From Streptomyces populi (lineage in GTDB: Bacteria > Actinomycetota > Actinomycetes > Streptomycetales > Streptomycetaceae): DNA of 64,000 nt. The stretch is taken from NCBI RefSeq assembly GCF_002911015.1, contig NZ_KZ626850.1:61042-125041 (forward strand), in the 5' to 3' direction. Made by a program: the position numbers and the translations under genes. This document shows, in pieces, positions 1-64,000 of the stretch (within the stretch, counting starts at the first letter, position 1; each line of letters starts with the position of its first letter). Below the pieces are notes generated by a model. The model searched no databases, was not told the DNA's origin, and saw only the letters and a list, made by a program, of their open reading frames with translations.

Positions 1-421
1 CCTTGTCCCCGAGATCGTCCAGGGCCTCCGGAGGGCACGCGGCGCGCAGCATGGGGAAGAGGTTCTGCTCCTCGTCGGCGATGTGGGCCCGGATCTCGAG
101 CATCAGGGTTCCGACGAGCCGGTCGAACTCGGGATCGCCGGCCTCGTAGCTCTCCAGGTCCTTCATGATCTGCTCGGCCTTGGAGTGGTCCTCGATCTCC
201 CTGTCGGCCAGCGTGTCACCGTTCGGCAGGTGCCGGCGCACGGCCGGGTACAGGTAGGCCTCCTCGGCCACCGAATGGCGCACCAGTTCCATCGTCGCCT
301 GGTCCGCGTAGACCTTCCGGTTCTTGTCACCGGGCGCGCAGCGGTCGATGCGCCCGAAGATCTCCTCGACCTCCCGATGATCGGTCATCAGCTCGTCGAT
401 GACGTTTCCACCGTGACCCAT
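1..421 (-). CDS. Hemerythrin (HHE) domain protein, C-terminus cut by window edge
   Basis: About 140 residues are visible from an ATG at 421 (a GAGG lies just upstream on the minus strand) and the frame is still open at base 1. The protein is helical and charged, with the spaced histidines and glutamates of the HHE cation-binding family: MTDHREVEEIF near residue 12, MELVRHSVAEEAYLYP near 49, EDHSKAEQIM near 84, and HIADEEQNLFP near 119. Such proteins bind a di-iron site and in actinobacteria are usually cytoplasmic and linked to redox or osmotic stress. The family call is firm and the physiological role is inferred. The roughly 285 bases between this gene and the next show no clear gene. Confidence 0.85.
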   Translation of the reverse strand, partial: MGHGGNVIDELMTDHREVEEIFGRIDRCAPGDKNRKVYADQATMELVRHSVAEEAYLYPAVRRHLPNGDTLADREIEDHSKAEQIMKDLESYEAGDPEFDRLVGTLMLEIRAHIADEEQNLFPMLRAACPPEALDDLGDK

Positions 422-707
422 GTCCTCAGCCTTTCCAGCGGTGACGGCTCCTGGATGATCCGCCCGGGGCTTCCGGGTGCCCATCGGTCGCCGGTTGACA
501 CGAGTTTCCGTGCCGGGGGACGGCACCGGTTCCCCGGCGCCGTCGAGAGGGCGCCGGGACGTTTGAGGCCGTGGCTGGAGGACACTCGCAGGGCCCCTGC
601 CCCACCCCGGCGTCGGGCTCGTGCGCCGGGTGCGAGGGGAGGAGCCCCGGGCCACGGGTACCCCCTGTCCGGCGCGGAGAAGCGCGGTGAGACCCAGGAG
701 GTCGGAC

Positions 708-965
708 ATGAGCGAGCGGTCCGTGATGGTTTGCCCGCCCACGAGACGCGACGGCCGTCAGGTGTGGGTGGACGGAAAGCCCATGGGCGAGGCCCAGAGC
801 CTGCGAGCCCTGACCGAGCTGCTGAACGCGGCGGGCTGGGACGACATGGACGAGGTCGACGTCGCCGAGTGGGAGGTCATCGAGTGGTACGGCGGAGGGC
901 CGGAGGTCTGGTCGCTGTGGTCCGACCCCTGGCCCGTGAGCGCGCGGCAGCCGGGATCCGGGTGA
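708..965 (+). CDS. Small conserved-type hypothetical protein (85 aa)
   Basis: The ATG at 708 is preceded by AGGAG at 696-700, a good ribosome site with 7-base spacing. An upstream in-frame start exists, but its product would begin with a low-complexity Arg-rich stretch. The protein starts MSERSVMVCPPTRRDG and is acidic in the middle (DDMDEVDVAEWEVIEW), with a Trp-rich C-terminus. It looks like the short MSER..V-PP proteins common in Streptomyces, which from memory have no assigned function. There is no signal peptide and no cysteine pair. It is monocistronic as far as can be seen. Confidence 0.65.
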   Translation: MSERSVMVCPPTRRDGRQVWVDGKPMGEAQSLRALTELLNAAGWDDMDEVDVAEWEVIEWYGGGPEVWSLWSDPWPVSARQPGSG

Positions 966-1052
966 ATCCGCCCCGGTGGCGAGCGGGCGCGGCCCGCCGG
1001 GAGCGCGTGTTGCGGAGAGCGTGCCGGTGACGCCGGCCCGCGTCCGGAGGTC

Positions 1053-1280
1053 TCAGCCGGAGTTCATGCGCAGATACTTCACGCCGCATTCGGGGCAGAA
1101 GGGATCCGACGCGTCGGTGCCCCAGGCGGTGGACGGCTGTGTCCAGGCGGCCGGATCGAGCTGACGCCCGCAGAGCGACACGGTCGCGCCCGCCTCCGTC
1201 ATGTGCCAGAGCGCGACCCGGGCGTCGGCCGACCCGGGCGGGATCCCTTCCGCGTACTCCGCCCGCAACTCGTACTGCAC
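1053..1280 (-). CDS. Small zinc-ribbon-like hypothetical protein (75 aa)
   Basis: The start is GTG at 1280, preceded on the minus strand by AAGGAGGG, a near-perfect ribosome site. The protein begins MQYELRAEYAEG. It has one Cys near residue 37 (VSLCGRQLD) and a C-terminal CPEC pair near 62-65, so a small treble-clef or zinc-ribbon fold is possible although a full four-cysteine set is not present. It contains a LWHMTEAGATVSLCGR stretch of the kind seen in actinobacterial small unknown proteins. No function is assigned. Confidence 0.6.
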   Translation of the reverse strand: MQYELRAEYAEGIPPGSADARVALWHMTEAGATVSLCGRQLDPAAWTQPSTAWGTDASDPFCPECGVKYLRMNSG

Positions 1281-1595
1281 GAGCCGCCCTCCTTTCCCGC
1301 CTCCGTGCCCCGCGGGGCGGTCGCCCGGCGGACGCGGCCGGATCTCCGGAGCCGGCGGGCGCCGTCCGAAGAACCCACACCGGGTTCCCCCGCCGGCGCG
1401 GGCGAATCACCGGACGCTCGCCGTGTGGGAGGGGACGTCGTGGGAACTGGGAGGGCACACCCGTACCGGGGCCGCACCACCGCACCCGCGTCAAGGACGT
1501 GAGGCACCCGGCCGACGGCAAGGGTGGTCACCGCACGGGGTGGGCGCCGTTCCGGTGGGCGGAGCGCGGCCCGCACCACGGTTGGAGTGAGCCAC
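1281..1595. other. Intergenic region, divergent promoters expected
   Basis: This 315-base stretch separates the minus-strand 75-aa gene from the plus-strand SpoIIE-type gene and must carry both promoters. I could not find a convincing -35/-10 pair for either. Open frames here are short and overlap on both strands, so I see no gene. Confidence 0.5.
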
Positions 1596-3542
1596 ATGGC
1601 GAACACCGAGGACGGGACAGCCGCCGCGACCGGTGACGCGGACGTAGTCCGTGCGGTGTTCGAGCAGATGCCGCTGATGATGGCCGGCCTGGAAGGACCC
1701 GAGCACCGCGTCGTGGCGGCGAACGGCGCCTTCCGGGCCGGTGCTGACCGTGCCGCTCCCGCCGGTGCGACCCCGCACGCCGTCCTTCCGGAGTCGGTGG
1801 AACAGCGGGTGCACGAGGTCTACGACCGCGTGCTGGCCACCGGACGGACGGAGTCCTCGCGCGAGTGGTGCGTCCGGACGAACACCGGCGGCCGGGTGGT
1901 GGAGGGCTTCTACGACTGCACCGCCTCCCCTCGCACGGGCGCGGACGGCACGGTGAAGGGCGTCTCCGTGTTCGTCGCCGACGTGACCGACCGGGTTCAC
2001 GAACGGCAGGCGGCCCGCGATCGGACCGAGGAAGCGGAACATCGTTGCGCACAGGCGCGCGAGACGGTCGTCGAACTGCAGCGGGCCCTGTTCCCCGAGT
2101 ACCTCCCGGTGCTGCCGTCGGTGCGGGTGTCCGCCCTCCTGTCGGCCGAACCCGGCAGGAGGGCGGGCGGCGACTGGTTCGGCGTGGTGGATCTGCCGGG
2201 CGGCCGGGTCGCTCTGGTCGTGGGGGACGTCGTCGGCCATGACGCGGCCGCCTCCGCCGCGATGAGCCAGCTGCGGACCGTCGTGCTCGAGCGGCTCCGC
2301 AGCGGTGAGGGCCCGGCCGCCGCGCTGGCCGCCGCGGACCGCTTCACCGAACGGGTGCCGGGAGCACGCGCGGCCACCTGCTGCGTCGCCGTGCTGGTGC
2401 CGGGCGACGGACGGCTGGTGTACGCCTCGGCGGGGCATCCGGCACCGCTGCTGGTCGCTCCCGACGGGACCACGAGGTACCTCGCCCACGGAGCGGGCCC
2501 GTTGGGCACGGGCGCCTCCTACCGGGACCAGGACGACCGGACGCCGGACGGCGGCGTGGTCCTGCTGTACACCGAGGGCGTCGGCGAGCGTCCCGGCGTC
2601 ACTCCGTCCCCGGGCCGTACCGCGCCGGCCACGACAGCCGCGGGCACTCTCCTGGAGCGCGCCTTCGGGCAAGGAGGTCCGCCGGGCGCCGCGGCACGGA
2701 CGCTCGAGGTTCTGCTGTGCGAGGGCGGGCACGGCGAGGACGCCACCCTGCTCGCCGCCCACCGCACCCCGCCCGTACCCGCCTTCGAGACGGTCCTGCC
2801 CGCGGTCGTCGACAGCGTCCGCGCCATTCAGTTCGAACTGGGCCGATGGCTGCTGCAGCTGGGGTGCTGCGACGAGGACGAGACCGCCGTCCAGCACGCC
2901 GTCGTGGAACTCGTCACCAACGCGGTCGACCACGCCTACACGGAGGCGGAGCCCCCGGACACCGACAGAAGCGTGCGGGTGCGCGCCCGTCTGACGGAGG
3001 ATGGTACGGCCGTCGTCGAGGTCGCCGACCACGGCAGCTGGTCCGACGGGGGCCAGCCGGACCCGCTGAGGGGACGGGGACTGGCCATGGTGGAGCTGTT
3101 CACCGGTGCCTTCACCGTCGACCGCGGTGACGCCTCCACGGACAAGGGGACGACGGTGCGGATCAGCCATCGGCTGCGCCGTCACGTCACCGTCGCCACA
3201 GGCACCGCGCCGACGGCCACCAGACCGGGGGAACTGCGGATCGAGGAGGAGCCCGACACCGTCGGGCGGCTCGTCGTCCGCGGCGGCGTCGACACCACGA
3301 CCGCGCCCCGGCTGAGGGCGGGTCTGATGTCCGCCTCCCACGGCGGCACCACCGACCTCACCGTCGACCTGTCCGCCGTCACCCACCTGGCCGGTGCCGG
3401 GGTGCGGGTGCTCCACGACACCGCCGCGCTCTGCGGGAGGAACGGCCGGACCGGACTGACCCTGATCGCCTCGGCCGGCTCCGTCGCCGCGAGCGTTCTC
3501 GACCTGGCCGACCTTCCCTACACCCATGACACGGCCCCGTGA
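1596..3542 (+). CDS. PAS / PP2C (SpoIIE-type) phosphatase / HATPase / STAS multidomain regulator
   Basis: The 648-aa product starts at ATG 1596, with GGAG about 10 bases upstream. Domains in order are a PAS fold (about 10-140), a helical linker (about 140-165), a PP2C/SpoIIE phosphatase (about 165-395), an HATPase_c anti-sigma-kinase-like domain (about 400-540, with ELVTNAVDHAY) and a C-terminal STAS domain (about 550-648, with DLSAVTHLAGAGVRVL). All three modules of a partner-switching circuit are therefore in one chain, which suggests sigma-factor or anti-sigma control in the cytoplasm. The phosphatase keeps GGDWF and GDVVGH. It has YTEG where YTDG is usual, GHD where GHG is usual, and EDATLL where DDxxLL is usual, so metal binding may be altered. 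No partner gene is adjacent. Confidence 0.88.
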   Translation: MANTEDGTAAATGDADVVRAVFEQMPLMMAGLEGPEHRVVAANGAFRAGADRAAPAGATPHAVLPESVEQRVHEVYDRVLATGRTESSREWCVRTNTGGRVVEGFYDCTASPRTGADGTVKGVSVFVADVTDRVHERQAARDRTEEAEHRCAQARETVVELQRALFPEYLPVLPSVRVSALLSAEPGRRAGGDWFGVVDLPGGRVALVVGDVVGHDAAASAAMSQLRTVVLERLRSGEGPAAALAAADRFTERVPGARAATCCVAVLVPGDGRLVYASAGHPAPLLVAPDGTTRYLAHGAGPLGTGASYRDQDDRTPDGGVVLLYTEGVGERPGVTPSPGRTAPATTAAGTLLERAFGQGGPPGAAARTLEVLLCEGGHGEDATLLAAHRTPPVPAFETVLPAVVDSVRAIQFELGRWLLQLGCCDEDETAVQHAVVELVTNAVDHAYTEAEPPDTDRSVRVRARLTEDGTAVVEVADHGSWSDGGQPDPLRGRGLAMVELFTGAFTVDRGDASTDKGTTVRISHRLRRHVTVATGTAPTATRPGELRIEEEPDTVGRLVVRGGVDTTTAPRLRAGLMSASHGGTTDLTVDLSAVTHLAGAGVRVLHDTAALCGRNGRTGLTLIASAGSVAASVLDLADLPYTHDTAP

Positions 3543-3682
3543 CCGGACATGGCCTCCCGTCCCGTGCGACGGCGACGGAAAAACGCACCTTTGCTGCTCC
3601 CGCGGACGGGTACTCGGCGCGCAGCCGGCGGTTCCCGGGCCGGTCGTCCGAGACCCTGACCGAAGCAGGAGGCGGTTCGCCC

Positions 3683-6600
3683 GTGACGAGTTCCACGCGT
3701 TCCCCGAAGACCCCGGCGCTCGACGTGGCCGGGCTGCGGGCCGCGCTGCGTGAAGGCGTGGACGGCGAGGTCAGGTTCGACGCCGGGAGCAGAGGCGCGT
3801 ACGTCACGGACGGCTCCAACTACCGCCAGGTGCCGATCGGCGTCGTCGTACCGCGCAACGTCGAGGCGGGGGCCCGGGCGGTCGAGGTGTGCGCCCGTTT
3901 CGGCGCGCCGGTCCTGTCACGCGGCGGCGGCACCAGCCTGGCCGGCCAGACCACCAACACCGCCGTCGTCATCGACTGGACGAAGTACTGCGACGCCCTG
4001 GTCTCGGTGGACCCCGACGCCCGCACCTGTGTGGTCGAGCCGGGCATCGTCCTGGACGAGCTCAACCGGCGACTCGCCGGCCACCGGCTGCAGTTCGGCC
4101 CGAAACCCTCCACGCACAGCCACTGCGCGCTGGGAGGGATGATCGGCAACAACTCCTGCGGATCCTCGGCGCAGGCGTACGGCAAGACCGTCGACAACGT
4201 CCGCCGGCTGGAGATCCTCACCTACGACGGACTGCGCACCTGGGTGGGGCCGACCTCGAAGGCCGAACGGGCCCGGATCGCCGCCGAGGGCGGGCGGAAG
4301 GCCGAGCTGTACGACGGCCTGGACCGCATCGCCGGCGAGTACCTGGCCGACATCCGGCGCGGCTACCCGAAGATCCCGCGCCGCGTCTCCGGCTACAACC
4401 TGGACTCGCTGCTGCCGGAGAACGGCTTCGACGTCGCCCGCGCCCTGGTCGGCAGCGAGGGCACCCTGGTCACCGTCCTGCGCGCGGAACTCGACCTGGT
4501 GCCGGTGCCGCGCCGGCAGTCGCTGCTCGTCCTCGGCTACGAGGACATCTGCCGTGCCGGGGACGACGTCGCCCGGCTGCTGGAGCACTGCAACCCCAGC
4601 CAGCTCGAAGGGCTGGACGGCCGGATGGCGCAGCTGATGCGCGAGGAAGGCGCCCACCTCGAATCGCTCGACGTCCTCCCCGAGGGCGACAGCTGGCTGC
4701 TCGTGCAGTACAGCGGCGACAGCCAGGAGGACGTCGACGAGCAGGCGCACGCGCTGCTGCGCGCGATCGGACGCAGCGAGAAGGACGCGGACGTCGCCTT
4801 CTCCGACGACCCCGAGCGCGAGCAGCGGATGCTCAGGGCCCGCGAGGCCGGGCTCGGCGTCACGGCGCGGCCACCGGACGACCGCGAGACCTGGGAGGGC
4901 TGGGAGGACTCCGCCGTCCCGCCCGAGCGGCTCGGCGACTACCTGCGCGACCTGAAGGGCCTCTTCGAGGAGTTCGGCTACGACCACCCGTCCCTGTACG
5001 GGCACTTCGGCCAGGGCTGCGTGCACACCCGTATCCCGTTCGGGCTGAGGACCGCCGAGGGCGTCGCCGCCTTCCGGCGCTTCGTGGAACGCGCGGCCGA
5101 CCTCGTGACCTCGTACGGCGGGTCCCTGTCCGGCGAGCACGGCGACGGCCAGTCCCGGGGCGAGCTGCTGACCCGGATGTTCGGCACCCGGCTGGTGACC
5201 GCCTTCGGGGAGCTGAAGACACTGTTCGACCCCGGGAACCGGATGAACCCGGGCAAGGTCGTCGACCCGAACCCGGTCGACGGGCAGCTGCGGCTCGGAC
5301 CCACCTGGCGCCCGGACACCCCCGGGACACACTTCGACTACCCGGAGGACGACCACTCCTTCACCCGCGCCGTGATGCGCTGTGTCGGGATCGGCAACTG
5401 CCGCACCCAGGAGGGCGGTGTGATGTGCCCGTCCTACCGCGCCACCAGGGAGGAGGAGCACTCCACCCGGGGCCGGGCCCGGCTGCTGTTCGAGATGCTC
5501 GGCGGACACGAGGACTCGGTGATCACCGACGGGTGGCGTTCCACCGAGGTGAAGGACGCCCTCGATCTGTGCCTGGCCTGCAAGGGCTGCAAGTCGGACT
5601 GCCCGGTGGGCGTCGACATGGCCACCTACAAGGCCGAGTTCCTCTCCCACCACTACGAGGGGCGGCTGCGCCCCGCCGCCCATTACGCGATGGGCTGGCT
5701 GCCGCTGTGGGCGCGGCTCTCCCGGATCGCTCCGTCCCTGGTCAACACGGTCCTCCACGCCCCCGTACTGGCGCGTGCGGGCAAACGGCTGGCGGGGGTC
5801 GCGGGGGAGCGGCAGGCCCCCGTGTTCGCACGGCAGTCCTTCGTCCAGTGGTGGAAGGAGCGTGGCGGAACCGAGCCGGATCCGGCCGGTCCGAGGACCG
5901 TCGTGCTGTGGCCCGACACCTTCGGCAACCACTTCCACCCCTCCGTCGCGATCTCGGCCGTACGGGTCCTGGAGGACGCGGGGTTCGAGGTCGCCGTACC
6001 CACGCAGCCCGTCTGCTGCGGGCTGACCTGGATCTCCACCGGCCAGCTGTCGACCGCCCAGAAGGTGCTGCGACGCACCCTCGACGTGCTGCGGCCCTAC
6101 CTGGACGCGGGAACCCCGATCATCGGTCTGGAACCGTCCTGCACCGCCGTGTTCCGGTCCGACGCCGTGGAGCTGATGCCCGCCGACCAGGACGTCAGGC
6201 GGCTGGCGGGCCAGGTCCGGACCCTCGCCGAGCAGCTCGTCCACCACGCCCCCGAGGGCTGGCGGCCGCCGGAACTCGCCCGGCGGGCGACCGTGCAGAC
6301 CCACTGCCACCAGCACGCGGTCATGAAGTTCGACGCCGACCGGGAACTGATGCGCCGGGCGCACGTCGACGCCGACGTCCTGGACGAGGGCTGCTGCGGG
6401 CTGGCCGGCAACTTCGGCTTCGAACGCGGCCACCACGAGGTGTCCATGGCCGTCGCCGAACAAGGCGTCCTGCCCGCCGTCCGCGGGACAGCCACCGGCA
6501 GCCTGGTCCTCGCCGACGGCTTCAGCTGCCGCACCCAGATCGAACAGGGCGACACCGGCCGCCGGGCCCTGCACCTGGCCGAAGCGCTCGCCCTCGGTCT

Positions 6601-6763
6601 CGACGGGAACCTGCCCGGCCGGTACCCCGAAAGCCTCGGCCGACGGCCCGGCCCGCCCTCCGGCGCGGCCCGGTGGGCGGCCACCGCGGGCGCCACGGCA
6701 CTCGCGGCCGGCCTCGTGACCACGGCCGGACGGGCCGTCCACAGGCGCTGCCGCCGCCCCTGA
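3683..6763 (+). CDS. FAD-linked oxidase fused to 4Fe-4S and CCG domains (D-lactate dehydrogenase/GlpC-like)
   Basis: The 1,026-aa product starts at GTG 3683 with AGGAGG at 3667-3672. The N-terminal half is an FAD-binding PCMH plus FAD-oxidase C domain: the flavin loop region around residues 70-110 contains RGGGTSLAGQTTN, followed by IGNNSCGSSAQAYGKT. The second half has two Fe-S cysteine clusters (CVGIGNC near 567 with a trailing MCPSY, and CLACKGCKSDCP near 629). Two CCG motifs typical of heterodisulfide-reductase/GlpC domains follow (QPVCCG near 776 and DEGCCG near 903). A hydrophobic segment close to the C-terminus may tether it to the membrane. The family oxidises 2-hydroxy acids such as lactate or glycolate and passes electrons onward through Fe-S clusters. 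It is first in a co-directional run with a ThDP enzyme and others. The substrate is not known. Confidence 0.88.
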   Translation: MTSSTRSPKTPALDVAGLRAALREGVDGEVRFDAGSRGAYVTDGSNYRQVPIGVVVPRNVEAGARAVEVCARFGAPVLSRGGGTSLAGQTTNTAVVIDWTKYCDALVSVDPDARTCVVEPGIVLDELNRRLAGHRLQFGPKPSTHSHCALGGMIGNNSCGSSAQAYGKTVDNVRRLEILTYDGLRTWVGPTSKAERARIAAEGGRKAELYDGLDRIAGEYLADIRRGYPKIPRRVSGYNLDSLLPENGFDVARALVGSEGTLVTVLRAELDLVPVPRRQSLLVLGYEDICRAGDDVARLLEHCNPSQLEGLDGRMAQLMREEGAHLESLDVLPEGDSWLLVQYSGDSQEDVDEQAHALLRAIGRSEKDADVAFSDDPEREQRMLRAREAGLGVTARPPDDRETWEGWEDSAVPPERLGDYLRDLKGLFEEFGYDHPSLYGHFGQGCVHTRIPFGLRTAEGVAAFRRFVERAADLVTSYGGSLSGEHGDGQSRGELLTRMFGTRLVTAFGELKTLFDPGNRMNPGKVVDPNPVDGQLRLGPTWRPDTPGTHFDYPEDDHSFTRAVMRCVGIGNCRTQEGGVMCPSYRATREEEHSTRGRARLLFEMLGGHEDSVITDGWRSTEVKDALDLCLACKGCKSDCPVGVDMATYKAEFLSHHYEGRLRPAAHYAMGWLPLWARLSRIAPSLVNTVLHAPVLARAGKRLAGVAGERQAPVFARQSFVQWWKERGGTEPDPAGPRTVVLWPDTFGNHFHPSVAISAVRVLEDAGFEVAVPTQPVCCGLTWISTGQLSTAQKVLRRTLDVLRPYLDAGTPIIGLEPSCTAVFRSDAVELMPADQDVRRLAGQVRTLAEQLVHHAPEGWRPPELARRATVQTHCHQHAVMKFDADRELMRRAHVDADVLDEGCCGLAGNFGFERGHHEVSMAVAEQGVLPAVRGTATGSLVLADGFSCRTQIEQGDTGRRALHLAEALALGLDGNLPGRYPESLGRRPGPPSGAARWAATAGATALAAGLVTTAGRAVHRRCRRP

Positions 6764-6895
6764 CCGGGCCCGGCCCGGGACCGGTACGCACCGGGACCGC
6801 GCGCCCGGACCGGGAACCCGTCAGGCCCCGGCACCCGTCGAGACCGCCCGCGACCCCGAACCCTCTGACCCCGGAAAACCGAAAGGTCCCCCATC

Positions 6896-8719
6896 ATGTC
6901 GAAGAAGGTCTCCGACCACGTTCTCGAGCGTCTGCGCGACTGGGGAGTGGAGCACGTCTTCGCCTACCCCGGCGACGGCATCAACGGACTGCTCGCCGCC
7001 TGGGGCCGCGCCGACGACAACCCGCGGTTCGTCCAGGCCCGCCACGAAGAGATGGCCGCGTTCCAGGCCGTCGGCTACGCCAAGTTCTCCGGCCGGGTCG
7101 GCGTGTGCGCCGCGACCTCCGGGCCCGGCGCCATCCACCTCCTCAACGGCCTGTACGACGCCAAGCTCGACCACGTGCCCGTCGTCGCGATCGTCGGACA
7201 GACCAACCGCAGCGCCATGGGCGGCTCCTACCAGCAGGAGGTCGACCTGCTGAGCCTCTACAAGGACGTCGCCTCCGACTTCTGCGAAATGGTCACCGTC
7301 CCCGAACAACTGCCCAACGTGCTCGACCGCGCCCTGCGCACCGCCATGGCCCGCCGCTCCGTGGCCGCGGTCATCATCCCGGCCGACGTGCAGGAGCTCG
7401 ACTACACGCCGCCCGAGCACGCCTTCAAGATGGTCCCCTCCAGCCTCGGCATGCCCCACTACGCGCCGGTGCCGGGCGACGACGACCTCGCCCGTGCCGC
7501 CGAGGTCCTGAACGCGGGCGACAAGGTCGCGATCCTGGTCGGCCAGGGCGCCCGCGGTGCCCGCACCGAGGTCATGGCCGTCGCCGACCGGCTGCGTGCC
7601 GGGGTCGCCAAGGCCCTGCTCGGCAAGGACGCCCTCGACGACGAACTGCCCTACGTCACCGGCTCCATCGGCCTGCTCGGCACCCGGCCGTCGTACGAGA
7701 TGATGACCGGCTGCGACACCCTCCTCGTCATCGGCTCCTCCTTCCCGTACACCCAGTTCCTGCCGGAGTTCGGGCAGGCACGCGCCGTGCAGATCGACAT
7801 CGACCCGCACATGGTCGGCCTGCGCTACCCCTTCGAGGTGAACCTCGTCGGCGACGCCCGCGAGACCCTGACCCGGCTGCTGCCGCTGCTGAAGGGCGGC
7901 GGGGACAAGAGCTGGCGCAAGAAGATCGAGAAGGACACGGCCCGCTGGTGGGAGGTCATGCAACGGCGCGCCGCCGTCGACGCGGACCCCGTCAACCCGG
8001 AGTACGTCGTGCACACCCTGAACGACCTGCTGCCCGACGACGTCATCCTCGCCGCCGACTCCGGCTCCGCCGCCAACTGGTACGCCCGGCACCTGAGGCT
8101 GCGCGGCGCCATGCGCGGCTCGCTGTCCGGCACCCTGGCCACCATGGGCCCCGGAGTGCCGTACGTCATCGGCGCGAAGTTCGCCCACGGCGACCGCCCG
8201 GCCATCGCGCTCGTCGGCGACGGGGCCATGCAGATGAACGGCATGGCCGAGCTGATCACGATCGCCAAGTACTGGCGCGAGTGGGCCGACCCGCGCCTGA
8301 TCGTGGCGGTGCTGAACAACCGCGACCTCAACCAGGTCACCTGGGAGATGCGCGCCATGTCCGGAGCCCCGCAGTTCCTGCCCTCCCAGTCGATCCCCGA
8401 CGTCCCCTACGCCGACGCCGCCCGCCTGTTCGGCCTGGAGGGCATCCGGATCGAGCGGCCGGACGACGTCCAGGGCGCCTGGAAGACCGCGCTCGCCGCC
8501 GACCGGCCCTGCGTGCTGGACTTCGTCACCGACCCCGCCGTGCCACCGATCCCGCCGCACGCCGGTCTCGACCAGATCGAGGCGGCGGCCCTTTCCGTCG
8601 TCAAGGGCGACAGCGACCGCACCGACATGGTCCGCCAGGGCTTCAAGGCCAAGGTGCAGGAGTTCCTGCCCGGCCGCCGGCACCGGGAGGACCGGCCCGG
8701 AGCCGAGGACGACACGTGA
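6896..8719 (+). CDS. Thiamine-diphosphate-dependent enzyme, pyruvate oxidase/dehydrogenase (quinone)-like
   Basis: The 607-aa product starts at ATG 6896, preceded by GAAAGG at 6881-6886. It has the three-domain architecture of the acetolactate synthase/POX family: an N-terminal PYR domain with FAYPGDGINGLLAAWG and the ThDP-activating glutamate region RHEEMAAF near residue 52, a central domain, and a C-terminal PP domain with the ThDP/Mg motif GDGAMQMNGMAEL near 441 followed by LNNRDLN. The cytoplasmic reaction is likely decarboxylation of pyruvate or a related 2-oxo acid. The preceding gene encodes a 2-hydroxy-acid dehydrogenase-like protein, so hydroxy acid to oxo acid to decarboxylated product is a reasonable sequence of reactions. 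Its stop overlaps the next start (GTGA), so the two are translationally coupled. Confidence 0.88.
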   Translation: MSKKVSDHVLERLRDWGVEHVFAYPGDGINGLLAAWGRADDNPRFVQARHEEMAAFQAVGYAKFSGRVGVCAATSGPGAIHLLNGLYDAKLDHVPVVAIVGQTNRSAMGGSYQQEVDLLSLYKDVASDFCEMVTVPEQLPNVLDRALRTAMARRSVAAVIIPADVQELDYTPPEHAFKMVPSSLGMPHYAPVPGDDDLARAAEVLNAGDKVAILVGQGARGARTEVMAVADRLRAGVAKALLGKDALDDELPYVTGSIGLLGTRPSYEMMTGCDTLLVIGSSFPYTQFLPEFGQARAVQIDIDPHMVGLRYPFEVNLVGDARETLTRLLPLLKGGGDKSWRKKIEKDTARWWEVMQRRAAVDADPVNPEYVVHTLNDLLPDDVILAADSGSAANWYARHLRLRGAMRGSLSGTLATMGPGVPYVIGAKFAHGDRPAIALVGDGAMQMNGMAELITIAKYWREWADPRLIVAVLNNRDLNQVTWEMRAMSGAPQFLPSQSIPDVPYADAARLFGLEGIRIERPDDVQGAWKTALAADRPCVLDFVTDPAVPPIPPHAGLDQIEAAALSVVKGDSDRTDMVRQGFKAKVQEFLPGRRHREDRPGAEDDT

Positions 8720-9825
8720 GCGACACCCCGGTCGTGGAGCGGGTGGACACCGCGGTGTTCACCGTTCCCACCGACGCGCCCGAGGCCGACGGCACCTTGG
8801 CCTGGGACAGCACCACCCTCGTCCTGGCCGAGGTCCGCTGCGGCCCTGTCACGGGCCTCGGCTACACCTACGCGCCCGCCGCCACCGCCCGCGTCGTCGA
8901 CGACCTCCTCGCGGGCGTCGTCACCGGGCGGCCGGCGCTGGACGTGCCCGGCACGAACGAGGCCATGCACCGGGCCGTGCGCAACGCGGGCCTGCCCGGC
9001 GTGTGCGCCCAGGCGATCGCCGCCGTCGACATCGCCCTGTGGGACCTCAAGGCACGCCTGCTCGGCCTGCCCCTGGTCCGGCTCCTCGGTGCCGCCCGCC
9101 AGGAGGTGCCGCTCTACGGGAGCGGCGGCTTCACCACCTACGACGACCAGCGGCTCGAACGCCAACTGCGCGGCTGGACCGAGGAGGAGGGCATCCCCCG
9201 TGTCAAGATCAAGATCGGCGAGTCGTGGGGGCGCCGGGAGGACCGGGACCTGCGGCGCGTGGGCCGGGCACGTACCGTCGTCGGCGACCGCGTGGACCTG
9301 TACGTCGACGCCAACGGCGGCTACGACGCCAAACAGGCCCTCCGCGTCGGCCGGGCGATCGTCGACGACGGGGTGACCTGGTTCGAGGAACCGGTCTCCT
9401 CCGACCACCTCACCACCCTCGCCCGTATCCGCGCCCAGGTGTCCCAGGACGTGACGGCCGGCGAATACGGCTACACGCTGCCCTACTTCGAGCACATGCT
9501 CGCCGCCGGTGCCGTGGACTGCCTCCAGGCCGACGTCACACGCTGCGGCGGCATCACCGTGTGGCTGCGCGCCGCCGCCCTCGCCCAGGCCCGGGGCATC
9601 GAGATCTCGGGCCACTGCGCCCCGCACGCCCACGCCCACGCCGCCGCGGCCGTGCCCAACCTGCGGCACCTGGAGTGGTTCCACGACCACGTCCGCATCG
9701 AGCGCCTCCTCTTCGACGGCACCCTCACCCCCGACGGCGGCGCCCTCACACCCGGCGACGACGGCACGCCGGGACTGGGCCTGACGCTCGACCACGAGCG
9801 CGCCCGGCCCTACCGCGTCGGCTGA
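8716..9825 (+). CDS. Enolase-superfamily (mandelate racemase/muconate lactonizing type) enzyme
   Basis: The 369-aa product begins at GTG 8716, overlapping the stop of the ThDP gene by 4 bases. The barrel carries KIKIGE near residue 163 (catalytic Lys pair). The metal ligands are in DANGGYD (Asp near 196), WFEEP (Glu near 222) and TAGEYGY (Glu near 245), followed by GHCAPHAHAHAA near 297 (general-base His). These are the hallmarks of acid-sugar dehydratases and racemases that form an enolate next to a carboxylate. The substrate is unassigned; aldonic or aldaric acids would fit a neighbourhood with glucan hydrolysis and 2-oxo-acid chemistry. The GH15 gene follows after 18 bases. Confidence 0.87.
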   Translation: MSDTPVVERVDTAVFTVPTDAPEADGTLAWDSTTLVLAEVRCGPVTGLGYTYAPAATARVVDDLLAGVVTGRPALDVPGTNEAMHRAVRNAGLPGVCAQAIAAVDIALWDLKARLLGLPLVRLLGAARQEVPLYGSGGFTTYDDQRLERQLRGWTEEEGIPRVKIKIGESWGRREDRDLRRVGRARTVVGDRVDLYVDANGGYDAKQALRVGRAIVDDGVTWFEEPVSSDHLTTLARIRAQVSQDVTAGEYGYTLPYFEHMLAAGAVDCLQADVTRCGGITVWLRAAALAQARGIEISGHCAPHAHAHAAAAVPNLRHLEWFHDHVRIERLLFDGTLTPDGGALTPGDDGTPGLGLTLDHERARPYRVG

Positions 9826-9843
9826 CACCAGGAGGCGGCACCG

Positions 9844-11619
9844 ATGACCACGACGTCCCACCCACCGCACGCGCTGCACGACTACGCCCTGCTCGCGGAC
9901 GGGGAGCGCGGCGCCCTGGTCGGACCGGACGGCGCCGTCAACTGGCTCTGCGCGCCCGCCTGGCACGACGAGGCCGTCTTCGCCTCCCTCATCGGCGGCC
10001 GAGGCGTCTACGCGGTGACCCCGACCAGCCCCTGGGTCCCCGGCGGCTACTACGAGGACGGCACGCTGATCTGGCGCAGCCGCTGGGTCACCACCGAGGG
10101 CGTCGTCGAGTGCCGCGACGCCCTGGCCTTCCCCGGCGAGGAGAACCGTCTCGTCCTGCTGCGGCAGCTGATCGCCGTCGACGGTGCCGCGCGCGTCCAC
10201 GTCGTACTCGCCCCGAGCGCGGACTACGGACGGGCCCCGCTGTCCTCCACCCACCGTGACGACGACGGCGTCTGGCACCTGACCACCGGCCGCCACCGTC
10301 TGCGCTGGCAGGGTGCCCCGTCGGCGGCGTTCCGCGACGAAGCCCTGGTCGCCGATCTCGAACTGCGGCCCGGCAGGCGGCACGACCTCGTCCTCGAGTG
10401 CTCCGACGCACCCCTCCCGCACAGCCCGCCGACGGCGCGGCATGCCTGGGACACCACCGAACGGGCCTGGCGGCGGGCGGTGCCCGAACTGGAGCACACC
10501 ATCGCCACCCGTGACGCCCGGCGCGCGTACACCGTCCTGCGCGGTCTGACCGCCCGCGGCGGCGGCATGGCCGCCGCGGCCACCACCAGCCTGCCCGAAC
10601 GCGCCGAGGCCGGCCGCAACTACGACTACCGGTACGTGTGGATCCGCGACCAGAGCTACGCGGGACAGGCCGCGGCCGCCACCGGCGCCCCCGAACTCCT
10701 CGACGCGGCGGTCCGGTTCGTCGGCGAACGGCTGCTCGCCGACGGCCCGCACCTGGCACCCGCCTACACCGTGCACGGCGCACCCGTCCCCGGTCAGCGG
10801 GACCTCGACCTGCCCGGCTATCCGGGAGGCTTCAGCCGGATCGGCAACCACGTGCGCGAGCAGTTCCAGCTGGACTGCTTCGGCGAGGCACTGCTGCTGT
10901 TCGCCGCCGCCGAACGCCTGGACCGGCTCGACGCCGACGCCCGGCGGGCCGCCGAGACCGCGGTGCGGGCCGTCGCCGCCCGGTGGCGGGAACCGGACGC
11001 GGGCATCTGGGAGCTGGACCACCGGCCCTGGACGCACAGCCGGCTCACCTGCGTCGCGGGACTGCGGGCCCTGGCCGCGGCGGCACCCCGCCGGCCGCTC
11101 GCGGACACCTGCACCCGGCTCGCCGACACCCTGTTCGAGGAGGCCGCGGCGAGCAGCGTGCACCCCGACGGGTACTGGCAGCGCACACCCGACGACACCG
11201 CGGTCGACGCCGCGCTGCTGCTGCCCGCGCTGCGCGGGGCCCTGCCCGCCGACGACCCCCGCACCCGCGCCACCCTCACCGCGTGCCGGGAACGGCTCAC
11301 CGACGACCACTTCGTCTACCGGTTCCGCCACGACGACAGACCCCTGCGGGAAGCGGAGGGCGCCTTCCTGCTGTGCGGCTTCGTGATGGCACTGGCCGAA
11401 CACCGGCAGGGCGGCGCGGTCGAGGCCCACCGCTGGTTCGAACGCAACCACGACGCCTGCGGGGCGTCGGGCCTGTACGCGGAGGAGTTCGACATCGCCC
11501 AGCGCCAACTGCGCGGCAACCTTCCGCAGGCCTTCGTGCACGCGCTCCTGCTGGAGACCGCCGCCCGCCTGGCCGAGGAGCCCGCCCGCCACGACAACCG
11601 TCACCGGACAAGGAGTTGA
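9844..11619 (+). CDS. Glycoside hydrolase family 15 protein (glucoamylase/trehalase type)
   Basis: The 591-aa product has ATG 9844 preceded by AGGAGG at 9831-9836. The N-terminal beta domain starts DYALLADGERGALVGPDGAVNWLC, shortened here as the typical DxALLSDC-like GH15 opening. The (alpha/alpha)6 barrel contains NYDYRYVWIRDQSY, the first acid in DAGIWELDHRPW, and the second acid in GLYAEEFDIAQRQL close to the C-terminus. There is no signal peptide, so it probably acts in the cytoplasm on alpha-glucosides, maltodextrin or trehalose. It sits 3 bases before the SDR gene in the same run. A second GH15 gene is at 48799-50637. Confidence 0.88.
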   Translation: MTTTSHPPHALHDYALLADGERGALVGPDGAVNWLCAPAWHDEAVFASLIGGRGVYAVTPTSPWVPGGYYEDGTLIWRSRWVTTEGVVECRDALAFPGEENRLVLLRQLIAVDGAARVHVVLAPSADYGRAPLSSTHRDDDGVWHLTTGRHRLRWQGAPSAAFRDEALVADLELRPGRRHDLVLECSDAPLPHSPPTARHAWDTTERAWRRAVPELEHTIATRDARRAYTVLRGLTARGGGMAAAATTSLPERAEAGRNYDYRYVWIRDQSYAGQAAAATGAPELLDAAVRFVGERLLADGPHLAPAYTVHGAPVPGQRDLDLPGYPGGFSRIGNHVREQFQLDCFGEALLLFAAAERLDRLDADARRAAETAVRAVAARWREPDAGIWELDHRPWTHSRLTCVAGLRALAAAAPRRPLADTCTRLADTLFEEAAASSVHPDGYWQRTPDDTAVDAALLLPALRGALPADDPRTRATLTACRERLTDDHFVYRFRHDDRPLREAEGAFLLCGFVMALAEHRQGGAVEAHRWFERNHDACGASGLYAEEFDIAQRQLRGNLPQAFVHALLLETAARLAEEPARHDNRHRTRS

Positions 11620-11622
11620 CAC

Positions 11623-12663
11623 ATGACCCAGACCGTCGTCATCACCGGAGCCAGCGCCGGCATCGGCCGTGCCACGGCGCGCCTGTACGCCGGGCGCGGC
11701 GCCGACGTCGTCCTGATCGCCCGTGGCCGGGCCGGGCTGGAGGCGGCCGCCGAGGAGGTCGCCGCCCTGGGCGGACGTCCCCTGGTCCAGGTCGCCGACG
11801 TGGCCGATCCGGAACAGGTGGACGCGGCGGCCACGGCGGCCACGGAGCTGTTCGGCCCCCTCGACGTCTGGATCAACTGCGCGTTCAGCACCGTGTTCGC
11901 GCCGTTCGAGGAGATCACCCCCGAGGAGTACCGGCGGGCCACCGAGGTGACGTACCTGGGCTTCGTCAACGGCACCCGGGCCGCGCTGGAGCGGATGCTG
12001 CCCCTCGACCGGGGCACGATCGTGCAGGTGGGTTCCGCGCTGGGCGAGCGGGCGGTACCCCTGCAGTCCGTCTACTGCGGGGCCAAGCACGCCGTCAACG
12101 GGTTCACCTCCTCGCTGCGCACCGAACTGCGGCACCGCGGCAGCAACGTCCACGTCACGATCGCGCAGCTGCCCGCCGTCAACACCCCGCAGTTCTCCTG
12201 GGTCTCCTCCCGTCTGCCCAGGCACCCGCAGCCGGTTCCGCCGATCTACCAGCCGGAGGTGGCCGCCCGCGGCATCGCGCACGCCGCCGACCATCCGCGC
12301 CGCAAGCAGTACTACGTCGGCGCCACCACCCTCGCGACGATCTGGGCCAACCGCATGGCCCCCGCCCTGCTCGACCGCTACCTGGCCCGCACCGGCTTCG
12401 ACTCCCAGCAGACCGACCGGCGGCCGAGCGGTGAGCACAACCTCCACGAGCCCGCCGACGGCGTCCAGGGCACGGACCACGGCGCCCACGGCGTCTTCGA
12501 CGGCGTCTCGCACCGCTGGTCACTGGAGGCGGCACTGGCCCGGCACCCGGCCGCGGTCGCCTCCGTGCTCGCCGTCGGCGTCGCCGCCGCCGCGAGGGCC
12601 GGACTGGCCGGACGGCACGCTACCGCCCCACGGCGCGGCCCCCTGGCCCTCGTACGGCGGTGA
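11623..12663 (+). CDS. Short-chain dehydrogenase/reductase with C-terminal extension
   Basis: The 346-aa product starts at ATG 11623, only 3 bases after the GH15 stop. The Rossmann motif TGASAGIG is near residue 8 and the catalytic YCGAK is near 148, with a Ser in QVGSALGE. The usual NNAG is replaced by NCAFS, which is unusual. About 90 residues follow the core, ending in a hydrophobic segment and a basic tail. This matches a Streptomyces SDR subgroup with a C-terminal membrane-like tail that I recall but cannot verify here. The substrate is unknown. Its 3' end overlaps the convergent sortase gene by 44 bases. Confidence 0.87.
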   Translation: MTQTVVITGASAGIGRATARLYAGRGADVVLIARGRAGLEAAAEEVAALGGRPLVQVADVADPEQVDAAATAATELFGPLDVWINCAFSTVFAPFEEITPEEYRRATEVTYLGFVNGTRAALERMLPLDRGTIVQVGSALGERAVPLQSVYCGAKHAVNGFTSSLRTELRHRGSNVHVTIAQLPAVNTPQFSWVSSRLPRHPQPVPPIYQPEVAARGIAHAADHPRRKQYYVGATTLATIWANRMAPALLDRYLARTGFDSQQTDRRPSGEHNLHEPADGVQGTDHGAHGVFDGVSHRWSLEAALARHPAAVASVLAVGVAAAARAGLAGRHATAPRRGPLALVRR

Positions 12664-13312
12664 GGGTCGCGTACACCACCACGTTGCCGCGGTATCCGCC
12701 GTCCCCGGCCTGGCCCCCGCAGGTGATCACACGGAGTTCGGGCCGCCCGGAGCCGCCGTAGACCTTCCCGTTGGGGAAGTGGTCCCTGTCGTAGACCTCC
12801 ACCGCGTCGACGGTGAAGACGGCGGTACGGCCGTCCACCCGGGCGACCTCGACCGTCTCGCCCTTGGTGACGGCGCCGAGCCGGTAGAAGACACCGCGGC
12901 GTCCGTCGCGCGTGTCCACGTGCCCCGTGGTCACGGCGGTGCCCCGCGAACCGGGTGTCGTGCCCCCGCCGTACCAGCCGGCGAGACCGGGGTCGCCCTC
13001 GGGCGGGGGCCGCAGGGCCCCCGCCCTGTCGAGGCCCAGCCGTGCCAGGGCCGCGTCCACACCGATCGCGGGGATACGGAGCCGGACGGGTTCGGCGGAC
13101 GGCAGCGGCGGGTGGACGGGGTGCGCCGGCGGGGCGGCGAGGCCCGCCGGCGGAGTGGAGAAGGCCTGGTCGGCCGAGGGCTGCGGGGGCCGTCTGTCGA
13201 CCAGGGTGCCCAGCACCAGCAGGACGCCCGCCACCAGCGCCAGGATCAGATACGCGCTCGGCGGGACGAACGTGCGCGGAGGCGTACCGGCCTCGTCCCT
13301 GGATTCCTTCAC
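12620..13312 (-). CDS. Class F sortase
   Basis: The 230-aa product starts at GTG 13312. It has a short basic N-terminus and one membrane helix at about residues 19-38 (AYLILALVAGVLLVLGTLV), then a Pro-rich linker and the sortase beta-barrel. The catalytic triad is visible: His in TTGHVDT near 130, Cys in VITCGG near 203, and Arg in GGYRGN shortly after. Class F sortases are cysteine transpeptidases that anchor or cleave surface proteins. The gene lies just downstream of an envelope-type protein on the same strand (13403-13894), its likely partner. The 3' end runs 44 bases into the SDR gene on the other strand. Confidence 0.92.
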   Translation of the reverse strand: MKESRDEAGTPPRTFVPPSAYLILALVAGVLLVLGTLVDRRPPQPSADQAFSTPPAGLAAPPAHPVHPPLPSAEPVRLRIPAIGVDAALARLGLDRAGALRPPPEGDPGLAGWYGGGTTPGSRGTAVTTGHVDTRDGRRGVFYRLGAVTKGETVEVARVDGRTAVFTVDAVEVYDRDHFPNGKVYGGSGRPELRVITCGGQAGDGGYRGNVVVYATLTAVRGPGGRAVGR

Positions 13313-13348
13313 GGTGGGGCCTCTTGCCTGGAGGGAGCCGGACGGGGC

Positions 13349-13372
13349 CCGTTCCCGCGGTCCAGGGAACGG
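13349..13372 (-). terminator. Short hairpin between envelope protein and sortase genes
   Basis: CCGTTCCC at 13349-13356 pairs with GGGAACGG at 13365-13372 around an 8-base loop. It sits just after the stop of the 163-aa envelope gene and before the sortase, so it may attenuate read-through. There is no strong U tract, so it could equally be an RNA-stabilising stem. Confidence 0.35.
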
Positions 13373-13402
13373 ACGCCGTGCCGAGGTGGCGGGAGCGGAG
13401 GG

Positions 13403-13894
13403 TCAGGACCGGGTGCCGTACGAGCGGCGGCGCATCCTGAGCAGGGCCCCGGCCGCGGCCGCGGTGATCAGCGCACCGCCCAGGGCGACCTGGGTGTCGG
13501 TGTCCCCGGCGTCTCCGAAGCCGGCGTGGACGGCACCGTTCGGCTGCCGCTCCGCGATCTCGTACGTGTCCGTGAGCTTGATCCGCGGCGGGCACTTCAC
13601 GATGACGGTGTCGGTGCCGGACGCCCCCTCCGCCGGGATCTGGAACTCACCCGTGAGCACGCCCTTGCGGTCGCTTCCGAACATGTGGAACTGGCCCCCC
13701 ACCGCCGACTCGCCCTTGCCGTACGTCACGTCCGGGCCGCAGGCCGTGGTGGTGACCGTGACGGTGGAGCCCGGCAGGCCGTTGCCCGGGTTGATGCGGA
13801 GTTCCGTGTCGTCGGCGGCCACGGCGGCCGGGCTCTGTAGAGCCATGACCCCGAGGAGCAGTCCGACACCGACGCCAACGTGTGTGTTTCGCAA
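13403..13894 (-). CDS. Secreted or membrane-anchored envelope protein next to sortase (163 aa)
   Basis: The TTG start at 13894 is supported by GGAGG about 7 bases upstream on the minus strand. A signal peptide covers about residues 1-26 (GVGLLLGVMALQSPAAVA). The body is a beta-rich domain with a TVTVTTTACGP stretch and a second Cys in VIVKCPP, which could form a disulfide. The C-terminus has a hydrophobic helix (VALGGALITAAAAGALL) followed by RMRRRSYGTRS. This layout is that of a sorting signal, but no LPxTG-like motif precedes the helix. It is probably transcribed with the class F sortase downstream. The function is unknown and a surface role is inferred. Confidence 0.75.
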   Translation of the reverse strand: MRNTHVGVGVGLLLGVMALQSPAAVAADDTELRINPGNGLPGSTVTVTTTACGPDVTYGKGESAVGGQFHMFGSDRKGVLTGEFQIPAEGASGTDTVIVKCPPRIKLTDTYEIAERQPNGAVHAGFGDAGDTDTQVALGGALITAAAAGALLRMRRRSYGTRS

Positions 13895-14102
13895 GGGAAT
13901 CCTCCGACAAAGCAGTGGCCGGCCAGTCCGCTCGGCGCTCCAGTGGTCTCCACCGACGAGAAAACCGACGCTCCGTCAGCTCCGCAACAGGAGACAGGGG
14001 GCACGGGCGTCACCCGGGCGGCCGCGGCGACCGCTCGGGTACCGGCGTTTGCGCAGGTCGCGGAAGCGGTGGCCGGGTCGCCGCGGGAGGCGGATGGGCT
14101 AA

Positions 14103-14133
14103 CGCCCCTCGTCCCCGAACGGGGCAAGGGGCG
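14103..14133 (-). terminator. Two-tier hairpin downstream of MFS exporter gene
   Basis: CGCCCCT at 14103-14109 pairs with AGGGGCG at 14127-14133, with an inner CCCC/GGGG stem at 14113-14116 and 14121-14124. It lies about 50 bases beyond the stop of the minus-strand MFS gene and is a plausible terminator for it. The U tract is weak, as is common in Streptomyces. The rest of the 13895-14184 gap shows no gene. Confidence 0.45.
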
Positions 14134-14184
14134 TACGGCCGTATGCGCGGGGTCCGGTCACGGTCCGGTCGTCGCTCACCCGCT

Positions 14185-15471
14185 TCACGGAACGCCGGCC
14201 TCGGTGGCGGTGCGGACGTCGTCACCACCGCCGGCCGTGTCCGGAGCGTGCGCGGGAAGACGCCGTACGGCCGGGACACAGAGAAGCGCGAGCGAGGCGG
14301 GGACCGCGACGAGCGTCATCGCGTACAGCGTGGGCCGCACGCCGAGGGAGTCGGAGACCGGACCGGCGAGCGCGAGGCCCAGCGGCATGAGTCCCGACGA
14401 CAGCAGGTAGTCGTAGGAGCTCACGCGGGACAGGGCGGCTTCGGGGATGTGCGTCTGTAGCGCGGTCTCCCAGATGACGAAGAAGAGCGAGACGGCGACG
14501 CCGGTGACCGCTTCGAGGACGGTGATCACGGCAAGTGTCGCGCCGGAGCCGATGATGACGGCCTGGCAGGAACCCACGGCGAGCGCCGCGGCGGCCAGGG
14601 CCATCGGGTGCCTGACCCCGATCCGGTAGGCGCAGACGTCTCCCACGATCGAGCCGATGCCGAAGCCCGCGGTCACGACGGACCAGCCGACCGCGCCGCC
14701 CCACTCGTCCTCGGCCAGGACGGGCCCCAGCACGAACACCGCCGGCAGCACGACGACGTGGTAGACGGAGATGGCCGCCATGCCGGACCACACCCACGTC
14801 CGGCTGCGCACCTGCGTCCAGCCGGCGCGCAGTTCCCCGAGGAACTTTCCTCCCGGGGCGGACGGAGGCGTCCCGGGTGCCGTGCCGCGAGGCGTCAGCC
14901 GGGCCAGGAACGCGGCACTGGCCGCGAAGGTCAGCGCGTCCACCGCCAGCGCGCCGCCGGGCCCGGCCAGCGCCACCAGCCCTCCGGCCAGGGCCGGGCC
15001 GACCACCAGACCGGCCGACTGGACGAACCCGCGCAGGGCGTTCGCCTCCCGCAGCCGGTCGGCCCCGACGAGCAGGGGCATCAGCCCCGTGGCCGCGGGC
15101 ATGAAGAACGCGTCGGCCGTGCCGAACACGATCATCAGCAGCACGAGATGGCGGACCTCGGCGACGCCGGTCAGCAGCAGCGCCGCGGCGATCCCCTGCA
15201 CGGCGAACCGCACCAGGTCCGACACCAGCATGATCCGGTGCCGTGGGAAACGGTCCGCCCACACCCCGCCCACCAGGGCGAACAGCAGCATGGGCACGAG
15301 TCCCGCGGCAGCCAGCAGCCCCACGTCGGAGGCGGACCCGCCCACCGAGAGCACGGCGAAGGGCACGGCGACGAACGACACGCGGTCGCCCACGACCGAC
15401 AGGGACTGCCCGATGAACAGGCGGGCGAACTGCGGCTCGTCACGCAGTACGGGGGGAACCAGAGACTTCAC
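14185..15471 (-). CDS. MFS transporter (enterobactin-exporter/MFS_3-like)
   Basis: The 428-aa product starts at GTG 15471. It has roughly 12 hydrophobic segments, beginning with FARLFIGQSLSVVGDRVSF, a typical first helix of MFS_3-type exporters. The cytoplasmic loop 2-3 motif GGVWADRFPRHRIML matches the MFS signature GxLaDrxGrkxxl. The family exports drugs, siderophores or macrolides across the inner membrane by proton antiport. No regulator or biosynthetic gene is adjacent to suggest a substrate. About 450 bases of upstream DNA include the structured RNA candidate on the opposite strand. Confidence 0.88.
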   Translation of the reverse strand: MKSLVPPVLRDEPQFARLFIGQSLSVVGDRVSFVAVPFAVLSVGGSASDVGLLAAAGLVPMLLFALVGGVWADRFPRHRIMLVSDLVRFAVQGIAAALLLTGVAEVRHLVLLMIVFGTADAFFMPAATGLMPLLVGADRLREANALRGFVQSAGLVVGPALAGGLVALAGPGGALAVDALTFAASAAFLARLTPRGTAPGTPPSAPGGKFLGELRAGWTQVRSRTWVWSGMAAISVYHVVVLPAVFVLGPVLAEDEWGGAVGWSVVTAGFGIGSIVGDVCAYRIGVRHPMALAAAALAVGSCQAVIIGSGATLAVITVLEAVTGVAVSLFFVIWETALQTHIPEAALSRVSSYDYLLSSGLMPLGLALAGPVSDSLGVRPTLYAMTLVAVPASLALLCVPAVRRLPAHAPDTAGGGDDVRTATEAGVP

Positions 15472-15661
15472 GAAAACGACCGATCGGGGACGGCGGGGCA
15501 GGACTGCAGCGCCCGATGGTAAGCAGTGCCCGCTTCACCGGTCATCTGTATTCCGCAGGTCAGGCCGTTCCCCCGCGCGGCTCGGCGGTGAGCGGGGCGG
15601 AGGCGCCCGGGCGTGCGGCCACGGTCGCGGTGGCCGGATTCCGCCGGCTCGGCGCGCCTGT

Positions 15662-15667
15662 TAGTAT
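15662..15667 (+). promoter_or_regulatory. -10-like box TAGTAT upstream of candidate RNA
   Basis: TAGTAT at 15662-15667 matches the actinobacterial TAxxxT -10 element in otherwise very GC-rich DNA. A weak -35 (TTCCGC at 15639-15644) lies 17 bases upstream. Initiation about 7 bases downstream would begin the RNA just before its first stem. Confidence 0.4.
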
Positions 15668-15672
15668 TGATC

Positions 15673-15817
15673 TTGAGCCGGTCGGAGGAAGTCGCTCCGG
15701 TCGATCACGCGTTGGTGGTCCAAGGAAAGACGCCCCGCTTCCTGCGGGGAAATGCAGGTGCAAGGCCTGCCCGGCGCTCTTTCGGAACCCTGTCCCGCAC
15801 CTGGGTGACAGGGTTCC
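15673..15817 (+). ncRNA. Candidate structured small RNA ending in a perfect 11-bp terminator hairpin
   Basis: A compact three-way junction can be drawn. The outer stem GCGTTGG (15709-15715) pairs with CCGGCGC (15771-15777), using two G-U pairs. It encloses hairpin CCCCGC/GCGGGG (15733-15738 with 15744-15749) and hairpin GCAGG/CCTGC (15754-15758 with 15766-15770). Purine-rich joining segments separate them (GGTCCAAGGAAAGAC and GGGGAAAT). Immediately downstream, GGAACCCTGTC (15784-15794) pairs perfectly with GACAGGGTTCC (15807-15817), followed by TTCCTTG. No plus-strand gene follows for a kilobase, so a free-standing sRNA is more likely than a riboswitch. The core feels familiar from Streptomyces intergenic regions, but I cannot name it. 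Confidence 0.55.
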
Positions 15818-15920
15818 TTGCTGTCCGGGACGGGCCCGGAGCCGGCGGAAGAGGTCCGGCGTACGGGCTCTGGACCCGGCGTCGTACGGGCCGAAACCCG
15901 CCTTTGCGGACCGTGGTCTC

Positions 15921-16301
15921 CTACGGGTGCGCGATCTCGGTGATGACCTGGTCGTAGCGCCGGACGTTCCCGGTGAAGGCCGAGTTCGGGTACTTCTTCC
16001 GCAGTCGGGCCAGGGCGGCGTCCACGTAGGCCCACATGTCACCGGCGTCGGAGTGGGCGTCGAAGACGGCGTGCGCGGCCCATTCCCCCTCGTCGCTGCT
16101 GACGTAGGCCTCGTACTTCTGCTCCTCGGTGGTGACGGCCATGGCTGTGTCGGTCTCCTGGGGCGTGGTGTGCGCGGTGTCGTCACTCGTGGCGCCCGAG
16201 GGCCGGGCCGCCTGCGCCGTCCCCGGCGCTGTGAGGAGCGCCGTCGTCGCGGCTGTGCCGGCGGCGGCTCCCAGTACGGTCCGCCGGGAAATCTCTGACA
16301 C
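15921..16301 (-). CDS. Tat-secreted small hypothetical protein (126 aa)
   Basis: The GTG start at 16301 has GGGGGAG upstream. The N-terminus SEISRRTVLGAAAGTAA is a twin-arginine signal, with cleavage likely after AQA near residue 31. The mature part is short, acidic and helical (ALARLRKKYPNSAFTGNVRRYDQ), and has no cysteine or catalytic motif I recognise. It is predicted to be exported folded. Function is unknown. It is convergent with the candidate RNA and has no clear operon partner. Confidence 0.7.
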   Translation of the reverse strand: MSEISRRTVLGAAAGTAATTALLTAPGTAQAARPSGATSDDTAHTTPQETDTAMAVTTEEQKYEAYVSSDEGEWAAHAVFDAHSDAGDMWAYVDAALARLRKKYPNSAFTGNVRRYDQVITEIAHP

Positions 16302-16474
16302 GGTTCTCCCCCCTGTGCCGGCACCCCCGAGGTGAGGGGCCCACGGCCGACCCTACATTCAACTACCTTCAGTGGAAGAGGAGTTGATGGACGGGCGTGT
16401 CATCTCCGCCCTGGCCGACACCGGCGGCGCGGCGCGCGGGCCCGCCACAGGGCGGGACGGTGGGGGAGCGCGGG

Positions 16475-16729
16475 CTAACGGCGGGCCCGGCGGTAGGCGA
16501 TCAGCAGTCCCAGCAGGATGCCGACGAGGAGGGTGACGGTCAGGACGATCCACAGGGGGAGGGTGACCTGGGGGATCCATAGCCGGATGGTCACGGAGCT
16601 GGTGTTGGCGGCGATGAACCAGATCGCCAGGGCCGCCAGCACGAAGAAGCCGATGCTGCGTAGCCGGTAGTCCCGCCCCTTGACCGTCACGGTGGACGGC
16701 CCGTGTTCCTTCGCGGTCTTCTGGGCCAT
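16475..16729 (-). CDS. LapA-domain (DUF1049-like) small membrane protein
   Basis: The 84-aa product starts at ATG 16729. Two membrane helices (about 26-43 and 55-78) are separated by a short loop with NTSSVTIRLWIPQV, the usual pattern of the LapA/DUF1049 family, and the chain ends in RRARR. The family is linked with envelope assembly in Proteobacteria, but its role in actinobacteria is unknown. The gene stands alone, and the 170 bases before 16475 show nothing clear. Confidence 0.75.
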   Translation of the reverse strand: MAQKTAKEHGPSTVTVKGRDYRLRSIGFFVLAALAIWFIAANTSSVTIRLWIPQVTLPLWIVLTVTLLVGILLGLLIAYRRARR

Positions 16730-16842
16730 GAAGCCAGTATCCGGCTGTTCACCCGCGCGGGCGACTCGGTCGGCCGTGACGGGGCCGCCGGGCTCTTCGA
16801 GGCCGCTGTCCGCCGATCGGGGCCGGCCGGTAGCCTCCGTCC

Positions 16843-17454
16843 ATGGATGCGCTCGTGCCCTTCGTCGTCATGTTCGGCGGCCTCGCCGCGGTCCTGGGTC
16901 TCTTCGCCCGGCTCGCCGTCCGCGTCCGCTCCAGGGGTCTCGCGGGCGGAGCCGCGAACGCGGCCCTGGCGTCCTACGAAGAGGCGTTCCGCGCCACCTC
17001 GCACGCGGCCCACGTCGAGATCCAGGTCCAGAAGGAACGCAAGGCTCTGCTCCTGTCCCCCGACGGCCACTGGGAGCCCGGTCCGGGCGGGAGAGGCCCG
17101 GCGGACCTCCGGTACCGCCGGCCGCCGGCCCGGTCCCGGCTGCGCCGCTCGCTCCGTCGCCGGGCCGGCCGCGGCGGCGGAGCCGGGCCGTGTCCAGGCT
17201 CAGGCAGCGGCCTCGTCCAGGGGGATGCCGAGCCTGCCGGCCACGGTGGTGAGGGCCGCGCCCAGGGGGAGTGCGACCCGGGTGAGCGCGTGCTGGTCGC
17301 CCCGGGTCACGTCCCGGTTGACGATCAGCACCGGCTTCCCGGCGTCGGCCGCCTGACGGACGAAGCGCAGTCCGGACATCACCGTCAGGGAGGAGCCCAG
17401 GACCAGCAGCGAGGTCGCCTCACGCACCAGCCGACGGCAGTGCTCGACCCGTGA
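16843..17454 (+). CDS. Small hypothetical protein with N-terminal membrane helix; 3' part doubtful
   Basis: ATG 16843 begins MDALVPFVVMFGGLAAVLGLFARLA, shortened here to one helix of about 20 residues. A helical stretch follows with EEAFRATSHAAHVEIQVQKERKALLLSPDGHW. The first 95-115 residues resemble a Streptomyces family of membrane-anchored unknowns that I recall as about 100 residues long. Here no stop occurs until 17454, and the last 85 codons lie antisense to the sirtuin gene. The true stop may therefore have been lost by a small indel. I trust the N-terminal part only. Confidence 0.45.
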   Translation: MDALVPFVVMFGGLAAVLGLFARLAVRVRSRGLAGGAANAALASYEEAFRATSHAAHVEIQVQKERKALLLSPDGHWEPGPGGRGPADLRYRRPPARSRLRRSLRRRAGRGGGAGPCPGSGSGLVQGDAEPAGHGGEGRAQGECDPGERVLVAPGHVPVDDQHRLPGVGRLTDEAQSGHHRQGGAQDQQRGRLTHQPTAVLDP

Positions 17455-18096
17455 CGGGGGAACGGACTCGCCGAAGAAGACCACGTCCGGCTTGAGGACG
17501 CCGCCGCAGACCGTGCACGGGACCACGTGGAAGTCCCCGACCTGCTCGTCGGTGAGGTCGGCGTCACCGTCCGGATTGACGGCGGCGGCCACCGGCGCGA
17601 AGCCCGGATTGGCCTCCTCCAGCTGCCGGGCGATCTCGCGGCGCGGGGTGCGGGCACCGCAGGAGAGGCAGACGACCCGCTCCAGGCTTCCGTGGAGTTC
17701 CACCACGTCCTGACCGTCGACGGCCTGGTGCAGTCCGTCGACGTTCTGCGTGATCACTCCCGAGAGCAGGCCGTGCCGTCCGAACGCGGCCACGGCCCGG
17801 TGCCCGTCGTTGGGGCGGGCACGGCCGAAGGTCCGCCAGCCGAGGTGACTGCGCGCCCAGTACCGCCGCCGGGCCTGAGCGGTCGCGGTGAAGTCCTGGT
17901 AGGTCATCGGGGTGTGCCGGCGCAGGCTCCCGCCCTCGCCCCGGTAGTCGGGGATGCCCGACTCCGTGGAGATGCCCGCCCCGCTGAGCACCAGCACACC
18001 GCCGGCGCTCAGCGCGGCGGCGACCGGCTCGAGATCAGTGGTGCCCGGCGGCAGGTCCCCGGAAGGGATCCAGTTCAGGGTGGGGCGCATGCGCAT
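17200..18096 (-). CDS. Sirtuin (SIR2-family NAD-dependent protein deacylase)
   Basis: The 298-aa product starts at ATG 18096, or ATG 18090 two codons later. No ribosome site is visible, so it may be leaderless. Motifs are in order: NAD-binding GAGISTESGIPDYRG near residue 36, TQNVDGLH near 119 with the catalytic His in VVELHGSLE near 137, two zinc Cys pairs (CLSC near 145 and CTVC near 197), and GSSLTV near 232. Sirtuins remove acyl groups from lysines in the cytoplasm using NAD+. It lies 68 bases downstream of the nitrobindin-like gene on the same strand and may share its transcript. Confidence 0.92.
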   Translation of the reverse strand: MRMRPTLNWIPSGDLPPGTTDLEPVAAALSAGGVLVLSGAGISTESGIPDYRGEGGSLRRHTPMTYQDFTATAQARRRYWARSHLGWRTFGRARPNDGHRAVAAFGRHGLLSGVITQNVDGLHQAVDGQDVVELHGSLERVVCLSCGARTPRREIARQLEEANPGFAPVAAAVNPDGDADLTDEQVGDFHVVPCTVCGGVLKPDVVFFGESVPPSRVEHCRRLVREATSLLVLGSSLTVMSGLRFVRQAADAGKPVLIVNRDVTRGDQHALTRVALPLGAALTTVAGRLGIPLDEAAA

Positions 18097-18164
18097 GCAT
18101 CCAGGGTACGGAAACGGCGGCACGGCGTACGGGCCGCCGCCGCGTCGGTCTCCGGCCGGGCGCC

Positions 18165-18713
18165 TCAGCCTCCGTCGGCGCGGCGAAGCCGTGCGGAGAG
18201 GTGGTGCTGCAAGGGCTGTCCGACCGCCGCCAGGTCGTGGAGGAAGTCGAGCGTGCCGGCGTCCGTGAGGGTGTACCGGCGGCGGGTGGCGGTGACCTCC
18301 TTGGCCGTGGGGGCGAGCGCCACCTGCCCGGTGGCCAGGTCCACCGCGCCGTCGGCCGCCCGGCCGACCAGGATCTCCGCGATGCCGGTCGGCTGGGTGA
18401 TCAGCGCTTCCACGCGCCCGTCGGCCTGCATCCGCCACCAGCCGCTCTCCCGGGCCGACGGGCGCAGCGGGGCGCCGTCCGCGTCCAGCAGCCAGGCACG
18501 GGCCTCGTAGTGGAGGAAGGGACGGCCGTCGTGGCCGAACGTGACCTCCTGCGCGTAGACGAATTCCTCGTCGAGCGTCGGATAGCCTCCGCGGCCCTCT
18601 CCGACCCAGGTGCCGAGCAGCCCGGTCACCGGCGCGAGCAGCGCGTGCGGCGCGGGGGTCCGGTCCGGACGGAACGCATCGGGGTACGGGTGCTTCCCGA
18701 CGGGGGCGACCAT
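18165..18713 (-). CDS. FABP-like / nitrobindin-type heme-binding beta-barrel protein
   Basis: The 182-aa product is placed at ATG 18713 because AGGAG ends 8 bases upstream; an in-frame GTG at 18722 overlaps that site. The family signature [14 protein letters not shown] is near residue 31. [20 protein letters not shown] and a C-terminal LQHHLSARL then supply the likely heme-ligand histidines. Nitrobindins (THAP4 C-terminal-like) bind ferric heme and can turn over peroxynitrite. The assignment is by motif. Upstream lies the broken gene at 18839-19130. Confidence 0.85.
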
Positions 18714-18838
18714 GACATCCACTCCTGGGTTGAGGCCGGTACCGCCCGGCAGCCTAGTGGTACTCCACCCGCGGAGCGTGCTCCTTCCACCGGAGCGGCC
18801 TGTCGCCGTCGGTACCGCCCGTGCCAGGTCTCCTGTCG

Positions 18839-19130
18839 TCACCCGATCCAGCGGGCGGCGGCCTCGTAGGTCGTGGCCGGGGTGCTGTTGAACGCGATGG
18901 CCGCGTCGGGTGCGTTCCGCCGGACGAGGTCGACCACCTGCTCGAGGAGCCCGACCTGATCGTCCGAGTGCCGCAGACCACCGCCGATGGTGACGCACTC
19001 CCACGCCGTGTTCGGCGAACTCGGCCAGTCCCGCCTCGATCGCCTCGGCCACCGGCTCGGGATCCCACGGCCCGGGCACCCGGTACGGATCGAGCCCGAT
19101 GACGAGGACGCGGGGCGAGGCGGTGTCCAT
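18839..19130 (-). pseudogene. Frameshifted small-protein remnant
   Basis: One frame from ATG 19130 reads [20 protein letters not shown] and stays protein-like to about [11 protein letters not shown] different frame then continues with [15 protein letters not shown] and [20 protein letters not shown], ending ARWIG at 18839. The two halves look like one protein joined out of frame. The join lies at 18996-19004, where the same bases (GTGGGAGTG on the minus strand) encode both GVGV and the start of WECV. That suggests a deletion between short repeats. I recall the intact family as roughly 25 residues longer in the middle, but this is unverified. As it stands the gene cannot make the full protein. 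Confidence 0.7.
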
Positions 19131-19337
19131 GCGCCGACGATACGCGTCGGACTCACGCGTACGACCTGGTCATGGCGGGGGAGGAGCGGGTCCCCGCCCT
19201 CGGGCCGGATCCCGCCGCCGCCTCGCCCGCCAACCGGGCGAGGCGGCGTACGGAACGGCATGGTGCGGGGGCCCGGACGGACCTGCGGCTGGAGACTGGT
19301 GGGCCCGGCCCGACGCCGGGCAGGAACAGGAGAGAGC

Positions 19338-19931
19338 GTGGACGACCGCAGCCGCCCAGCCTCCCCGGGATCGGCGATCACCGGTGCGGAACGGAGAGCC
19401 GAAAGCCGGACCGAGGTGCTGAGCACCGCCCTCGTCGGCGTCCTCGCCTTCGCGCTCGCCTCCGGTTCGTGGCAGTGGTTCTCCACCTACCTCGGCGTCA
19501 CCCTGCTCGCACTGATCCTCGCCTTCAGCCGGCCCCCGGATCCCCTCACGGGCGGGAGGGGATCGTACGTGCGCGGTCTGGCGGCCTACTCACTGGTCGT
19601 CGGCCTGTGCGTGGCCATGGCGGTGGCGCCCGCCATGCAGCGCTGGGAGTGGCTCTTCCCGATGCCGGGCACCCGCGCCAAGTGCGCCCACCTGGGCAGT
19701 TACGCCGCACTCCACGCGCAGGCCGTCCTGAACGACCTGGCCGGTCAGGACGGCGCCGCGCTGGCGTACGCCCGGAGCGACCGGAGCGAGCACGCCGTGA
19801 ACGACTGCCTGGCGTCCACGACGACGCTCTGGCTGCCGGTGTACGCGCTGGCCGCCGCGCTGCTGGCGGCACTCGGGGCATGGCTGGTGAGCAGGAGGGG
19901 CACGAGCCGGGAGACCGCCGGGGAGCCGTGA
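19338..19931 (+). CDS. Polytopic membrane protein of unknown function (197 aa)
   Basis: GTG 19338 follows AGGAGAG at 19327. A basic and Pro-rich N-terminus precedes four hydrophobic segments: about 40-57, 62-77, 94-113 and 168-188. Between helices 3 and 4 lies an extracytoplasmic loop of about 55 residues with two Cys (RAKCAHLG and VNDCLAST), which could form a disulfide. I do not recognise a family. The next gene is convergent. Confidence 0.7.
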   Translation: MDDRSRPASPGSAITGAERRAESRTEVLSTALVGVLAFALASGSWQWFSTYLGVTLLALILAFSRPPDPLTGGRGSYVRGLAAYSLVVGLCVAMAVAPAMQRWEWLFPMPGTRAKCAHLGSYAALHAQAVLNDLAGQDGAALAYARSDRSEHAVNDCLASTTTLWLPVYALAAALLAALGAWLVSRRGTSRETAGEP

Positions 19932-19968
19932 GCGGCCGCGATCCGGCGTGCGTGGACCACCCTCCCGT

Positions 19969-21465
19969 TCAGCCGCGCCGGACCGCTCCCTCCGCGTCGC
20001 CGTCCTCGAAGCCCCGCCGGACCGTTGCCGAGGCCCGTTCCGGCTCGGGGTGGGCCTGGCGTACGCGCAGGTCGGCGACGGCCAGCAGCAGTGCGATCAC
20101 GCTCATCCCGACGGCGGTGAGCAGCCCGAGCTGAATCGCCGTGACGGAGCGGCCGTGGTGGGCCTGGTGGGCGAAGTACACCGCGCCCACCACCGCGATC
20201 CCGGCCGCCGAACCGATGCGCTGCCCCGTTTGCAGCACTCCGCCGGCCGCACCGGCGCGGTTCACGGGGACGCGGGTGAGCGTGAGCGTCGTGTTGGGGG
20301 AGACCGTGAGGCCCGAGCCGAGCCCGCCGACGACCATGGGCAGGGCCGTGGCCCAACCGACGCTCTCCAGGGGCACCAGCTGCACCGCCACGACCACCCC
20401 GAGCAGCCCCGCCACCACCAGGAGGAGGCCGAAGACGACCAGCCTGCGTCCGTGGCGCATCACCAGCTTGCCCCCGACGGCGGCGCCGACCGCGGACGCG
20501 GCGGCGAAGGGCAGCACCGAGACGCCGGCCGCCAGCGCGCTGTATCCCGCCGTGTTCTGAAGGAACAGGGAGTAGACGAAGAAGACCGTCGTGAAGCCCG
20601 CGAAGTAGGTCAGGCTGATCAGGGAACCGAGCGTGAAGGAACGCAGGGAGAACAGGTCCAGATCGACCAGTGGAGCCCGCCCGCGAAATTTCTGGCGCCG
20701 CTCCCACCCCCAGAACGCGATCAGCAGCAGTGCGCCCACCGGCAGCAGGGCCCACTTCAGCCGTCCGCTCCACTGCTGCTCCTGAACCAGCGGCAGCATG
20801 AGCGCGAGCACGGCGGTGCCGAGGAGCAGCACGCCGAACGGGTCGAACTCCTCCCGCCTGCCCGTCGACGGGAAGCGGGGCAGCAGCCGCAGTCCCGCGG
20901 CGAGCGCGGCCACCCCGATGGGCAGGTTGACGAAGAACACCCAGCGCCAGCCGTCGTCGGTGCCGACGGCGTCGATCAGCACACCGCCCACCAGGGGGCC
21001 GGCCGCCGTCGAGATCCCGATGACACTGCCCAGCAGGCCGAACGCCTTGGCCCGTTCGGCTCCCTGGAACATCTGCTGGATCAGCCCCGAGGTCTGCGGG
21101 GCGACCATGCCCGCCGCCGCGCCCTGGACCAGCCGGAACAGCACCAGCCAGGAGGCGCTGGGCGCGAGACCGCACGCCCCCGAGGACAGGGTGAACAGGG
21201 CCAGCCCCACCAGGAAGGACTGCCGCCGCCCGCGCATGTCGCCCAGTCGGCCCGCCGGGACGAGCACCAGCCCGAAGGTCAGGGCGTACCCGGAGACCAC
21301 CCAGGACTGGGCGGCCTCGGAGGCGGCCAGCCCGTGTTCCATCGAGGGCAGCGCCACGTTCACGATCGAGGTGTCGAGCAGCGAGATGAAGCCCGCCGTC
21401 AGACAGACGGCGAGCGCCTTCCACCGCCGTTGGTCGGGGGCGGGCGGGGCTTGGACAGTGGTCAT
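19969..21465 (-). CDS. MFS drug exporter, DHA2 (EmrB/QacA) family
   Basis: The 498-aa product starts at ATG 21465. It has about 14 hydrophobic segments. Helix 1 reads ALAVCLTAGFISLLDTSIVNVALP, shortened here to the DHA2 signature LDTSIVNVALP, and PAGRLGDMRGRR follows as the loop 2-3 motif. Such proteins export hydrophobic or cationic compounds using the proton gradient. The promoter must lie in the 260-base gap it shares with the divergent phosphoesterase gene, and no regulator gene is adjacent. Confidence 0.92.
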   Translation of the reverse strand: MTTVQAPPAPDQRRWKALAVCLTAGFISLLDTSIVNVALPSMEHGLAASEAAQSWVVSGYALTFGLVLVPAGRLGDMRGRRQSFLVGLALFTLSSGACGLAPSASWLVLFRLVQGAAAGMVAPQTSGLIQQMFQGAERAKAFGLLGSVIGISTAAGPLVGGVLIDAVGTDDGWRWVFFVNLPIGVAALAAGLRLLPRFPSTGRREEFDPFGVLLLGTAVLALMLPLVQEQQWSGRLKWALLPVGALLLIAFWGWERRQKFRGRAPLVDLDLFSLRSFTLGSLISLTYFAGFTTVFFVYSLFLQNTAGYSALAAGVSVLPFAAASAVGAAVGGKLVMRHGRRLVVFGLLLVVAGLLGVVVAVQLVPLESVGWATALPMVVGGLGSGLTVSPNTTLTLTRVPVNRAGAAGGVLQTGQRIGSAAGIAVVGAVYFAHQAHHGRSVTAIQLGLLTAVGMSVIALLLAVADLRVRQAHPEPERASATVRRGFEDGDAEGAVRRG

Positions 21466-21726
21466 GAGGTCACGCTAAGCAACCATCCCGTCCGGCGCAT
21501 GCCAGGGAGCCGTTCCGCGTGCGCCGCGGCCGCCAGGGCGGGCCCGGGAGCAGCGGCCCGGGAGCGGTACATGGCGATGACGCAACTCGCCCGGTGCGCA
21601 GTTGACTTGGCGTGCCGTACGGGTACTCTTCCAGGCTTGCCGGACCCCCGGTCGCCGCCGCGGACCGCTGAACGCACCGGGCTCCGTCCGGCCGAGGAGG
21701 CCCCAGCCGTCAGGAGGAAGGCACCG

Positions 21727-22539
21727 ATGGCCGACGCCGACGTCGAACTGCACGGGCCCGCGGACTGGGAGGGGCCGCCCCGCCGGTACGGTCCCGTCGC
21801 CCGGGTCGCCGTGCTCTCCGACGTGCACGCCAACGTCCCCGCCCTCGACGCGGTGCTCGCCGAACCGGACGTCGCCGCGGCCGACCTCGTCGTCCTGTGC
21901 GGCGATCTGACCTGGGGGCCACAGCCCCAGGAGACGTACGAACGGATCGTCGCGCTGGGTGAACGTGCCCTGTGCGTACGCGGCAACGCCGACCGCTACG
22001 CCGCACGGATCGGCACGGCGGCGCGGACCGCCGACACCCCGCGGCAGGCGTGGATCGCCGCACGGCACTCGCCCGGGGCGATCGCCTTCCTCGGCCGTCT
22101 CCCCTTCGGGGTCGTCGTCGAGGTCGACGGACTCGGACCGGCGCACTTCTGCCACGGCTCACCGCGCAGCGACCACGAACTGGTCACGCCGGGGACACCG
22201 CCCGAGCGGTTCGCGGAGCTGTCCGCGGCCGTCGACGCGGCGGTCCTGGTCACCGGACACGCGCACCTCCAGTTCGACCGCGCCGTGGCGGGCCTGCGCA
22301 GCGTGAACCCGGGCAGCGTCGGGCTGCCGTACCACACCGGCGAACCGGGCACCGCGTACTGGGCGCTGCTGGGCCCAGGCGTCCGGCTCAGGACCACCCG
22401 CTACGACGTCGAGGACGCCGTGGCGCGCGCCCACCGGGCCGCCGACCCGGAGGCGGACCGCTACGCGGACACCCTCATGAACGCACCCGATCCGGAAGAG
22501 ATCGTCGTGGAGGCGGAGAGGCTGATCTTCGTGAATTGA
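21727..22539 (+). CDS. Calcineurin-like metallophosphoesterase
   Basis: The 270-aa product starts at ATG 21727 after AGGAGGAAGG at 21711-21720. The dinuclear-metal motifs are clear: SDVHANVPALDAVL near residue 36, CGDLTWGP near 59, RGNADRY near 83, CHGSPRSDHE near 141, and TGHAHLQFDR near 175 followed by NPGSVGLP. This is the YfcE/MJ0936-like group of small cytoplasmic phosphodiesterases. The natural substrate is unknown. The gene ends 39 bases from the convergent barstar-domain gene. Confidence 0.88.
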   Translation: MADADVELHGPADWEGPPRRYGPVARVAVLSDVHANVPALDAVLAEPDVAAADLVVLCGDLTWGPQPQETYERIVALGERALCVRGNADRYAARIGTAARTADTPRQAWIAARHSPGAIAFLGRLPFGVVVEVDGLGPAHFCHGSPRSDHELVTPGTPPERFAELSAAVDAAVLVTGHAHLQFDRAVAGLRSVNPGSVGLPYHTGEPGTAYWALLGPGVRLRTTRYDVEDAVARAHRAADPEADRYADTLMNAPDPEEIVVEAERLIFVN

Positions 22540-22578
22540 TCCACGCGGCCGTGGGCTCGGCGCGGAACCGACCGGTCG

Positions 22579-23394
22579 TCACCGGAGGACGACGCTCACG
22601 CCCCGTTCCTCGAGGATCTCCAGGAGCAGGTCGAACAGCACGACCTCGCGGTCGATGGAGGACACGCGCTCCGCCAGTCGTGTCCGGGCCTCGGCCGAGT
22701 GATCCCAGTGCAAGGTGAACGGAGTGGTGGCGCCCCAGCCGCCGCGCAGGCAGTCGTCCAGAGCGTCCAGGTTCCAGCCGAAGTATCCGCCGGGCCCGTT
22801 GACGGCCTCGCCGATCGCGCAGTGGAAGCTGTCCTTGTCGACGATGTGCCGACCGTCGATGGTGAACACCCGCCCCGCCCGAGCGTTCGGCTTTCCCCGG
22901 TGCCGGTACCCCCGGGACCACAGCGCCACCGACAGCCACGCGTGCCTGTCCTCGGGGGCGAGTCCGTGCCACATGCCGGTGCGGTCCAGCCGGCCGGCGC
23001 GGACCAGGTCCCACACGGCCTCCGCCCCGGGCAGGGCGTTCTCGCACCACAGTGTCACCGTGAGGTCGACGAGGCCGGCTCCACGGGTGGAAGGCCTGAC
23101 GTCGACGACGGTGACCTCGCCCACGAAGTAGGACCCCATGGTGACACCGTCGCCGTCGAGGAGCTCGAACCAGGCGTTCCCCGCCAGGGCGCGACGGCTG
23201 CCGACGTGCCGGACTCTCTTCAGCAGGCCCCCTTGCGGGAGGCAGCCCGCGAGGCGTACCCGGCGCGCGCCCTCCTCGTCCGGAAGAGGCGTGAAGAACC
23301 CCTCGGCCTCCTGGGCGGAACCCCAGAAGTCGTCGTCCACCTCGTCCGAGGCCAGCGCGTACCTCCGTCCTTCGACGGTCGAGGTACCGGTCAT
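22579..23394 (-). CDS. Hypothetical protein with C-terminal barstar-like domain
   Basis: The 271-aa product starts at ATG 23394, overlapping the upstream nucleotidyltransferase stop by 4 bases (ATGA). The N-terminal 180 residues form an unassigned beta-rich region. About residues 185-260 match the barstar fold: TIDGRHIVDKDSFHCAIGEA, then GYFGWNLDALDDCL, then WGATTPFTLHW. The FGWNLDALDDCL element is the barnase-inhibitor signature. Barstar domains bind RNases, but in Streptomyces they also occur in proteins without a barnase nearby, and no barnase gene is in view. The coupling to a nucleotidyltransferase suggests they function together. Confidence 0.8.
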   Translation of the reverse strand: MTGTSTVEGRRYALASDEVDDDFWGSAQEAEGFFTPLPDEEGARRVRLAGCLPQGGLLKRVRHVGSRRALAGNAWFELLDGDGVTMGSYFVGEVTVVDVRPSTRGAGLVDLTVTLWCENALPGAEAVWDLVRAGRLDRTGMWHGLAPEDRHAWLSVALWSRGYRHRGKPNARAGRVFTIDGRHIVDKDSFHCAIGEAVNGPGGYFGWNLDALDDCLRGGWGATTPFTLHWDHSAEARTRLAERVSSIDREVVLFDLLLEILEERGVSVVLR

Positions 23395-24233
23395 CCGGCG
23401 AGCTCCTCGCACACCTCGGCCACCAGTTTGTCGGCGGCGTCGAGCGCGGCGGCGAGCGTCTTCGGAGTGGTGCCGAGCGCGGAGAGCAGCGCGTGGGCCC
23501 GTCCGGCGAAGTCCGCGGGAGCGCCGGGGAGTTCTCCCGCGGCCCGCACCGCGTCCTTCTCGTTGAGCACCCAGTGCCCGGCCCGGGCGTGGAGCGCGTG
23601 CACGAGGAGCCCGACCGCGCGGAAGAGGCAGCCGGAGACGTAGAAGGTGTCGCCGCGGGCCGCTCCCTTGCGAGCGCAGGCCAGGACGAACGGCGCCTCC
23701 CACCGCGCGTTCTCGACGAGCGCTGCGCGCAGGGGCTCCGGATAGAGACGTGTCCGTTCCCGCAGGGTCCGAAGCTCGCCGCCGGGGTCGGCGAGGACGC
23801 GGCCCAGGGCCACCTCACCGGCATAGGAGTGGGAGTACACACCCAGGGGATGGCCGGGCTGGGTGCCGATCTCGAAGCGTCCGGCCCGGCACTGCCGCCA
23901 GACGTGGTGCACCCGGTCCATGTCGCGGTAGATCCAGTCGACGCGGTGGCCGTCGACGGTCAGCCAGCCGCCGCCGTCCACCCATGGTCCCCAGCCGCCC
24001 GGTTCGGTGACCTCCACCGGCCCGCCGGTCAGCTCGGCCGCCAGCAGGCGCAGGGCGGCGGTGTCCAGCGGTGGCCGGTAGTACAGGCCCAGGTCGTAGT
24101 CGGAACCGGGGCTGTGCGTACCCCTGGCGCGGCTGCCTCCCAGGCATACCCCGACGACGCCGTCGACTTCGACCAACCGGTCCGCGATCTCCACCAAGCG
24201 CTCCACGGGCCACAGTCTGCGGGGACGGATCAC
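23391..24233 (-). CDS. Nucleotidyltransferase-domain protein
   Basis: The 280-aa product starts at GTG 24233; a GTG at 24206 is an alternative start. The pol-beta NTase signature is near the N-terminus: CLGGSRARG at 30-38 followed by SDYDLGL at 44-50, supplying two of the three metal Asp residues. A third is likely in VDWIYRD near 120. The C-terminal half is helical, as in aminoglycoside and MNT-type nucleotidyltransferases. It could modify a small molecule, a tRNA or a protein with NMP. It is translationally coupled to the barstar-domain gene. Confidence 0.82.
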   Translation of the reverse strand: MIRPRRLWPVERLVEIADRLVEVDGVVGVCLGGSRARGTHSPGSDYDLGLYYRPPLDTAALRLLAAELTGGPVEVTEPGGWGPWVDGGGWLTVDGHRVDWIYRDMDRVHHVWRQCRAGRFEIGTQPGHPLGVYSHSYAGEVALGRVLADPGGELRTLRERTRLYPEPLRAALVENARWEAPFVLACARKGAARGDTFYVSGCLFRAVGLLVHALHARAGHWVLNEKDAVRAAGELPGAPADFAGRAHALLSALGTTPKTLAAALDAADKLVAEVCEELAG

Positions 24234-24279
24234 CGGCCGCGACCGATTTATCCGGCCCCCGCGTCCGGACCGCTCGTCC

Positions 24280-24462
24280 TCACAACAGGCCGAGCCGGGC
24301 CAGGTCGAAGTGCTCGTCGGTCAGGCTCTCGTACCCGTGCTCGGCCGCGAAGGCGAGGATGCGCGCGAGGGGAGTACCCGGAGCCGGTGGCTCGGTGGCC
24401 AGTTCGAAGCCGGTGACCTGAAGGGCGAACGCGAGATCCGGATCGGGGTGTTCTTCGGACAT
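24280..24462 (-). CDS. Small acidic hypothetical protein (60 aa)
   Basis: ATG 24462 begins MSEEHPDPDLAFALQVTGFE, and the chain ends DEHFDLARLGLL. The composition is acidic and helical with no cysteine, signal peptide or membrane helix. Codon third positions are strongly G/C-biased, as in real Streptomyces genes. It lies 46 bases upstream of the nucleotidyltransferase gene on the same strand and may be the first gene of that unit. I do not recognise it. Confidence 0.55.
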   Translation of the reverse strand: MSEEHPDPDLAFALQVTGFELATEPPAPGTPLARILAFAAEHGYESLTDEHFDLARLGLL

Positions 24463-24565
24463 GATCGTCAGACTAGACGAGCGGTGTCCCGTCCCGACGG
24501 GCCAGGTCCCCGGCGGTGTGACGAACGGTTCGTGACGTGATCGGCCTTCGTGATGATGGATCGCT

Positions 24566-24616
24566 ACGCAAAATATTGCGCTTCTTGCGCTCGCTTGCGT
24601 GGTGGGTGACGCAAGG
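24566..24616. promoter_or_regulatory. Upstream TTGCG repeat cluster (candidate operator)
   Basis: Within 51 bases there are ACGCAAAATATTGCG, CTTGCG twice (…TTCTTGCGCTCGCTTGCG…) and an inverted GACGCAAG. The elements occur in direct and inverted orientation roughly one helical turn apart. The same AATATTGCG core recurs at 24904-24912. This resembles repeated TTGCA-type operators described for maltose/starch regulators (MalR/Reg1) of Streptomyces. The identity of the regulator is inferred. Confidence 0.5.
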
Positions 24617-24891
24617 CTTCGAGTGGCGCGTGCGGGTGTCGGGGGCGGCTGGTGCCCGTGTGGGCGAAGCCCCCCTCTCCTGACGGGCGGCGGGAGTCTT
24701 TCGTCAAGTGGGGTAAGGGGGTTGGCTCCGGAGGGGTGGAGGCTCAGGGGTGTCCCTCTGGTTTCCCTTGCCTCTGTGGACCTCGTGTGTTGACCCCGTC
24801 GTCGGTGCGCCGACCGTGCGCGTCATGCCGTCGGCGTTGGAGTGCGGGTGTTGATGGTGAAACTTGTAGCGTCCTGGCCGTAGACGTGCTC

Positions 24892-24935
24892 GCATTGCTC
24901 TGCAATATTGCGATGAAACAATGCAAGAAGCTGCG
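24892..24935. promoter_or_regulatory. Proximal TTGC repeat cluster (candidate operator)
   Basis: GCATTGC, TGCAATATTGCG and ATGCAAGAAGCTGCG are packed in 44 bases and share AATATTGCG with the upstream cluster. The site is followed by TATAAC at 24936-24941, a good -10 candidate. That would place a bound repressor across or just upstream of the promoter. Confidence 0.5.
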
Positions 24936-25074
24936 TATAACTCTCCGTCGGGAATCTTGCGTCCCGCGCGGACAGCTCTTGCCGATCTGTCGTACCGCGC
25001 CACCGCTCTGCCCAGGAACGAGCCGACCCCGCCGCCCCTCCGGCGCGCGAACCTCCGCAGGGAGTGAACCCCGC

Positions 25075-28000
25075 ATGACTCCACACAAGCCGAGATCCTG
25101 GAGAAGCCGCGCAGCGACCGCCGCGCTCGCCTCCATCGTCATGGTTCTGGGCCTGCCCGCCGTCGGTGCCCACGCGGCCGGCGGCCCCGACGCCGCCGCG
25201 GACGCCGCCACCAAGGCCGGCAGCGCCCGCGGCGCACATACGGCCGCCAATGTCACCGACGGCGACGCCGACACCTACTGGCAGGCCGGAGAGAGGTCGG
25301 CCCAGTGGGTGCAGACCGACCTCGGGCGGACCGAGCGGGTCCGCGAGGTCGTCCTGCGGCTGCCCGAACACTGGAGGGCCCGCAAGCAGACGCTGGCCCT
25401 CCAGGGCAGCGCCGACGGAAAGAGCTTCGCCACGCTCAAGTCGTCGGCGCAGTACGTCTTCGGCCCCGGCAACGGCAACACGGTGAAGGTCTCCTTCCCC
25501 GCCGCTCTCGCCCGGTACGTACGGGCGGACTTCAGCGGCAACTCGATCGCCCCCACCGCCCAGTTGGCCGAGATGCAGGTCCTCACGGCCGCCGCCCAGA
25601 CCCCCAACCTCGCCCAGGGCAAGCCCTTCACCGAGAGCGGGCACGCCGACGTGTACGGCGCGGCCAACGCCGGTGACGGCAACCGGGCCACCTACTGGGA
25701 GAGCAAGAACAACGCGTTCCCGCAGTGGCTCCAGGTCGACCTCGGTTCCTCGGTCAAGGTGAACCAGGTGACGCTGCGGCTGCCCGCCGGATGGCCGAGC
25801 CGGAGCCAGACGCTGAAGGTCCAGGGCTCGACCGACAACCAGAACTTCACGGACCTGACGGCCTCGAAGGCGTACACCTTCGACAGCGGCAACGACCAGT
25901 CGGCGACCATCGCCCTCGACACCACCACGACGCGGTACGTGCGGGCGCTGTTCACCGCCAACACCGGGTGGCCCGCCGGGCAGGCGTCCGAGCTGGAGGT
26001 CTACGGACCGGCCACCGGCGACACCCAGGCGCCGACCGCGCCGTCGAATCTGGCGTTCACCGAACCGGCCACCGGGCAGATCAAGCTGACCTGGAACGCG
26101 GCGAGCGACGACACGGCCGTCACCGGGTACGACGTCTATGCGAACGGCCAACTGCGGGCGAGCGTCGCCGGGAACGTCCTGACGTACACCGACACCCAGC
26201 CGGCCGGCACCGACATCACGTACTTCGTACGGGCCAAGGACGCGGCGGGCAACGTCTCCTCCGACAGCAACAGCGTCACCCGCCGGGGATCGGGCGGTGA
26301 CACCCAGGCCCCGACGGCGCCCGGCAACCTCGCCTACACGCAGTCCGGCGGTGACGTGAAGCTCACCTGGCAGGCGTCGAGCGACAACGTCAAGGTCACC
26401 GGGTACGACGTCTACGCCGACGGCCGGCTCCTCAAGTCCGTCGCGGGCGACGTCACCACGTACACCGACACCCCGGCGGCGACGGCCACCGTCACCTACT
26501 CCGTGAAGGCGAAGGACGCCGCGGGGAACGTGTCGGCGGCGAGCAACAGCGTCACCCGGACCGGCTCCACCGGTTCCGGATCCAACCTGGCCGAGGGCAA
26601 GCCCATCGAGGCGTCCTCCTCCACCTTCACCTACGTCGCCACCAACGCCAACGACGGCCAGATCGGCACCTACTGGGAGAGCGGGGCCGGCGCCTACCCG
26701 GCCACCCTCACCACCAGGCTGGGCGCCAACGCCGATCTCGCCCAGGTCGTCGTCAAGCTCAACCCGGACGCGGCCTGGTCGACCCGTACCCAGAACATCC
26801 AGGTGCTCGGCCGCGACCAGGACGCGACGGCCTTCACCAGCCTCGTCGCGGCGAAGGACTACACGTTCAACCCGTCGAGCGGCAACACCGTGACCATCCC
26901 GGTCTCCGGATCCGTCGCGGACGTCCAGCTCAGGTTCACGTCCAACTCCGGTGCCCCGGGCGGCCAGGCCGCCGAGTTCCAGGTCATCGGCACCCCGGCC
27001 GCCAATCCCGACCTCAAGGTCACCGGCATCACCAACACCCCCACGGCCCCGGTCGAGTCGGACGCCATCAGCCTGACGGCGACCGTCACCAACAGCGGGA
27101 CCAAGGCGGCCAAGGCCACGGACCTCGACCTCACCCTCGGCGGCACGAAGGCCGCCACGGCCGACGTCCCCGCACTCGCGGCCGGTGAGACGAAGACCGT
27201 CACCGCGAGCATCGGGGCCCGGGACGCGGGCAGTTACCCGGTCGGCGCCGAGGTCGACCCGGCGAACAAGGTCATCGAGCAGAACGAGGGGAACAACACC
27301 TTCACCCGCTCCGACGCCCTCGTCGTCAAGCCCGTCTCCAGCTCCGACCTCCTGGCCGCACCCGTCTCCTGGAGCCCCTCCAGCGCCTCGGCGGGCGACG
27401 AGGTCAAGTTCACCGTAGCGATCAAGAACCAGGGCACGGTGGCCTCCGCCTCCGGCGGCCACGGCGTCACCCTCACGGTCCAGGACTCCAAGGGCGCCAC
27501 CGTCAAGACGCTCAGCGGCTCCTACGACGGCGCCATCGCCGCCGGCCAGACCACGGCCCCGGTCTCCCTGGGCTCGTGGACGGCCGTCAACGGCAAGTAC
27601 ACCGTCAAGACCGTCATCGCCGACGACACCAACGAACTGCCGGTCAAGCGGGCCAACAACACCACCACGCAACCCCTGTTCGTCGGCCGCGGCGCCGACA
27701 TGCCGTACGACATGTACGAGGCCGAGGACGGCACGCTCGGCGGCGGCGCCAAGGTCGTCGGACCGAACCGGACCGTCGGCGACATCGCCGGCGAGGCGAG
27801 CGGCCGCAAGGCCGTGACCCTCAACGGGACCGGCCAGTACGTCGAATGGACCACCCGCGCCGCCACCAACACCCTGGTGACCCGCTTCTCGATCCCGGAC
27901 GGCACCGACACGACACTGAACGTCTACGTGGACGGCCAGTTCCTCAAGACGATCGACCTCACCTCCAAGTACGCCTGGCTCTACGGCAACGAGACCGCGC

Positions 28001-29349
28001 CCGGCAACTCGCCCGGCTCCGGAGCGCCCCGGCACATCTACGACGAGGCCAACCTGCAACTCGGCAGGACCGTCCAGGCGGGATCGAAGATCCGGCTCCA
28101 GAAGGACGCGGCCAACTCCTCCACCTACGCCATCGACTTCGTCAACACCGAGCAGGCGACGGCGAATCCGAACCCGGACCCGGCCGCCTACGCCGTTCCG
28201 GCCGGCTTCACCCACCAGGACGTGCAGAACGCCCTCGACAAGGTCCGCATGGACACCACCGGCAAGCTCGTCGGCGTCTACCTGCCCGCGGGCGACTACG
28301 AGACGGCCGGCAAGTTCCAGGTCTACGGGAAGGCGGTCAAGGTCGTCGGAGCCGGGCCGTGGTTCACCCGCTTCCACGCCCCGTCCTCGCAGGAGAACAC
28401 CGACGTGGGCTTCCGGGCCGACGCCACGGCCAACGGCTCGACGTTCGCCGGGTTCGCCTACTTCGGCAACTACACGTCCCGGATCGACGGTCCGGGCAAG
28501 GTGTTCGACTTCGCCAACGTCTCCGGCATCACCATCGACAACGTCTGGGCCGAGCACATGGTGTGCCTCTACTGGGGCGCCAACACCGACGGCATGACCA
28601 TCAAGAACACCCGTATCCGTGACACCTTCGCCGACGGCGTCAACATGACCAACGGTTCCACGGACAACCACGTCGTCAACAACGACGCGCGGGCCACCGG
28701 CGACGACAGCTTCGCCCTCTTCTCCGCGATCGACGCCGGCGGCGCCGACGAGAAGAACAACCTCTACGAGAACCTGACGTCGACCCTGACCTGGCGCGCG
28801 GCCGGTATCGCCGTCTACGGCGGCTACGACAACACCTTCCGCAACATCCGCGTCGCCGACACCCTGGTCTACTCCGGCATCACCATCTCCTCGCTGGACT
28901 TCGGCTATCCGATGAACGGCTTCGGGACCGATCCCACGACCATCGAGAACGTGTCCCTGGACCGGACCGGCGGCCACTTCTGGGGCTCCCAGGTCTTCCC
29001 CGCCATCTGGGCGTTCTCCGCGTCCAAGGTGTTCCAGGGCATCCGGGTCAACGACGTCGACATCGACGACTCCACCTACGGAGGCGTCATGTTCCAGACC
29101 AACTACGTAGGAGGACAGCCCCAGTTCCCGGTGAAGGACACCATCTTCACCGACATCTCGATCACCGACTCCAAGAAGAGCGGCGACGCCTTCGACGCCA
29201 AGTCCGGATTCGGCATCTGGGCCAACGAACTGCCGGAACCCGGTCAGGGACCCGCCGTCGGTGAGGCCACCTTCCGCAACCTGCGGATGAGCGGCAACGC
29301 CCAGGACATCCGCAACACGACCAGCACCTTCAGGATCAACATCGAGTAG
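25075..29349 (+). CDS. Secreted multidomain GH87 alpha-1,3-glucanase (mycodextranase type)
   Basis: The 1,424-aa product starts at ATG 25075 behind GGGAG, with a Sec signal to about residue 33. Domains in order: two discoidin (F5/8C) modules (about 35-315), two fibronectin-III modules (about 316-492, both opening DTQAPTAP), a third discoidin module (about 502-637), two CARDB modules (about 644-873), a CBM35/6-like module (about 877-1029, YEAEDGTLGG) and a right-handed beta-helix (about 1040-1424). The helix carries the putative catalytic acids D1187 (TFADGVNM) and D1210/D1211 (ATGDDSF). Their 23+1 spacing equals that of the three Asp residues I recall for Paenibacillus GH87 Agl-FH1. The enzyme would cut alpha-1,3-glucan in fungal walls or dental-type glucans. 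Confidence 0.88.
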   Translation: MTPHKPRSWRSRAATAALASIVMVLGLPAVGAHAAGGPDAAADAATKAGSARGAHTAANVTDGDADTYWQAGERSAQWVQTDLGRTERVREVVLRLPEHWRARKQTLALQGSADGKSFATLKSSAQYVFGPGNGNTVKVSFPAALARYVRADFSGNSIAPTAQLAEMQVLTAAAQTPNLAQGKPFTESGHADVYGAANAGDGNRATYWESKNNAFPQWLQVDLGSSVKVNQVTLRLPAGWPSRSQTLKVQGSTDNQNFTDLTASKAYTFDSGNDQSATIALDTTTTRYVRALFTANTGWPAGQASELEVYGPATGDTQAPTAPSNLAFTEPATGQIKLTWNAASDDTAVTGYDVYANGQLRASVAGNVLTYTDTQPAGTDITYFVRAKDAAGNVSSDSNSVTRRGSGGDTQAPTAPGNLAYTQSGGDVKLTWQASSDNVKVTGYDVYADGRLLKSVAGDVTTYTDTPAATATVTYSVKAKDAAGNVSAASNSVTRTGSTGSGSNLAEGKPIEASSSTFTYVATNANDGQIGTYWESGAGAYPATLTTRLGANADLAQVVVKLNPDAAWSTRTQNIQVLGRDQDATAFTSLVAAKDYTFNPSSGNTVTIPVSGSVADVQLRFTSNSGAPGGQAAEFQVIGTPAANPDLKVTGITNTPTAPVESDAISLTATVTNSGTKAAKATDLDLTLGGTKAATADVPALAAGETKTVTASIGARDAGSYPVGAEVDPANKVIEQNEGNNTFTRSDALVVKPVSSSDLLAAPVSWSPSSASAGDEVKFTVAIKNQGTVASASGGHGVTLTVQDSKGATVKTLSGSYDGAIAAGQTTAPVSLGSWTAVNGKYTVKTVIADDTNELPVKRANNTTTQPLFVGRGADMPYDMYEAEDGTLGGGAKVVGPNRTVGDIAGEASGRKAVTLNGTGQYVEWTTRAATNTLVTRFSIPDGTDTTLNVYVDGQFLKTIDLTSKYAWLYGNETAPGNSPGSGAPRHIYDEANLQLGRTVQAGSKIRLQKDAANSSTYAIDFVNTEQATANPNPDPAAYAVPAGFTHQDVQNALDKVRMDTTGKLVGVYLPAGDYETAGKFQVYGKAVKVVGAGPWFTRFHAPSSQENTDVGFRADATANGSTFAGFAYFGNYTSRIDGPGKVFDFANVSGITIDNVWAEHMVCLYWGANTDGMTIKNTRIRDTFADGVNMTNGSTDNHVVNNDARATGDDSFALFSAIDAGGADEKNNLYENLTSTLTWRAAGIAVYGGYDNTFRNIRVADTLVYSGITISSLDFGYPMNGFGTDPTTIENVSLDRTGGHFWGSQVFPAIWAFSASKVFQGIRVNDVDIDDSTYGGVMFQTNYVGGQPQFPVKDTIFTDISITDSKKSGDAFDAKSGFGIWANELPEPGQGPAVGEATFRNLRMSGNAQDIRNTTSTFRINIE

Positions 29350-29368
29350 GAGCCGGACGGAACCGGCA

Positions 29369-29407
29369 GGTACGGGGGCTGCCCTTCTGGAGGGCAGCCC
29401 CCGTACC
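29369..29407 (+). terminator. Strong hairpin terminator after the GH87 gene
   Basis: The 17-base arm at 29369-29385 pairs perfectly with 29391-29407 around the 5-base loop TCTGG. It starts 20 bases after the GH87 stop and 31 bases before the convergent acyl-CoA dehydrogenase stop, so it can serve both transcripts. It lacks a U tract, typical of high-GC terminators. Confidence 0.85.
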
Positions 29408-29437
29408 GTCGTGACACCCGGCCTCGCGGCCGCGCCG

Positions 29438-31156
29438 TTACAGCGACATCTCGTACGCCCCGGACAGGGCCTCGACATGCTGCCAGACCTGCGCCGAACG
29501 CGCCTCGTCCACGGCGGGACGCCGGATCGCGCCGAGCGCCCAGCCCTGCTGCTCCGCGGTGGCGGAGTCCTTGCCGTGCAGTTCGACGCAGTGTCCGGAG
29601 AAGTCACGGACCAGCACGGAGAAGAGCTCGTCCAGCACCGGCTCGTCCAGGTCCGTCAGGCGCGCCTGCTCCAGGATCAGCTGTCCGTGCACCACCAGCG
29701 CGAACAACTGCCCCACGGAGAGCAGGAAGTCGAGGTCGCGGCTCTGCGTCTCGTCGGGGGCCATGGTGGTGACGAACTCGCACAGCGCGTCGGCCTGCTC
29801 CCGGAACCGGGCGACGTTCGGCACCTCGGCGTACGCGTCGTACGCGGCGCGCCAGTCGTGGAAGCGCACGGAGCCCAGGCCGCGGGCCGGTCCCTGGCGG
29901 AAGAGGAAGTCGTCGTCAGCGGCGTCGAGCCGGGTCGGCACGACGGGCACGTCGATCGGGTCGAGCAGGTGGTTGCGCATGAACTTGAGGATCAGCGCGA
30001 GGTTGACGTGGACCGTGCCCTCGAGCTTGGGCAGGCCCCGGATCTCGATCGCGGCCTGGGAGAAGTAGTTGTCCTTCTCGAAGCCCTTGGCGGCGATGAC
30101 GTCCCACATCAGGTCGATGACCTTCTCGCCCTCCGTGGTCACCTTCATCTTCGTCATCGGGTTGAAGAGGAGGTAGCGGCGGTCCTCGGGACCGGCCGAA
30201 CGGAAGTAGTCGACGGCGCGGTCGCTGAACAGCTTCATGCCCACGAGACGGACGTACGCCTCGGCCAGCTCCCGGCGGACGTGCGGGAAGGCGGTGACGG
30301 GACGGCCGTAGAGGATGCGGTTGCTCGCGTGCGTGACGGCCTCGTACATCGCGTGCTCGCAGATGCCGATCGAGGCCGTGCAGAGGTTGAACTTGCCGAC
30401 GTTGACCGTGTTGAGAGCGGCGTCGAAGGCGGCGCGGCCGGTGTGCAGGACGTCCTCGGGGGCGACCGGGTAGTCCTCCAGCCGGAACTCGCTGACGAAC
30501 TTGGAGGAGTCGACGACGTTCTTCACCAGGTGGTACGCCGGGTGGCGGCTGTCGGCCGCGAAGAAGACGTAACCGTCCGGGCCCTCGACGTCGGTGCGGC
30601 GGCCGAACACGGAGACCAGACCGGCGGCGTTGCCGTTGCCGATGTAGTACTTGGAGCCGGTGGCCCGGAAGCCGCCGTCCTCGGTGGGCTCCAGCAGCAT
30701 GTCGGTGGAGTAGATGTCGGCGCCGTGGGCCTTCTCGGACAGGCCGAAGGCGAAGACCTCACCCTGGTCCAGGAGGTCCGCGGCACGCGTGCGGGCGGCG
30801 GCGTTCTCGCTCTGCCAGACCGGGCCGAGACCGAGGATGGTCACCTGCCAGGCGTACCAGTAGTCGAGACCGTAGAACCCGAGGATCTCGTTCAGGGCGG
30901 CGATCCGGGCGGTGTCCCAGCGCTGGTCCTCGCCCGTGGCGGCGGAGGCCGGGGTGAGGAAGGTGGCGAACAGGCGCTCCTTGGCGGCGAACGCGAGGAA
31001 GTCGCCGAGCCAGGCGCGGGTGCGGTAGTCCTCGATGATCCGGCGCTTGCCGCGCTCCTCGAACCAGTCGACGGTGGCCCGCAGCAGCCTGCGCGTCTCG
31101 GGGTCGAAGTGCGCCGGGTCGTAGGTGTGCGGATTGAACAGCGAGGGAGTGGTCAC
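29438..31156 (-). CDS. Acyl-CoA dehydrogenase/oxidase family protein
   Basis: The 572-aa product starts at GTG 31156. The N-terminal helical domain is followed by a central beta domain with FAFGLSEKAHGADIYSTD, the acyl-CoA dehydrogenase substrate/FAD motif, and then ATGSKYYIGNGNAAG. The C-terminal helical bundle has GFEKDNYFSQAAIEIRG and EGTVHVNLALIL. At about 570 residues it is longer than a typical acyl-CoA dehydrogenase (about 390), nearer to acyl-CoA oxidase-like members. It would flavin-oxidise an acyl-CoA in the cytoplasm. It follows the PadR gene by 71 bases, so the two are likely co-transcribed and repressed together. Confidence 0.85.
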   Translation of the reverse strand: MTTPSLFNPHTYDPAHFDPETRRLLRATVDWFEERGKRRIIEDYRTRAWLGDFLAFAAKERLFATFLTPASAATGEDQRWDTARIAALNEILGFYGLDYWYAWQVTILGLGPVWQSENAAARTRAADLLDQGEVFAFGLSEKAHGADIYSTDMLLEPTEDGGFRATGSKYYIGNGNAAGLVSVFGRRTDVEGPDGYVFFAADSRHPAYHLVKNVVDSSKFVSEFRLEDYPVAPEDVLHTGRAAFDAALNTVNVGKFNLCTASIGICEHAMYEAVTHASNRILYGRPVTAFPHVRRELAEAYVRLVGMKLFSDRAVDYFRSAGPEDRRYLLFNPMTKMKVTTEGEKVIDLMWDVIAAKGFEKDNYFSQAAIEIRGLPKLEGTVHVNLALILKFMRNHLLDPIDVPVVPTRLDAADDDFLFRQGPARGLGSVRFHDWRAAYDAYAEVPNVARFREQADALCEFVTTMAPDETQSRDLDFLLSVGQLFALVVHGQLILEQARLTDLDEPVLDELFSVLVRDFSGHCVELHGKDSATAEQQGWALGAIRRPAVDEARSAQVWQHVEALSGAYEMSL

Positions 31157-31227
31157 GGAGGTTCGCCTTCCGGGGGTGAGGGTTTCGGGTACTGCCGTAC
31201 TCGGCACGGAGGAAAGGGGGGTGGGGC

Positions 31228-31830
31228 TCAGACCGACGGACCCGGGCGGCCGTCCTGCGGGCCGCCCCTGGCACCGGTCGGCGCGCCCAGGGCGCGGAGG
31301 GTGGCGAGGACGTCGTCGAGCCAGGCGATCGTCATCCGCTCGTACGCGATGCCGCCGCGCAGCACGACGTGTTGCAGTTCCTGGCCGGTGTCGAGCGGCG
31401 CGGGGGCGTCGGGGCCGGTGAAGTCGCGCAGTTCTCCCGCGAGATAGCGCGCGAGCCGGTCGCTGTGGACCCGGTGGTGCCGTTCGACCTCGTCGACGAG
31501 TGCCGCCGGGTCGTCGAAGGCGGCGCCGCGGATCTTCACCGCGAGATCGTGACGGAGGCTCTCCGGTTCGATCGGCTCGTGCAGCCACCGGGAGAGGGCG
31601 GCACGGCCCGGATCGGCCACGGAGTACTCCTTCTTGTCCGGCCGGCCCTGCTGCGGCACCTCGCGGACGGCGAGAACACCCTCGCTCTCCATGCGCTTGA
31701 GGACGCGGTAGATCTGCTGGTGCGTGGCGGTCCAGAAGTAGCCGATGGACCGCTCGAACCGCCGGGCCAGCTCATAGCCGGACCCCGGCTTTTCCAGCAG
31801 GGAGACGAGGATCGCGTGTTCGAGCGCCAT
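31228..31830 (-). CDS. PadR-family transcriptional regulator
   Basis: The 200-aa product starts at ATG 31830. The winged helix (about 1-80) contains ALEHAILVSLLEKPGSGYEL and THQQIYRVLKRMESEGVL, then the wing VPQQGRPDKKEYSV, all standard PadR features. The C-terminal helical dimerisation region (Vir_act_alpha_C-like) covers about 90-170. PadR proteins repress until a small ligand binds. A perfect inverted repeat 14 bases upstream of the start indicates autoregulation and control of the acyl-CoA dehydrogenase behind it, possibly also of the divergent PhzF gene. Confidence 0.92.
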   Translation of the reverse strand: MALEHAILVSLLEKPGSGYELARRFERSIGYFWTATHQQIYRVLKRMESEGVLAVREVPQQGRPDKKEYSVADPGRAALSRWLHEPIEPESLRHDLAVKIRGAAFDDPAALVDEVERHHRVHSDRLARYLAGELRDFTGPDAPAPLDTGQELQHVVLRGGIAYERMTIAWLDDVLATLRALGAPTGARGGPQDGRPGPSV

Positions 31831-31843
31831 ACCGCACAGCTTT

Positions 31844-31863
31844 CTATGCAACTCGTTGCATAG
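31844..31863. promoter_or_regulatory. Perfect 9-2-9 inverted repeat, probable PadR operator
   Basis: CTATGCAAC (31844-31852) and GTTGCATAG (31855-31863) form a perfect palindrome with a TC spacer. It lies between the PadR start at 31830 and the divergent phzF-like gene at 31956. An ATGC…GCAT core flanked by A/T is in keeping with PadR operators. Confidence 0.8.
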
Positions 31864-31955
31864 GCAAGCTGTGCCGCCCGGGTGAGACACGGCTCACCCG
31901 GACGGCGGGGCGCGGCACTCCGGAATAGCCCAGGGTGTTTCCATGTTTCGCGATC

Positions 31956-32831
31956 ATGACAATGAATGCGCCGAGGCCCGAGGTCCTGCGATACACCGCC
32001 TTCTCCAGTGACCCCGAGGGCGGGAACCCCGCGGGTGTCGTTCTGGACGCCACCGCTCTGGACGACGACGACATGCTGGCCATCGCCGCCGACCTCGGAT
32101 ACTCGGAGTCCGCGTTCCTGACCACGCTCCCGAACGGTCCCGGTGACTCCGGGGAACGGGCCTACGGCATCCGCTACTTCAGCCCGAAGGCCGAAGTGCC
32201 GTTCTGCGGGCACGCCACCGTCGCGACCGCCGTCGCGCTCGCCGAGCGGACGGGCCCCGGGAAGCTGGTGTTCACGACGCGCGCCGGCGTCGTGCCGGTG
32301 GAGGTGGTCCAGGAGACCGGGACGGTCCGGGTCACACTGACCAGCGTCGAGCCGCACGTCGAGGAGATCGCCGACGCCGACCTCGGCGAAGCCCTCGCGG
32401 CGCTCGACTGGGCGGCCGCCGATCTCGATCCGGCCTTCCCGCCCCGCATCGCGTTCGCCGGTGCCCGCCACCTCGTCCTCGCGGCGGCGACGCGCGCCCG
32501 ACTCGCGGACCTGGCGTACGACTTCGCACGCCTCGAAGCCCTGATGCACCGCCTGGACCTGACCACGGTCCAGCTGGTCTGGCGGGAGGCGGCCACCGTC
32601 TTCCACGTCCGTGATCCGTTCCCCGTGGGCGGTGTCGTCGAGGACCCGGCGACCGGTGCCGCGGCCGCGGCGTTCGGCGCGTACGTCCGTGAGCTCGGTC
32701 TCGTCCCCGAGGACGCCGTTCTCACGCTGCACCAGGGCGAGGACATGGGGCGTCCCGGCGAACTCACGGTGAGGCTGCGCGCGGGTGACCGCCGTGTCCG
32801 TGTGAGCGGCACGGGGACTCGCATCGGCTAG
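31956..32831 (+). CDS. PhzF-family isomerase/epimerase-like protein
   Basis: The 291-aa product is placed at ATG 31956, with GTG 31935 and ATG 31962 as in-frame alternatives. No ribosome site is visible, so the transcript may be leaderless. The fold is the diaminopimelate-epimerase-like duplication: GGNPAGVVLD near residue 20, a catalytic Glu in LGYSESAFL near 48, PFCGHATVA near 83 and EDPATGAAAAAFG near 229. PhzF itself isomerises DHHA in phenazine synthesis, but most family members are uncharacterised and no other phenazine gene is present. It is divergent from the PadR gene across the operator. Confidence 0.88.
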   Translation: MTMNAPRPEVLRYTAFSSDPEGGNPAGVVLDATALDDDDMLAIAADLGYSESAFLTTLPNGPGDSGERAYGIRYFSPKAEVPFCGHATVATAVALAERTGPGKLVFTTRAGVVPVEVVQETGTVRVTLTSVEPHVEEIADADLGEALAALDWAAADLDPAFPPRIAFAGARHLVLAAATRARLADLAYDFARLEALMHRLDLTTVQLVWREAATVFHVRDPFPVGGVVEDPATGAAAAAFGAYVRELGLVPEDAVLTLHQGEDMGRPGELTVRLRAGDRRVRVSGTGTRIG

Positions 32832-33035
32832 CCGATCGCTCCGGGACGGGATTCGGAGTCGTTGCGAGCGGGTGGTGGCGCAGGCGGGGCGGGCCGGGCC
32901 GCAAGGCCCTGACCCTGCCGCCGCCTGCCCACGCCTCCATCCCTCCACGCTTCTACCCGTCCACCCCTCCACCCGTCCGTACGGCCGCATGACCGGTTGT
33001 GCCCGGAGGGGAGGCCGGCGGCCATGATCAGGGCG

Positions 33036-33563
33036 TCAGTGCGCGCGCCGGTCGATGAGCGCGGGGAACCGCTCGCCGTGAGTCCGCATCAGTTCCCCGA
33101 GAATGCTGCCCAGTTGGGCTTCGGGATCGTCCGCGGGGCCCGCCGCGCGGGCGTGCTGGGTGATGCCGCGTACGTGACCGACCAGCAGGACGGCCGCGTC
33201 CATCCGCTCCGTTCCGCTCAGTCCGGTGCCGTCCAGGGCGGACACGGCACGCTCCAGCCAGGACAGTTCCGCAGGCCCCATGACCCGTGGTCCGACGGTG
33301 GCGTCCAGCGCCCAGGAGTGCTGACGAAAGACAGCGAACAACTGGCTTGCCCATTCCTCCAGTTGCTCACGCCAGCCGCCGCGCCGCGCCTCCGGGCAGG
33401 GGCCGATCGCGGCGTCCACCATCAGGGCGACCAGCTCGGCTTTGCCCGGCACGTACCGGTACAGCGCCATCTTGGTCACGCCCGGCCGGGCGGCGACCCG
33501 CTGCATGGAGACGTCGGCCAGCCCGTCGGAGTCGGCGATCTCGACCCCGGCCCGCGCGACCCG
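33036..33563 (-). pseudogene. TetR-family regulator remnant, N-terminus deleted
   Basis: The frame reads RVARAGVEIADSDGLADVSM and continues through QRVAARPGVTKMALYRYV, which is the TetR helix-turn-helix with the recognition helix intact. A C-terminal ligand domain with VGPRVMGPAELSW follows. A TAG stop stands immediately before the first Arg codon at about 33563, where the DNA changes to a fragment of another gene, so the start codon and roughly 15-20 N-terminal residues are missing. Translation could restart at ATG 33506 (156 aa), but that product would lack the first helices needed for DNA binding. It is most likely non-functional. Confidence 0.8.
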
Positions 33564-33780
33564 CTACGAGAGCAGGCTCCGCAAGTACGCCGAGGGCTGT
33601 CAGGCGGGCGGTGACCGCACCGGGAAGTTCCTCGCCCCCGCCACCGCCACCGGCATGCGTATCCGCAACACCCTGCTGTCCCGGCCCCTGTTCCTGAACG
33701 GCATGCTCAGGCTGGGCGAGAGGGTCAGCACCGTGGTCCTGCCCGACTACACGGCCGACCTCAGCCGTGTCGGCCGGTGA
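33562..33780 (+). pseudogene. C-terminal fragment of an FAD-dependent monooxygenase
   Basis: About 72 codons read RYESRLRKYAEGCQAGGDRT, then GKFLAPATATGMRIRN and LLSRPLFLNGMLRLGERV, ending at the TGA 33778-33780. This matches the extreme C-terminus of FAD-dependent (PHBH-like) monooxygenases that are often encoded divergently from a TetR regulator. The flavin- and NADPH-binding parts are absent. The fragment abuts the decapitated TetR gene at about 33562-33564, so one deletion removed the promoter region and both gene starts. Confidence 0.75.
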
Positions 33781-33849
33781 CCGGCACGGTTCTCGCCGGG
33801 GGGAGGCCTCCACGGCCTCTTCCCGAGGACTTCTCGGGGGGACGGGAGG

Positions 33850-34518
33850 TCAAGCAGCCTCCTCGGCAGTCGGCTTGCGGGCCATGAAACTGGCGAACTT
33901 CCACTTCGGACCCCCGTCGGGGGCCTGCACCAGTTGAGAGGTGACGGTGAGTCCGGCCTGGTTCAGCAGTTCCGCGAGCTCGTCCGCGGGCAGTCGGTAG
34001 GACTCGTAGGACACGGGGTGGTCCCCGTAGGCGCGCGACGGCCGGCGGTGTTCACGGGCGCCCACGTGACCGGCGAGCAGGAGATGGCCCCCTGGGGCCA
34101 GGGTGCGGTGGAACTCGGCGAACACCAGCGGCAGAAGCTCCGGAGGAGTGTGATGGGTGGAGTAGTGGGCGAGGATGCCGCCGAGCGCGTCGTCGTCGAT
34201 CTCCAGCGCCGTCATCGTGCCCACGGAGAACCGCAGGTCAGGGTAGGCGTTTCGGGCCAGCTCGACCATCTTGGGCGACACGTCGACGCCGAACGCGGAC
34301 ACTCCGAGTCCGGCCAGGTGGGCCGTCACCTTGCCGGGGCCGCAGCCCACGTCGGCGACCGGCCCCGGGCCGGAGGTCCGCACCAGTTCCGCGAACGCGG
34401 CCAGCAGCGCGCGTGATGCGGGGTCCAGCTCGGACGGATTCTTGACGAGAGCGGTGTAGTCGGCGGCGACGGCGTCGTACGAGTCCCGGACAGCGGCGAG
34501 GTAAGCAGGCTCGGTCAC
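33850..34518 (-). CDS. Class I SAM-dependent methyltransferase
   Basis: The 222-aa product starts at GTG 34518. The SAM-binding motif VADVGCGPGKVTAHL is near residue 54, followed by the acidic residue in FGVDVSPKMVELAR and the post-motif LAPGGHLLLAG near 142. The opening VRDSYDAVAADYTAL is typical of ubiE/Methyltransf_11-like small-molecule methyltransferases. A -10-like TATATT lies 6 bases upstream, implying leaderless mRNA. There is no operon partner and the substrate is unknown. Confidence 0.88.
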   Translation of the reverse strand: MTEPAYLAAVRDSYDAVAADYTALVKNPSELDPASRALLAAFAELVRTSGPGPVADVGCGPGKVTAHLAGLGVSAFGVDVSPKMVELARNAYPDLRFSVGTMTALEIDDDALGGILAHYSTHHTPPELLPLVFAEFHRTLAPGGHLLLAGHVGAREHRRPSRAYGDHPVSYESYRLPADELAELLNQAGLTVTSQLVQAPDGGPKWKFASFMARKPTAEEAA

Positions 34519-34523
34519 GCGGT

Positions 34524-34529
34524 GAATAT
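34524..34529 (-). promoter_or_regulatory. -10 box TATATT for leaderless methyltransferase mRNA
   Basis: On the minus strand TATATT ends 5 bases before the GTG start at 34518, in a very GC-rich setting. Transcription would begin at or within a base or two of the start codon. No strong -35 is visible. Confidence 0.45.
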
Positions 34530-34893
34530 AGACGGAAGCACCGACAGGGCCGGCGGACTCATGGGGCACCCGGATGCCGCGCGGGGCGGTGCGAAGGCAC
34601 GTCGGCGGTGAGCACGGTCCGGCTGCCGGGCCCGGAACCCGTACCCGTGCCCCTCCCACCGCGATCGCGGCTCCCCGCGTCCGGCCGGAACCGGAGCCGC
34701 TCGTCCGGCGGTTCGAGCCGCAGGCGTCCGCCGGGCGATGCGGCCGGGGCGTACTCGACCCGGCCGCGTCGCCCGCCGCCACGTCCGCGTCGGCCGTCGT
34801 CCCGGCGGTCGGCGACGGCCGGCAGGGGCGGTACGGGGGCGGCGAGTTCTGGCGCGAGCCCGGTGAACTCCCGGAACCGGCCGGGGGTTTCCG
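34530..34893. other. Intergenic region between FG-GAP and methyltransferase genes
   Basis: The 364 bases are GC-rich and full of overlapping low-complexity frames (Arg/Pro/Ala-rich on both strands). I see no credible gene, hairpin terminator or repeat. Confidence 0.5.
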
Positions 34894-36399
34894 CTACTCG
34901 TCGATCGCCGCGCCGAACCGCGCGTCGGCCACCGGCGCCCCGAGGCGTGCCCCGTCGTAGGTCCACGAACCCCTGGCGACGAGCCCCGACGACGACGCGG
35001 GAATGACCCATACGATGCCGTCGCCGGTGTTCTCACCCGGTGCCGCCGCCAGCAGACCGAAACGGCCGTCGTCGTCGGCGTCGATCAACCGCAGCTGGCC
35101 GCCCCAGTGGTCCGAGGCCTCCGCCACGCCGGGAACGCCGGGGGAGTTCTGATCGAAACTGCGCGCCCCGGTCGCCGTCAGCCCGCCCCGTGTGCCGCGC
35201 AGCGTCCAGACCGCACCCGCGTCACGCACGGAACCCACGTCCTCCCCGGGTGCCCCGATGGCGAGATCCGGCTGACCGTCGCCGTCGGTGTCACCGGCGG
35301 ACAGCTCGGCACCCCACCGGTCGCCGGCCTCGGCCGTGCCGGGGACACCGGGGGAGTCCTGCGTCCACGTCTGTGCCGGGGTCGGGTCGAGACCGGAGAG
35401 GTCGCCCTTGCCCAGGTAGACGGAGACGGAGCCGCCGAGGGGCGAACCGACGCCCGTGTCGCCGATGGCCAGGTCGTCCTGGCCGTCGTGGCTGAAGTCG
35501 CCGGAGACGACCGCGGGACCGCCCTTGAACGTGCCGCCGTCGCCCAGCGCCTCGACGTCGGGCGCGCCGTGCAGCACCCGGGTGGCGCCGACGCCGGGCT
35601 GGTCGCCGGTGGTCACACCGGAGACCGCCAGGTCGGCCCAGCTGTCCTCGTTGTAGTTGCCGTGGCTGAGGCTCCGGAAAGCGAAGCCGGTCTCCAGCGG
35701 GCCGACGTCCCGGGCCCGGACTCCCGTGCCCACCGACTTCATCTGCCGGGCCGCCGCTGTCGCCGGCGCGGAGGTGAAGAACAGCAGCGTGTCGTTCTCC
35801 AGGACGGCGATGCTGTCGCGCGGGTCGGCGTCCGGGCGCGCCGGGTCCGGGGCGAAGTACCGGGCGGCTTCGAGGGCCAGACCGAAGTTCGCGCCGGCCC
35901 GCAGCCGGCCCGCGTCCTCCAGCCAGGTGCTGTCGGACCCGTGCAGCCCGCTCGGCGAACCCCAGAAGACGACGGCACCGCCCGTGTCGGACAGCCCGGC
36001 CAGGTCCTCGCCGGGGATGCCGACGATCGCGTCGTCGTAACCGTCGTTGTCCAGGTCGCCGGAGGCCACGGCGCCGCCGAAGCCGTCACCGGCCTCGGCG
36101 GCACCCGGAACGCCCGAGGTGTTCTGGTCGAGGACGCTCTTCCTGGTGGTGCTGAGACCGCCCGACGAGCTGTACTGCACGGAGACGTAGCCGGCGGCCT
36201 TGGCTCCGCCCACCGTGGCGCCCGGGGCGCCGGTCAGCACGTCGTCGAACCCGTTGCCGTCGAAGTCGCAGTTGTGCTGCTGCCAGCCGATGGACGGAAA
36301 GGGCACCACGGCATGTGCCGCGGGCGCCGCGATCATCGTGCCGCCGCCTAGAGCGAGCAGCGCCACGGCTGTCATGGCCGCGCTGTTGATGTGACGCAC
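34894..36399 (-). CDS. Secreted FG-GAP repeat (integrin-alpha-like beta-propeller) protein
   Basis: The 501-aa product starts at GTG 36399 behind AAGGAGG. The signal peptide spans about residues 1-30 (AVALLALGGGTMIAAPAAHA). The rest consists of repeated FG-GAP blades with calcium-loop motifs such as DFDGNGFDDVLTGAPGA, DLDNDGYDDAIVGIPGED, DTDGDGQPDLAIGAPGED and DADDDGRFGLLAAAPGE. They alternate with WG-type joints (SWADLAVSG, AEASDHWGGQL). Such proteins form extracellular beta-propellers, often in adhesion or alongside hydrolases. No enzyme domain is attached. A role outside the cell is inferred. Confidence 0.88.
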   Translation of the reverse strand: MRHINSAAMTAVALLALGGGTMIAAPAAHAVVPFPSIGWQQHNCDFDGNGFDDVLTGAPGATVGGAKAAGYVSVQYSSSGGLSTTRKSVLDQNTSGVPGAAEAGDGFGGAVASGDLDNDGYDDAIVGIPGEDLAGLSDTGGAVVFWGSPSGLHGSDSTWLEDAGRLRAGANFGLALEAARYFAPDPARPDADPRDSIAVLENDTLLFFTSAPATAAARQMKSVGTGVRARDVGPLETGFAFRSLSHGNYNEDSWADLAVSGVTTGDQPGVGATRVLHGAPDVEALGDGGTFKGGPAVVSGDFSHDGQDDLAIGDTGVGSPLGGSVSVYLGKGDLSGLDPTPAQTWTQDSPGVPGTAEAGDRWGAELSAGDTDGDGQPDLAIGAPGEDVGSVRDAGAVWTLRGTRGGLTATGARSFDQNSPGVPGVAEASDHWGGQLRLIDADDDGRFGLLAAAPGENTGDGIVWVIPASSSGLVARGSWTYDGARLGAPVADARFGAAIDE

Positions 36400-36811
36400 G
36401 GGGGCGAACCTCCTTGGTTTCCTGGATCGCCTGCGGCGTCCTGTCCGGCCGAGGCGCGTGAGGGCGGCACGGGTGCGCGGTCGGTTCACCGGCCGACACC
36501 GACACGTGGGCAGTCATCGCTGTCGCTGTCGCTGTCGCCGCCGGTGGCCGGAGCGGGCCGCGATGTCACGGAGTCCGCCGCGAAGCCCCATACGGTCATG
36601 CGAGGCCCCCTCGTCGGACAGCGCGGTGAGGGCGACGCCCCTTTCCCCTCACCCAGAAGACATCCGAAGTTCGCCCATGGTTGTAGTCGGTGCGCGGGAC
36701 GACCGTCGGATGCGGAGCCTCCGGTCCGCTGCCGTGGCCGATCCCACAGGGGGTTAAGATCCGCTGCCGACCTGCGGGAAGTCCGGACGGGCGGCTTCCA
36801 GGGAGCGCGAA
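36400..36811. other. Intergenic region with a short CTGTCG tandem repeat
   Basis: The 412 bases lie between the divergent FG-GAP and DUF4328 genes. At about 36517-36540 GCTGTC is repeated almost four times in tandem. The remainder has no convincing gene and must carry both promoters. Confidence 0.5.
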
Positions 36812-37462
36812 GTGTCCGAAGCAGTCAGGTTGCCGCGTGGGCGGGCCCGGTTCGCCGGCGGTGTGCTCGCCGTGTTCGCGCTGGTGAGCGCCGCGGTCGG
36901 GCTGGTTGCCTGGCACAAGTACCGGTTGCTGGCGGGACCGGCGGCCCCCGTGCCGTACGTGGACAACCCGCTGGTCGAGGCCGACACGTACTTCAGGAAC
37001 TTGCAGGGCTGGCGGACGGGGCTGCTGGTCCTGGCCCTGTTCCAGTTCAGCGTCTGGCTCGCCGGCATGCGTGATGTCGCGGACGTGCTCTGGCGCGAGG
37101 GACAACGCAGGCGCAGGGCGTGGCTGGTCTTCGGCTGGGTGATCCCGGTGGCGCAGCTCTTCGTGCCCAAGATGTTCGTCAACGATCTGTGGGCCGCCGG
37201 CGGGCCGGAACCGCAGCGCCGTCGCGGGCACCCTCTGCTGACCGCGTGGTGGCTGTCCGTCCTGTTCGCGGCCAACGGCTACGGCCACGCCGTCGACGAT
37301 CTGAAGGAAGCGGCCACCGCGAGCCAGGCCCGTCATGCCCTGCGGCAGATGATGGTCGGCGAGGGTCTGCACGTCTGCGCCGCCGTGCTGTCGATCGTCG
37401 TCGTACGGCAGCTCTTCCGCAGGCTGGAGCGCGTCGCCGCGACGGCGTCCGCCGAGGTCTGA
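36812..37462 (+). CDS. DUF4328-type polytopic membrane protein
   Basis: The 216-aa product starts at GTG 36812 with GGGAG at 36801. Hydrophobic segments lie at about 13-33, 66-85, 105-122, 140-156 and 178-197. WHKYRLL and the paired FGWVIPVAQLFVPKMFVNDLW and WWLSVLFAANGYG stretches are typical of DUF4328 proteins, which are widespread in actinobacteria and of unknown function. It stands alone. Confidence 0.82.
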   Translation: MSEAVRLPRGRARFAGGVLAVFALVSAAVGLVAWHKYRLLAGPAAPVPYVDNPLVEADTYFRNLQGWRTGLLVLALFQFSVWLAGMRDVADVLWREGQRRRRAWLVFGWVIPVAQLFVPKMFVNDLWAAGGPEPQRRRGHPLLTAWWLSVLFAANGYGHAVDDLKEAATASQARHALRQMMVGEGLHVCAAVLSIVVVRQLFRRLERVAATASAEV

Positions 37463-37768
37463 CCGACGGGCGAGGAGTTCGGCGGGACCGTCGGCGTTTC
37501 CCGGCCCACGAGGCCGTCCTCGGTCGCATCCGGCACAGGGGCCGTGCGGCTTCGAGGGTCCGCCCGCCGGTACCGGTGCCGGGCCGCGACGGTCGTGCAC
37601 CGATCCATGAAGAAGTGGTCCCGGGCCGTGGCCACCCCTTTCCCGCACGTGATCGCTCGTACGCGCCGAGCGCCGTCATGCCGCCTCCGTCGAGCCGCCG
37701 GGCCGGGCGGAAGGCGAGTCGCGGACGGAGACCGGGGGGAGGAACATCGGAGGCACGGAGACAGAGTG
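37463..37768. other. Intergenic region upstream of the second SpoIIE-type gene
   Basis: The 306 bases show no convincing gene. GGAG at 37757-37760 is the ribosome site for the next gene. I see no clear promoter boxes. Confidence 0.45.
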
Positions 37769-40210
37769 GTGGTTATGGGGACACCTTCGATGCATTTCAG
37801 CGAGAGTCCGGAGGACCCGTTCGCCCTCGGGCACGGCGCTTCGGCCGTGCTCGACGATCACGGCACAGTGGTCGGCTGGAGCGCACGTGCGCAGGAGCTG
37901 CTGGGCTACCCGGCCAAGGAGGTGATCGGACGGGCGTGGCAGGACCTCCTGGTCGACGCCCGCGACCTGCCCGTCGCACGGTCCGTCGTCGTGGACGCCC
38001 TGAGGGCGGGGGGCTGGTTCGGGATCCTGCCCATCCGGCACCGCGACGGACGGCGTGTGGAGATGGGTTTCCGGGCCCGTGCGATCACCCGTGACGGAGA
38101 CTGCCAGGAGTGGTTCCTGGTCGGTGCCCCCGCCGTGGAGGTCGTCTCCTGGCAGCGGGACCGCGCGCTGCTGGACGGCCTGTACCGCCGGTCCCCGATC
38201 GGCCTGGCCATCCACGGCCCGGACCGGAAGGTGATCCGGGTCAACCGCGCGATCGAGAAGGCGAGCGGCATCGCGGCCGATGCGCCGGTGGGCCGTCGTT
38301 CCGGTGAGTTCCTGATCGAGGAGGACGCGGGTCCGGCCGACGAACGGGTGCGCCACGTCCTGGAGACCGGCGAGCCGTTGATCTTCACGGAGCAGTCGGC
38401 CCGCACCCGCCATGCCCCGGGCCAGGAACGGATGGTGTCCGTCTCCGCGTTCCGGATGGAGGACCCCTCGGGCCGGGTCCTCGGTGTGGCGGAGACGATC
38501 GAGGACATCACCCAGCGTTACCGGGCTCGGCGCAGGCTCACCCTGCTGAACGAGGCGAGCGCCCGGATCGGCACCTCGCTGGACGTGGCGCAGACGGCCC
38601 GGGAACTGGCCGAGGTGGCCGCCCCCGGCCTGGCCGACTACTGCTCGGTGGACCTCCTGAAGCCGGTGCTGCTCGGTGACGAACTGCCCTCGAACATGGC
38701 GGGTGCGCTCCTGCGCGTGGCTTTTTCGCCCCCGGAACCACGGGTCCCGTTCCAGGAGGGCGACGTGGTCCCGCTCCTTCCGGAGTCGCCGCAGGCGCGG
38801 TGCCTGGCCGAGCGTCGCCCGGTTCTCGAACGGCTGCTGTCCCTGCGCCCCGAGTGGCACGCCATGGACCGGCGGCGGATCGAGGTCGCCCTGGGGCTCG
38901 GCGTCCATTCCCTGATCGCGGTACCCCTGATGGCGCGCGGCCTGATCCTGGGTGTGGTGAGCCTGTGGCGCGTACGCCATTCGGAGCCCTTCGAGGACGA
39001 CGACGCCGCGGTGGCCCACGAGTTCTCCTCGCGCGCGGCCGTCTGCATCGACAACGCGCGCCGCTTCACCCAGCAGCAGAACGCCGCTCTGACCCTGCAG
39101 CACAGCCTGCTGCCGGGCGCGTTGCCCGACCTGCCGGCCGTCGAGGTGGCCTGCCGGTACCTCCCGGCGAGCGGTGAACAGGGCATCGGCGGTGACTGGT
39201 TCGACGTGATCCCGTTGTCGGGGGCCCGGGTCGCCTTCGTCGTGGGGGACGTGGTCGGCCACGGAATCCACGCGGCGGCCTCGATGGGGCGCCTGCGCGC
39301 CGCCGTGCGCACCCTGGCCAGCCTCGACCTGGAACCGGACGAGGTGGTGGCCCGGCTGGACGATCTGGTCAGTCTGCTGGCCGCCGAACTGGAGACGGAC
39401 GCCGAGAGCAGCCAGCCGGCGATCGAGCAGGTGCTCGGGGCAACCTGTGTCTACGCGGTCTACGATCCGGTCTCCCGGCGGTGCTCCCTGGCCCGCGCCG
39501 GTCACCCGGCGCCCCTGCTGACCACGCCGGACGGCCAGGTGACCGTGCTCGACCTGCCCGCGGGGCCACCGCTCGGCCTGGGTGGACTGCCGTTCGAGAT
39601 GTACGACCTCGACCTCCCCGAGGGCAGCCTGCTCACGCTCTTCACCGACGGCCTCCTGGAGGCGCGCGGCGGCGACATCGACGTCGCGCTGGAGAACCTG
39701 CGCGAACGTCTCACCCGCAGTGCCGATCCGCTGGAGCTCACCTGCCACGGCGTGGTCGAGGCACTGCTGCCCACGGACCGCCGCCCCACCGACGACATCG
39801 CGCTGCTCATGGCCCGTACCCGGGTGCTGCCGCCGGAGAACGTCGCCACATGGCAGCTGCCCCTGGAGGCGACCGCCGCCGCCCGAGGCAGGGAGCTGAC
39901 CACGGCGAAACTGGCCGAGTGGGGGCTGTCGGACATGGCCTTCACCACCGAGCTGGTCGTCAGTGAACTCGTCACCAACGCCTACCGGTACGGGGACGGC
40001 CCCGTCACCCTGCGCCTCATCCGCACGCAGTACCTGATCTGCGAGGTGTCCGACACCAGCCACACCTCCCCCCACCTCCGAAGGGCCCTCAGCACGGACG
40101 AGGGCGGACGCGGGCTCTTCCTGGTCGCGCAGCTCACGGAGCGGTGGGGCACCCGCTACGCCCACGACGGCAAGACCGTCTGGACGGAGCAGCCCCTGCC
40201 GCCCTCCTGA
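37769..40210 (+). CDS. PAS-PAS-GAF-PP2C (SpoIIE-type) phosphatase with C-terminal HATPase
   Basis: The start is taken as GTG 37769 (8 bases after GGAG), giving 813 aa; GTG 37766 and ATG 37775 are alternatives. Domains are PAS (about 20-125), PAS (about 135-250), GAF (about 265-430, CSVDLLKP…LIAVPLMARG), PP2C phosphatase (about 445-680) and an HATPase_c kinase-like domain (about 690-813, ELVVSELVTNAYRYG). All metal-binding motifs are canonical: GGDWFDV, GDVVGHG, LFTDGLLE and DDIALL. Such proteins dephosphorylate anti-sigma antagonists while the ATPase domain can phosphorylate or bind them, in response to ligands sensed by PAS/GAF. Compare the degenerate phosphatase at 1596-3542. Confidence 0.9.
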   Translation: MVMGTPSMHFSESPEDPFALGHGASAVLDDHGTVVGWSARAQELLGYPAKEVIGRAWQDLLVDARDLPVARSVVVDALRAGGWFGILPIRHRDGRRVEMGFRARAITRDGDCQEWFLVGAPAVEVVSWQRDRALLDGLYRRSPIGLAIHGPDRKVIRVNRAIEKASGIAADAPVGRRSGEFLIEEDAGPADERVRHVLETGEPLIFTEQSARTRHAPGQERMVSVSAFRMEDPSGRVLGVAETIEDITQRYRARRRLTLLNEASARIGTSLDVAQTARELAEVAAPGLADYCSVDLLKPVLLGDELPSNMAGALLRVAFSPPEPRVPFQEGDVVPLLPESPQARCLAERRPVLERLLSLRPEWHAMDRRRIEVALGLGVHSLIAVPLMARGLILGVVSLWRVRHSEPFEDDDAAVAHEFSSRAAVCIDNARRFTQQQNAALTLQHSLLPGALPDLPAVEVACRYLPASGEQGIGGDWFDVIPLSGARVAFVVGDVVGHGIHAAASMGRLRAAVRTLASLDLEPDEVVARLDDLVSLLAAELETDAESSQPAIEQVLGATCVYAVYDPVSRRCSLARAGHPAPLLTTPDGQVTVLDLPAGPPLGLGGLPFEMYDLDLPEGSLLTLFTDGLLEARGGDIDVALENLRERLTRSADPLELTCHGVVEALLPTDRRPTDDIALLMARTRVLPPENVATWQLPLEATAAARGRELTTAKLAEWGLSDMAFTTELVVSELVTNAYRYGDGPVTLRLIRTQYLICEVSDTSHTSPHLRRALSTDEGGRGLFLVAQLTERWGTRYAHDGKTVWTEQPLPPS

Positions 40211-40231
40211 CCCCCGCGGCCACGGCCCACG

Positions 40232-41218
40232 CTACGGGAGGAGTGCCAGGGCCTCCTTCAGGTTGTGCTCCGCGATCCCGTGCATGAAGGCCCGGTCGGG
40301 GAAGTCGCCGTCGAGCAGGCGCAACGGGCCGGCGACCAGGGACAGGCGCATCGCGAGCCGGTAGAGGTCCAGCCGCCGCGGGTCGAGGCCGGGCCGGGCC
40401 AGGACGGGGTAGAACTCCCCGAAGCGGATCTCCAGAAAAGCGTGCTCCCACTCGACGTCGAAGTGCATGAGCCCCTCGATGTCGATCAGCACCGCGTGAC
40501 CGTCGGCGTCGACCAGGACGTGGTCGGGGCCCAGCTCCCCGTGGACCAGCCCGTACGCGGCACGGGGGGTCACCAGCGCGCTCGAGCCGTGGAGACGCTC
40601 GCGCAGCCGGCCGTCCGCCGCGGCGATCCTGCGGTCCCTGCCCGAAGCCTCGTCGAGATCGCGCAAGGCCCGGTCGAGGACCAACTGCTCGCAGGAGACC
40701 CCCTTTGCGGTGCCGCCCCGCTCCAGCAGATCCACCCGGCCGTACTCCGGGGCGAGGTGCCGGTGCATGACGTCCACCGTCGCGGCCAGTTCGTCCAGGA
40801 CCGCGGCCGCACGGGCGGGGTCGCTCGCGAAGAGTGCTTCGAGAGTGCCGGCGGAGATGTCCTCGACCACGGCCAGGTCCGCCGGGTAGCGGTGCCGGCT
40901 GTCGTCGGCCAGGAGGACCCGCGGGGTCCTCGCACCCAGGTTCTCCAGACTTCGCCGGGCGGCGAGGAAGGGGGCCAGCCCCGACGCGGGTGCGAACGGA
41001 TCCTCGGCGTCCGTGTCGTTCCGGCCCGGCCAGAAGTTCTCCTCCTCGGCCCAGCTGTAGACGATCACGCTCGCCATCGGGGTCCCGTCGACCCGAACCC
41101 GGTACACCCCCTTCTTGCTGCCCCCGCGCAACCGGTCGACCCCGACCACACGGCAGGCCGATCCCAGTACGTCACGCACCAGCCCCGACAGGTCCTCGAT
41201 CTCCACGAGCTTCCGCAT
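40232..41218 (-). CDS. Aminoglycoside-phosphotransferase-fold kinase with altered Brenner motif
   Basis: The 328-aa product starts at ATG 41218. The N-lobe has GGSKKGVYRVRVDG and VIVYSW. The C-lobe catalytic segment reads YGLVHGELGPDHVLVDADGH, then VLIDIEGLMHFD. Canonical APH enzymes have HGDxxxxN and IDxxD/E; here Asp is replaced by Glu and Asn by His. I recall other Streptomyces members with the same HGELGPDH pattern, so this is probably a stable subclass and not decay. The substrate is unknown and may be a sugar, homoserine-like compound or antibiotic. It lies 76 bases downstream of the Mrr-TerD gene on the same strand. Confidence 0.82.
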   Translation of the reverse strand: MRKLVEIEDLSGLVRDVLGSACRVVGVDRLRGGSKKGVYRVRVDGTPMASVIVYSWAEEENFWPGRNDTDAEDPFAPASGLAPFLAARRSLENLGARTPRVLLADDSRHRYPADLAVVEDISAGTLEALFASDPARAAAVLDELAATVDVMHRHLAPEYGRVDLLERGGTAKGVSCEQLVLDRALRDLDEASGRDRRIAAADGRLRERLHGSSALVTPRAAYGLVHGELGPDHVLVDADGHAVLIDIEGLMHFDVEWEHAFLEIRFGEFYPVLARPGLDPRRLDLYRLAMRLSLVAGPLRLLDGDFPDRAFMHGIAEHNLKEALALLP

Positions 41219-41294
41219 CGGCAGAACGTATCGAACAGCGTTGTCGCCCGGACAACGAAATACGCCTTCGGCGGCTGCCGGGTGCGAAGTCCGT

Positions 41295-43355
41295 CTAGTC
41301 CACCTCGATGCCGAAATCCCGCACGAGTTCCTCCAGGCCACCGGTGTAGCCCTTGCCGCCCAGGACGAAGTCCCAGTCGCCGTTCGACCTTCGGCGGAAG
41401 GACCCGAGCACCAGGGCGGTCTCGCGGGGCCGGCCGTCGGAGACCTCGAGTCGTCCCAGCTCGGTCATCCCCGGGTCGAGCAGACGGATGCGGGCGTCCG
41501 TGAATCCGGAGAGGTCGGCGTCAGGGTTGACCTCCGGGTCGATCGCGGCCGCGAGGACGAACCGGTCGGCCTCGTCCGGCAAGCCGTCGAAGGAGACGCA
41601 GATCGCCGCCTTGTCGGGCGCGGTGGCGGCCAGGGTCCGCACGGAACCGTCGGCCGTCCGCGGGTTGTTGAAGAAGACGAAGTGATCGTCGCTGAGGACC
41701 CGGTTGCCCCGGCAGACGAGAGCGCACACGTCCAGCGCCACGCCTCCGGTCCACGACATGCCCAGGACGTTGTGGTCGTCGGGCAGCCGAGTGTCAGGAC
41801 CTGACGACGTCGGTCGTTCCGGAGCCCGTCGGGCACCCTCGCCCAGGCGTCCGCGCAGCCCGTGACGGTGCAGCAGGTCGACGAGTTCGGGTCCCGAGAT
41901 CAGCTCGAGCGGCTTGCCGTTGGCGAAGGTGTGCGAGCCGGGGCCGAACCCCGACGTCGTCACGAGGACACCCTTGTTGGCGCCGGCGTCCTGCACGGTC
42001 CCGTACAAGTCACGCACGGCGGTGGGCGGCACCGTGTTGCGATAGCGCTTCACCTGAACGACGATCTTCCCGCCCCGGATCGGTGCCGGATCCAGCGCGT
42101 CGACGTCCACACCGCCGTCGTTGGAGCGCTGGGTCGTGACCGCCTGCATCCCCATGGCCCGGAAGAGCTCGGCGACGAGGTTCTCGAAGGCGATCGGGTC
42201 CATGCCGTACAGGTCGGGTTCCTCGTCACCGCCGTGCGCGACGACGCGGTTCCCGACGTCCTGCGGCCGACGGCTCGGCCGGACCGGCGTGAGCTGGTCG
42301 GGGCGGGCCGAGAGCTGTCCGCGCAGTCCGTCGGCCAGACAGCTGACCGCGTCCACCTGTGCCAGGCGCAGACCGCGGAACGTCGAGGCCGAAGCCATCA
42401 CGGTCGCCAGGTGGATCCGGCCCGGCCGGCCCGTCGCCGGGTCGTGCCCGTCCACGAACCCGTTCAGAGTCACCGACTCGAGCGCGCCCGGCTCGTCCGC
42501 GGCGAAGAGCTCGTGCAGGACGAGGAGCACGCACTGTGCGAGCACCTCCCGGTAGAGGGCGCGACGCTGGCCCACCGGGCGGGCGGTTTCCTTGTCCTGG
42601 TCGGTCCCGGACACGTACCGGACGGACTTGGCCTCGGGGACGATGCCGTAGGCGGGCAACTCCCAGTCCAGCACCAGCTGTCGGGCCGCCGGGTCGTAGG
42701 CCGCCGTCACCTGGCGCGGAAAGTCCTCCGGCCATGCCTGCGAGGCGTAGAGAGCGGCGGAGAAGTACTCCACGACCGAGTCGGGATCACGGCGCCCCAC
42801 TCCGTCGGTCACCTGGGCGATGCCGGCGTTGTGCCGTCTCACCTCGGCCAGCTGGGCGTCGGCCCACTGCTGGTGCTCCCGCTGGTACGAAGCCAGTTGT
42901 TGCTGACGCCGGGCCTCCGCCGCCTGGGCCGCGTGCCAGTCCCGCTCGAAGCGGGCCCGCGCCTCGGCCTGTGCCTGGGCCCGGCGGCCGGCCGTCCACC
43001 CGTTCTGTGCCTGGTAGTGGCTGAGGTCGGGCATGGCCACGGGGTGCGCCAAGGGCCCCGGAGCGAAGGGCTGGACCTCCTCGCGCCGCAGGAGGGAGGA
43101 AGCCCTGAAGGCCGGAGCCCGGCAACCCGAGGAGAGGAGGTTCTGCAGCGACGCGACCTGTGCGTCCAATTCCTCCGTACGGCGCAGCGCTTCCGCCTGC
43201 CGGTACTCGCGGTGGCTCTGGGCGGCCCGCCGTTGACGGGCACGTGCTTGCTGGGCTTCCTGTCTTTGTCGTCTGGCCTCGGCTTCCTGCTGGCGTTGCT
43301 GCTGCCGTTGCATCTCTGCCCAGACGCCGACGAAACCGGTCGAGCGACGACTCAT
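41295..43355 (-). CDS. Coiled-coil / Mrr-type restriction endonuclease / TerD fusion protein
   Basis: The 686-aa product starts at ATG 43355 behind GGGGAGGG. Residues 14-75 and 115-175 are Gln/Arg/Ala-rich coiled coils. Residues 185-350 are an unassigned domain. Residues 385-495 are an Mrr_cat nuclease fold: FENLVAELFRAMG, then GGVDVDAL (D417) and IVVQVKRY (Q434, K436), which is the D-x(n)-Q-x-K active site. Residues 530-686 are a TerD domain with ALDVCALVCRG, SDDHFVFFNNP and the acidic Ca-binding stretch EVNPDADLSGF. TerD modules bind calcium and occur in stress and phage-defence-related systems; a direct fusion to a DNase is suggestive of a damage or invader response. Confidence 0.88.
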   Translation of the reverse strand: MSRRSTGFVGVWAEMQRQQQRQQEAEARRQRQEAQQARARQRRAAQSHREYRQAEALRRTEELDAQVASLQNLLSSGCRAPAFRASSLLRREEVQPFAPGPLAHPVAMPDLSHYQAQNGWTAGRRAQAQAEARARFERDWHAAQAAEARRQQQLASYQREHQQWADAQLAEVRRHNAGIAQVTDGVGRRDPDSVVEYFSAALYASQAWPEDFPRQVTAAYDPAARQLVLDWELPAYGIVPEAKSVRYVSGTDQDKETARPVGQRRALYREVLAQCVLLVLHELFAADEPGALESVTLNGFVDGHDPATGRPGRIHLATVMASASTFRGLRLAQVDAVSCLADGLRGQLSARPDQLTPVRPSRRPQDVGNRVVAHGGDEEPDLYGMDPIAFENLVAELFRAMGMQAVTTQRSNDGGVDVDALDPAPIRGGKIVVQVKRYRNTVPPTAVRDLYGTVQDAGANKGVLVTTSGFGPGSHTFANGKPLELISGPELVDLLHRHGLRGRLGEGARRAPERPTSSGPDTRLPDDHNVLGMSWTGGVALDVCALVCRGNRVLSDDHFVFFNNPRTADGSVRTLAATAPDKAAICVSFDGLPDEADRFVLAAAIDPEVNPDADLSGFTDARIRLLDPGMTELGRLEVSDGRPRETALVLGSFRRRSNGDWDFVLGGKGYTGGLEELVRDFGIEVD

Positions 43356-43495
43356 GTGGTGCAGGCCCTCCCCGATGTGCACTGGCTGTCCCCACAACCA
43401 GGTGTGACGAGATGACTTTATCCAGCAATGGCTGCCCCGCGCGGCCACCCGGCGACCACCGTCGGCCTCGTGCGGTCGATCGATAGGATCGGCGG

Positions 43496-44395
43496 ATGAG
43501 CAGTCGCAGCCGTGGCCGCGTCGCGGACGTCCGGGGCGTCGTGGCCGCGCACCTGCCCGACCGCCGGATCGAGTCCGTCGTGCCGCTCGGCGAGGGCCTG
43601 GACAACCTGGCGTACGAGGTCGACGGTGAGCTGATCGTGCGCTTCGGCAAGGAGCCCGACCCGGCCCGGCGGGCCGCTCTGGTGGGCCACGAGGCGCGCG
43701 TGCTCGCCGCCGTCGCCAGCATCTCGCCGCTGCCCGTCCCCGAACCGGTGTTCACGGACGCGGAGCGGGGATGCCTGGCCTACCGCAAGCTCCCCGGCGT
43801 GCCCCTGCTGGACCTGCCGCCGCACCGGCGAGCGGCCCACGGCACGTCGGTCGCCGCCACGCTCGGCGGGCTGCTCACCGCGCTGCACGCCGTTCCGGTC
43901 GACCGGCTGGCCGGTCTGGTGGACGTGGACCACCGGCCGTCGGCCGAGTGGCTGCACGAGGCCGCGGAGAACCATGCGACGGTGGCCGGGCAGGTACCGG
44001 CGGCGCACCGCCGGGCCGTCGAGGCGTTCCTGGACGCCGCGCCACCGCGCGATGGATGCACCCCGGTGTTCTCCCACAACGATCTGGGGATCGAACACGT
44101 TCTCGTCGACCCCGTCACCTGGACGGTGACCGGCATCATCGACTGGAGCGACGCGGCCGTCGTCGACCCGGCCCACGACTTCGGGCTGCTCCACCGCGAT
44201 CTCGGCCCCGCCGCCACCCGCGTCGCCATCGGCAGCTGTCGATCCGACACCGACGACCTCACGGCGCTCGGCGAGCGTGCCGTGTTCCACGCCAGGTGCA
44301 GCGTCTTCGAGGACCTCGCGTACGGCATCGAGACGGAACAACGCAAGTACGTCGACAAGAGCCTCGCCGCGATGGAGTGGCTGTTCCCGTCATAG
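43496..44395 (+). CDS. Aminoglycoside/choline-type phosphotransferase
   Basis: The 299-aa product starts at ATG 43496, divergent from the Mrr-TerD gene. The kinase lobe opens LGEGLDNLAYEVDGELIVRFG. The catalytic loop is FSHNDLGIEHVLVDP, followed by GIIDWSDAAVVDPAHDF, the expected HxDxxxxH/N and IDW-D motifs. It would phosphorylate a hydroxyl group of a small molecule in the cytoplasm. Antibiotic resistance is possible but cannot be decided from sequence. No regulator is adjacent. Confidence 0.87.
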   Translation: MSSRSRGRVADVRGVVAAHLPDRRIESVVPLGEGLDNLAYEVDGELIVRFGKEPDPARRAALVGHEARVLAAVASISPLPVPEPVFTDAERGCLAYRKLPGVPLLDLPPHRRAAHGTSVAATLGGLLTALHAVPVDRLAGLVDVDHRPSAEWLHEAAENHATVAGQVPAAHRRAVEAFLDAAPPRDGCTPVFSHNDLGIEHVLVDPVTWTVTGIIDWSDAAVVDPAHDFGLLHRDLGPAATRVAIGSCRSDTDDLTALGERAVFHARCSVFEDLAYGIETEQRKYVDKSLAAMEWLFPS

Positions 44396-44545
44396 CCGCC
44401 CCGTCTCGACCGGGGTCGCCTCCGCGTACGCGTCGACGGGCCGCACATCGAGCGAGGAAAAGGGGATGTCGGACCCCTGTGACAGGGTGAGTCCCGGACG
44501 GAAGACCCGTCCGGTACGGATCCCGGAGACCTCAGGGAGCAGCAC

Positions 44546-46633
44546 GTGAACAGCCCCGACACCACCCCGCCCGGGCGCCGTACGGACCGGCGGCGCTCGG
44601 ACTTCGCCACGATCACGGCCTGGTGGCGGGGGCTCGGCGGCGACGGGTTCCTCGTGCTGCCGCCGCCGAGGCGAGCCCGCTACACCCAGTCCGAGGGCCA
44701 CGGTGACGCCGCCGCCCTCATCGAGGCGCGGGGCCTCACCGGCCCCGTCTCCTTCGCCTACTGGCACTGGCAGTCCCATGAGCGTGCCTTCGACCGCTCC
44801 GGCGCCCTGACGGGCGAACTGCTGCTGCACTGGGGCGGCGATCACGCCGCCGTCGCCGCCGGGCTCGGTGAGGGACCGCCCGGTTTCCGGATCGTCGACG
44901 GCGGGCCGCGGAGCGCCTTCCAGCTGGACCGGGTCACCCACCGGGACGAGGCGGGTCTGCCCGACCCCGGGGACCCCGACGGCGTACGCCAGTTCCTCAA
45001 GGCGCTCGACGAGCCGGTGGACAGCAGTGTCTCCTCCCTCCGGTACCGGTCGCTGTCACCGGCCGAGGCCGAATGGCTCCACGACCGGCTGCGCGACCCC
45101 CTGGACCTCTCCGTCGTGACCCGGTTCGTGGTCCCGCTGGAGCGCCGGGACGGACTCACGCCCGACGAGACGGAACGGCTGCTGTGTGCCTGGCGGCTGG
45201 AGTACGGGGGGCGGCTCGCGGAGTGGAGCGCCTGGCGGGAACTGCTCCACGCGCTGCTGCGTCACGGCCACGAGGCGGCGTGGGAGATCGTCGCCGCCAT
45301 GGGCTCGGGGACGTCCGGCGTGCTGCGCCAGGTGCCGTCCGAGCGGGGCCTCGCCGTGGTGCGGGAGTTCGCGCTCGCCGGTGACCGCGCTTCGGTCCAC
45401 GCCTGGCTGGAGCTGCACCGGTCGCTCCACGAGCCCGACGCGGTACGGGCCGCGGCCGAACTCGCGGCGGAACTCACCGCGTCCGACGCCCCGGCGACCT
45501 CCCTGCGCGGCCTGTACGACGCGCTGGTCTGGGGCGTCACGGCCGACTGGCGCCGGGAGACGGGGGCGGACCATCACGCCGGCCGCTCCTACGCCGCCCT
45601 CGCGGTGGTCCGCCTCTGCACCGACGAACGGCTGCCGCACGTGCTGCGCGTCCTCGCGGCGGAAGCGGCCCGCGACCAGGCGGATCTCGTACGGGAGGAG
45701 GCGCTGCGGCCCGGCGGTTCCGTGCTCGTCGGCGTCGACGCCACCGAGGTGCTGGCCGCCGTGGACCGCTGTGAAGCCGCCCGGGACGGGCTCCTGTCCG
45801 GTACCGGACCCGATCTCACCGCCTCCGAGGGGGCGCTGCGGGGAGCGTGGCACCGGTACCGGACGCTCACCGACGCCGACGTGAGCTGGCTGCGGGACCG
45901 CGTGACCGACCCGAAGACCGGTTTGCAGGGGCTCGGCTTCTGCCTCGAACTCCTCCTCGCCCACGGCCTGGCCACGGGGGCCGAGGCCGACGCGCTGCTG
46001 CCGCGCAGGCTGAAGGACCTCACCAAGACGTACCGGACCACGTACGCCGAATGGCGCCACCCCCTGGTCACCCTGACCTGTCTGGCCCTCGACCTGGACC
46101 ATCCGGCCGCGGGAAAGCTCGGCGCCTGGTGGAACGGAGCCCGGCCGCTCTGGAAGAACGAGCTGCGTCTCCTCACCCACCTCGGCGCCCCCGACGAGGC
46201 CAAGGCCGCCGAGCTGTGGGACTTCGTCACCTCGCGCGCCCACGACGTGGGCCAGCTCATGACCTGGGTGCTGGTCCGGGCCCGTCTCGACGGTGAGCAC
46301 CCGCTGCTCGTGGCCGACCGGCTGCTCGGCACCCCCGGTATCAACGGTCACGTCCTGCGCCGGGTCCTGATCGCTGTGGCCGACCCCGGACAGCCGCTGT
46401 GGCACTACGCCGTCGACCTCCGCAGCAGGAGTTGGTGGCAGCGCGCCCTGGAGGTCGCGGAGCACCCCGGTCTCTCCCCGGAAGCCCGCGCGATCGGCCT
46501 GCGGACCGCCCGCGAGCACTGTCTGATCCGTCACCCGGACCAGCTGAGCCCCGTACCGACCGAGACCGAACGCGCGGCGGCCCTGGCCTGGATCGACCGG
46601 CACGCCGACGGCCGCCCGGCCGTCACGGACTGA
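44546..46633 (+). CDS. Large hypothetical protein (695 aa)
   Basis: GTG 44546 has GGGAGC at 44535-44540. There is no signal peptide or membrane helix. The N-terminal 170 residues include YWHWQSHERAFDRSGALTG and a Trp-rich WWRGLGGDGF motif. Most of the rest is a long run of alpha-helices (Leu/Ala/Arg-rich, with repeats such as HGHEAAWEIVAAMGSG and WLRDRVTDPKTGLQG) suggestive of a helical-repeat scaffold. I recognise no catalytic motif. The gene stands alone, and the adjacent phosphotransferase and DJ-1 genes give no clear clue. Confidence 0.8.
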   Translation: MNSPDTTPPGRRTDRRRSDFATITAWWRGLGGDGFLVLPPPRRARYTQSEGHGDAAALIEARGLTGPVSFAYWHWQSHERAFDRSGALTGELLLHWGGDHAAVAAGLGEGPPGFRIVDGGPRSAFQLDRVTHRDEAGLPDPGDPDGVRQFLKALDEPVDSSVSSLRYRSLSPAEAEWLHDRLRDPLDLSVVTRFVVPLERRDGLTPDETERLLCAWRLEYGGRLAEWSAWRELLHALLRHGHEAAWEIVAAMGSGTSGVLRQVPSERGLAVVREFALAGDRASVHAWLELHRSLHEPDAVRAAAELAAELTASDAPATSLRGLYDALVWGVTADWRRETGADHHAGRSYAALAVVRLCTDERLPHVLRVLAAEAARDQADLVREEALRPGGSVLVGVDATEVLAAVDRCEAARDGLLSGTGPDLTASEGALRGAWHRYRTLTDADVSWLRDRVTDPKTGLQGLGFCLELLLAHGLATGAEADALLPRRLKDLTKTYRTTYAEWRHPLVTLTCLALDLDHPAAGKLGAWWNGARPLWKNELRLLTHLGAPDEAKAAELWDFVTSRAHDVGQLMTWVLVRARLDGEHPLLVADRLLGTPGINGHVLRRVLIAVADPGQPLWHYAVDLRSRSWWQRALEVAEHPGLSPEARAIGLRTAREHCLIRHPDQLSPVPTETERAAALAWIDRHADGRPAVTD

Positions 46634-46762
46634 CCTCCTCGCACGGTCCGGATGTTCCTGGCGCTATCCCGTTGGAACCTGTCACTGGTGCCACTGGGCG
46701 ATCACGTCGGCGGCCGGTTGACTTCGGAGCGGCCGATGGAAATCACTCCCGAAGGAACATCC

Positions 46763-47452
46763 ATGCACGTTCAGGTCGTCCTGTTCGACGGTTTCGATCC
46801 GCTCGACGTCATCGCCCCCTACGAGGTGCTGTACGCCGGCGGCTCGGCGTCGGACGGCGCGGTGACCGTCGAACTGGTCTCCGCGGAGGGGCCTCGTGAG
46901 GTGGTCAGCGGCACCGGAGGTCTGACACTGCGCGCCACGGGTGCCCTCGACCTGGAGCGCGCGGACATGCTTCTGGTGCCCGGTGCCTCCGGCCGTGTGG
47001 GCGAGCCCGGCGAGGTCCCGGAAACCGAGGCGGGTGCCGGTGAGTGGAAGCAGGACGAGTTCATCCCGGTACTGCTGGGCCGCACGCTGACCACCGAACT
47101 CCCCGCCCTCCTCGGGCAGGCGATGGACGACCCGGACATCACGGTCGCCACCGTCTGCGGCGGTTCGCTCGTCCTGGCCATGGCGGGTCTGCTGGAGGGA
47201 CGTCACGCCACCACGCACCACCTGGGCCTGGACATGCTGGACGCCACCGGCGCGCACGCCGTCCGCGCCCGCATCGTGGACGACGGCGACCTGGTCACCG
47301 GAGCCGGCGTCACCTCCGGGCTCGACCTGGGCCTGTACCTGCTGGAGCGCGAGGTGGGTCCCCGCGTCGCGCACGCCGTCGAAGAACTCTTCTCCCACGA
47401 ACGGCGCGGCACCGTCTGGCGCGCCCAGGGCCTGACGCCCGCCGCCCTCTGA
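46763..47452 (+). CDS. DJ-1/PfpI family protein
   Basis: The 229-aa product starts at ATG 46763 after GAAGGA. It opens HVQVVLFDGFDPLDVIAPYE, the usual first strand and acidic residue of the family, with the nucleophile elbow VATVCGGSLVLA (Cys near 133) and a conserved THHLGLDML stretch. The LYLLE helix near the end resembles isonitrile-hydratase/AraC-type amidotransferase-like members. A small-molecule hydratase or glyoxalase role in the cytoplasm is possible. The next gene follows after 64 bases and may be co-transcribed. Confidence 0.86.
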   Translation: MHVQVVLFDGFDPLDVIAPYEVLYAGGSASDGAVTVELVSAEGPREVVSGTGGLTLRATGALDLERADMLLVPGASGRVGEPGEVPETEAGAGEWKQDEFIPVLLGRTLTTELPALLGQAMDDPDITVATVCGGSLVLAMAGLLEGRHATTHHLGLDMLDATGAHAVRARIVDDGDLVTGAGVTSGLDLGLYLLEREVGPRVAHAVEELFSHERRGTVWRAQGLTPAAL

Positions 47453-47516
47453 GAGCCCGGCCCTCCACGGCTCGGCCGCCCACCGTTTCTCCCACACAGT
47501 CAGGAAAAGTATCGGC

Positions 47517-47834
47517 ATGTCCGTCGAAGGCACCTGGAACCTGTCCGTCTCCACCCCCATCGGCAGGATCGAGGCCGTGATCGAACTCCGTGAGCAGGGT
47601 GGCCTCCTGGCCGGTGTCGCCCACGGCGCCGGAGAGGAGGTGCCCCTCCGTGAGATCGTCCTCGACGGTGACCGGCTCACCTGGAAGCAGGCCGTCACCA
47701 GGCCCGTGCGGCTGAACCTGGCGTTCGACGTGACGGTCGACGGCGACACCCTCCGAGGCACCTCCAGGGCGGGCCGGCTTCCGTCCTCGAAGGTCGTCGG
47801 CGAGCGTCGGACCGAACCGGAACGCCGGCCGTGA
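47517..47834 (+). CDS. Small lipocalin-like hypothetical protein (105 aa)
   Basis: ATG 47517 follows AGGAAAAG. It reads VEGTWNLSVSTPIGRIEAVI, then LREIVLDGDRLTWKQAV and LNLAFDVTVDGDTLRGTSRAG. The alternating beta pattern with GTW start, DGDRLTW centre and GTSRAG turn is characteristic of small calycin-like barrel proteins. It probably binds a hydrophobic ligand. It may be co-transcribed with the DJ-1/PfpI gene. Confidence 0.72.
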   Translation: MSVEGTWNLSVSTPIGRIEAVIELREQGGLLAGVAHGAGEEVPLREIVLDGDRLTWKQAVTRPVRLNLAFDVTVDGDTLRGTSRAGRLPSSKVVGERRTEPERRP

Positions 47835-47934
47835 CCGGACACCCGCGGTCTCCCCGCCACCGCGTGCGGGACTGAGCCTGCCGAGGGGCCGGCCGGGCCG
47901 TGGTTCCCCGGTGGCACGGTCCGGAACACGAGCT

Positions 47935-47968
47935 CGTCCCGGCAGGACTCGGTGAGCCTGCCGGGACG
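47935..47968 (-). terminator. Perfect 12-bp hairpin after the SapA-like gene
   Basis: CGTCCCGGCAGG (47935-47946) pairs with CCTGCCGGGACG (47957-47968) around a 10-base loop. It begins 20 bases beyond the stop of the minus-strand SapA-like gene, between convergent transcripts. Confidence 0.82.
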
Positions 47969-47987
47969 AGTCGGCCGGAGCGGCGGG

Positions 47988-48437
47988 TCAGCGGGTGAAG
48001 GTGACGCGCTGTTCCTTGAGGGAGGCGCAGTTGGAGCCGGAGACCTGGGTGTACACGTTCTTGATGTGGCCGCCCCAGTCGACGCAGTGGCCCTTGCCGT
48101 ACACGTAGGCCGGTCCCGCGTACGACGTGTACTGCCCGTAGTCGTCGCCCTCCGCGTCGGTGTCGGGGACGTAGATCCACGTGGACATGTCCACGGCGGC
48201 GCCCGGGTTGTTGCGGATGGTCGTGACGCAGTTCTTGCCGTTCGAGGAGTTGTACGTCAGGTAGACGGTGCCCAGGGAGCCGATGGGAGCCGAGTTGACG
48301 GTCTTGTAAGCGCTGCCGCAGACCTTCTGCGGCGTGGTGTTGGGAGCGGCCGAGGCGGGCGCCGCCAGAGCCGTGGTGGCCCCCAGGGCCAGCGCGGCGA
48401 AGGCGCCGGCCGTCACGACGGAACGATTGAAGCGCAT
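47988..48437 (-). CDS. Secreted spore-associated-protein-A-like protein
   Basis: The 149-aa product starts at ATG 48437 behind AAGGGGG. A Sec signal ends at about residue 31 (GATTALAAPASAAP). The mature part has four Cys (QKVCGSAYK, GKNCVTTI, GHCVDWG and SNCASL), presumably in two disulfides. VCGSxYK, GTVYLTYNSSNGKNCVT and CVDWGG elements recall the SapA family of Streptomyces spore- and surface-associated proteins. The function of SapA is unknown. This copy is monocistronic, with its own terminator. Confidence 0.8.
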   Translation of the reverse strand: MRFNRSVVTAGAFAALALGATTALAAPASAAPNTTPQKVCGSAYKTVNSAPIGSLGTVYLTYNSSNGKNCVTTIRNNPGAAVDMSTWIYVPDTDAEGDDYGQYTSYAGPAYVYGKGHCVDWGGHIKNVYTQVSGSNCASLKEQRVTFTR

Positions 48438-48798
48438 ATTTCCCCCTTGTGATCTTTGGAGATGTTTGCTCCTGCTTGGTATGACACACGCGATCTCGAA
48501 ACGGTTGTGCGGTGCCGGAGAGATGTGCGGTCCGGGCGGCGGGTGCTCGGGGCGGGGGCTCTCGCGCCGGTGTCGCCCGGCCCGGCTGTCCCGTGCGCGC
48601 GGCGTGACCCGCCGCTCGAAGTAATGTCATGCATATGACAAGAGATGAGGCGCGTGACGGTTTCGGTGGGCGCCGGGCGGGCGTCCGGGGGCGTGCCGGC
48701 GGCGATCCGCGCGTCGGCCCCCGCCGCGCCGGACGTCCGGAGCCCGCTCCGGCGCGTCGGGGGTCGACGCGTCGCCGGCCGGGTGCGCCGGGTCCAGC
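48438..48798. other. Intergenic region with SapA-like promoter
   Basis: No credible gene lies in these 361 bases. A/T-rich DNA at 48438-48510 should hold the SapA-like promoter. An inverted repeat at 48625-48640 is listed separately. The rest is GC-rich and featureless to my eye. Confidence 0.5.
48625..48640. promoter_or_regulatory. Inverted repeat TGTCAT-GCAT-ATGACA
   Basis: TGTCAT (48625-48630) and ATGACA (48635-48640) form a perfect repeat around GCAT in A/T-rich DNA. It looks like an operator for a dimeric regulator, about 190 bases upstream of the SapA-like start. No regulator gene is adjacent, and TGTCAT recurs once near 48477-48482 in inverted form (TATGACAC). Confidence 0.45.
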
Positions 48799-50637
48799 CT
48801 ATCGCCCGTCGAGCGCCCTGTCGAGGGCGAGGGTCGCGTCGATGAGGGCGAGATGGGTGAACGCCTGCGGGAAGTTACCGAGTTGACGGCCCGTCAGGTC
48901 AACTTCTTCCGAGTACAGACCCAGGTGGTTGGCGTACCCCATCATCTTCTCGTACACCAGCCGTGCCTGGTCCGTCCGTCCCGCCCGGACGAGGGCGTCG
49001 ACGTACATGAACGTGCACAGCGAGAAGGTGCCCTCCGAGCCGCGCAGGCCGTCGGGCGACGCCTCCGGGTTGTAGCGGTAGACGAGGCTGTCGCTGACCA
49101 GCGCCCGCTCGATGGCGTCCAGGGTCGAGGCCCATATCGGATCGTCGGGGCTGAGGAACCCGACCGTCGCCATGCGCAGCAGCGAGGAGTCCAGTACGTC
49201 ACTGCCGTAGTGCTGGACGAAGGCCTGCTGTTCCTCGTTCCATCCCTTGGCCATGACCTGTTCGTAGACGGCGTCCCGTTCGGTCTGCCACCGTCCGTAC
49301 GCCGAAGGCCAGCCCTTCGACTCGGCGAGGCGCAGGGCGCGGTCGAACGCCACCCATGACATGACCCGGCCGTAGGTGAAGTCCTGGCGTCCTCCGCGGG
49401 TCTCCCAGATCCCCTCCTCCGGCTGGTCCCAGTGATCGGCCAGCCAGTCCAGGTTCTCCCGCATGGAGGTCCATCCAGCGTGCCCGATCTGGAACCCGTG
49501 CTGGTGCGCGAAGTGCATGCTGTCCAGCGCCTCGCCGTAGATGTCCAGTTGGAGCTGCGTCGCGGCGCCGTTGCCGATCCGTACCGGCGCGGAGCCCGCG
49601 TAGCCCTCCCAGTGGTCGAGGATCTGCTCGTCCAGGTCGGACGAGCCGTCGACCTTGTACATGACGTTGAGCGGGCCCGTGGTCCCGCTGTCGCCGGCCC
49701 GCTCCTTGACCCGGTCGCTCAGCCAGGCGATGAACGCCCCGGCCTCCTCGGTGAAGCCCAGCCCCAGCAGGGCGTACACGGAGAAGGAGGCGTCACGGAT
49801 CCAGGTGAAGCGGTAGTCCCAGTTGCGTTCGCCGCCCAGTTGCTCGGGGAGGGCCGTCGTCGGGGCGGCCACCAGGGCGCCGCTGGGCGCGAAGGTCATG
49901 AGCTTCAGCGTGATCGCCGAACGCTCCACCATCTCGCGCCAGCGCCCGGTGTAGCGCGACTGCGTCAGCCAGGTGCGCCAGAACGCCGTGGTCTGGTCGA
50001 AGAGTTGCTGGTACGCGTCCAGGCGGACCTCGGTGGGCGGACCCTCGGCGCCCATCTCCAGGATCACCCCGCGGTGCTGACCGGCCTGCAGCGTCACCGA
50101 CACGCTCAGGTCGCCGTCCTGGTTCGTGAGGACGTCGAGGAGCCGCTCGTCCTCAGGTTCACGGATGGGGTGCATGGTGAGCTCGGTGCCGTCCTCCGCG
50201 GCGAAGACCGCTCCGTGCTCGGTGATGTGCAACTCGTGCTTCGCGCGTCCGTAGTCGAACCGCGGGGCGATCTCGACCTGGAACGTCATGGTGCCGCGCA
50301 CGCAGCGCACCAGACGCACCAACCGGTGGCGGGGGGTGACCGTCGTACCGGTCACGGGCATGAAGTCGACCACCTCACCGGCGCCCGCCTCGGTCATGAA
50401 CCGGGTCACCAGGATCGCCGTGCCGGGCAGGTACAACTGCTTGGTCGCATGGGTCAGATGCGCCGGCTGGACCGTGCAGTGACCGCCCTTCTCCTTGTCC
50501 AGCAGGGCCCCGAAGACACTCGGTGAGTCGAACCGGGGGGAGCAGAACCAGTCGACCATGCCCTCGGTGGTCACCAGCGCCGCGGTCTGCAGATCGCCGA
50601 TGAGACCGTGGTTCTCGATCAGTGGGTAGCCGTCCAT
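48799..50637 (-). CDS. Glycoside hydrolase family 15 protein, second copy
   Basis: The 612-aa product starts at ATG 50637, chosen because AGGAG lies 7 bases upstream; an in-frame TTG at 50661 would place that site inside the gene. The N-terminal beta domain opens IENHGLIGDLQTAALVTTEG. The barrel has ERNWDYRFTWIRDASFS, first acid in EEGIWETRGG and second acid in GLYSEEVDLTGRQLGNFPQAF, which is the classical GH15 pattern and closer to trehalase/glucoamylase-like cytoplasmic actinobacterial members than the copy at 9844. It begins 20 bases after the NTPase stop on the same strand, so the two share a transcript. Confidence 0.9.
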   Translation of the reverse strand: MDGYPLIENHGLIGDLQTAALVTTEGMVDWFCSPRFDSPSVFGALLDKEKGGHCTVQPAHLTHATKQLYLPGTAILVTRFMTEAGAGEVVDFMPVTGTTVTPRHRLVRLVRCVRGTMTFQVEIAPRFDYGRAKHELHITEHGAVFAAEDGTELTMHPIREPEDERLLDVLTNQDGDLSVSVTLQAGQHRGVILEMGAEGPPTEVRLDAYQQLFDQTTAFWRTWLTQSRYTGRWREMVERSAITLKLMTFAPSGALVAAPTTALPEQLGGERNWDYRFTWIRDASFSVYALLGLGFTEEAGAFIAWLSDRVKERAGDSGTTGPLNVMYKVDGSSDLDEQILDHWEGYAGSAPVRIGNGAATQLQLDIYGEALDSMHFAHQHGFQIGHAGWTSMRENLDWLADHWDQPEEGIWETRGGRQDFTYGRVMSWVAFDRALRLAESKGWPSAYGRWQTERDAVYEQVMAKGWNEEQQAFVQHYGSDVLDSSLLRMATVGFLSPDDPIWASTLDAIERALVSDSLVYRYNPEASPDGLRGSEGTFSLCTFMYVDALVRAGRTDQARLVYEKMMGYANHLGLYSEEVDLTGRQLGNFPQAFTHLALIDATLALDRALDGR

Positions 50638-50657
50638 CGGAGCGCTCCTTTCGGTCG

Positions 50658-53600
50658 TCAAAGAAGGTGGTCGTCCTCATCGGTGGTCTTGCGGTTCCTG
50701 TTGGCCATCTCCTCCCAGAAGGCGTGCAACTCCCTGACGGGGACGCTGACCCATGGCGCGGTGTGCCGGCTGACGGCCGGCGGATGCCAGCGGAAGCGGC
50801 TGTGCAGGAGCGCCTGTTGCTGCCGGCAGAACAGCTCCGCCACCTCCGCCTGCGCGTTTCCGGTCTGGGGAGGATAGGGGCACAGACGGAACTCGCACGG
50901 GGACGTGCAGGTGGTGCGGGATTCGCCTTTGTCGGCCCGGCCGATACTGCGTTCGGGGTGGAGCAGGCTCCGGTCGTGGGTGAGGCAGTGCGGGAGGGCG
51001 GCCCTGTTCGAGAGCTTCAGACGTTCCTCGATGTCGTCCGGACCCCCTTTGCCCTCGGTGAGGTTGAGCAGGACCATGACGTCGGCGAGAAGACGCTGTG
51101 CCCGGGGGTGCAGGCTGCTCCAGCCGACGGACGGGGAGATCCACAGGTTGTGCTTGCGGTAGCGGTCCGGATCGGCCGGGGTGGAACCGACGCTGTTGCT
51201 GATCTCGTTCTCGTCGATCCAGATGAACCGCTCGGGGTGTCCCGTCTCCAGGGCCAGGGTCACCAGATCGCCGGCTTCGGCGATGAACGGGTGGAGGACC
51301 TTCTCGCCGTGGCGCCGGTACGCGGCGCCGATGTGGGCAGGGGTCTTCTCGTGCGCGCTGCCGGCCATCGCCAGCCAGCGGGTGACCGACTTTATGGGCT
51401 CCGTGGGACTGCCGGACGCCACCTCGTCGCCCTTCGTGAGGCTGGTGGCCGGTGGCGTGGAACGGCTCCGTCGGTTCGTCGTGCCGGACCCGGGAGCGCG
51501 TCCGACGGTGTCGGGAAGCTCCCACAGGCACAGCGCCTGAAGAAGGCTCAGTTGCGCGTACCAGTAGCGGCTGCAGGTGAGCATCTTCTCCGCCTGGGCC
51601 ACCAGGTGGGCCCGGGTCTCCTCGTAGGCCTCCGGGTGCCGTCTCCTGCGGTTCGCCGCGTTCTTGAAGCCCTCGGCCAGAGCGTTCTCCAAGGAGAGCG
51701 GCATGGGCGGGCTCTGCTGTCCGGGCTGGGGGGCCAGGTTGCGCAACCAGATGCTCAGCCGTTCCTTGGCCTCGTCGCGGTACTTCTCGGAGACGGACCC
51801 GACGACCATGGGAACGAGCCAGGCCCGGAGGGTGAAGTGGCGCCACCACGTGGTCCGGCTCTGCTCGTACTCCCTCACGATCCAGTCGTGCTCCCGCTGC
51901 CTCTTCTCCGCCGCCTCCGGACCGGCGGCAGGGTCCGGATCCTCCTCGTTGAGCCAGGCGGTGTAGTCGCGGTCGAGTTTCTGTTTGGCGTCACGGATCT
52001 TTCCCAGGTACTGGGATATGGGATCGGAGCCGATGGGGAATTCCGCGCGCAGTTCCTGGAAGGCCGCGTCGCCACCGGCGGCGATCTGATGGGCGATCGC
52101 GATCCGGACCGTGTGGGAGGGCTCGTGCGTGCCGATCTGGAAGAGGTGCTTGTAGGGAAGGGCCGGGCGCGCGGGATCCTGTTCCGGACACCCTGAGGAG
52201 GGACGGCTCGCCTTGCTGCGGCGGTCCCGTTCACGCAGAGCGGCTCCGAAGTTCCGCACCAGCCTCAGCTTCGCGCTCTCGATGGTCCGCTGATCGCCTC
52301 TGATGTCGAGACCCGCCCATTGTTCATCGAGCTCATGGGCCAGCTTGTCCTGTATCGGCACCGGATCGACACAGTCGATTTCCATGGCCGCGGCGTAGAG
52401 GTCGAAGTACTTCGCGTCATGCCGGGCCGCCGCGGCGTTGCTGAGCAGCTCGGCCAGTTTCGGCGACGTTCCATGACGGTTCCGGGCACGATGAGCGGTG
52501 CGCGACGTGTCGGCCGGCCGGCGGGTGAGGGGAGCCGCCCGGTGGCGTGAGAGCAGCACCAGGGCGATGAGCAGTTCCCGCGACGGACCCGGGCTGTGCA
52601 GCGCCGGCTCGACGACCGTGGCGATCTTGTCGTCCGGCAATTCTCTCAGCAGGCGATAGCCCATGTAGGCCTGGAGAATGCTGTGCGGGAACCGGACCTT
52701 GTTCTTGCGGCCGTACACCAGTCCGAGGAGCTGGCCGTTGGCGGTGTGCCTCGCCAATTCCGTCCGGCATTCGTTGGGGTAATCCAGGGTGTTGAGCCAG
52801 GAGGCCGACCCGCTGATCTTCCGGCACATCACACCCCAGATCGCGTCGCGCTGCGCCGGGGAAATGGAGAGGCGAGTTCCGTACTGTTGGGCGGTGTCCG
52901 GTGATTCCTGCCGATTTCCCTGGGATTGCGCGCGTACGCGAAGGTCGTTCGCATGTGCGCTGACGAAATCGTCGAACGTGACCTCGATGCTGTCCTGCAG
53001 AAGTCCCAGGCAGGCCATGGCCGACACGACCCACATGCTCTCCCGGCGCTCCTCGCGGCCCATCACCAGGTCGTCGAATACGCGCCCGTCCTCGATGGCC
53101 TGGCGATAGGTGTTGAGGAATCCGAGCCGGAGAGTGGAGCAGTCGTTGCTCCGGGTGTCCAGACGGTCCTTCTCTCCGCGGAGGGTGAGGTGGTCCAGCA
53201 GTCCGCACTGCTGCAGCAGACGGGCGATCCGCAGATAGATCGGCGATTCCACGACCTTGGCGGTCTCCACCACCCAGTCGAGGCGGCGCTCGTCCAGCTC
53301 GCCCTGTTCCCCCACCAGGTATTCCAGGGCCGCCTCCTCGCTCAGCGGTTCCATGTCGGCGATCGCCGCCCGGGTGCCCTCCAGCGGTGTGTGCGGGCGC
53401 GAGGCGATGACCAGGGGCAGCCTCTGGCGGTCCGCCCGCTCTATCGCCCGCCGGATGATGTTGTCGCGGTCCTCCTGGTACTTCTCGTCGAGGAGGGCCT
53501 CTTCCAGGCCGTCGGCGATGACGACGACCTTGCCGTCGAGTCTGAGCTGCCGCCACGTCTTGTCGATGTTGCTGCCGGCCAGCACCCCCTGGTCCGCTTC

Positions 53601-54344
53601 CTCCGCGAAGCGGCGCCGCGCCATTTCCTCGAAATCGAGCTCACCGTCGCCTTTCATGTCGCGCAGACTTATGGGCACGGGAACGGCGGACTGCTGTGCC
53701 AGCATTCGGGTGAGTTCCACCAGTACGGCTGTCTTTCCGACGCCCACACCACCGACGAGCAGATAGGGCTTCCGGGTTTTCCGGTTGCGGAGGGTCTGGG
53801 CGATCACCTGGGAAAGTTCACGGCGCCCGACGATCCGGTTGCCGAAGGTTCCGCCCGTGGAGACCAGCTCGTGCGGACGTGTGCGCGCCTTGTCGACGAG
53901 CGGCTTCTTGGTCTTGTGATACCAGTAGAGAAGGAAGAACGTCAGGATCAGGGAACCGGTCAGGACGGGGCCGACGATATGGGAAACGGCGTCGAGCCAC
54001 AGGGATTCCAGTACCTTGTGGAGCTGTGAATCCTTGAGCTGCTCTTCCGTTTCGTGACTGGTCTTCTGGAAATCGTAGACGAGCAGCCCCACCCAGACGA
54101 GAAGAACAATCGTCCCGAGAAAAGCGTATACGCGCAGCAACGGCCCGAGGGAGAACCAGCCGGGGCGCCAGCTGCGTGCCGCGGCGATGCTCCTGTGCGC
54201 TTCCCTCTTCGTCCTGAAAGCGCGCCATTCCTTGCGTGTCGCCCCGGAGAACCGGGACCACCACCGCCGCGGGTACAGCGTGTACCACGGCGCGTCGTGC
54301 GGCCGTTCCCTGCCTTCCGGACGGCGGATCACCTTGGTGGGCAT
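50658..54344 (-). CDS. Membrane-anchored NACHT/STAND-like NTPase with large helical C-terminus
   Basis: The 1,228-aa product starts at ATG 54344. A basic, Trp-rich N-terminus is followed by two membrane helices (about 68-90 and 121-142) with a short loop between. The NTPase has P-loop LLVGGVGVGKTA (G198-T205), Walker B VVVIADGLEEAL (D278) in the DGL-[DE]E form of NACHT ATPases, and ASRPHTPLEG near 315 as sensor 1. From about 400 the chain is helical, without recognisable TPR/WD/LRR repeats, and carries scattered Cys (CTSPCEFRLCPY near 1165). STAND NTPases act as signal-triggered switches in defence or death. No effector domain is recognised. The base composition has more A/T-rich patches than its neighbours. 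Confidence 0.82.
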   Translation of the reverse strand: MPTKVIRRPEGRERPHDAPWYTLYPRRWWSRFSGATRKEWRAFRTKREAHRSIAAARSWRPGWFSLGPLLRVYAFLGTIVLLVWVGLLVYDFQKTSHETEEQLKDSQLHKVLESLWLDAVSHIVGPVLTGSLILTFFLLYWYHKTKKPLVDKARTRPHELVSTGGTFGNRIVGRRELSQVIAQTLRNRKTRKPYLLVGGVGVGKTAVLVELTRMLAQQSAVPVPISLRDMKGDGELDFEEMARRRFAEEADQGVLAGSNIDKTWRQLRLDGKVVVIADGLEEALLDEKYQEDRDNIIRRAIERADRQRLPLVIASRPHTPLEGTRAAIADMEPLSEEAALEYLVGEQGELDERRLDWVVETAKVVESPIYLRIARLLQQCGLLDHLTLRGEKDRLDTRSNDCSTLRLGFLNTYRQAIEDGRVFDDLVMGREERRESMWVVSAMACLGLLQDSIEVTFDDFVSAHANDLRVRAQSQGNRQESPDTAQQYGTRLSISPAQRDAIWGVMCRKISGSASWLNTLDYPNECRTELARHTANGQLLGLVYGRKNKVRFPHSILQAYMGYRLLRELPDDKIATVVEPALHSPGPSRELLIALVLLSRHRAAPLTRRPADTSRTAHRARNRHGTSPKLAELLSNAAAARHDAKYFDLYAAAMEIDCVDPVPIQDKLAHELDEQWAGLDIRGDQRTIESAKLRLVRNFGAALRERDRRSKASRPSSGCPEQDPARPALPYKHLFQIGTHEPSHTVRIAIAHQIAAGGDAAFQELRAEFPIGSDPISQYLGKIRDAKQKLDRDYTAWLNEEDPDPAAGPEAAEKRQREHDWIVREYEQSRTTWWRHFTLRAWLVPMVVGSVSEKYRDEAKERLSIWLRNLAPQPGQQSPPMPLSLENALAEGFKNAANRRRRHPEAYEETRAHLVAQAEKMLTCSRYWYAQLSLLQALCLWELPDTVGRAPGSGTTNRRSRSTPPATSLTKGDEVASGSPTEPIKSVTRWLAMAGSAHEKTPAHIGAAYRRHGEKVLHPFIAEAGDLVTLALETGHPERFIWIDENEISNSVGSTPADPDRYRKHNLWISPSVGWSSLHPRAQRLLADVMVLLNLTEGKGGPDDIEERLKLSNRAALPHCLTHDRSLLHPERSIGRADKGESRTTCTSPCEFRLCPYPPQTGNAQAEVAELFCRQQQALLHSRFRWHPPAVSRHTAPWVSVPVRELHAFWEEMANRNRKTTDEDDHLL

Positions 54345-54385
54345 GAGGAGGTTCCCTCCGTGCTGCACATCGCTGAGGGACACGT

Positions 54386-54415
54386 CATACGGGCGCCGGA
54401 TGGGGAGACATACGG
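54386..54415. promoter_or_regulatory. CATACGG direct repeats upstream of the NTPase
   Basis: TCATACGG ends at 54392 and ACATACGG ends at 54415, so the 7-mer repeats with a 23-base period, about two helical turns. The pair sits 42-71 bases before the minus-strand NTPase start, where a -35/-10 region is expected. It could be an activator or repressor site. Confidence 0.4.
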
Positions 54416-55067
54416 AAACCCGTGACCCGTGCGGGTGGCACCACGCATCACCTGCGCGTGCTCCGCCCCGCACCGCCGCAGCGCCGCCCCGCACGGGGCG
54501 GCTGCCTCGCGAATATTCCTATGGCACGCATGCCTTCATTTCCATGAAAGCACTGGTGGGGAAGATCGCAACACGGCCCGCGGACCGGTCGCCGGAGGCC
54601 TCCCGGGCGGCCGGGGGAGTGGGCGAGGATCCTCTCCGGGCAGGGGCGCGATCCACCGGTGGGCCGACGGCGGCCGGCCCTTCCGCGGCGCGGCGCGAAA
54701 AGGCCATTTCCCGGGGCCGGTCGCGCAGTTGACCGGCGAAGACCGGCTGAACACCTTTGAGCTCCTGCCGGTCGGCGGCCGTGGTGGACTTCCAACGGAC
54801 CGGTGGCGCGGCCGTATTGCGCGTACGGGAGGCGAGGGACGTCCGTGCCGACCGGCTCCGGCGTCCAGGAAACTGTGTGCGTAAAAGGTTTCCTGAGGCT
54901 CCTTCAGATGGCTCCGTCCCGTCCGCCGGCAGAGCGCGGCGGGGGGAACGCGCCCCGGCAAATTCAGCGATCTTGGGGGTACCCGCGTATCGTTGCTGGC
55001 GCGGCAGTGGATTGTGCGCCGCGCACCAGCAGCGACACCAACGCGCAGCTCGACCATCGAAGTTGCC

Positions 55068-55238
55068 ATGAACAATCTGCGCTCTCTGGCGCCGTTCATC
55101 GGCTCGCTCGCGCAGAGACCCCACACCTACCCGTGGCGGCAGCCCATGGACGCATTCGGTGTCCACAGCGATCCTCGGTCGCCGGGCGACGACGTTCCCC
55201 GTGCGTCCGCCCCGCACGGTCGGACCGAGGCCGTGTGA
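55068..55238 (+). CDS. Possible small protein upstream of the seven-gene operon (56 aa)
   Basis: ATG 55068 reads MNNLRSLAPFIGSLAQRPHT, then YPWRQPMDAFGVHSDPRSPG, and ends at TGA 55236-55238, 75 bases before the GMC gene. The ribosome site is weak (GAAG), and an in-frame ATG at 54993 would add 25 residues. The sequence is not low-complexity, but there is no family I recognise. It could be a leader peptide, a small unknown or chance. Confidence 0.3.
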   Translation: MNNLRSLAPFIGSLAQRPHTYPWRQPMDAFGVHSDPRSPGDDVPRASAPHGRTEAV

Positions 55239-55313
55239 CCGCGGCCGGCCGACTCGACCCCAGGCCGCCACGCCGGTCCCGGCTGCGCCTGGCAGTGGAG
55301 GAGTGACTGTCCC

Positions 55314-57242
55314 ATGTACGCGAAGTTTCCCAAGGGGGCGGCGCACCGCACCGACCCCGGGGCGGCGGCCGAGGTCCTCTACGACGCCGTCGTCGTCGGC
55401 GGCGGGATCTCCGGCGCTCTGGTCGCCCTGCGGCTGAGCGAAGCCGGCAGGAAGGTGCTGCTGCTCGAAGCGGGCCCGGCCGAAGACCTCACGCTCAGGG
55501 GCTACGAACGCTATCTCGACCGGTTCTACTCGGCCATCAGCAAGGACAACCAGGCCCCCTACCCGGCCGTCGCCAACGCCCCGATGCCCCGCGGCACCGA
55601 CGCGCGGCGCATCACCCCGGGCGCGCCCGACGCCTCGTCCTACATCGTCCAGAGCGGGCCCTTCGCCACCGACACCACCTACACGCGCGTCCTCGGCGGC
55701 ACCACCATGCACTGGGAGGGCAAGGCGCTGCGGATGCTGCCCGAGGACTTCCGGATGCGGACGCTCTATGGCGAGGGGGCGGACTGGCCGCTCACCTACG
55801 AGGACCTCGCCCCGTACTACAGCGAGGCCGAACGCGAGATCGGCGTCTCCGCCGACGTGGAGGACCAGGCCTACCTCGGGATCGGCTTCGACGAGGACTA
55901 CGTCTTCCCCATGAAGGGGCTGCCCCTGTCCTACCTGGACCGGACGGTCGCCAAGGACGTCGACGGGATGCCGGTCGACCTCGACGGGGAGCACCGGGAG
56001 CTGCGGGTCCGGCCGTTCCCGCAGGGCCGGAACGGCATACCGAACCCGGCCTACGACGGCGGACGGGGATATGTGCCGCGCGGGGCGGTGAGCGCGTACC
56101 AGGTCGAGGTCGGCGAGCGGTGCCAGGGCAACAACAACTGCGTGCCCATCTGCCCGGTGCAGGCCAAGTACAACGCCGGCAAGACCCTGGCCCTGGCCCT
56201 CCAGAGCGGCCGGGTCGACCTGGTGGCACAGGCGGTGGCCCACAAGGTGCACGTCGACGAGAGCACGGGCCGGGTGACCGAGATCGAGTACCGCCGCTAC
56301 GACCGGCCCGACAGCCCCGGCCACACCACGATGAGAGCCCGCGGCCGGCTGTTCGTCCTGGCCGCCAACGCGGTGGAGAACCCCCGGCTGATGCTGGCCT
56401 CCGGCCTGCGCGGTTCGAGCGGCCTGATGGGGCGGAACTTCATGGACCACGCCTATCTGCTCGCGTGGGCCCTGCTGCCGGAGGTGGCCGGCACCTTCCG
56501 CGGCACGATCTGCACGGGCGGCATCACCGACCTGCGCGGGGGCCGCTTCCGCAGCCGCCAGGCGGCGTTCACCGTCGACATCCACAACGACGGCTGGGGC
56601 TGGGCCCGGGGCGCGCCGATGACCGACCTGATCGGCCTGGTGGACTCCGGTGGCCGCTACGGCGAGTCCCTCCGCCAGGGCCTGGTGGACCGGGTGTCCC
56701 GCCAACTGCAGCTGGCGTTCATGGTCGAGGTCCCCGCCGACCCGAGCAACCGGGTCACCGTGAGCCCGGACTTCACCGACGAGCTGGGCAACATGCGGCC
56801 CGTTCTCAGCTACAACGTCCCCGAGTACACCATGCGGGGCGTGGCGTACGCCCGGCAGCTGTCGAGACGGATCTTCGCCCGGCTGGGGGCCGAGGACCAC
56901 ACCGCGTACGACCCGGAGTTCTGGGGCTACGCCGTTCACGACGGCGAGGGGTACGAGATCCGCGGGGGCAACCACCTCGCCGGCACCCACGTGATGGGCC
57001 GCGAACCGTCGACCTCGGTGGTCGACGCGGACCAGCGGTGCTGGGACCACGAGAACCTCTACATGGTAGGCGGCGGAAGCATGCCCACCGTGGGCACCTC
57101 GAACGTGACGCTCACCCTCGCCGCCCTGTGTCTGCGCAGCGTCCGGGCCATGCTGGCCCAGCTCGACTCCGAGACCGCACCGATCGAGGTCACCACCGGC
57201 CGGGACCAGGCGGCGACCACCTCTGGGGAGACGGCACCATGA
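55314..57242 (+). CDS. GMC-family FAD-dependent sugar/cyclitol dehydrogenase, large subunit
   Basis: The 642-aa product starts at ATG 55314 behind GGAGGAG. The ADP-binding motif VVVGGGISGALVALRLSEAG is at about 26-45 and an acidic LLEAGP follows. The middle has a four-Cys-like segment QGNNNCVPICPVQAKYNAG near 276, as in gluconate/sorbitol-type GMC dehydrogenases. The C-terminus has GGNHLAGTHVMG (active-site His near 559) and VGGGSMPTVGTSNVTLT, the conserved GMC ending. It should oxidise an alcohol of a sugar or cyclitol to a ketone using FAD. Its stop overlaps the next start (ATGA). It is the first gene of a seven-gene unit, and partner subunits appear to be the next two genes. Confidence 0.88.
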   Translation: MYAKFPKGAAHRTDPGAAAEVLYDAVVVGGGISGALVALRLSEAGRKVLLLEAGPAEDLTLRGYERYLDRFYSAISKDNQAPYPAVANAPMPRGTDARRITPGAPDASSYIVQSGPFATDTTYTRVLGGTTMHWEGKALRMLPEDFRMRTLYGEGADWPLTYEDLAPYYSEAEREIGVSADVEDQAYLGIGFDEDYVFPMKGLPLSYLDRTVAKDVDGMPVDLDGEHRELRVRPFPQGRNGIPNPAYDGGRGYVPRGAVSAYQVEVGERCQGNNNCVPICPVQAKYNAGKTLALALQSGRVDLVAQAVAHKVHVDESTGRVTEIEYRRYDRPDSPGHTTMRARGRLFVLAANAVENPRLMLASGLRGSSGLMGRNFMDHAYLLAWALLPEVAGTFRGTICTGGITDLRGGRFRSRQAAFTVDIHNDGWGWARGAPMTDLIGLVDSGGRYGESLRQGLVDRVSRQLQLAFMVEVPADPSNRVTVSPDFTDELGNMRPVLSYNVPEYTMRGVAYARQLSRRIFARLGAEDHTAYDPEFWGYAVHDGEGYEIRGGNHLAGTHVMGREPSTSVVDADQRCWDHENLYMVGGGSMPTVGTSNVTLTLAALCLRSVRAMLAQLDSETAPIEVTTGRDQAATTSGETAP

Positions 57243-58360
57243 TCGCGTCGACCATCGAGAACCGTGACGACCTGGTCAGCTACCTGAACGCGGCGATGTC
57301 GCTCGAGCACGCGACCATCCCGCCGTACCTGACCGCGTACTACTCCATACACTCCGGCACCAACTCCGACGCCGCCCACATCATCCGGGTGACCGCGGTG
57401 GAGGAGATGCTGCACCTGACCCTCGCCGCCAACGTCCTGAACGCCATCGGCGGGAAGCCGGACCTGACCCGCCCGGGCTTCGTGCCGTCCTATCCGGCCT
57501 ATCTGCCGGACGGGGAGGACGACTTCACCGTCGACCTGCGGCCCTTCTCCCCCGAGGCGGTGGAGACGTTCTGCAAGATCGAGCGGCCGGGCAAGGCCCC
57601 CAGCGCCGACTCGCGGCTGGTGGAGACACCGGACAGCAGGACCCACTTCCTGGTCTCCAGCCCCACGGCCGAGAAGATGCGCTTCTACAGCATCGGCGAA
57701 TTCTACGAGGAGATCATCGAAGGGCTCGAGAAGGTGGCGGCCAACGACCCCGCGCTCTTCCACGGGGACCCGGCCCGTCAGGTGGGGCCCGAGTACTTCT
57801 ACTCCGGTGGCGGGGCGATCACCGTCGTCACCGACCTGCAATCGGCCCAGCAGGCACTCCGGTTCATCGCCGGCCAGGGCGAGGGCCTCGACTCCGGCAT
57901 CTACGACGCCGACGGGGAGCTGGCCCACTACTACCGGTTCCGGCAGTTGCAGCTCGGGCGTTACTACCAGGTGGGAGACCGTCCCGACGCGCCTTCGGGG
58001 CCTTCGCTGAGCATCTCCTGGGACGAGGTGCACAAGGTGAAGGTGAGCGTCCGGCTGGCCGATTATCCGGCGGGATCGGAACTCGCCCGTGTCGCAAGGG
58101 ACTTCAACGCCGACTACGGGGCGTTCCTCGCCCTGCTCACGAAGGCGTTCGACGGCCGGCCGGACCTCCTGCAAGAGGGTGTCTGCGAGATGTTCCGCCT
58201 GCGCGACGGGTTCAACCGGCTGGTGTGCAACCCCCTGCCGGGGAGCGGGGGCCTGCACGCCGGCCCCACCTTCGAGATTCCGGCCGGGGCCGGGCCCGAT
58301 CCGGGGGTCTCACCCGACGCCGGGGCGACCGACGAGACAGCCCGGACGGTGACACGATGA
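57239..58360 (+). CDS. Ferritin-like (VioB N-terminal-type) protein
   Basis: The 373-aa product overlaps the GMC stop by 4 bases. The first 60 residues carry the family core: LNAAMSLEHATIPPYLTAYY (E23, H24) and VTAVEEMLHLTLAANVL (E55, E56, H59). More possible ligands lie in GEFYEEIIEGLE and ELAHYYRFRQL. This matches the ferritin-like domain of the VioB/iminophenylpyruvate dimer synthase family (PF12902 as I recall). It may hold a di-iron or heme site, or simply be a structural subunit. It overlaps the next gene by 4 bases, so stoichiometric production with the dehydrogenase is likely. The function here is unknown. Confidence 0.82.
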   Translation: MIASTIENRDDLVSYLNAAMSLEHATIPPYLTAYYSIHSGTNSDAAHIIRVTAVEEMLHLTLAANVLNAIGGKPDLTRPGFVPSYPAYLPDGEDDFTVDLRPFSPEAVETFCKIERPGKAPSADSRLVETPDSRTHFLVSSPTAEKMRFYSIGEFYEEIIEGLEKVAANDPALFHGDPARQVGPEYFYSGGGAITVVTDLQSAQQALRFIAGQGEGLDSGIYDADGELAHYYRFRQLQLGRYYQVGDRPDAPSGPSLSISWDEVHKVKVSVRLADYPAGSELARVARDFNADYGAFLALLTKAFDGRPDLLQEGVCEMFRLRDGFNRLVCNPLPGSGGLHAGPTFEIPAGAGPDPGVSPDAGATDETARTVTR

Positions 58361-58881
58361 CCGCCCCGTCGTTCGAGAAGTTCCTCTCCCTGTCGGTCGA
58401 CCTCACCGCCTTCGAGGAGACCGATCTGCTCGGCACCGGCATGGCCCACGCATACCTGGCGAAAGTGCGGGCCGCCTGCGGCGACGAGGTCGTCACCGAC
58501 CTCCTGGACGCCCACCGGGCGGCCCGGGCCGACGCGGCCGGTGGTACCGGAAGCCACGCCCGGACCCCGCTCGACCGGGATCTGTTCGACCGGGCCCTGC
58601 GTCACCGGATCCTCAGTGACGACCGGCTCGGCCCGGTGGCCCGCAACGTGATCAAGCTCTGGTACGCCGGGATGTGGTACGCGCTGCCGCCCGAGTGGAC
58701 CGACCGCCACGGGGCCCGGACGGCGGCCGAAACCTCCACGGTCACCGCCGCGGCCTATCAGGAAGGGCTGCTGTGGCGGGCCATCGGGGCCAATCCTCCA
58801 GGTGCCAAGGCCCCCGGATACGGCTCCTGGGCCGAGCCGCCCCGCATCGCGGACCGCTACCTGAAGGGAGCGACGAGATGA
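58357..58881 (+). CDS. Probable dehydrogenase small subunit (sorbitol/gluconate-dehydrogenase subunit-like)
   Basis: The 174-aa product overlaps the preceding stop by 4 bases. It reads FEKFLSLSVDLTAFEETDL near the start, then LARRNVIKLWYAGMWY-type text (ARNVIKLWYAGMWYALPPEW near 93-112) and a C-terminal YGSWAEPP. The FLxLSxxLT opening plus a central LWYxG are typical of the small subunit of membrane FAD sugar dehydrogenases. No Tat signal is present, unlike many of those subunits, so the complex may be cytoplasmic. The assignment rests on pattern and context. Confidence 0.65.
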   Translation: MTAPSFEKFLSLSVDLTAFEETDLLGTGMAHAYLAKVRAACGDEVVTDLLDAHRAARADAAGGTGSHARTPLDRDLFDRALRHRILSDDRLGPVARNVIKLWYAGMWYALPPEWTDRHGARTAAETSTVTAAAYQEGLLWRAIGANPPGAKAPGYGSWAEPPRIADRYLKGATR

Positions 58882-59792
58882 CGGCCACACTCCACCGTCT
58901 CAGTCCGGACAAGGTGAAGCTCGGCGTCTGCTGCACCCTGTGGTGGAACGACGACTTCCCCTCCATCGACGCCGGCATCTCCTTCGGCCAGGCGGTGAGC
59001 GACATGGCGCTCGCCGGCTTCCAGGGGTGCAGCATCGGGCACAAGTACCCCTCGGACGCCGCCGAGCTCAAAGCCGCACTCGATCTGCGCGGTCTGAGCG
59101 TGTCCGAGCCCTGGACGAGCACGTACTTCACGGTCGGCAGAATGCGGGAGAAGACGATCGCCGCGTTCGAGGAGACGCTGTCCCACATCAAGGCCCTGAG
59201 CGGGACCGAGCTGGTCGTGGCCGAGTTCGGGGCCTCGTCTCACCTGCTTCCCGTGGACGTGTTCGCCAATCGCCCCGTCTTCACCGATTCCCAGTGGGAC
59301 GCCCTGACATCGGGCCTGCACGAGCTCGGCGGGATCGCCCGTTCGGCCGGGATGAAGCTCAGCTATCACCACCACATGGGCACCGGCGTGATGACCCGGG
59401 CCGACGTCGACCGGCTGATGGCCTCGACCGATCCGGAGCTGGTCCACCTGCTGCTCGACACCGGCCACATCGCCTTCGCCGGCGACGATCCGCTGGAGCT
59501 GGTCCAAGCCCACGCCGACCGCATCGGCCACGTCCACCTGAAGAGCGTGCGGCCCGAGGTCGTGAGCCGGGTGCGGGAACAGGGCCTGTCGTTCCAGGAG
59601 GGCATCCAGCTCGGTGTCTTCACCGTGCCCGGAGACGGCGGGATCGACTTCCGGCCCATCCTCGAAGCGCTGGCCGCCGCGCATTACGAGGGGTGGCTGG
59701 TCGTGGAGGCGGAGCAGGATCCGAACAAGGCCGTCCCGCTCGAATACGCCAAGAAGGCCCGCGCCTACCTCGCCGACATCCTGGGCTGGTGA
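58878..59792 (+). CDS. IolE-like inosose dehydratase (TIM barrel)
   Basis: The 304-aa product overlaps the upstream stop by 4 bases. It opens VKLGVCCTLWWNDDFPSID, and has GFQGCSIGHKYP, then KLSYHHHMGTGVMTRADVD (Y163-T169), LLLDTGHIAFAG (D194, H197), IGHVHLKSVRP, GVFTVPGDGGIDF and WLVVEAEQDPNKAVPLEYA. These stretches match, nearly in order, those I know from myo-inosose-2 dehydratase (IolE), including the metal-ligand pattern E/D/H/E. The family converts 2-keto-myo-inositol to a trihydroxycyclohexane-dione. Length is normal. IolG, IolB, IolC and IolD of the standard pathway are not present nearby. Confidence 0.82.
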   Translation: MTATLHRLSPDKVKLGVCCTLWWNDDFPSIDAGISFGQAVSDMALAGFQGCSIGHKYPSDAAELKAALDLRGLSVSEPWTSTYFTVGRMREKTIAAFEETLSHIKALSGTELVVAEFGASSHLLPVDVFANRPVFTDSQWDALTSGLHELGGIARSAGMKLSYHHHMGTGVMTRADVDRLMASTDPELVHLLLDTGHIAFAGDDPLELVQAHADRIGHVHLKSVRPEVVSRVREQGLSFQEGIQLGVFTVPGDGGIDFRPILEALAAAHYEGWLVVEAEQDPNKAVPLEYAKKARAYLADILGW

Positions 59793-59794
59793 CC

Positions 59795-60790
59795 ATGAAC
59801 GCGAAACTCGGACGAGACGTCTTCTTCAGCTTCTTCATGTTCACGGCTGATCTGCGGCCGCAGGACGCACGGTACGGCCGGGTACTGATCGATCACCTCA
59901 AGGCCCTGACCGACATGGGCTACGACGGTTTCGACGTGCACATCGCCGCTCGACCCACGACCGTCGACCACAAGCTCGAGGTCGACCATTACGTCGGCCT
60001 GAAGAAGGTGTTCGAGCAGGCGGGGCTCGGGGAGGTGAAGTTCACCACCAACGTCGGGACCACGCGCACCTTCGACCCGACCTCGCCCTACGAGGAACAG
60101 CGCGGGCAGGCCCTGTCCTACCTCAAGTCCCGCGTCGACATCACCCACGTCCTGGGCGGCGACTCGATCATGTCCGGGCCGTTCATCTACCCCTACGGGG
60201 TCTTCCCGGTCACGGACACCGACGAGCCGATCTGGAGCGACGCCCTGCAGGACTGGATGAAACCGCGCTACGACGCGGCGCGTTCCGTCTTCGAGGAGTT
60301 GCTGGAGTACGCCGCGGCGCGCGAGGTGAAACTCGCCGTCGAGCCCGTCAAGAGCTGGGAGACCCCGCCGCCCAACATGGTCTCGGAGGTGCTGGACTTC
60401 CTCGAGGGCCTCGAGCACCCGCAGGGCGGCGTGACGGTCGACACGGCGCAGGTCGTGATGGAGAGCCAGGGCCCGTCGGTCCTCAAGGAGAACGTCGCGC
60501 GAGCGGTACGGCAGGACCGGCTCTACTACGTCCACATCTCCGCGCCCGACCGGGGGGCGGTGAAGGACAGCTGGATCCCGTGGGACGTCGTCTCGAACGA
60601 GATCGAGCCGGTGTACGACGGGCCGTACCTGATCGAAGTGTTCAACGCGATCCCGCCGTTCGACAGTTCCATGCGCATGGCGCGCCGGCGTTTCTGGCGG
60701 CCCGGCGAGGACGACCCGGTGCCCGGCGGGGACAGCGCCTACGACGTCGCGAGGGCCGCGTTGGAGGAGCTGGGAGAGCGGATCACGTAA
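59795..60790 (+). CDS. Sugar phosphate isomerase/epimerase-like TIM-barrel protein
   Basis: The 331-aa product starts at ATG 59795, two bases after the previous stop. It has ALTDMGYDGFDVHIAARP near 37-54, an active-site Glu in LAVEPVKSWETPPPN (E183), then GGVTVDTAQVVMES (Asp near 217), YYVHISAPDRG (His near 246) and PYLIEVFNAIPPFD (Glu near 280). These are the four metal ligands of the xylose-isomerase-like/ketose-3-epimerase fold, also shared by subunits of C-glycoside-cleaving enzymes. It probably epimerises or cleaves a keto sugar or cyclitol produced upstream. Which reaction is undecided. Confidence 0.82.
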   Translation: MNAKLGRDVFFSFFMFTADLRPQDARYGRVLIDHLKALTDMGYDGFDVHIAARPTTVDHKLEVDHYVGLKKVFEQAGLGEVKFTTNVGTTRTFDPTSPYEEQRGQALSYLKSRVDITHVLGGDSIMSGPFIYPYGVFPVTDTDEPIWSDALQDWMKPRYDAARSVFEELLEYAAAREVKLAVEPVKSWETPPPNMVSEVLDFLEGLEHPQGGVTVDTAQVVMESQGPSVLKENVARAVRQDRLYYVHISAPDRGAVKDSWIPWDVVSNEIEPVYDGPYLIEVFNAIPPFDSSMRMARRRFWRPGEDDPVPGGDSAYDVARAALEELGERIT

Positions 60791-60809
60791 TCTCGGAGAG
60801 GGGACTCCC

Positions 60810-61637
60810 ATGCTGGCCCAGGTGTCAGATCCCATCGTCATGGTCGTGAAGCAGACGGGCGACGTCCGTATTCACACCTTCGTCGCGTCCTTCGCGGCCG
60901 GCAACATCGCGAACGCCACGCACATCGTCGAAACCAAGAACCAACTGGTTCTGGTGGACGGGCAGTTCCTCGCCCCCTACGCGAGGGCGTTCAGGGACTA
61001 CGCGGACAGCCTGGGCAAACCGATCGAGAGGCTGTACGTCTCCCACCGGCACCCCGACCACTGGTTCGGACTGGGGACCGCGTTCGCCGACGTCACCGTT
61101 CACGCGCTGTCCGAGACCATGACCTTCATCCACGACCACGGTGAGGACTCCAGGAGCGACCACTGGAAACTCGGCGACCTCCTCCCGGAGCGCGTGGTCG
61201 TTCCCGAACAGGCCGTCGACCCCGGTGAGGAGAAGATCGACGGGGTCAGGTACGTCTTCGACCGGGTGACGGACACGGAGATCGACTACCACCTCACCAT
61301 CAGGCTTCCCGAGTTGGGCGTGTACTTCACCCAGGACCTGATCTACAGCGGCACCCATCTGTACCTGACGAAACACCTGGACCACTGGACCCGGGTACTG
61401 CGGGAGATGCTGCTGTCGGACTACGAGCTGTTCATGCCGGGCCACGGCCTGCCGGCCGACAAGAACGAGGTCGCGCGCAACATCGAGTACCTGTCCGCCG
61501 CGCGGGAGGCGATCGGTGACGGGCTGACGGGCGACGCCTTCAAGGCTTTCATGCTGCAGCGCTATCCGGAACGCAGGTGCCCGGGGATCTTCGACATCTA
61601 CATGCCCCGGCTGTTCGGCGGCGCGAGCGACTACTGA
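60810..61637 (+). CDS. Metallo-beta-lactamase-fold hydrolase
   Basis: The 275-aa product starts at ATG 60810 behind GAGAGGG. The zinc motif HxHxDH appears as SHRHPDHWFG (H79, H81, D83, H84). The fold continues with VDGQFLAP (Asp before the first strand-loop), a long IDYHLTIRLPELGVYFTQDL and MPGHGLPADKN (His near 214), completing the metal site. Substrates of this superfamily include lactones, thioesters and beta-diketones. Within the operon it may hydrolyse a cyclic dione or lactone. A cytoplasmic location is inferred because there is no signal peptide. Confidence 0.85.
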   Translation: MLAQVSDPIVMVVKQTGDVRIHTFVASFAAGNIANATHIVETKNQLVLVDGQFLAPYARAFRDYADSLGKPIERLYVSHRHPDHWFGLGTAFADVTVHALSETMTFIHDHGEDSRSDHWKLGDLLPERVVVPEQAVDPGEEKIDGVRYVFDRVTDTEIDYHLTIRLPELGVYFTQDLIYSGTHLYLTKHLDHWTRVLREMLLSDYELFMPGHGLPADKNEVARNIEYLSAAREAIGDGLTGDAFKAFMLQRYPERRCPGIFDIYMPRLFGGASDY

Positions 61638-61658
61638 CCACGGAGAGGCGCTTCAATC

Positions 61659-63314
61659 ATGAGCGAGAGCTGCACAGTAGGGCGGTACCTGGTGGACCGG
61701 CTCCGTCAACTGGGCCTGGAGCACCTGTTCGCCATCGCGGGCGACTATTCCATCGAATGGCTGAACCGGTACGTCGCACCGAGCGGCACGAAGATCATCG
61801 AGGAAGTCAACGAGGTGAACGCCGGTTACGCGGCGGACGGATACGCGAGGATGAAGGGGATCGGCGCCCTCTGCGTCACCTACTCCGCGGGGGCGCTGTG
61901 CGCCGTGAACGCCGTCGCCGGCGCCTACGTCGAGAAGGTGCCGCTCGTGCTGATCAACGGCACGCCGAGCGTGAAGAAGACCATCGTCTTCGAGCAGACC
62001 GGCTTCAGCGCGCATCACTTCATCAGCGGACGCGAAACGGATCTCCAGTCGTTCGAGCACCTGACGGTGGCGGCCGTACGGATCGACAATCCGGACCTCG
62101 CGCCGGCGCTGATAGATCACGCGCTGACCCGGTGCATAAGCGAGCGGCGTCCGATCTACATCGAACTGCTCCAGGACATGGTCGACTTGGAGTGCGAGCC
62201 GCCGAGGGGCGTTCTGAAGCCGGCCAGGATCCTGTCGGACGAGACCAGCCTGGAGCAGTCGGTCGCGCGGATCTGCGCGAAGCTCGAGAGCGCCGAGAAC
62301 CCCCTCGTCTGGCTCGGCGTGGAGATCGACCGCCTCGGCCTTCAGGACAAGGCCCTGAGCCTGATCCAGCAACTCAACGTCCCGTTCGTCACGGAACTCC
62401 TCAGCAAGGCCGTCCTCTCCGAGGACGACCCGCTGTTCGTCGGCGTGCTCGACGGCCAGGCGTCGTCGACGGTCGTGACGGACCTGGCCCGCACGTCCGA
62501 CTTCGTACTGGCCCTCGGCGTGTGGCTGACGGACATCAACTCGCTGGGCTGGGACCCGGACTACGACAAGACCGCGTTCGCGTCGTTCGACGCGGTCAAG
62601 TTCGGGACCTTCTTCGGCGGACAGGTCGCCCTGGAGCACCTGATCGACGGCATCCTGGCGGAAGAGATCGCGCCCAAGGAGCGGAAACTTCCGGAGATCC
62701 CGGCCCGCGGCGTGCCGACCGTGAGCGACACCGACGTCATCACGTATCAGGGGTTCTACGACTACGTCCAGCAGTACGTCGACAGGAACACCATCGTCGG
62801 CGCCGACGCGAGCATGAACTACTTCGGGAGCCTGCTGCTCGACGTGCCCAGCCCGGGAGGGTTCGTCGTCCAGTCGTCCTATTCGGCGATCGGCTACAGC
62901 GCACCGGCCGCGACGGGCATCTGCCTCGCGAAGGGGCCCGGGCAGAGGGTACTGGTCTTCTCGGGTGACGGCGGCTTCCAGATGACCGCCCAGTGCCTCT
63001 CGACGCAGACCCGGCTGGGGCTCGATCCGATCGTCTTCGTCATCGACAACGGCGTCTACGCCGTGGAGCAGTGGCTCGCCGACGCGGGGGTGTTCCACTC
63101 CGACGAGCCGTTCTACAAGCCCTGCGAGCTGCACCGGTGGAACTACAGTGCTCTGGCGGACGTCTTCGGCTGCCGCGGGTGGGAAGTCGGCACGTACGGC
63201 GAACTGGGGGACGCCGTGACGGGCGCACTGGAGAACTCGAGCGGTCCGTCCGTCATCCAGGTGCGGGTGCCGCAGAAGACGATCCCCGACAACGCGAGGT
63301 GGAAGGCCCATTAG
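61659..63314 (+). CDS. Pyruvate-decarboxylase-family ThDP enzyme
   Basis: The 551-aa product starts at ATG 61659 behind GGAGAGG. The opening TVGRYLVDRLRQLGLEHLFA is typical of pyruvate/indolepyruvate decarboxylases. The ThDP-activating Glu lies in NEVNAGYAADGYAR (E52), the HH motif in GFSAHHFISG (H119, H120), and the ThDP/Mg motif in GDGGFQMT (G436-T443) followed by DNGVYAVEQ. These conserved residues favour 2-oxo-acid decarboxylation. A C-C cleavage of a cyclic dione, as done by IolD or cyclohexanedione hydrolase (both ThDP enzymes), is another possibility given the IolE-like gene in the operon. It is the last gene of the run. Confidence 0.85.
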   Translation: MSESCTVGRYLVDRLRQLGLEHLFAIAGDYSIEWLNRYVAPSGTKIIEEVNEVNAGYAADGYARMKGIGALCVTYSAGALCAVNAVAGAYVEKVPLVLINGTPSVKKTIVFEQTGFSAHHFISGRETDLQSFEHLTVAAVRIDNPDLAPALIDHALTRCISERRPIYIELLQDMVDLECEPPRGVLKPARILSDETSLEQSVARICAKLESAENPLVWLGVEIDRLGLQDKALSLIQQLNVPFVTELLSKAVLSEDDPLFVGVLDGQASSTVVTDLARTSDFVLALGVWLTDINSLGWDPDYDKTAFASFDAVKFGTFFGGQVALEHLIDGILAEEIAPKERKLPEIPARGVPTVSDTDVITYQGFYDYVQQYVDRNTIVGADASMNYFGSLLLDVPSPGGFVVQSSYSAIGYSAPAATGICLAKGPGQRVLVFSGDGGFQMTAQCLSTQTRLGLDPIVFVIDNGVYAVEQWLADAGVFHSDEPFYKPCELHRWNYSALADVFGCRGWEVGTYGELGDAVTGALENSSGPSVIQVRVPQKTIPDNARWKAH

Positions 63315-63350
63315 CGGGCCCAGGACGCGGGCCGGTCAGCTCTGTGCCGG

Positions 63351-64000
63351 TCAGCCGTTCTCGGACCGTACGGGCGCGGGCGCGTCGTCGGAACCGTCCG
63401 CCTTCCGACGCACCGCCACCGTCCCGGACCGCGGCACGGCGGGTTCGGGCAGGGTGCGGAAGAGCCACCAGCTCAGGGCGGGCATCAGAACGAGCGGTGC
63501 CAGAGCGGTGCGCAGCGACGTGGCGTCGGCGACCCCGCCGATGAGCGGGCTGACCAGACCACCGATGCTGACGGTCAGGCCGAGGGTGATTCCGCCGGCG
63601 GTGCCGACCCGGGTGGGCAGGTAGTCCTGCCCGAGCGTGACCTGGAGCGAGAACGGGACGTAGAGGCCGGCCGAGGTCAGCGCGACGAACGGGTACAGCG
63701 CCTGGCCGGGCGCGAGCACGACCCCCGCGACGGAGCCGACGGTGACCAGGTACGACCAGCGGGAGACGGTGACCCGGTCCCAGCGGTCGGCCAGCCGGCC
63801 GCCGAGTACGGAGCCCACCGCGCCGCCGGCGTAGAGGACGAACAGCGCCGCGGTGCCCGCCGCCGTGCTGCCGCCGTTGCGCTCCTGCGCGTACAGCGAG
63901 ATGAAGCTGCTCAGGCCGACGAAGACGATCGACCGGCAGACCACGGCGAGCGACAGCCTCACGAACGACGGCCGGTCGTCGCGGCCGACGGTCACGGCCG
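63351..64000 (-). CDS. MFS transporter, N-terminus beyond window
   Basis: 216 codons of the C-terminal part are visible on the minus strand, open at base 64000. Around six hydrophobic segments are present, with loop text GGRLADRWDRVTVSR matching the MFS motif and ALYPFVALTSAGLYVPFSLQV near the middle. It ends with a basic/acidic cytoplasmic tail. It resembles fosmidomycin-resistance-type (Fsr) transporters. It converges on the ThDP gene with 36 bases between the stops, so it is not in the operon but may serve its substrate or product. Confidence 0.82.
   Translation of the reverse strand, partial: AVTVGRDDRPSFVRLSLAVVCRSIVFVGLSSFISLYAQERNGGSTAAGTAALFVLYAGGAVGSVLGGRLADRWDRVTVSRWSYLVTVGSVAGVVLAPGQALYPFVALTSAGLYVPFSLQVTLGQDYLPTRVGTAGGITLGLTVSIGGLVSPLIGGVADATSLRTALAPLVLMPALSWWLFRTLPEPAVPRSGTVAVRRKADGSDDAPAPVRSENG

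Follow-up and report, generated by a model that had tools for sequence, protein, structure and literature searches.

A conserved seven-gene operon in Streptomyces populi and a possible cytoplasmic keto-sugar pathway

Seven genes in a 64,000-nucleotide stretch of Streptomyces populi DNA (the window) are, to judge from their layout and distribution, one conserved, translationally coupled unit. It was tentatively concluded, with a confidence slightly short of even, that this operon encodes a cytoplasmic keto-sugar pathway, in which the ring of glucose would be oxidised and dehydrated and the product then isomerised, hydrolysed and decarboxylated. The sequences indicate that the operon likely oxidises and dehydrates glucose from starch-like sugars, and not inositol.

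Layout and distribution of the operon

The genes, designated A to G, are the following:

A: 55314-57242, plus strand, GMC flavoprotein (Pfam PF05199 and PF00732)
B: 57239-58360, plus strand, ferritin-like protein (Pfam PF12902, 219.5 bits)
C: 58357-58881, plus strand, small (gamma) subunit type of FAD-glucose/fructose/sorbitol dehydrogenases (structural alignment; no Pfam match)
D: 58878-59792, plus strand, IolE-type TIM-barrel dehydratase (PF01261, TIGR04379)
E: 59795-60790, plus strand, xylose-isomerase-like TIM barrel (PF01261)
F: 60810-61637, plus strand, metallo-beta-lactamase-fold hydrolase (PF00753)
G: 61659-63314, plus strand, ThDP 2-oxo-acid decarboxylase of the PDC/indolepyruvate decarboxylase type (three ThDP Pfam domains)

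The open frames and the sequence revealed junctions of -4, -4, -4, +2, +19 and +21 bases, the first three of which (A/B, B/C and C/D) are ATGA overlaps. An earlier note on this DNA had described a coupled operon of seven genes at 55314-63314 with ATGA overlaps and small gaps, and this description was exact to the base.

As the earlier note had suggested, gene neighbourhoods were searched for co-occurrence. The survey comprised 73 loci that were found with B as the only query, and up to 10 kb were read on either side. Of these, 37 had both A and D within the stretch read, a co-occurrence beyond chance. These 37 loci, 13 plasmid loci and the window formed a set of 51, from which L061 was left out (contig edge, A off the contig and G cut). 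A, B, C and D occurred in all 51 loci and E in 49. F and G went together: both were present in 31 of the 51 loci (both broken in L146), neither in 20, and one alone in none. Because each fetched locus had been queried by B, D or E, the genes whose occurrence counts as unselected evidence are A, C, F, G and GH15 (see below). The genes were adjacent in most loci, and other genes were interposed in L065, L078, L079, L080 and L155. An A-B-C-D(-E) subtype (L066, L067, L069-L072, L074 and L085) had no GH15 gene, F or G within the stretch read, and thus these three are not essential to the core.

Predicted enzymes

Gene product A matched the structures 6a2u (4.5e-73) and 7w2j (5.5e-67), its nearest solved homologue being an FAD glucose dehydrogenase, and by sequence it is homologous to the catalytic (alpha) subunits of FAD glucose/fructose dehydrogenases. 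Its residues C270, C276 and C280 (CX5CX3C) align with the Fe-S cysteines of these enzymes, and both the cysteines and the His/Asn pair H554 and N597 were kept in 51 of 51 loci. Q271, which is Gln in all 51 loci, aligns with Cys213 of the Burkholderia cepacia glucose dehydrogenase, described in the available text of PMC9727119 as a disulfide cysteine of that exported enzyme. C has the gamma-subunit fold; this match was obtained with a second-look aligner, at a moderate Z and a high rmsd. The start of C coincides with the start of the resolved small subunits (model residues 2-4 versus chain residues 47-52); the C alignment held the window sequence and 34 rows from 33 loci. A and C can thus both be aligned with subunits of sugar dehydrogenases. 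The earlier proposal that a GMC/small-subunit flavin dehydrogenase performs the likely first step was supported. A search with a simple pattern detected a TAT-like motif in none of 51 A, 54 B and 52 C sequences (C scanned over the first 45 residues), and Pfam revealed no cytochrome domain in the seven operon genes. A location of A-C in the cytoplasm is presumed.

An alignment of B comprised 41 homologues, namely the protein of the window, 11 database proteins and 29 rows drawn from 28 of the 73 loci, after L067 and L109 had been removed for a stop codon. All 41 share the residues E23, E56, H59, E115, E215 and H230. B is a ferritin-fold protein with a predicted di-metal site, and it may serve A as electron acceptor or oxidase. 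It shares its Pfam domain with VioB, but it reached only 18.6 bits on the VioB equivalog (cut-off 1250), and it is a separate protein encoded between the dehydrogenase subunits. A and C resemble the B. cepacia FAD glucose dehydrogenase (alpha-beta-gamma) and fructose dehydrogenase in the Fe-S cysteines, the His/Asn pair and the small-subunit fold. In contrast to these systems, the products A to C of the cluster carry no TAT-like motif, a Gln stands instead of the inter-subunit disulfide Cys, the operon has no cytochrome domain (triheme cytochrome c subunit), and a PF12902 protein is encoded between both subunits.

Among characterised enzymes E has only remote kin; it is related to 2qw5 and remotely to ketose 3-epimerases, and is probably an isomerase, epimerase or lyase. 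The F motif HRHPDH (79-84) and H212 were conserved in 30 full-length sequences, and no PDB match to F was found. F is a putative lactonase or other hydrolase. For G, residues D29, E52, H119-H120, GDG436-438 and E470 were each present in at least 30 of 31 rows, i.e., 30 cluster G sequences and a second ThDP protein encoded in the window (6896-8719); the pieces from L061 and L146 were left out of the F and G residue counts. The roles of these residues were assigned after Zymomonas PDC. G scored 82 bits against IolD (TIGR04377, cut-off 715), and by its catalytic set it is a 2-oxo-acid decarboxylase of the PDC/indolepyruvate type, and not an IolD.

The dehydratase D and the nature of the substrate

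The assignment of D as an IolE-type dehydratase, already made in the earlier note, was supported by the profile for IolE, myo-inosose-2 dehydratase (TIGR04379, 351.9 bits, curated cut-off 290), and by shared residues: D retains the residues common to other IolE proteins, and only 14 positions separate cluster D from them. It is 46% identical to the IolE of a full iol operon (L147). In a tree that was unrooted and contained several long branches, 27 cluster D sequences lay across one branch from 8 other IolE sequences (SH-aLRT 99). Five of the latter are encoded beside iolD (L147, L148, L163, L164 and L165), L160 and L162 have Gfo/Idh or iolG neighbours and no iolD in the stretch, and L161 is unannotated.

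In 37 of the 51 loci the stretch also contains a gene of the GH15 glucoamylase family. These loci are 20 of the actinobacterial type, those of Frankiales, Vibrio, Aquimarina, Methylovulum and Gloeothece, and 12 of rhizobia/Agrobacterium, among which the gene is broken in L146 and L154. Among the 34 GH15 sequences compared, the motif WEE was found in 34 and LSEQF in 32. The Methylovulum protein consists of Glucodextran_N, GH15 and a starch-binding CBM20 domain, while the Gloeothece record is named glucan 1,4-alpha-glucosidase, and the domain read there covers the Glucodextran_N part only. An adjacent GH15 gene was missing at the window, L043 and L058, and none was found in the stretch read of L078-L080. 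The host genome yielded no match to an actinobacterial GH15 query, an empty answer that by itself carries little weight. Because GH15 accompanies the cluster in so many loci, the substrate would be an alpha-glucoside or glucose. GH15 enzymes are inverting, and the glucose that they set free is the beta anomer, all-equatorial as scyllo-inosose is. Therefore, a 2- or 3-keto-beta-glucopyranose would be a near-isostere of the IolE substrate.

The earlier note had also considered a glycoside oxidised at C3. The GH15 linkage favours the sugar ring of this proposal, with C3 as a putative position. In such a scheme, A would oxidise C3 of the intact glycoside, one TIM barrel would eliminate the aglycone and the other would hydrate the keto-glucal. 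Two PF01261 proteins indeed lie beside the oxidoreductase, D is distantly similar to the 2-hydroxy-3-keto-glucal hydratase 8ro4 and the 3-keto-glucoside 4-epimerase 6wn6, and the available text on the Agrobacterium GlycDH operon (PMC10628242) offers a precedent, in which oxidation is followed by two sugar-phosphate-isomerase-like enzymes. As far as the sources consulted go, the 3-keto-glycoside pathways (Agrobacterium GlycDH; Caulobacter LacABC with DUF1080) share ring oxidation with the cluster, but where they have an eliminase or a DUF1080 protein the cluster has a GH15 hydrolase, and no counterpart of F and G was found there. Intact-glycoside cleavage is unlikely, as the glycoside would already be hydrolysed by GH15, the scheme leaves F and G without a role, and D is much nearer to IolE (3cny, 261 bits) than to 8ro4 (28 bits).

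In the cyclitol route that the earlier note had favoured, the flavin complex would replace IolG, D would make a diketone, and E, F and G would replace IolD, IolB, IolC and IolJ. The D profile score, the shared residues and the identity to the L147 enzyme speak for it, and the iol operon likewise combines an IolE-type dehydratase after oxidation with a ThDP enzyme downstream. Wherever the best 120 homologues listed carry a name for cluster D, it is myo-inosose-2 dehydratase or inosose dehydratase. The absence of IolG, IolB, IolC and IolJ that had been noted for A-G was verified among the profile matches listed, and IolD was likewise absent. The cluster differs from the iol operon in the lack of IolG/B/C/D/J, the FAD/Fe-S dehydrogenase with its ferritin-like partner, the PDC-like G, the GH15 linkage and, as far as the unrooted tree goes, the position of D across a branch from other IolE. 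A distinct iol locus lies elsewhere in the host genome, on contig C119, with IolD (875 bits), IolB (271), IolC (377) and an IolE-like gene of that locus. In 8 of 32 cluster genomes IolD over the cut-off was absent, and D was the sole IolE-grade match there. In 19 of 24 cluster genomes the IolE-like genes near IolD fell short of TIGR04379. Full iol loci elsewhere, which the earlier note had named as evidence against its view, do occur in cluster genomes; the other half of that objection, a known product of the cluster, was not found. Since the host iol locus is separate, IolD over the cut-off is missing in these 8 genomes and most loci carry GH15, which is not known to take part in the breakdown of inositol, inositol is an improbable substrate.

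A route via C1, in which A would make the glucose lactone, F would be its lactonase and D, E and G would turn the aldonate into a C5 product, fits the nearest solved homologue of A and the metallo-hydrolase F, but it is very doubtful, as IolE-type dehydration requires a ketone next to the lost OH and D is kept in the 20 loci that lack F and G.

Proposed pathway and rhizobial plasmids

In the preferred keto-sugar reading, beta-glucose would, in most relatives, probably be set free by the GH15 enzyme encoded nearby. A-C, the flavin dehydrogenase, would act together with the ferritin-fold protein B to oxidise a ring carbon, presumably C2 or C3, and D would dehydrate the resulting ketone as IolE does with inosose. 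E, F and G would then isomerise, hydrolyse and decarboxylate the product of D, in an order that is putative. IolE-fold TIM barrels do work on 3-keto-glucosides in other systems (8ro4 and 6wn6; available text of PMC10628242).

On at least 60 rhizobial plasmid records the operon region adjoins the quorum-sensing genes raiR-raiI, a locus reportedly described by Wisniewski-Dye in 2002. In R. etli CFN42 the region from raiR to G is found on record NC_007766.1, at 95.2% to the query. RaiR may control the operon in rhizobia. A single near-perfect 18-base palindrome was found, in 1 of 12 upstream stretches. No raiI was found near the Sinorhizobium and R. etli 8C-3 operons, and some plasmids carry raiR-raiI with a different payload, both of which argue against RaiR control. 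In the parts of the literature available, the genes regulated by RaiI/RaiR were "not identified" in 2014 (PMC4149787), no further phenotype of the system was known for R. leguminosarum bv. viciae in 2018 (PMC5977203), and a raiR deletion was reported for R. etli CFN42 (PMC13295618). The available text of PMC13133039 defines a context AA of raiI/raiR with dadR on 51 plasmids, and in its main text the terms glucoamylase, glycoside hydrolase, GMC and inosose do not occur. The target genes of RaiI/RaiR would possibly include the operon.

No description of the gene combination was found in the open-licence PMC literature; the 2002 raiIR paper may already mention neighbour genes. The claim of an undescribed pathway was upheld to the extent that the literature searched contained no described pathway with the same gene set. 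It is possible, if rather doubtful, that a cytoplasmic Fe-S flavin sugar dehydrogenase passing electrons to a di-iron ferritin-fold subunit, and not to a cytochrome, opens an undescribed pathway from glucose to a small molecule, and that in rhizobia this is the long-missing output of RaiI/RaiR quorum sensing, one of several interchangeable payloads behind a raiR-raiI-HTH unit.

Taken together, a gene set spread over four phyla, for which no description was found, becomes testable. If the keto-sugar reading is true, the name myo-inosose-2 dehydratase is wrong for the cluster D clade. B may be a new electron partner of an enzyme family well known from biosensors, and for RaiI/RaiR there is now a concrete candidate operon, in R. 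etli CFN42.

The seven-gene unit and its forms

At 55314-63314 of the window, seven genes in one direction encode a GMC flavoprotein (A), a PF12902 ferritin-like protein (B), a small subunit (C), an IolE-type TIM barrel (D), a xylose-isomerase-like TIM barrel (E), a metallo-beta-lactamase-fold protein (F) and a ThDP decarboxylase (G). The junctions are, in order, three 4-base ATGA overlaps and gaps of 2, 19 and 21 bases, exactly as the earlier note had described. The proposed operon is a real unit, undescribed as far as literature searches reach. A, B, C and D are present in all of the 51 compared loci. The window covers 61042-125041 of contig C11 (G000), which is 125041 bases long; its right end is the end of the contig and cuts the next gene.

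63351-64000, minus strand, MFS transporter gene, convergent with G

With B as query, 73 loci were retrieved from genomes of many species, and A and D were present in the same stretch in 37 of them; these, 13 plasmid loci and the window formed the comparison set. E was found in 49 loci and F together with G in 31 (broken in L146), while neither F nor G ever occurred without the other (0/51). The glucoamylase-family gene GH15 is present in 37 loci (36 counted, plus L146 as broken pieces; the L154 copy is broken too). It was not seen in 14 of the 51, namely the window, L043, L058, three cyanobacterial loci (L078-L080) and the eight loci of an A-B-C-D(-E) subtype from Streptomyces and Saccharothrix (L066, L067, L069-L072, L074, L085). 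A, B and C without D were found in two further Streptomyces loci (L068, L073) and in others, e.g., L081-L083 and L086-L090, so the dehydrogenase and its ferritin-like partner make up a separate module.

Further forms of the cluster
Second form (Frankiales L065; rhizobia/Agrobacterium L149, L150, L152, L154): F and G missing in 5/5, and GH15 accompanied by a lipocalin-like gene, a heme-binding-like protein (about 300 aa) and a second dehydrogenase pair; in L154 some of these genes are broken
Third form (Methylovulum L077, its GH15 bearing a starch-binding domain; Pseudanabaena L078 and L079, also with a multicopper oxidase; Richelia L080; Gloeothece L155): A-E with a SnoaL-like protein, a DyP-like peroxidase and a galactose/glyoxal-oxidase-like protein

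Of 150 genomes selected for their kinship with the host (host included), 39 had a match to B, with a best non-host identity of 61% for a partial and 47% for a near-full-length match. Close homologues occur in many other Streptomyces, and S. populi and S. triticiradicis have proteins that share 96% identity with B; the distribution of the cluster is thus patchy. A protein of about 102 aa with no Pfam match directly follows G in nine actinobacterial loci (e.g., L100 16065-16373) and had no match in the window.

In the lineage of the window no GH15 adjoins the cluster, and a homologue of the cluster GH15 was not found in the host genome by a search run without a positive control. The window does hold two GH15/trehalase-like genes, at most hypothetical substitutes:

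48799-50661, minus strand, TREH_N gene, 5 kb upstream of A on the other strand
9844-11619, GH15/trehalase-like gene

The TREH_N gene and a gene whose 1278-aa product matches AAA/NACHT weakly (together 48799-54494, minus strand) lie divergently upstream of A, and both also occur near the cluster in L043, L044, L046 and L058. Elsewhere the window encodes a 1565-aa protein in which alpha-1,3-glucanase catalytic domains are combined with three F5/8 type C stretches (24652-29349, plus strand) and a 717-aa protein with an Mrr-type restriction endonuclease domain fused to a TerD domain (41295-43448, minus strand).

Inositol as an unlikely substrate

Gene D reached 351.9 bits on the myo-inosose-2 dehydratase model TIGR04379 (cut-off 290), and the alignment revealed that residues common to other IolE proteins are kept. 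In an unrooted tree of 38 sequences with several long branches, one branch (SH-aLRT 99) separated 27 cluster D proteins from eight other IolE proteins, five of them encoded beside iolD; three further IolE-like rows fell in neither group. The cyclitol or inositol substrate that had been proposed is nevertheless unlikely, because the host has a separate iol locus and 8 of 32 cluster genomes lack IolD above the cut-off.

G000:C119 17709-23597, host iol locus; IolD, IolB and IolC exceed their cut-offs, whereas the IolE-like gene there reaches only 130 bits on TIGR04379

The earlier note had regarded full iol genes elsewhere, combined with a different known product, as contrary evidence; the host locus was found, a known product of the cluster was not. 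By profile search 24/32 cluster genomes have IolD above the cut-off. In the eight others (those of L047, L052, L065, L075, L076, L077, L078 and L080) D is the sole IolE-grade match, the next best reaching at most 57 bits. Judged from listed coordinates (the G164 IolD match being split), in 19 of the 24 a further IolE-like gene, scoring below the cut-off that D passes, shares a contig with an IolD match at a distance of up to about 10 kb, and in five (G152, G155, G156, G170, G174) that gene is on another contig. Genome G158 has three matches above the IolE cut-off, and two cluster loci (L051, L071) come from its strain. This pattern of an IolE-like gene below the cut-off at the iol locus, seen in the host and other cluster genomes, is a likely source of misannotation.

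E matches the unassigned structure 2qw5, from Anabaena, at 3.4e-101, and ketose 3-epimerases are only remote relatives. F carries an HxHxDH motif and H212. G has the complete catalytic set of the pyruvate/indolepyruvate decarboxylase type, and its assignment as IolD was rejected.

The rhizobial plasmids and raiR-raiI

The gene order raiR, raiI (leftward), small HTH gene, GH15, A-G is found on plasmids of R. phaseoli, R. etli, R. leguminosarum and relatives. A 12.2-kb raiR-to-G query matched 148 records, and in 80 of these coverage was at least 80%. The 60 records listed were all 99-100% covered and started 0-14 bases from the raiR end; in some, genes are broken or an insertion is present (L146; CP140860). 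The rhizobial records are closely related to one another and cannot be counted as independent. RaiI was found at at least 80% identity in 97 records, and 58 of the 60 RaiI records listed recur among the 60 operon records listed (the other two are CP050553 and CP053206). Upstream of the second form, other LuxI-type synthases are encoded in L154 (annotated AHL synthase, 38% identity to RaiI) and L152 (28%, partial).

Among 60 spread matches to a query from raiR to A, 29 extend across it; 11 are confined to the raiR-raiI-HTH side and 10 to the GH15-A side, and the other 10 are fragments. In three raiIR-only plasmids short hypothetical genes follow the HTH gene where the operon would stand:

L169 12001-16222, raiR-raiI-HTH unit, two annotated short hypothetical genes
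L170 11990-16216, the same unit, three such genes; plasmid with nod genes
L171 11999-16256, the same unit, three such genes

The L171 unit is flanked by dad genes on the upstream side and by an idonate dehydrogenase/TRAP region on the downstream side, which resembles the operon surroundings in L159, so the payload behind the unit looks exchanged at one site. These results count against control of the operon by RaiR, as does the operon in L145, L156 and L158 (Sinorhizobium) and L157 (R. etli 8C-3), in whose fetched stretches no raiI/raiR match was found. Upstream of the rhizobial GH15 gene, short palindromes were noticed by eye (TTGACCTGAGGTCAA in L151 at about 8280; TCGACCTAGGTCGA in L145 at about 3720), possibly a site for the HTH protein or another regulator. 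By 2018 Rai of R. leguminosarum bv. viciae reportedly had no linked phenotype beyond its own signal, and R. etli raiI or raiR mutants are altered in nodulation or nitrogen fixation (PMC5977203).

A possible pathway

The strongest results are the assignment of A and C as dehydrogenase subunits, the linkage to GH15 and the position next to raiIR. In the pathway that we propose, the inverting GH15 would release beta-glucose, and A-C would oxidize a ring hydroxyl, most likely at C3 or C2, with electrons passing via the Fe-S cluster to B or to a different acceptor. D would then take off a beta-hydroxyl to yield a deoxy-dicarbonyl, E would carry out an isomerization, F may open a lactone or similar compound, and G would decarboxylate a 2-oxo acid. 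Equatorial hydroxyl groups are common to 3-keto-beta-glucose and scyllo-inosose, which would explain the presence of an IolE-type enzyme in the cluster.
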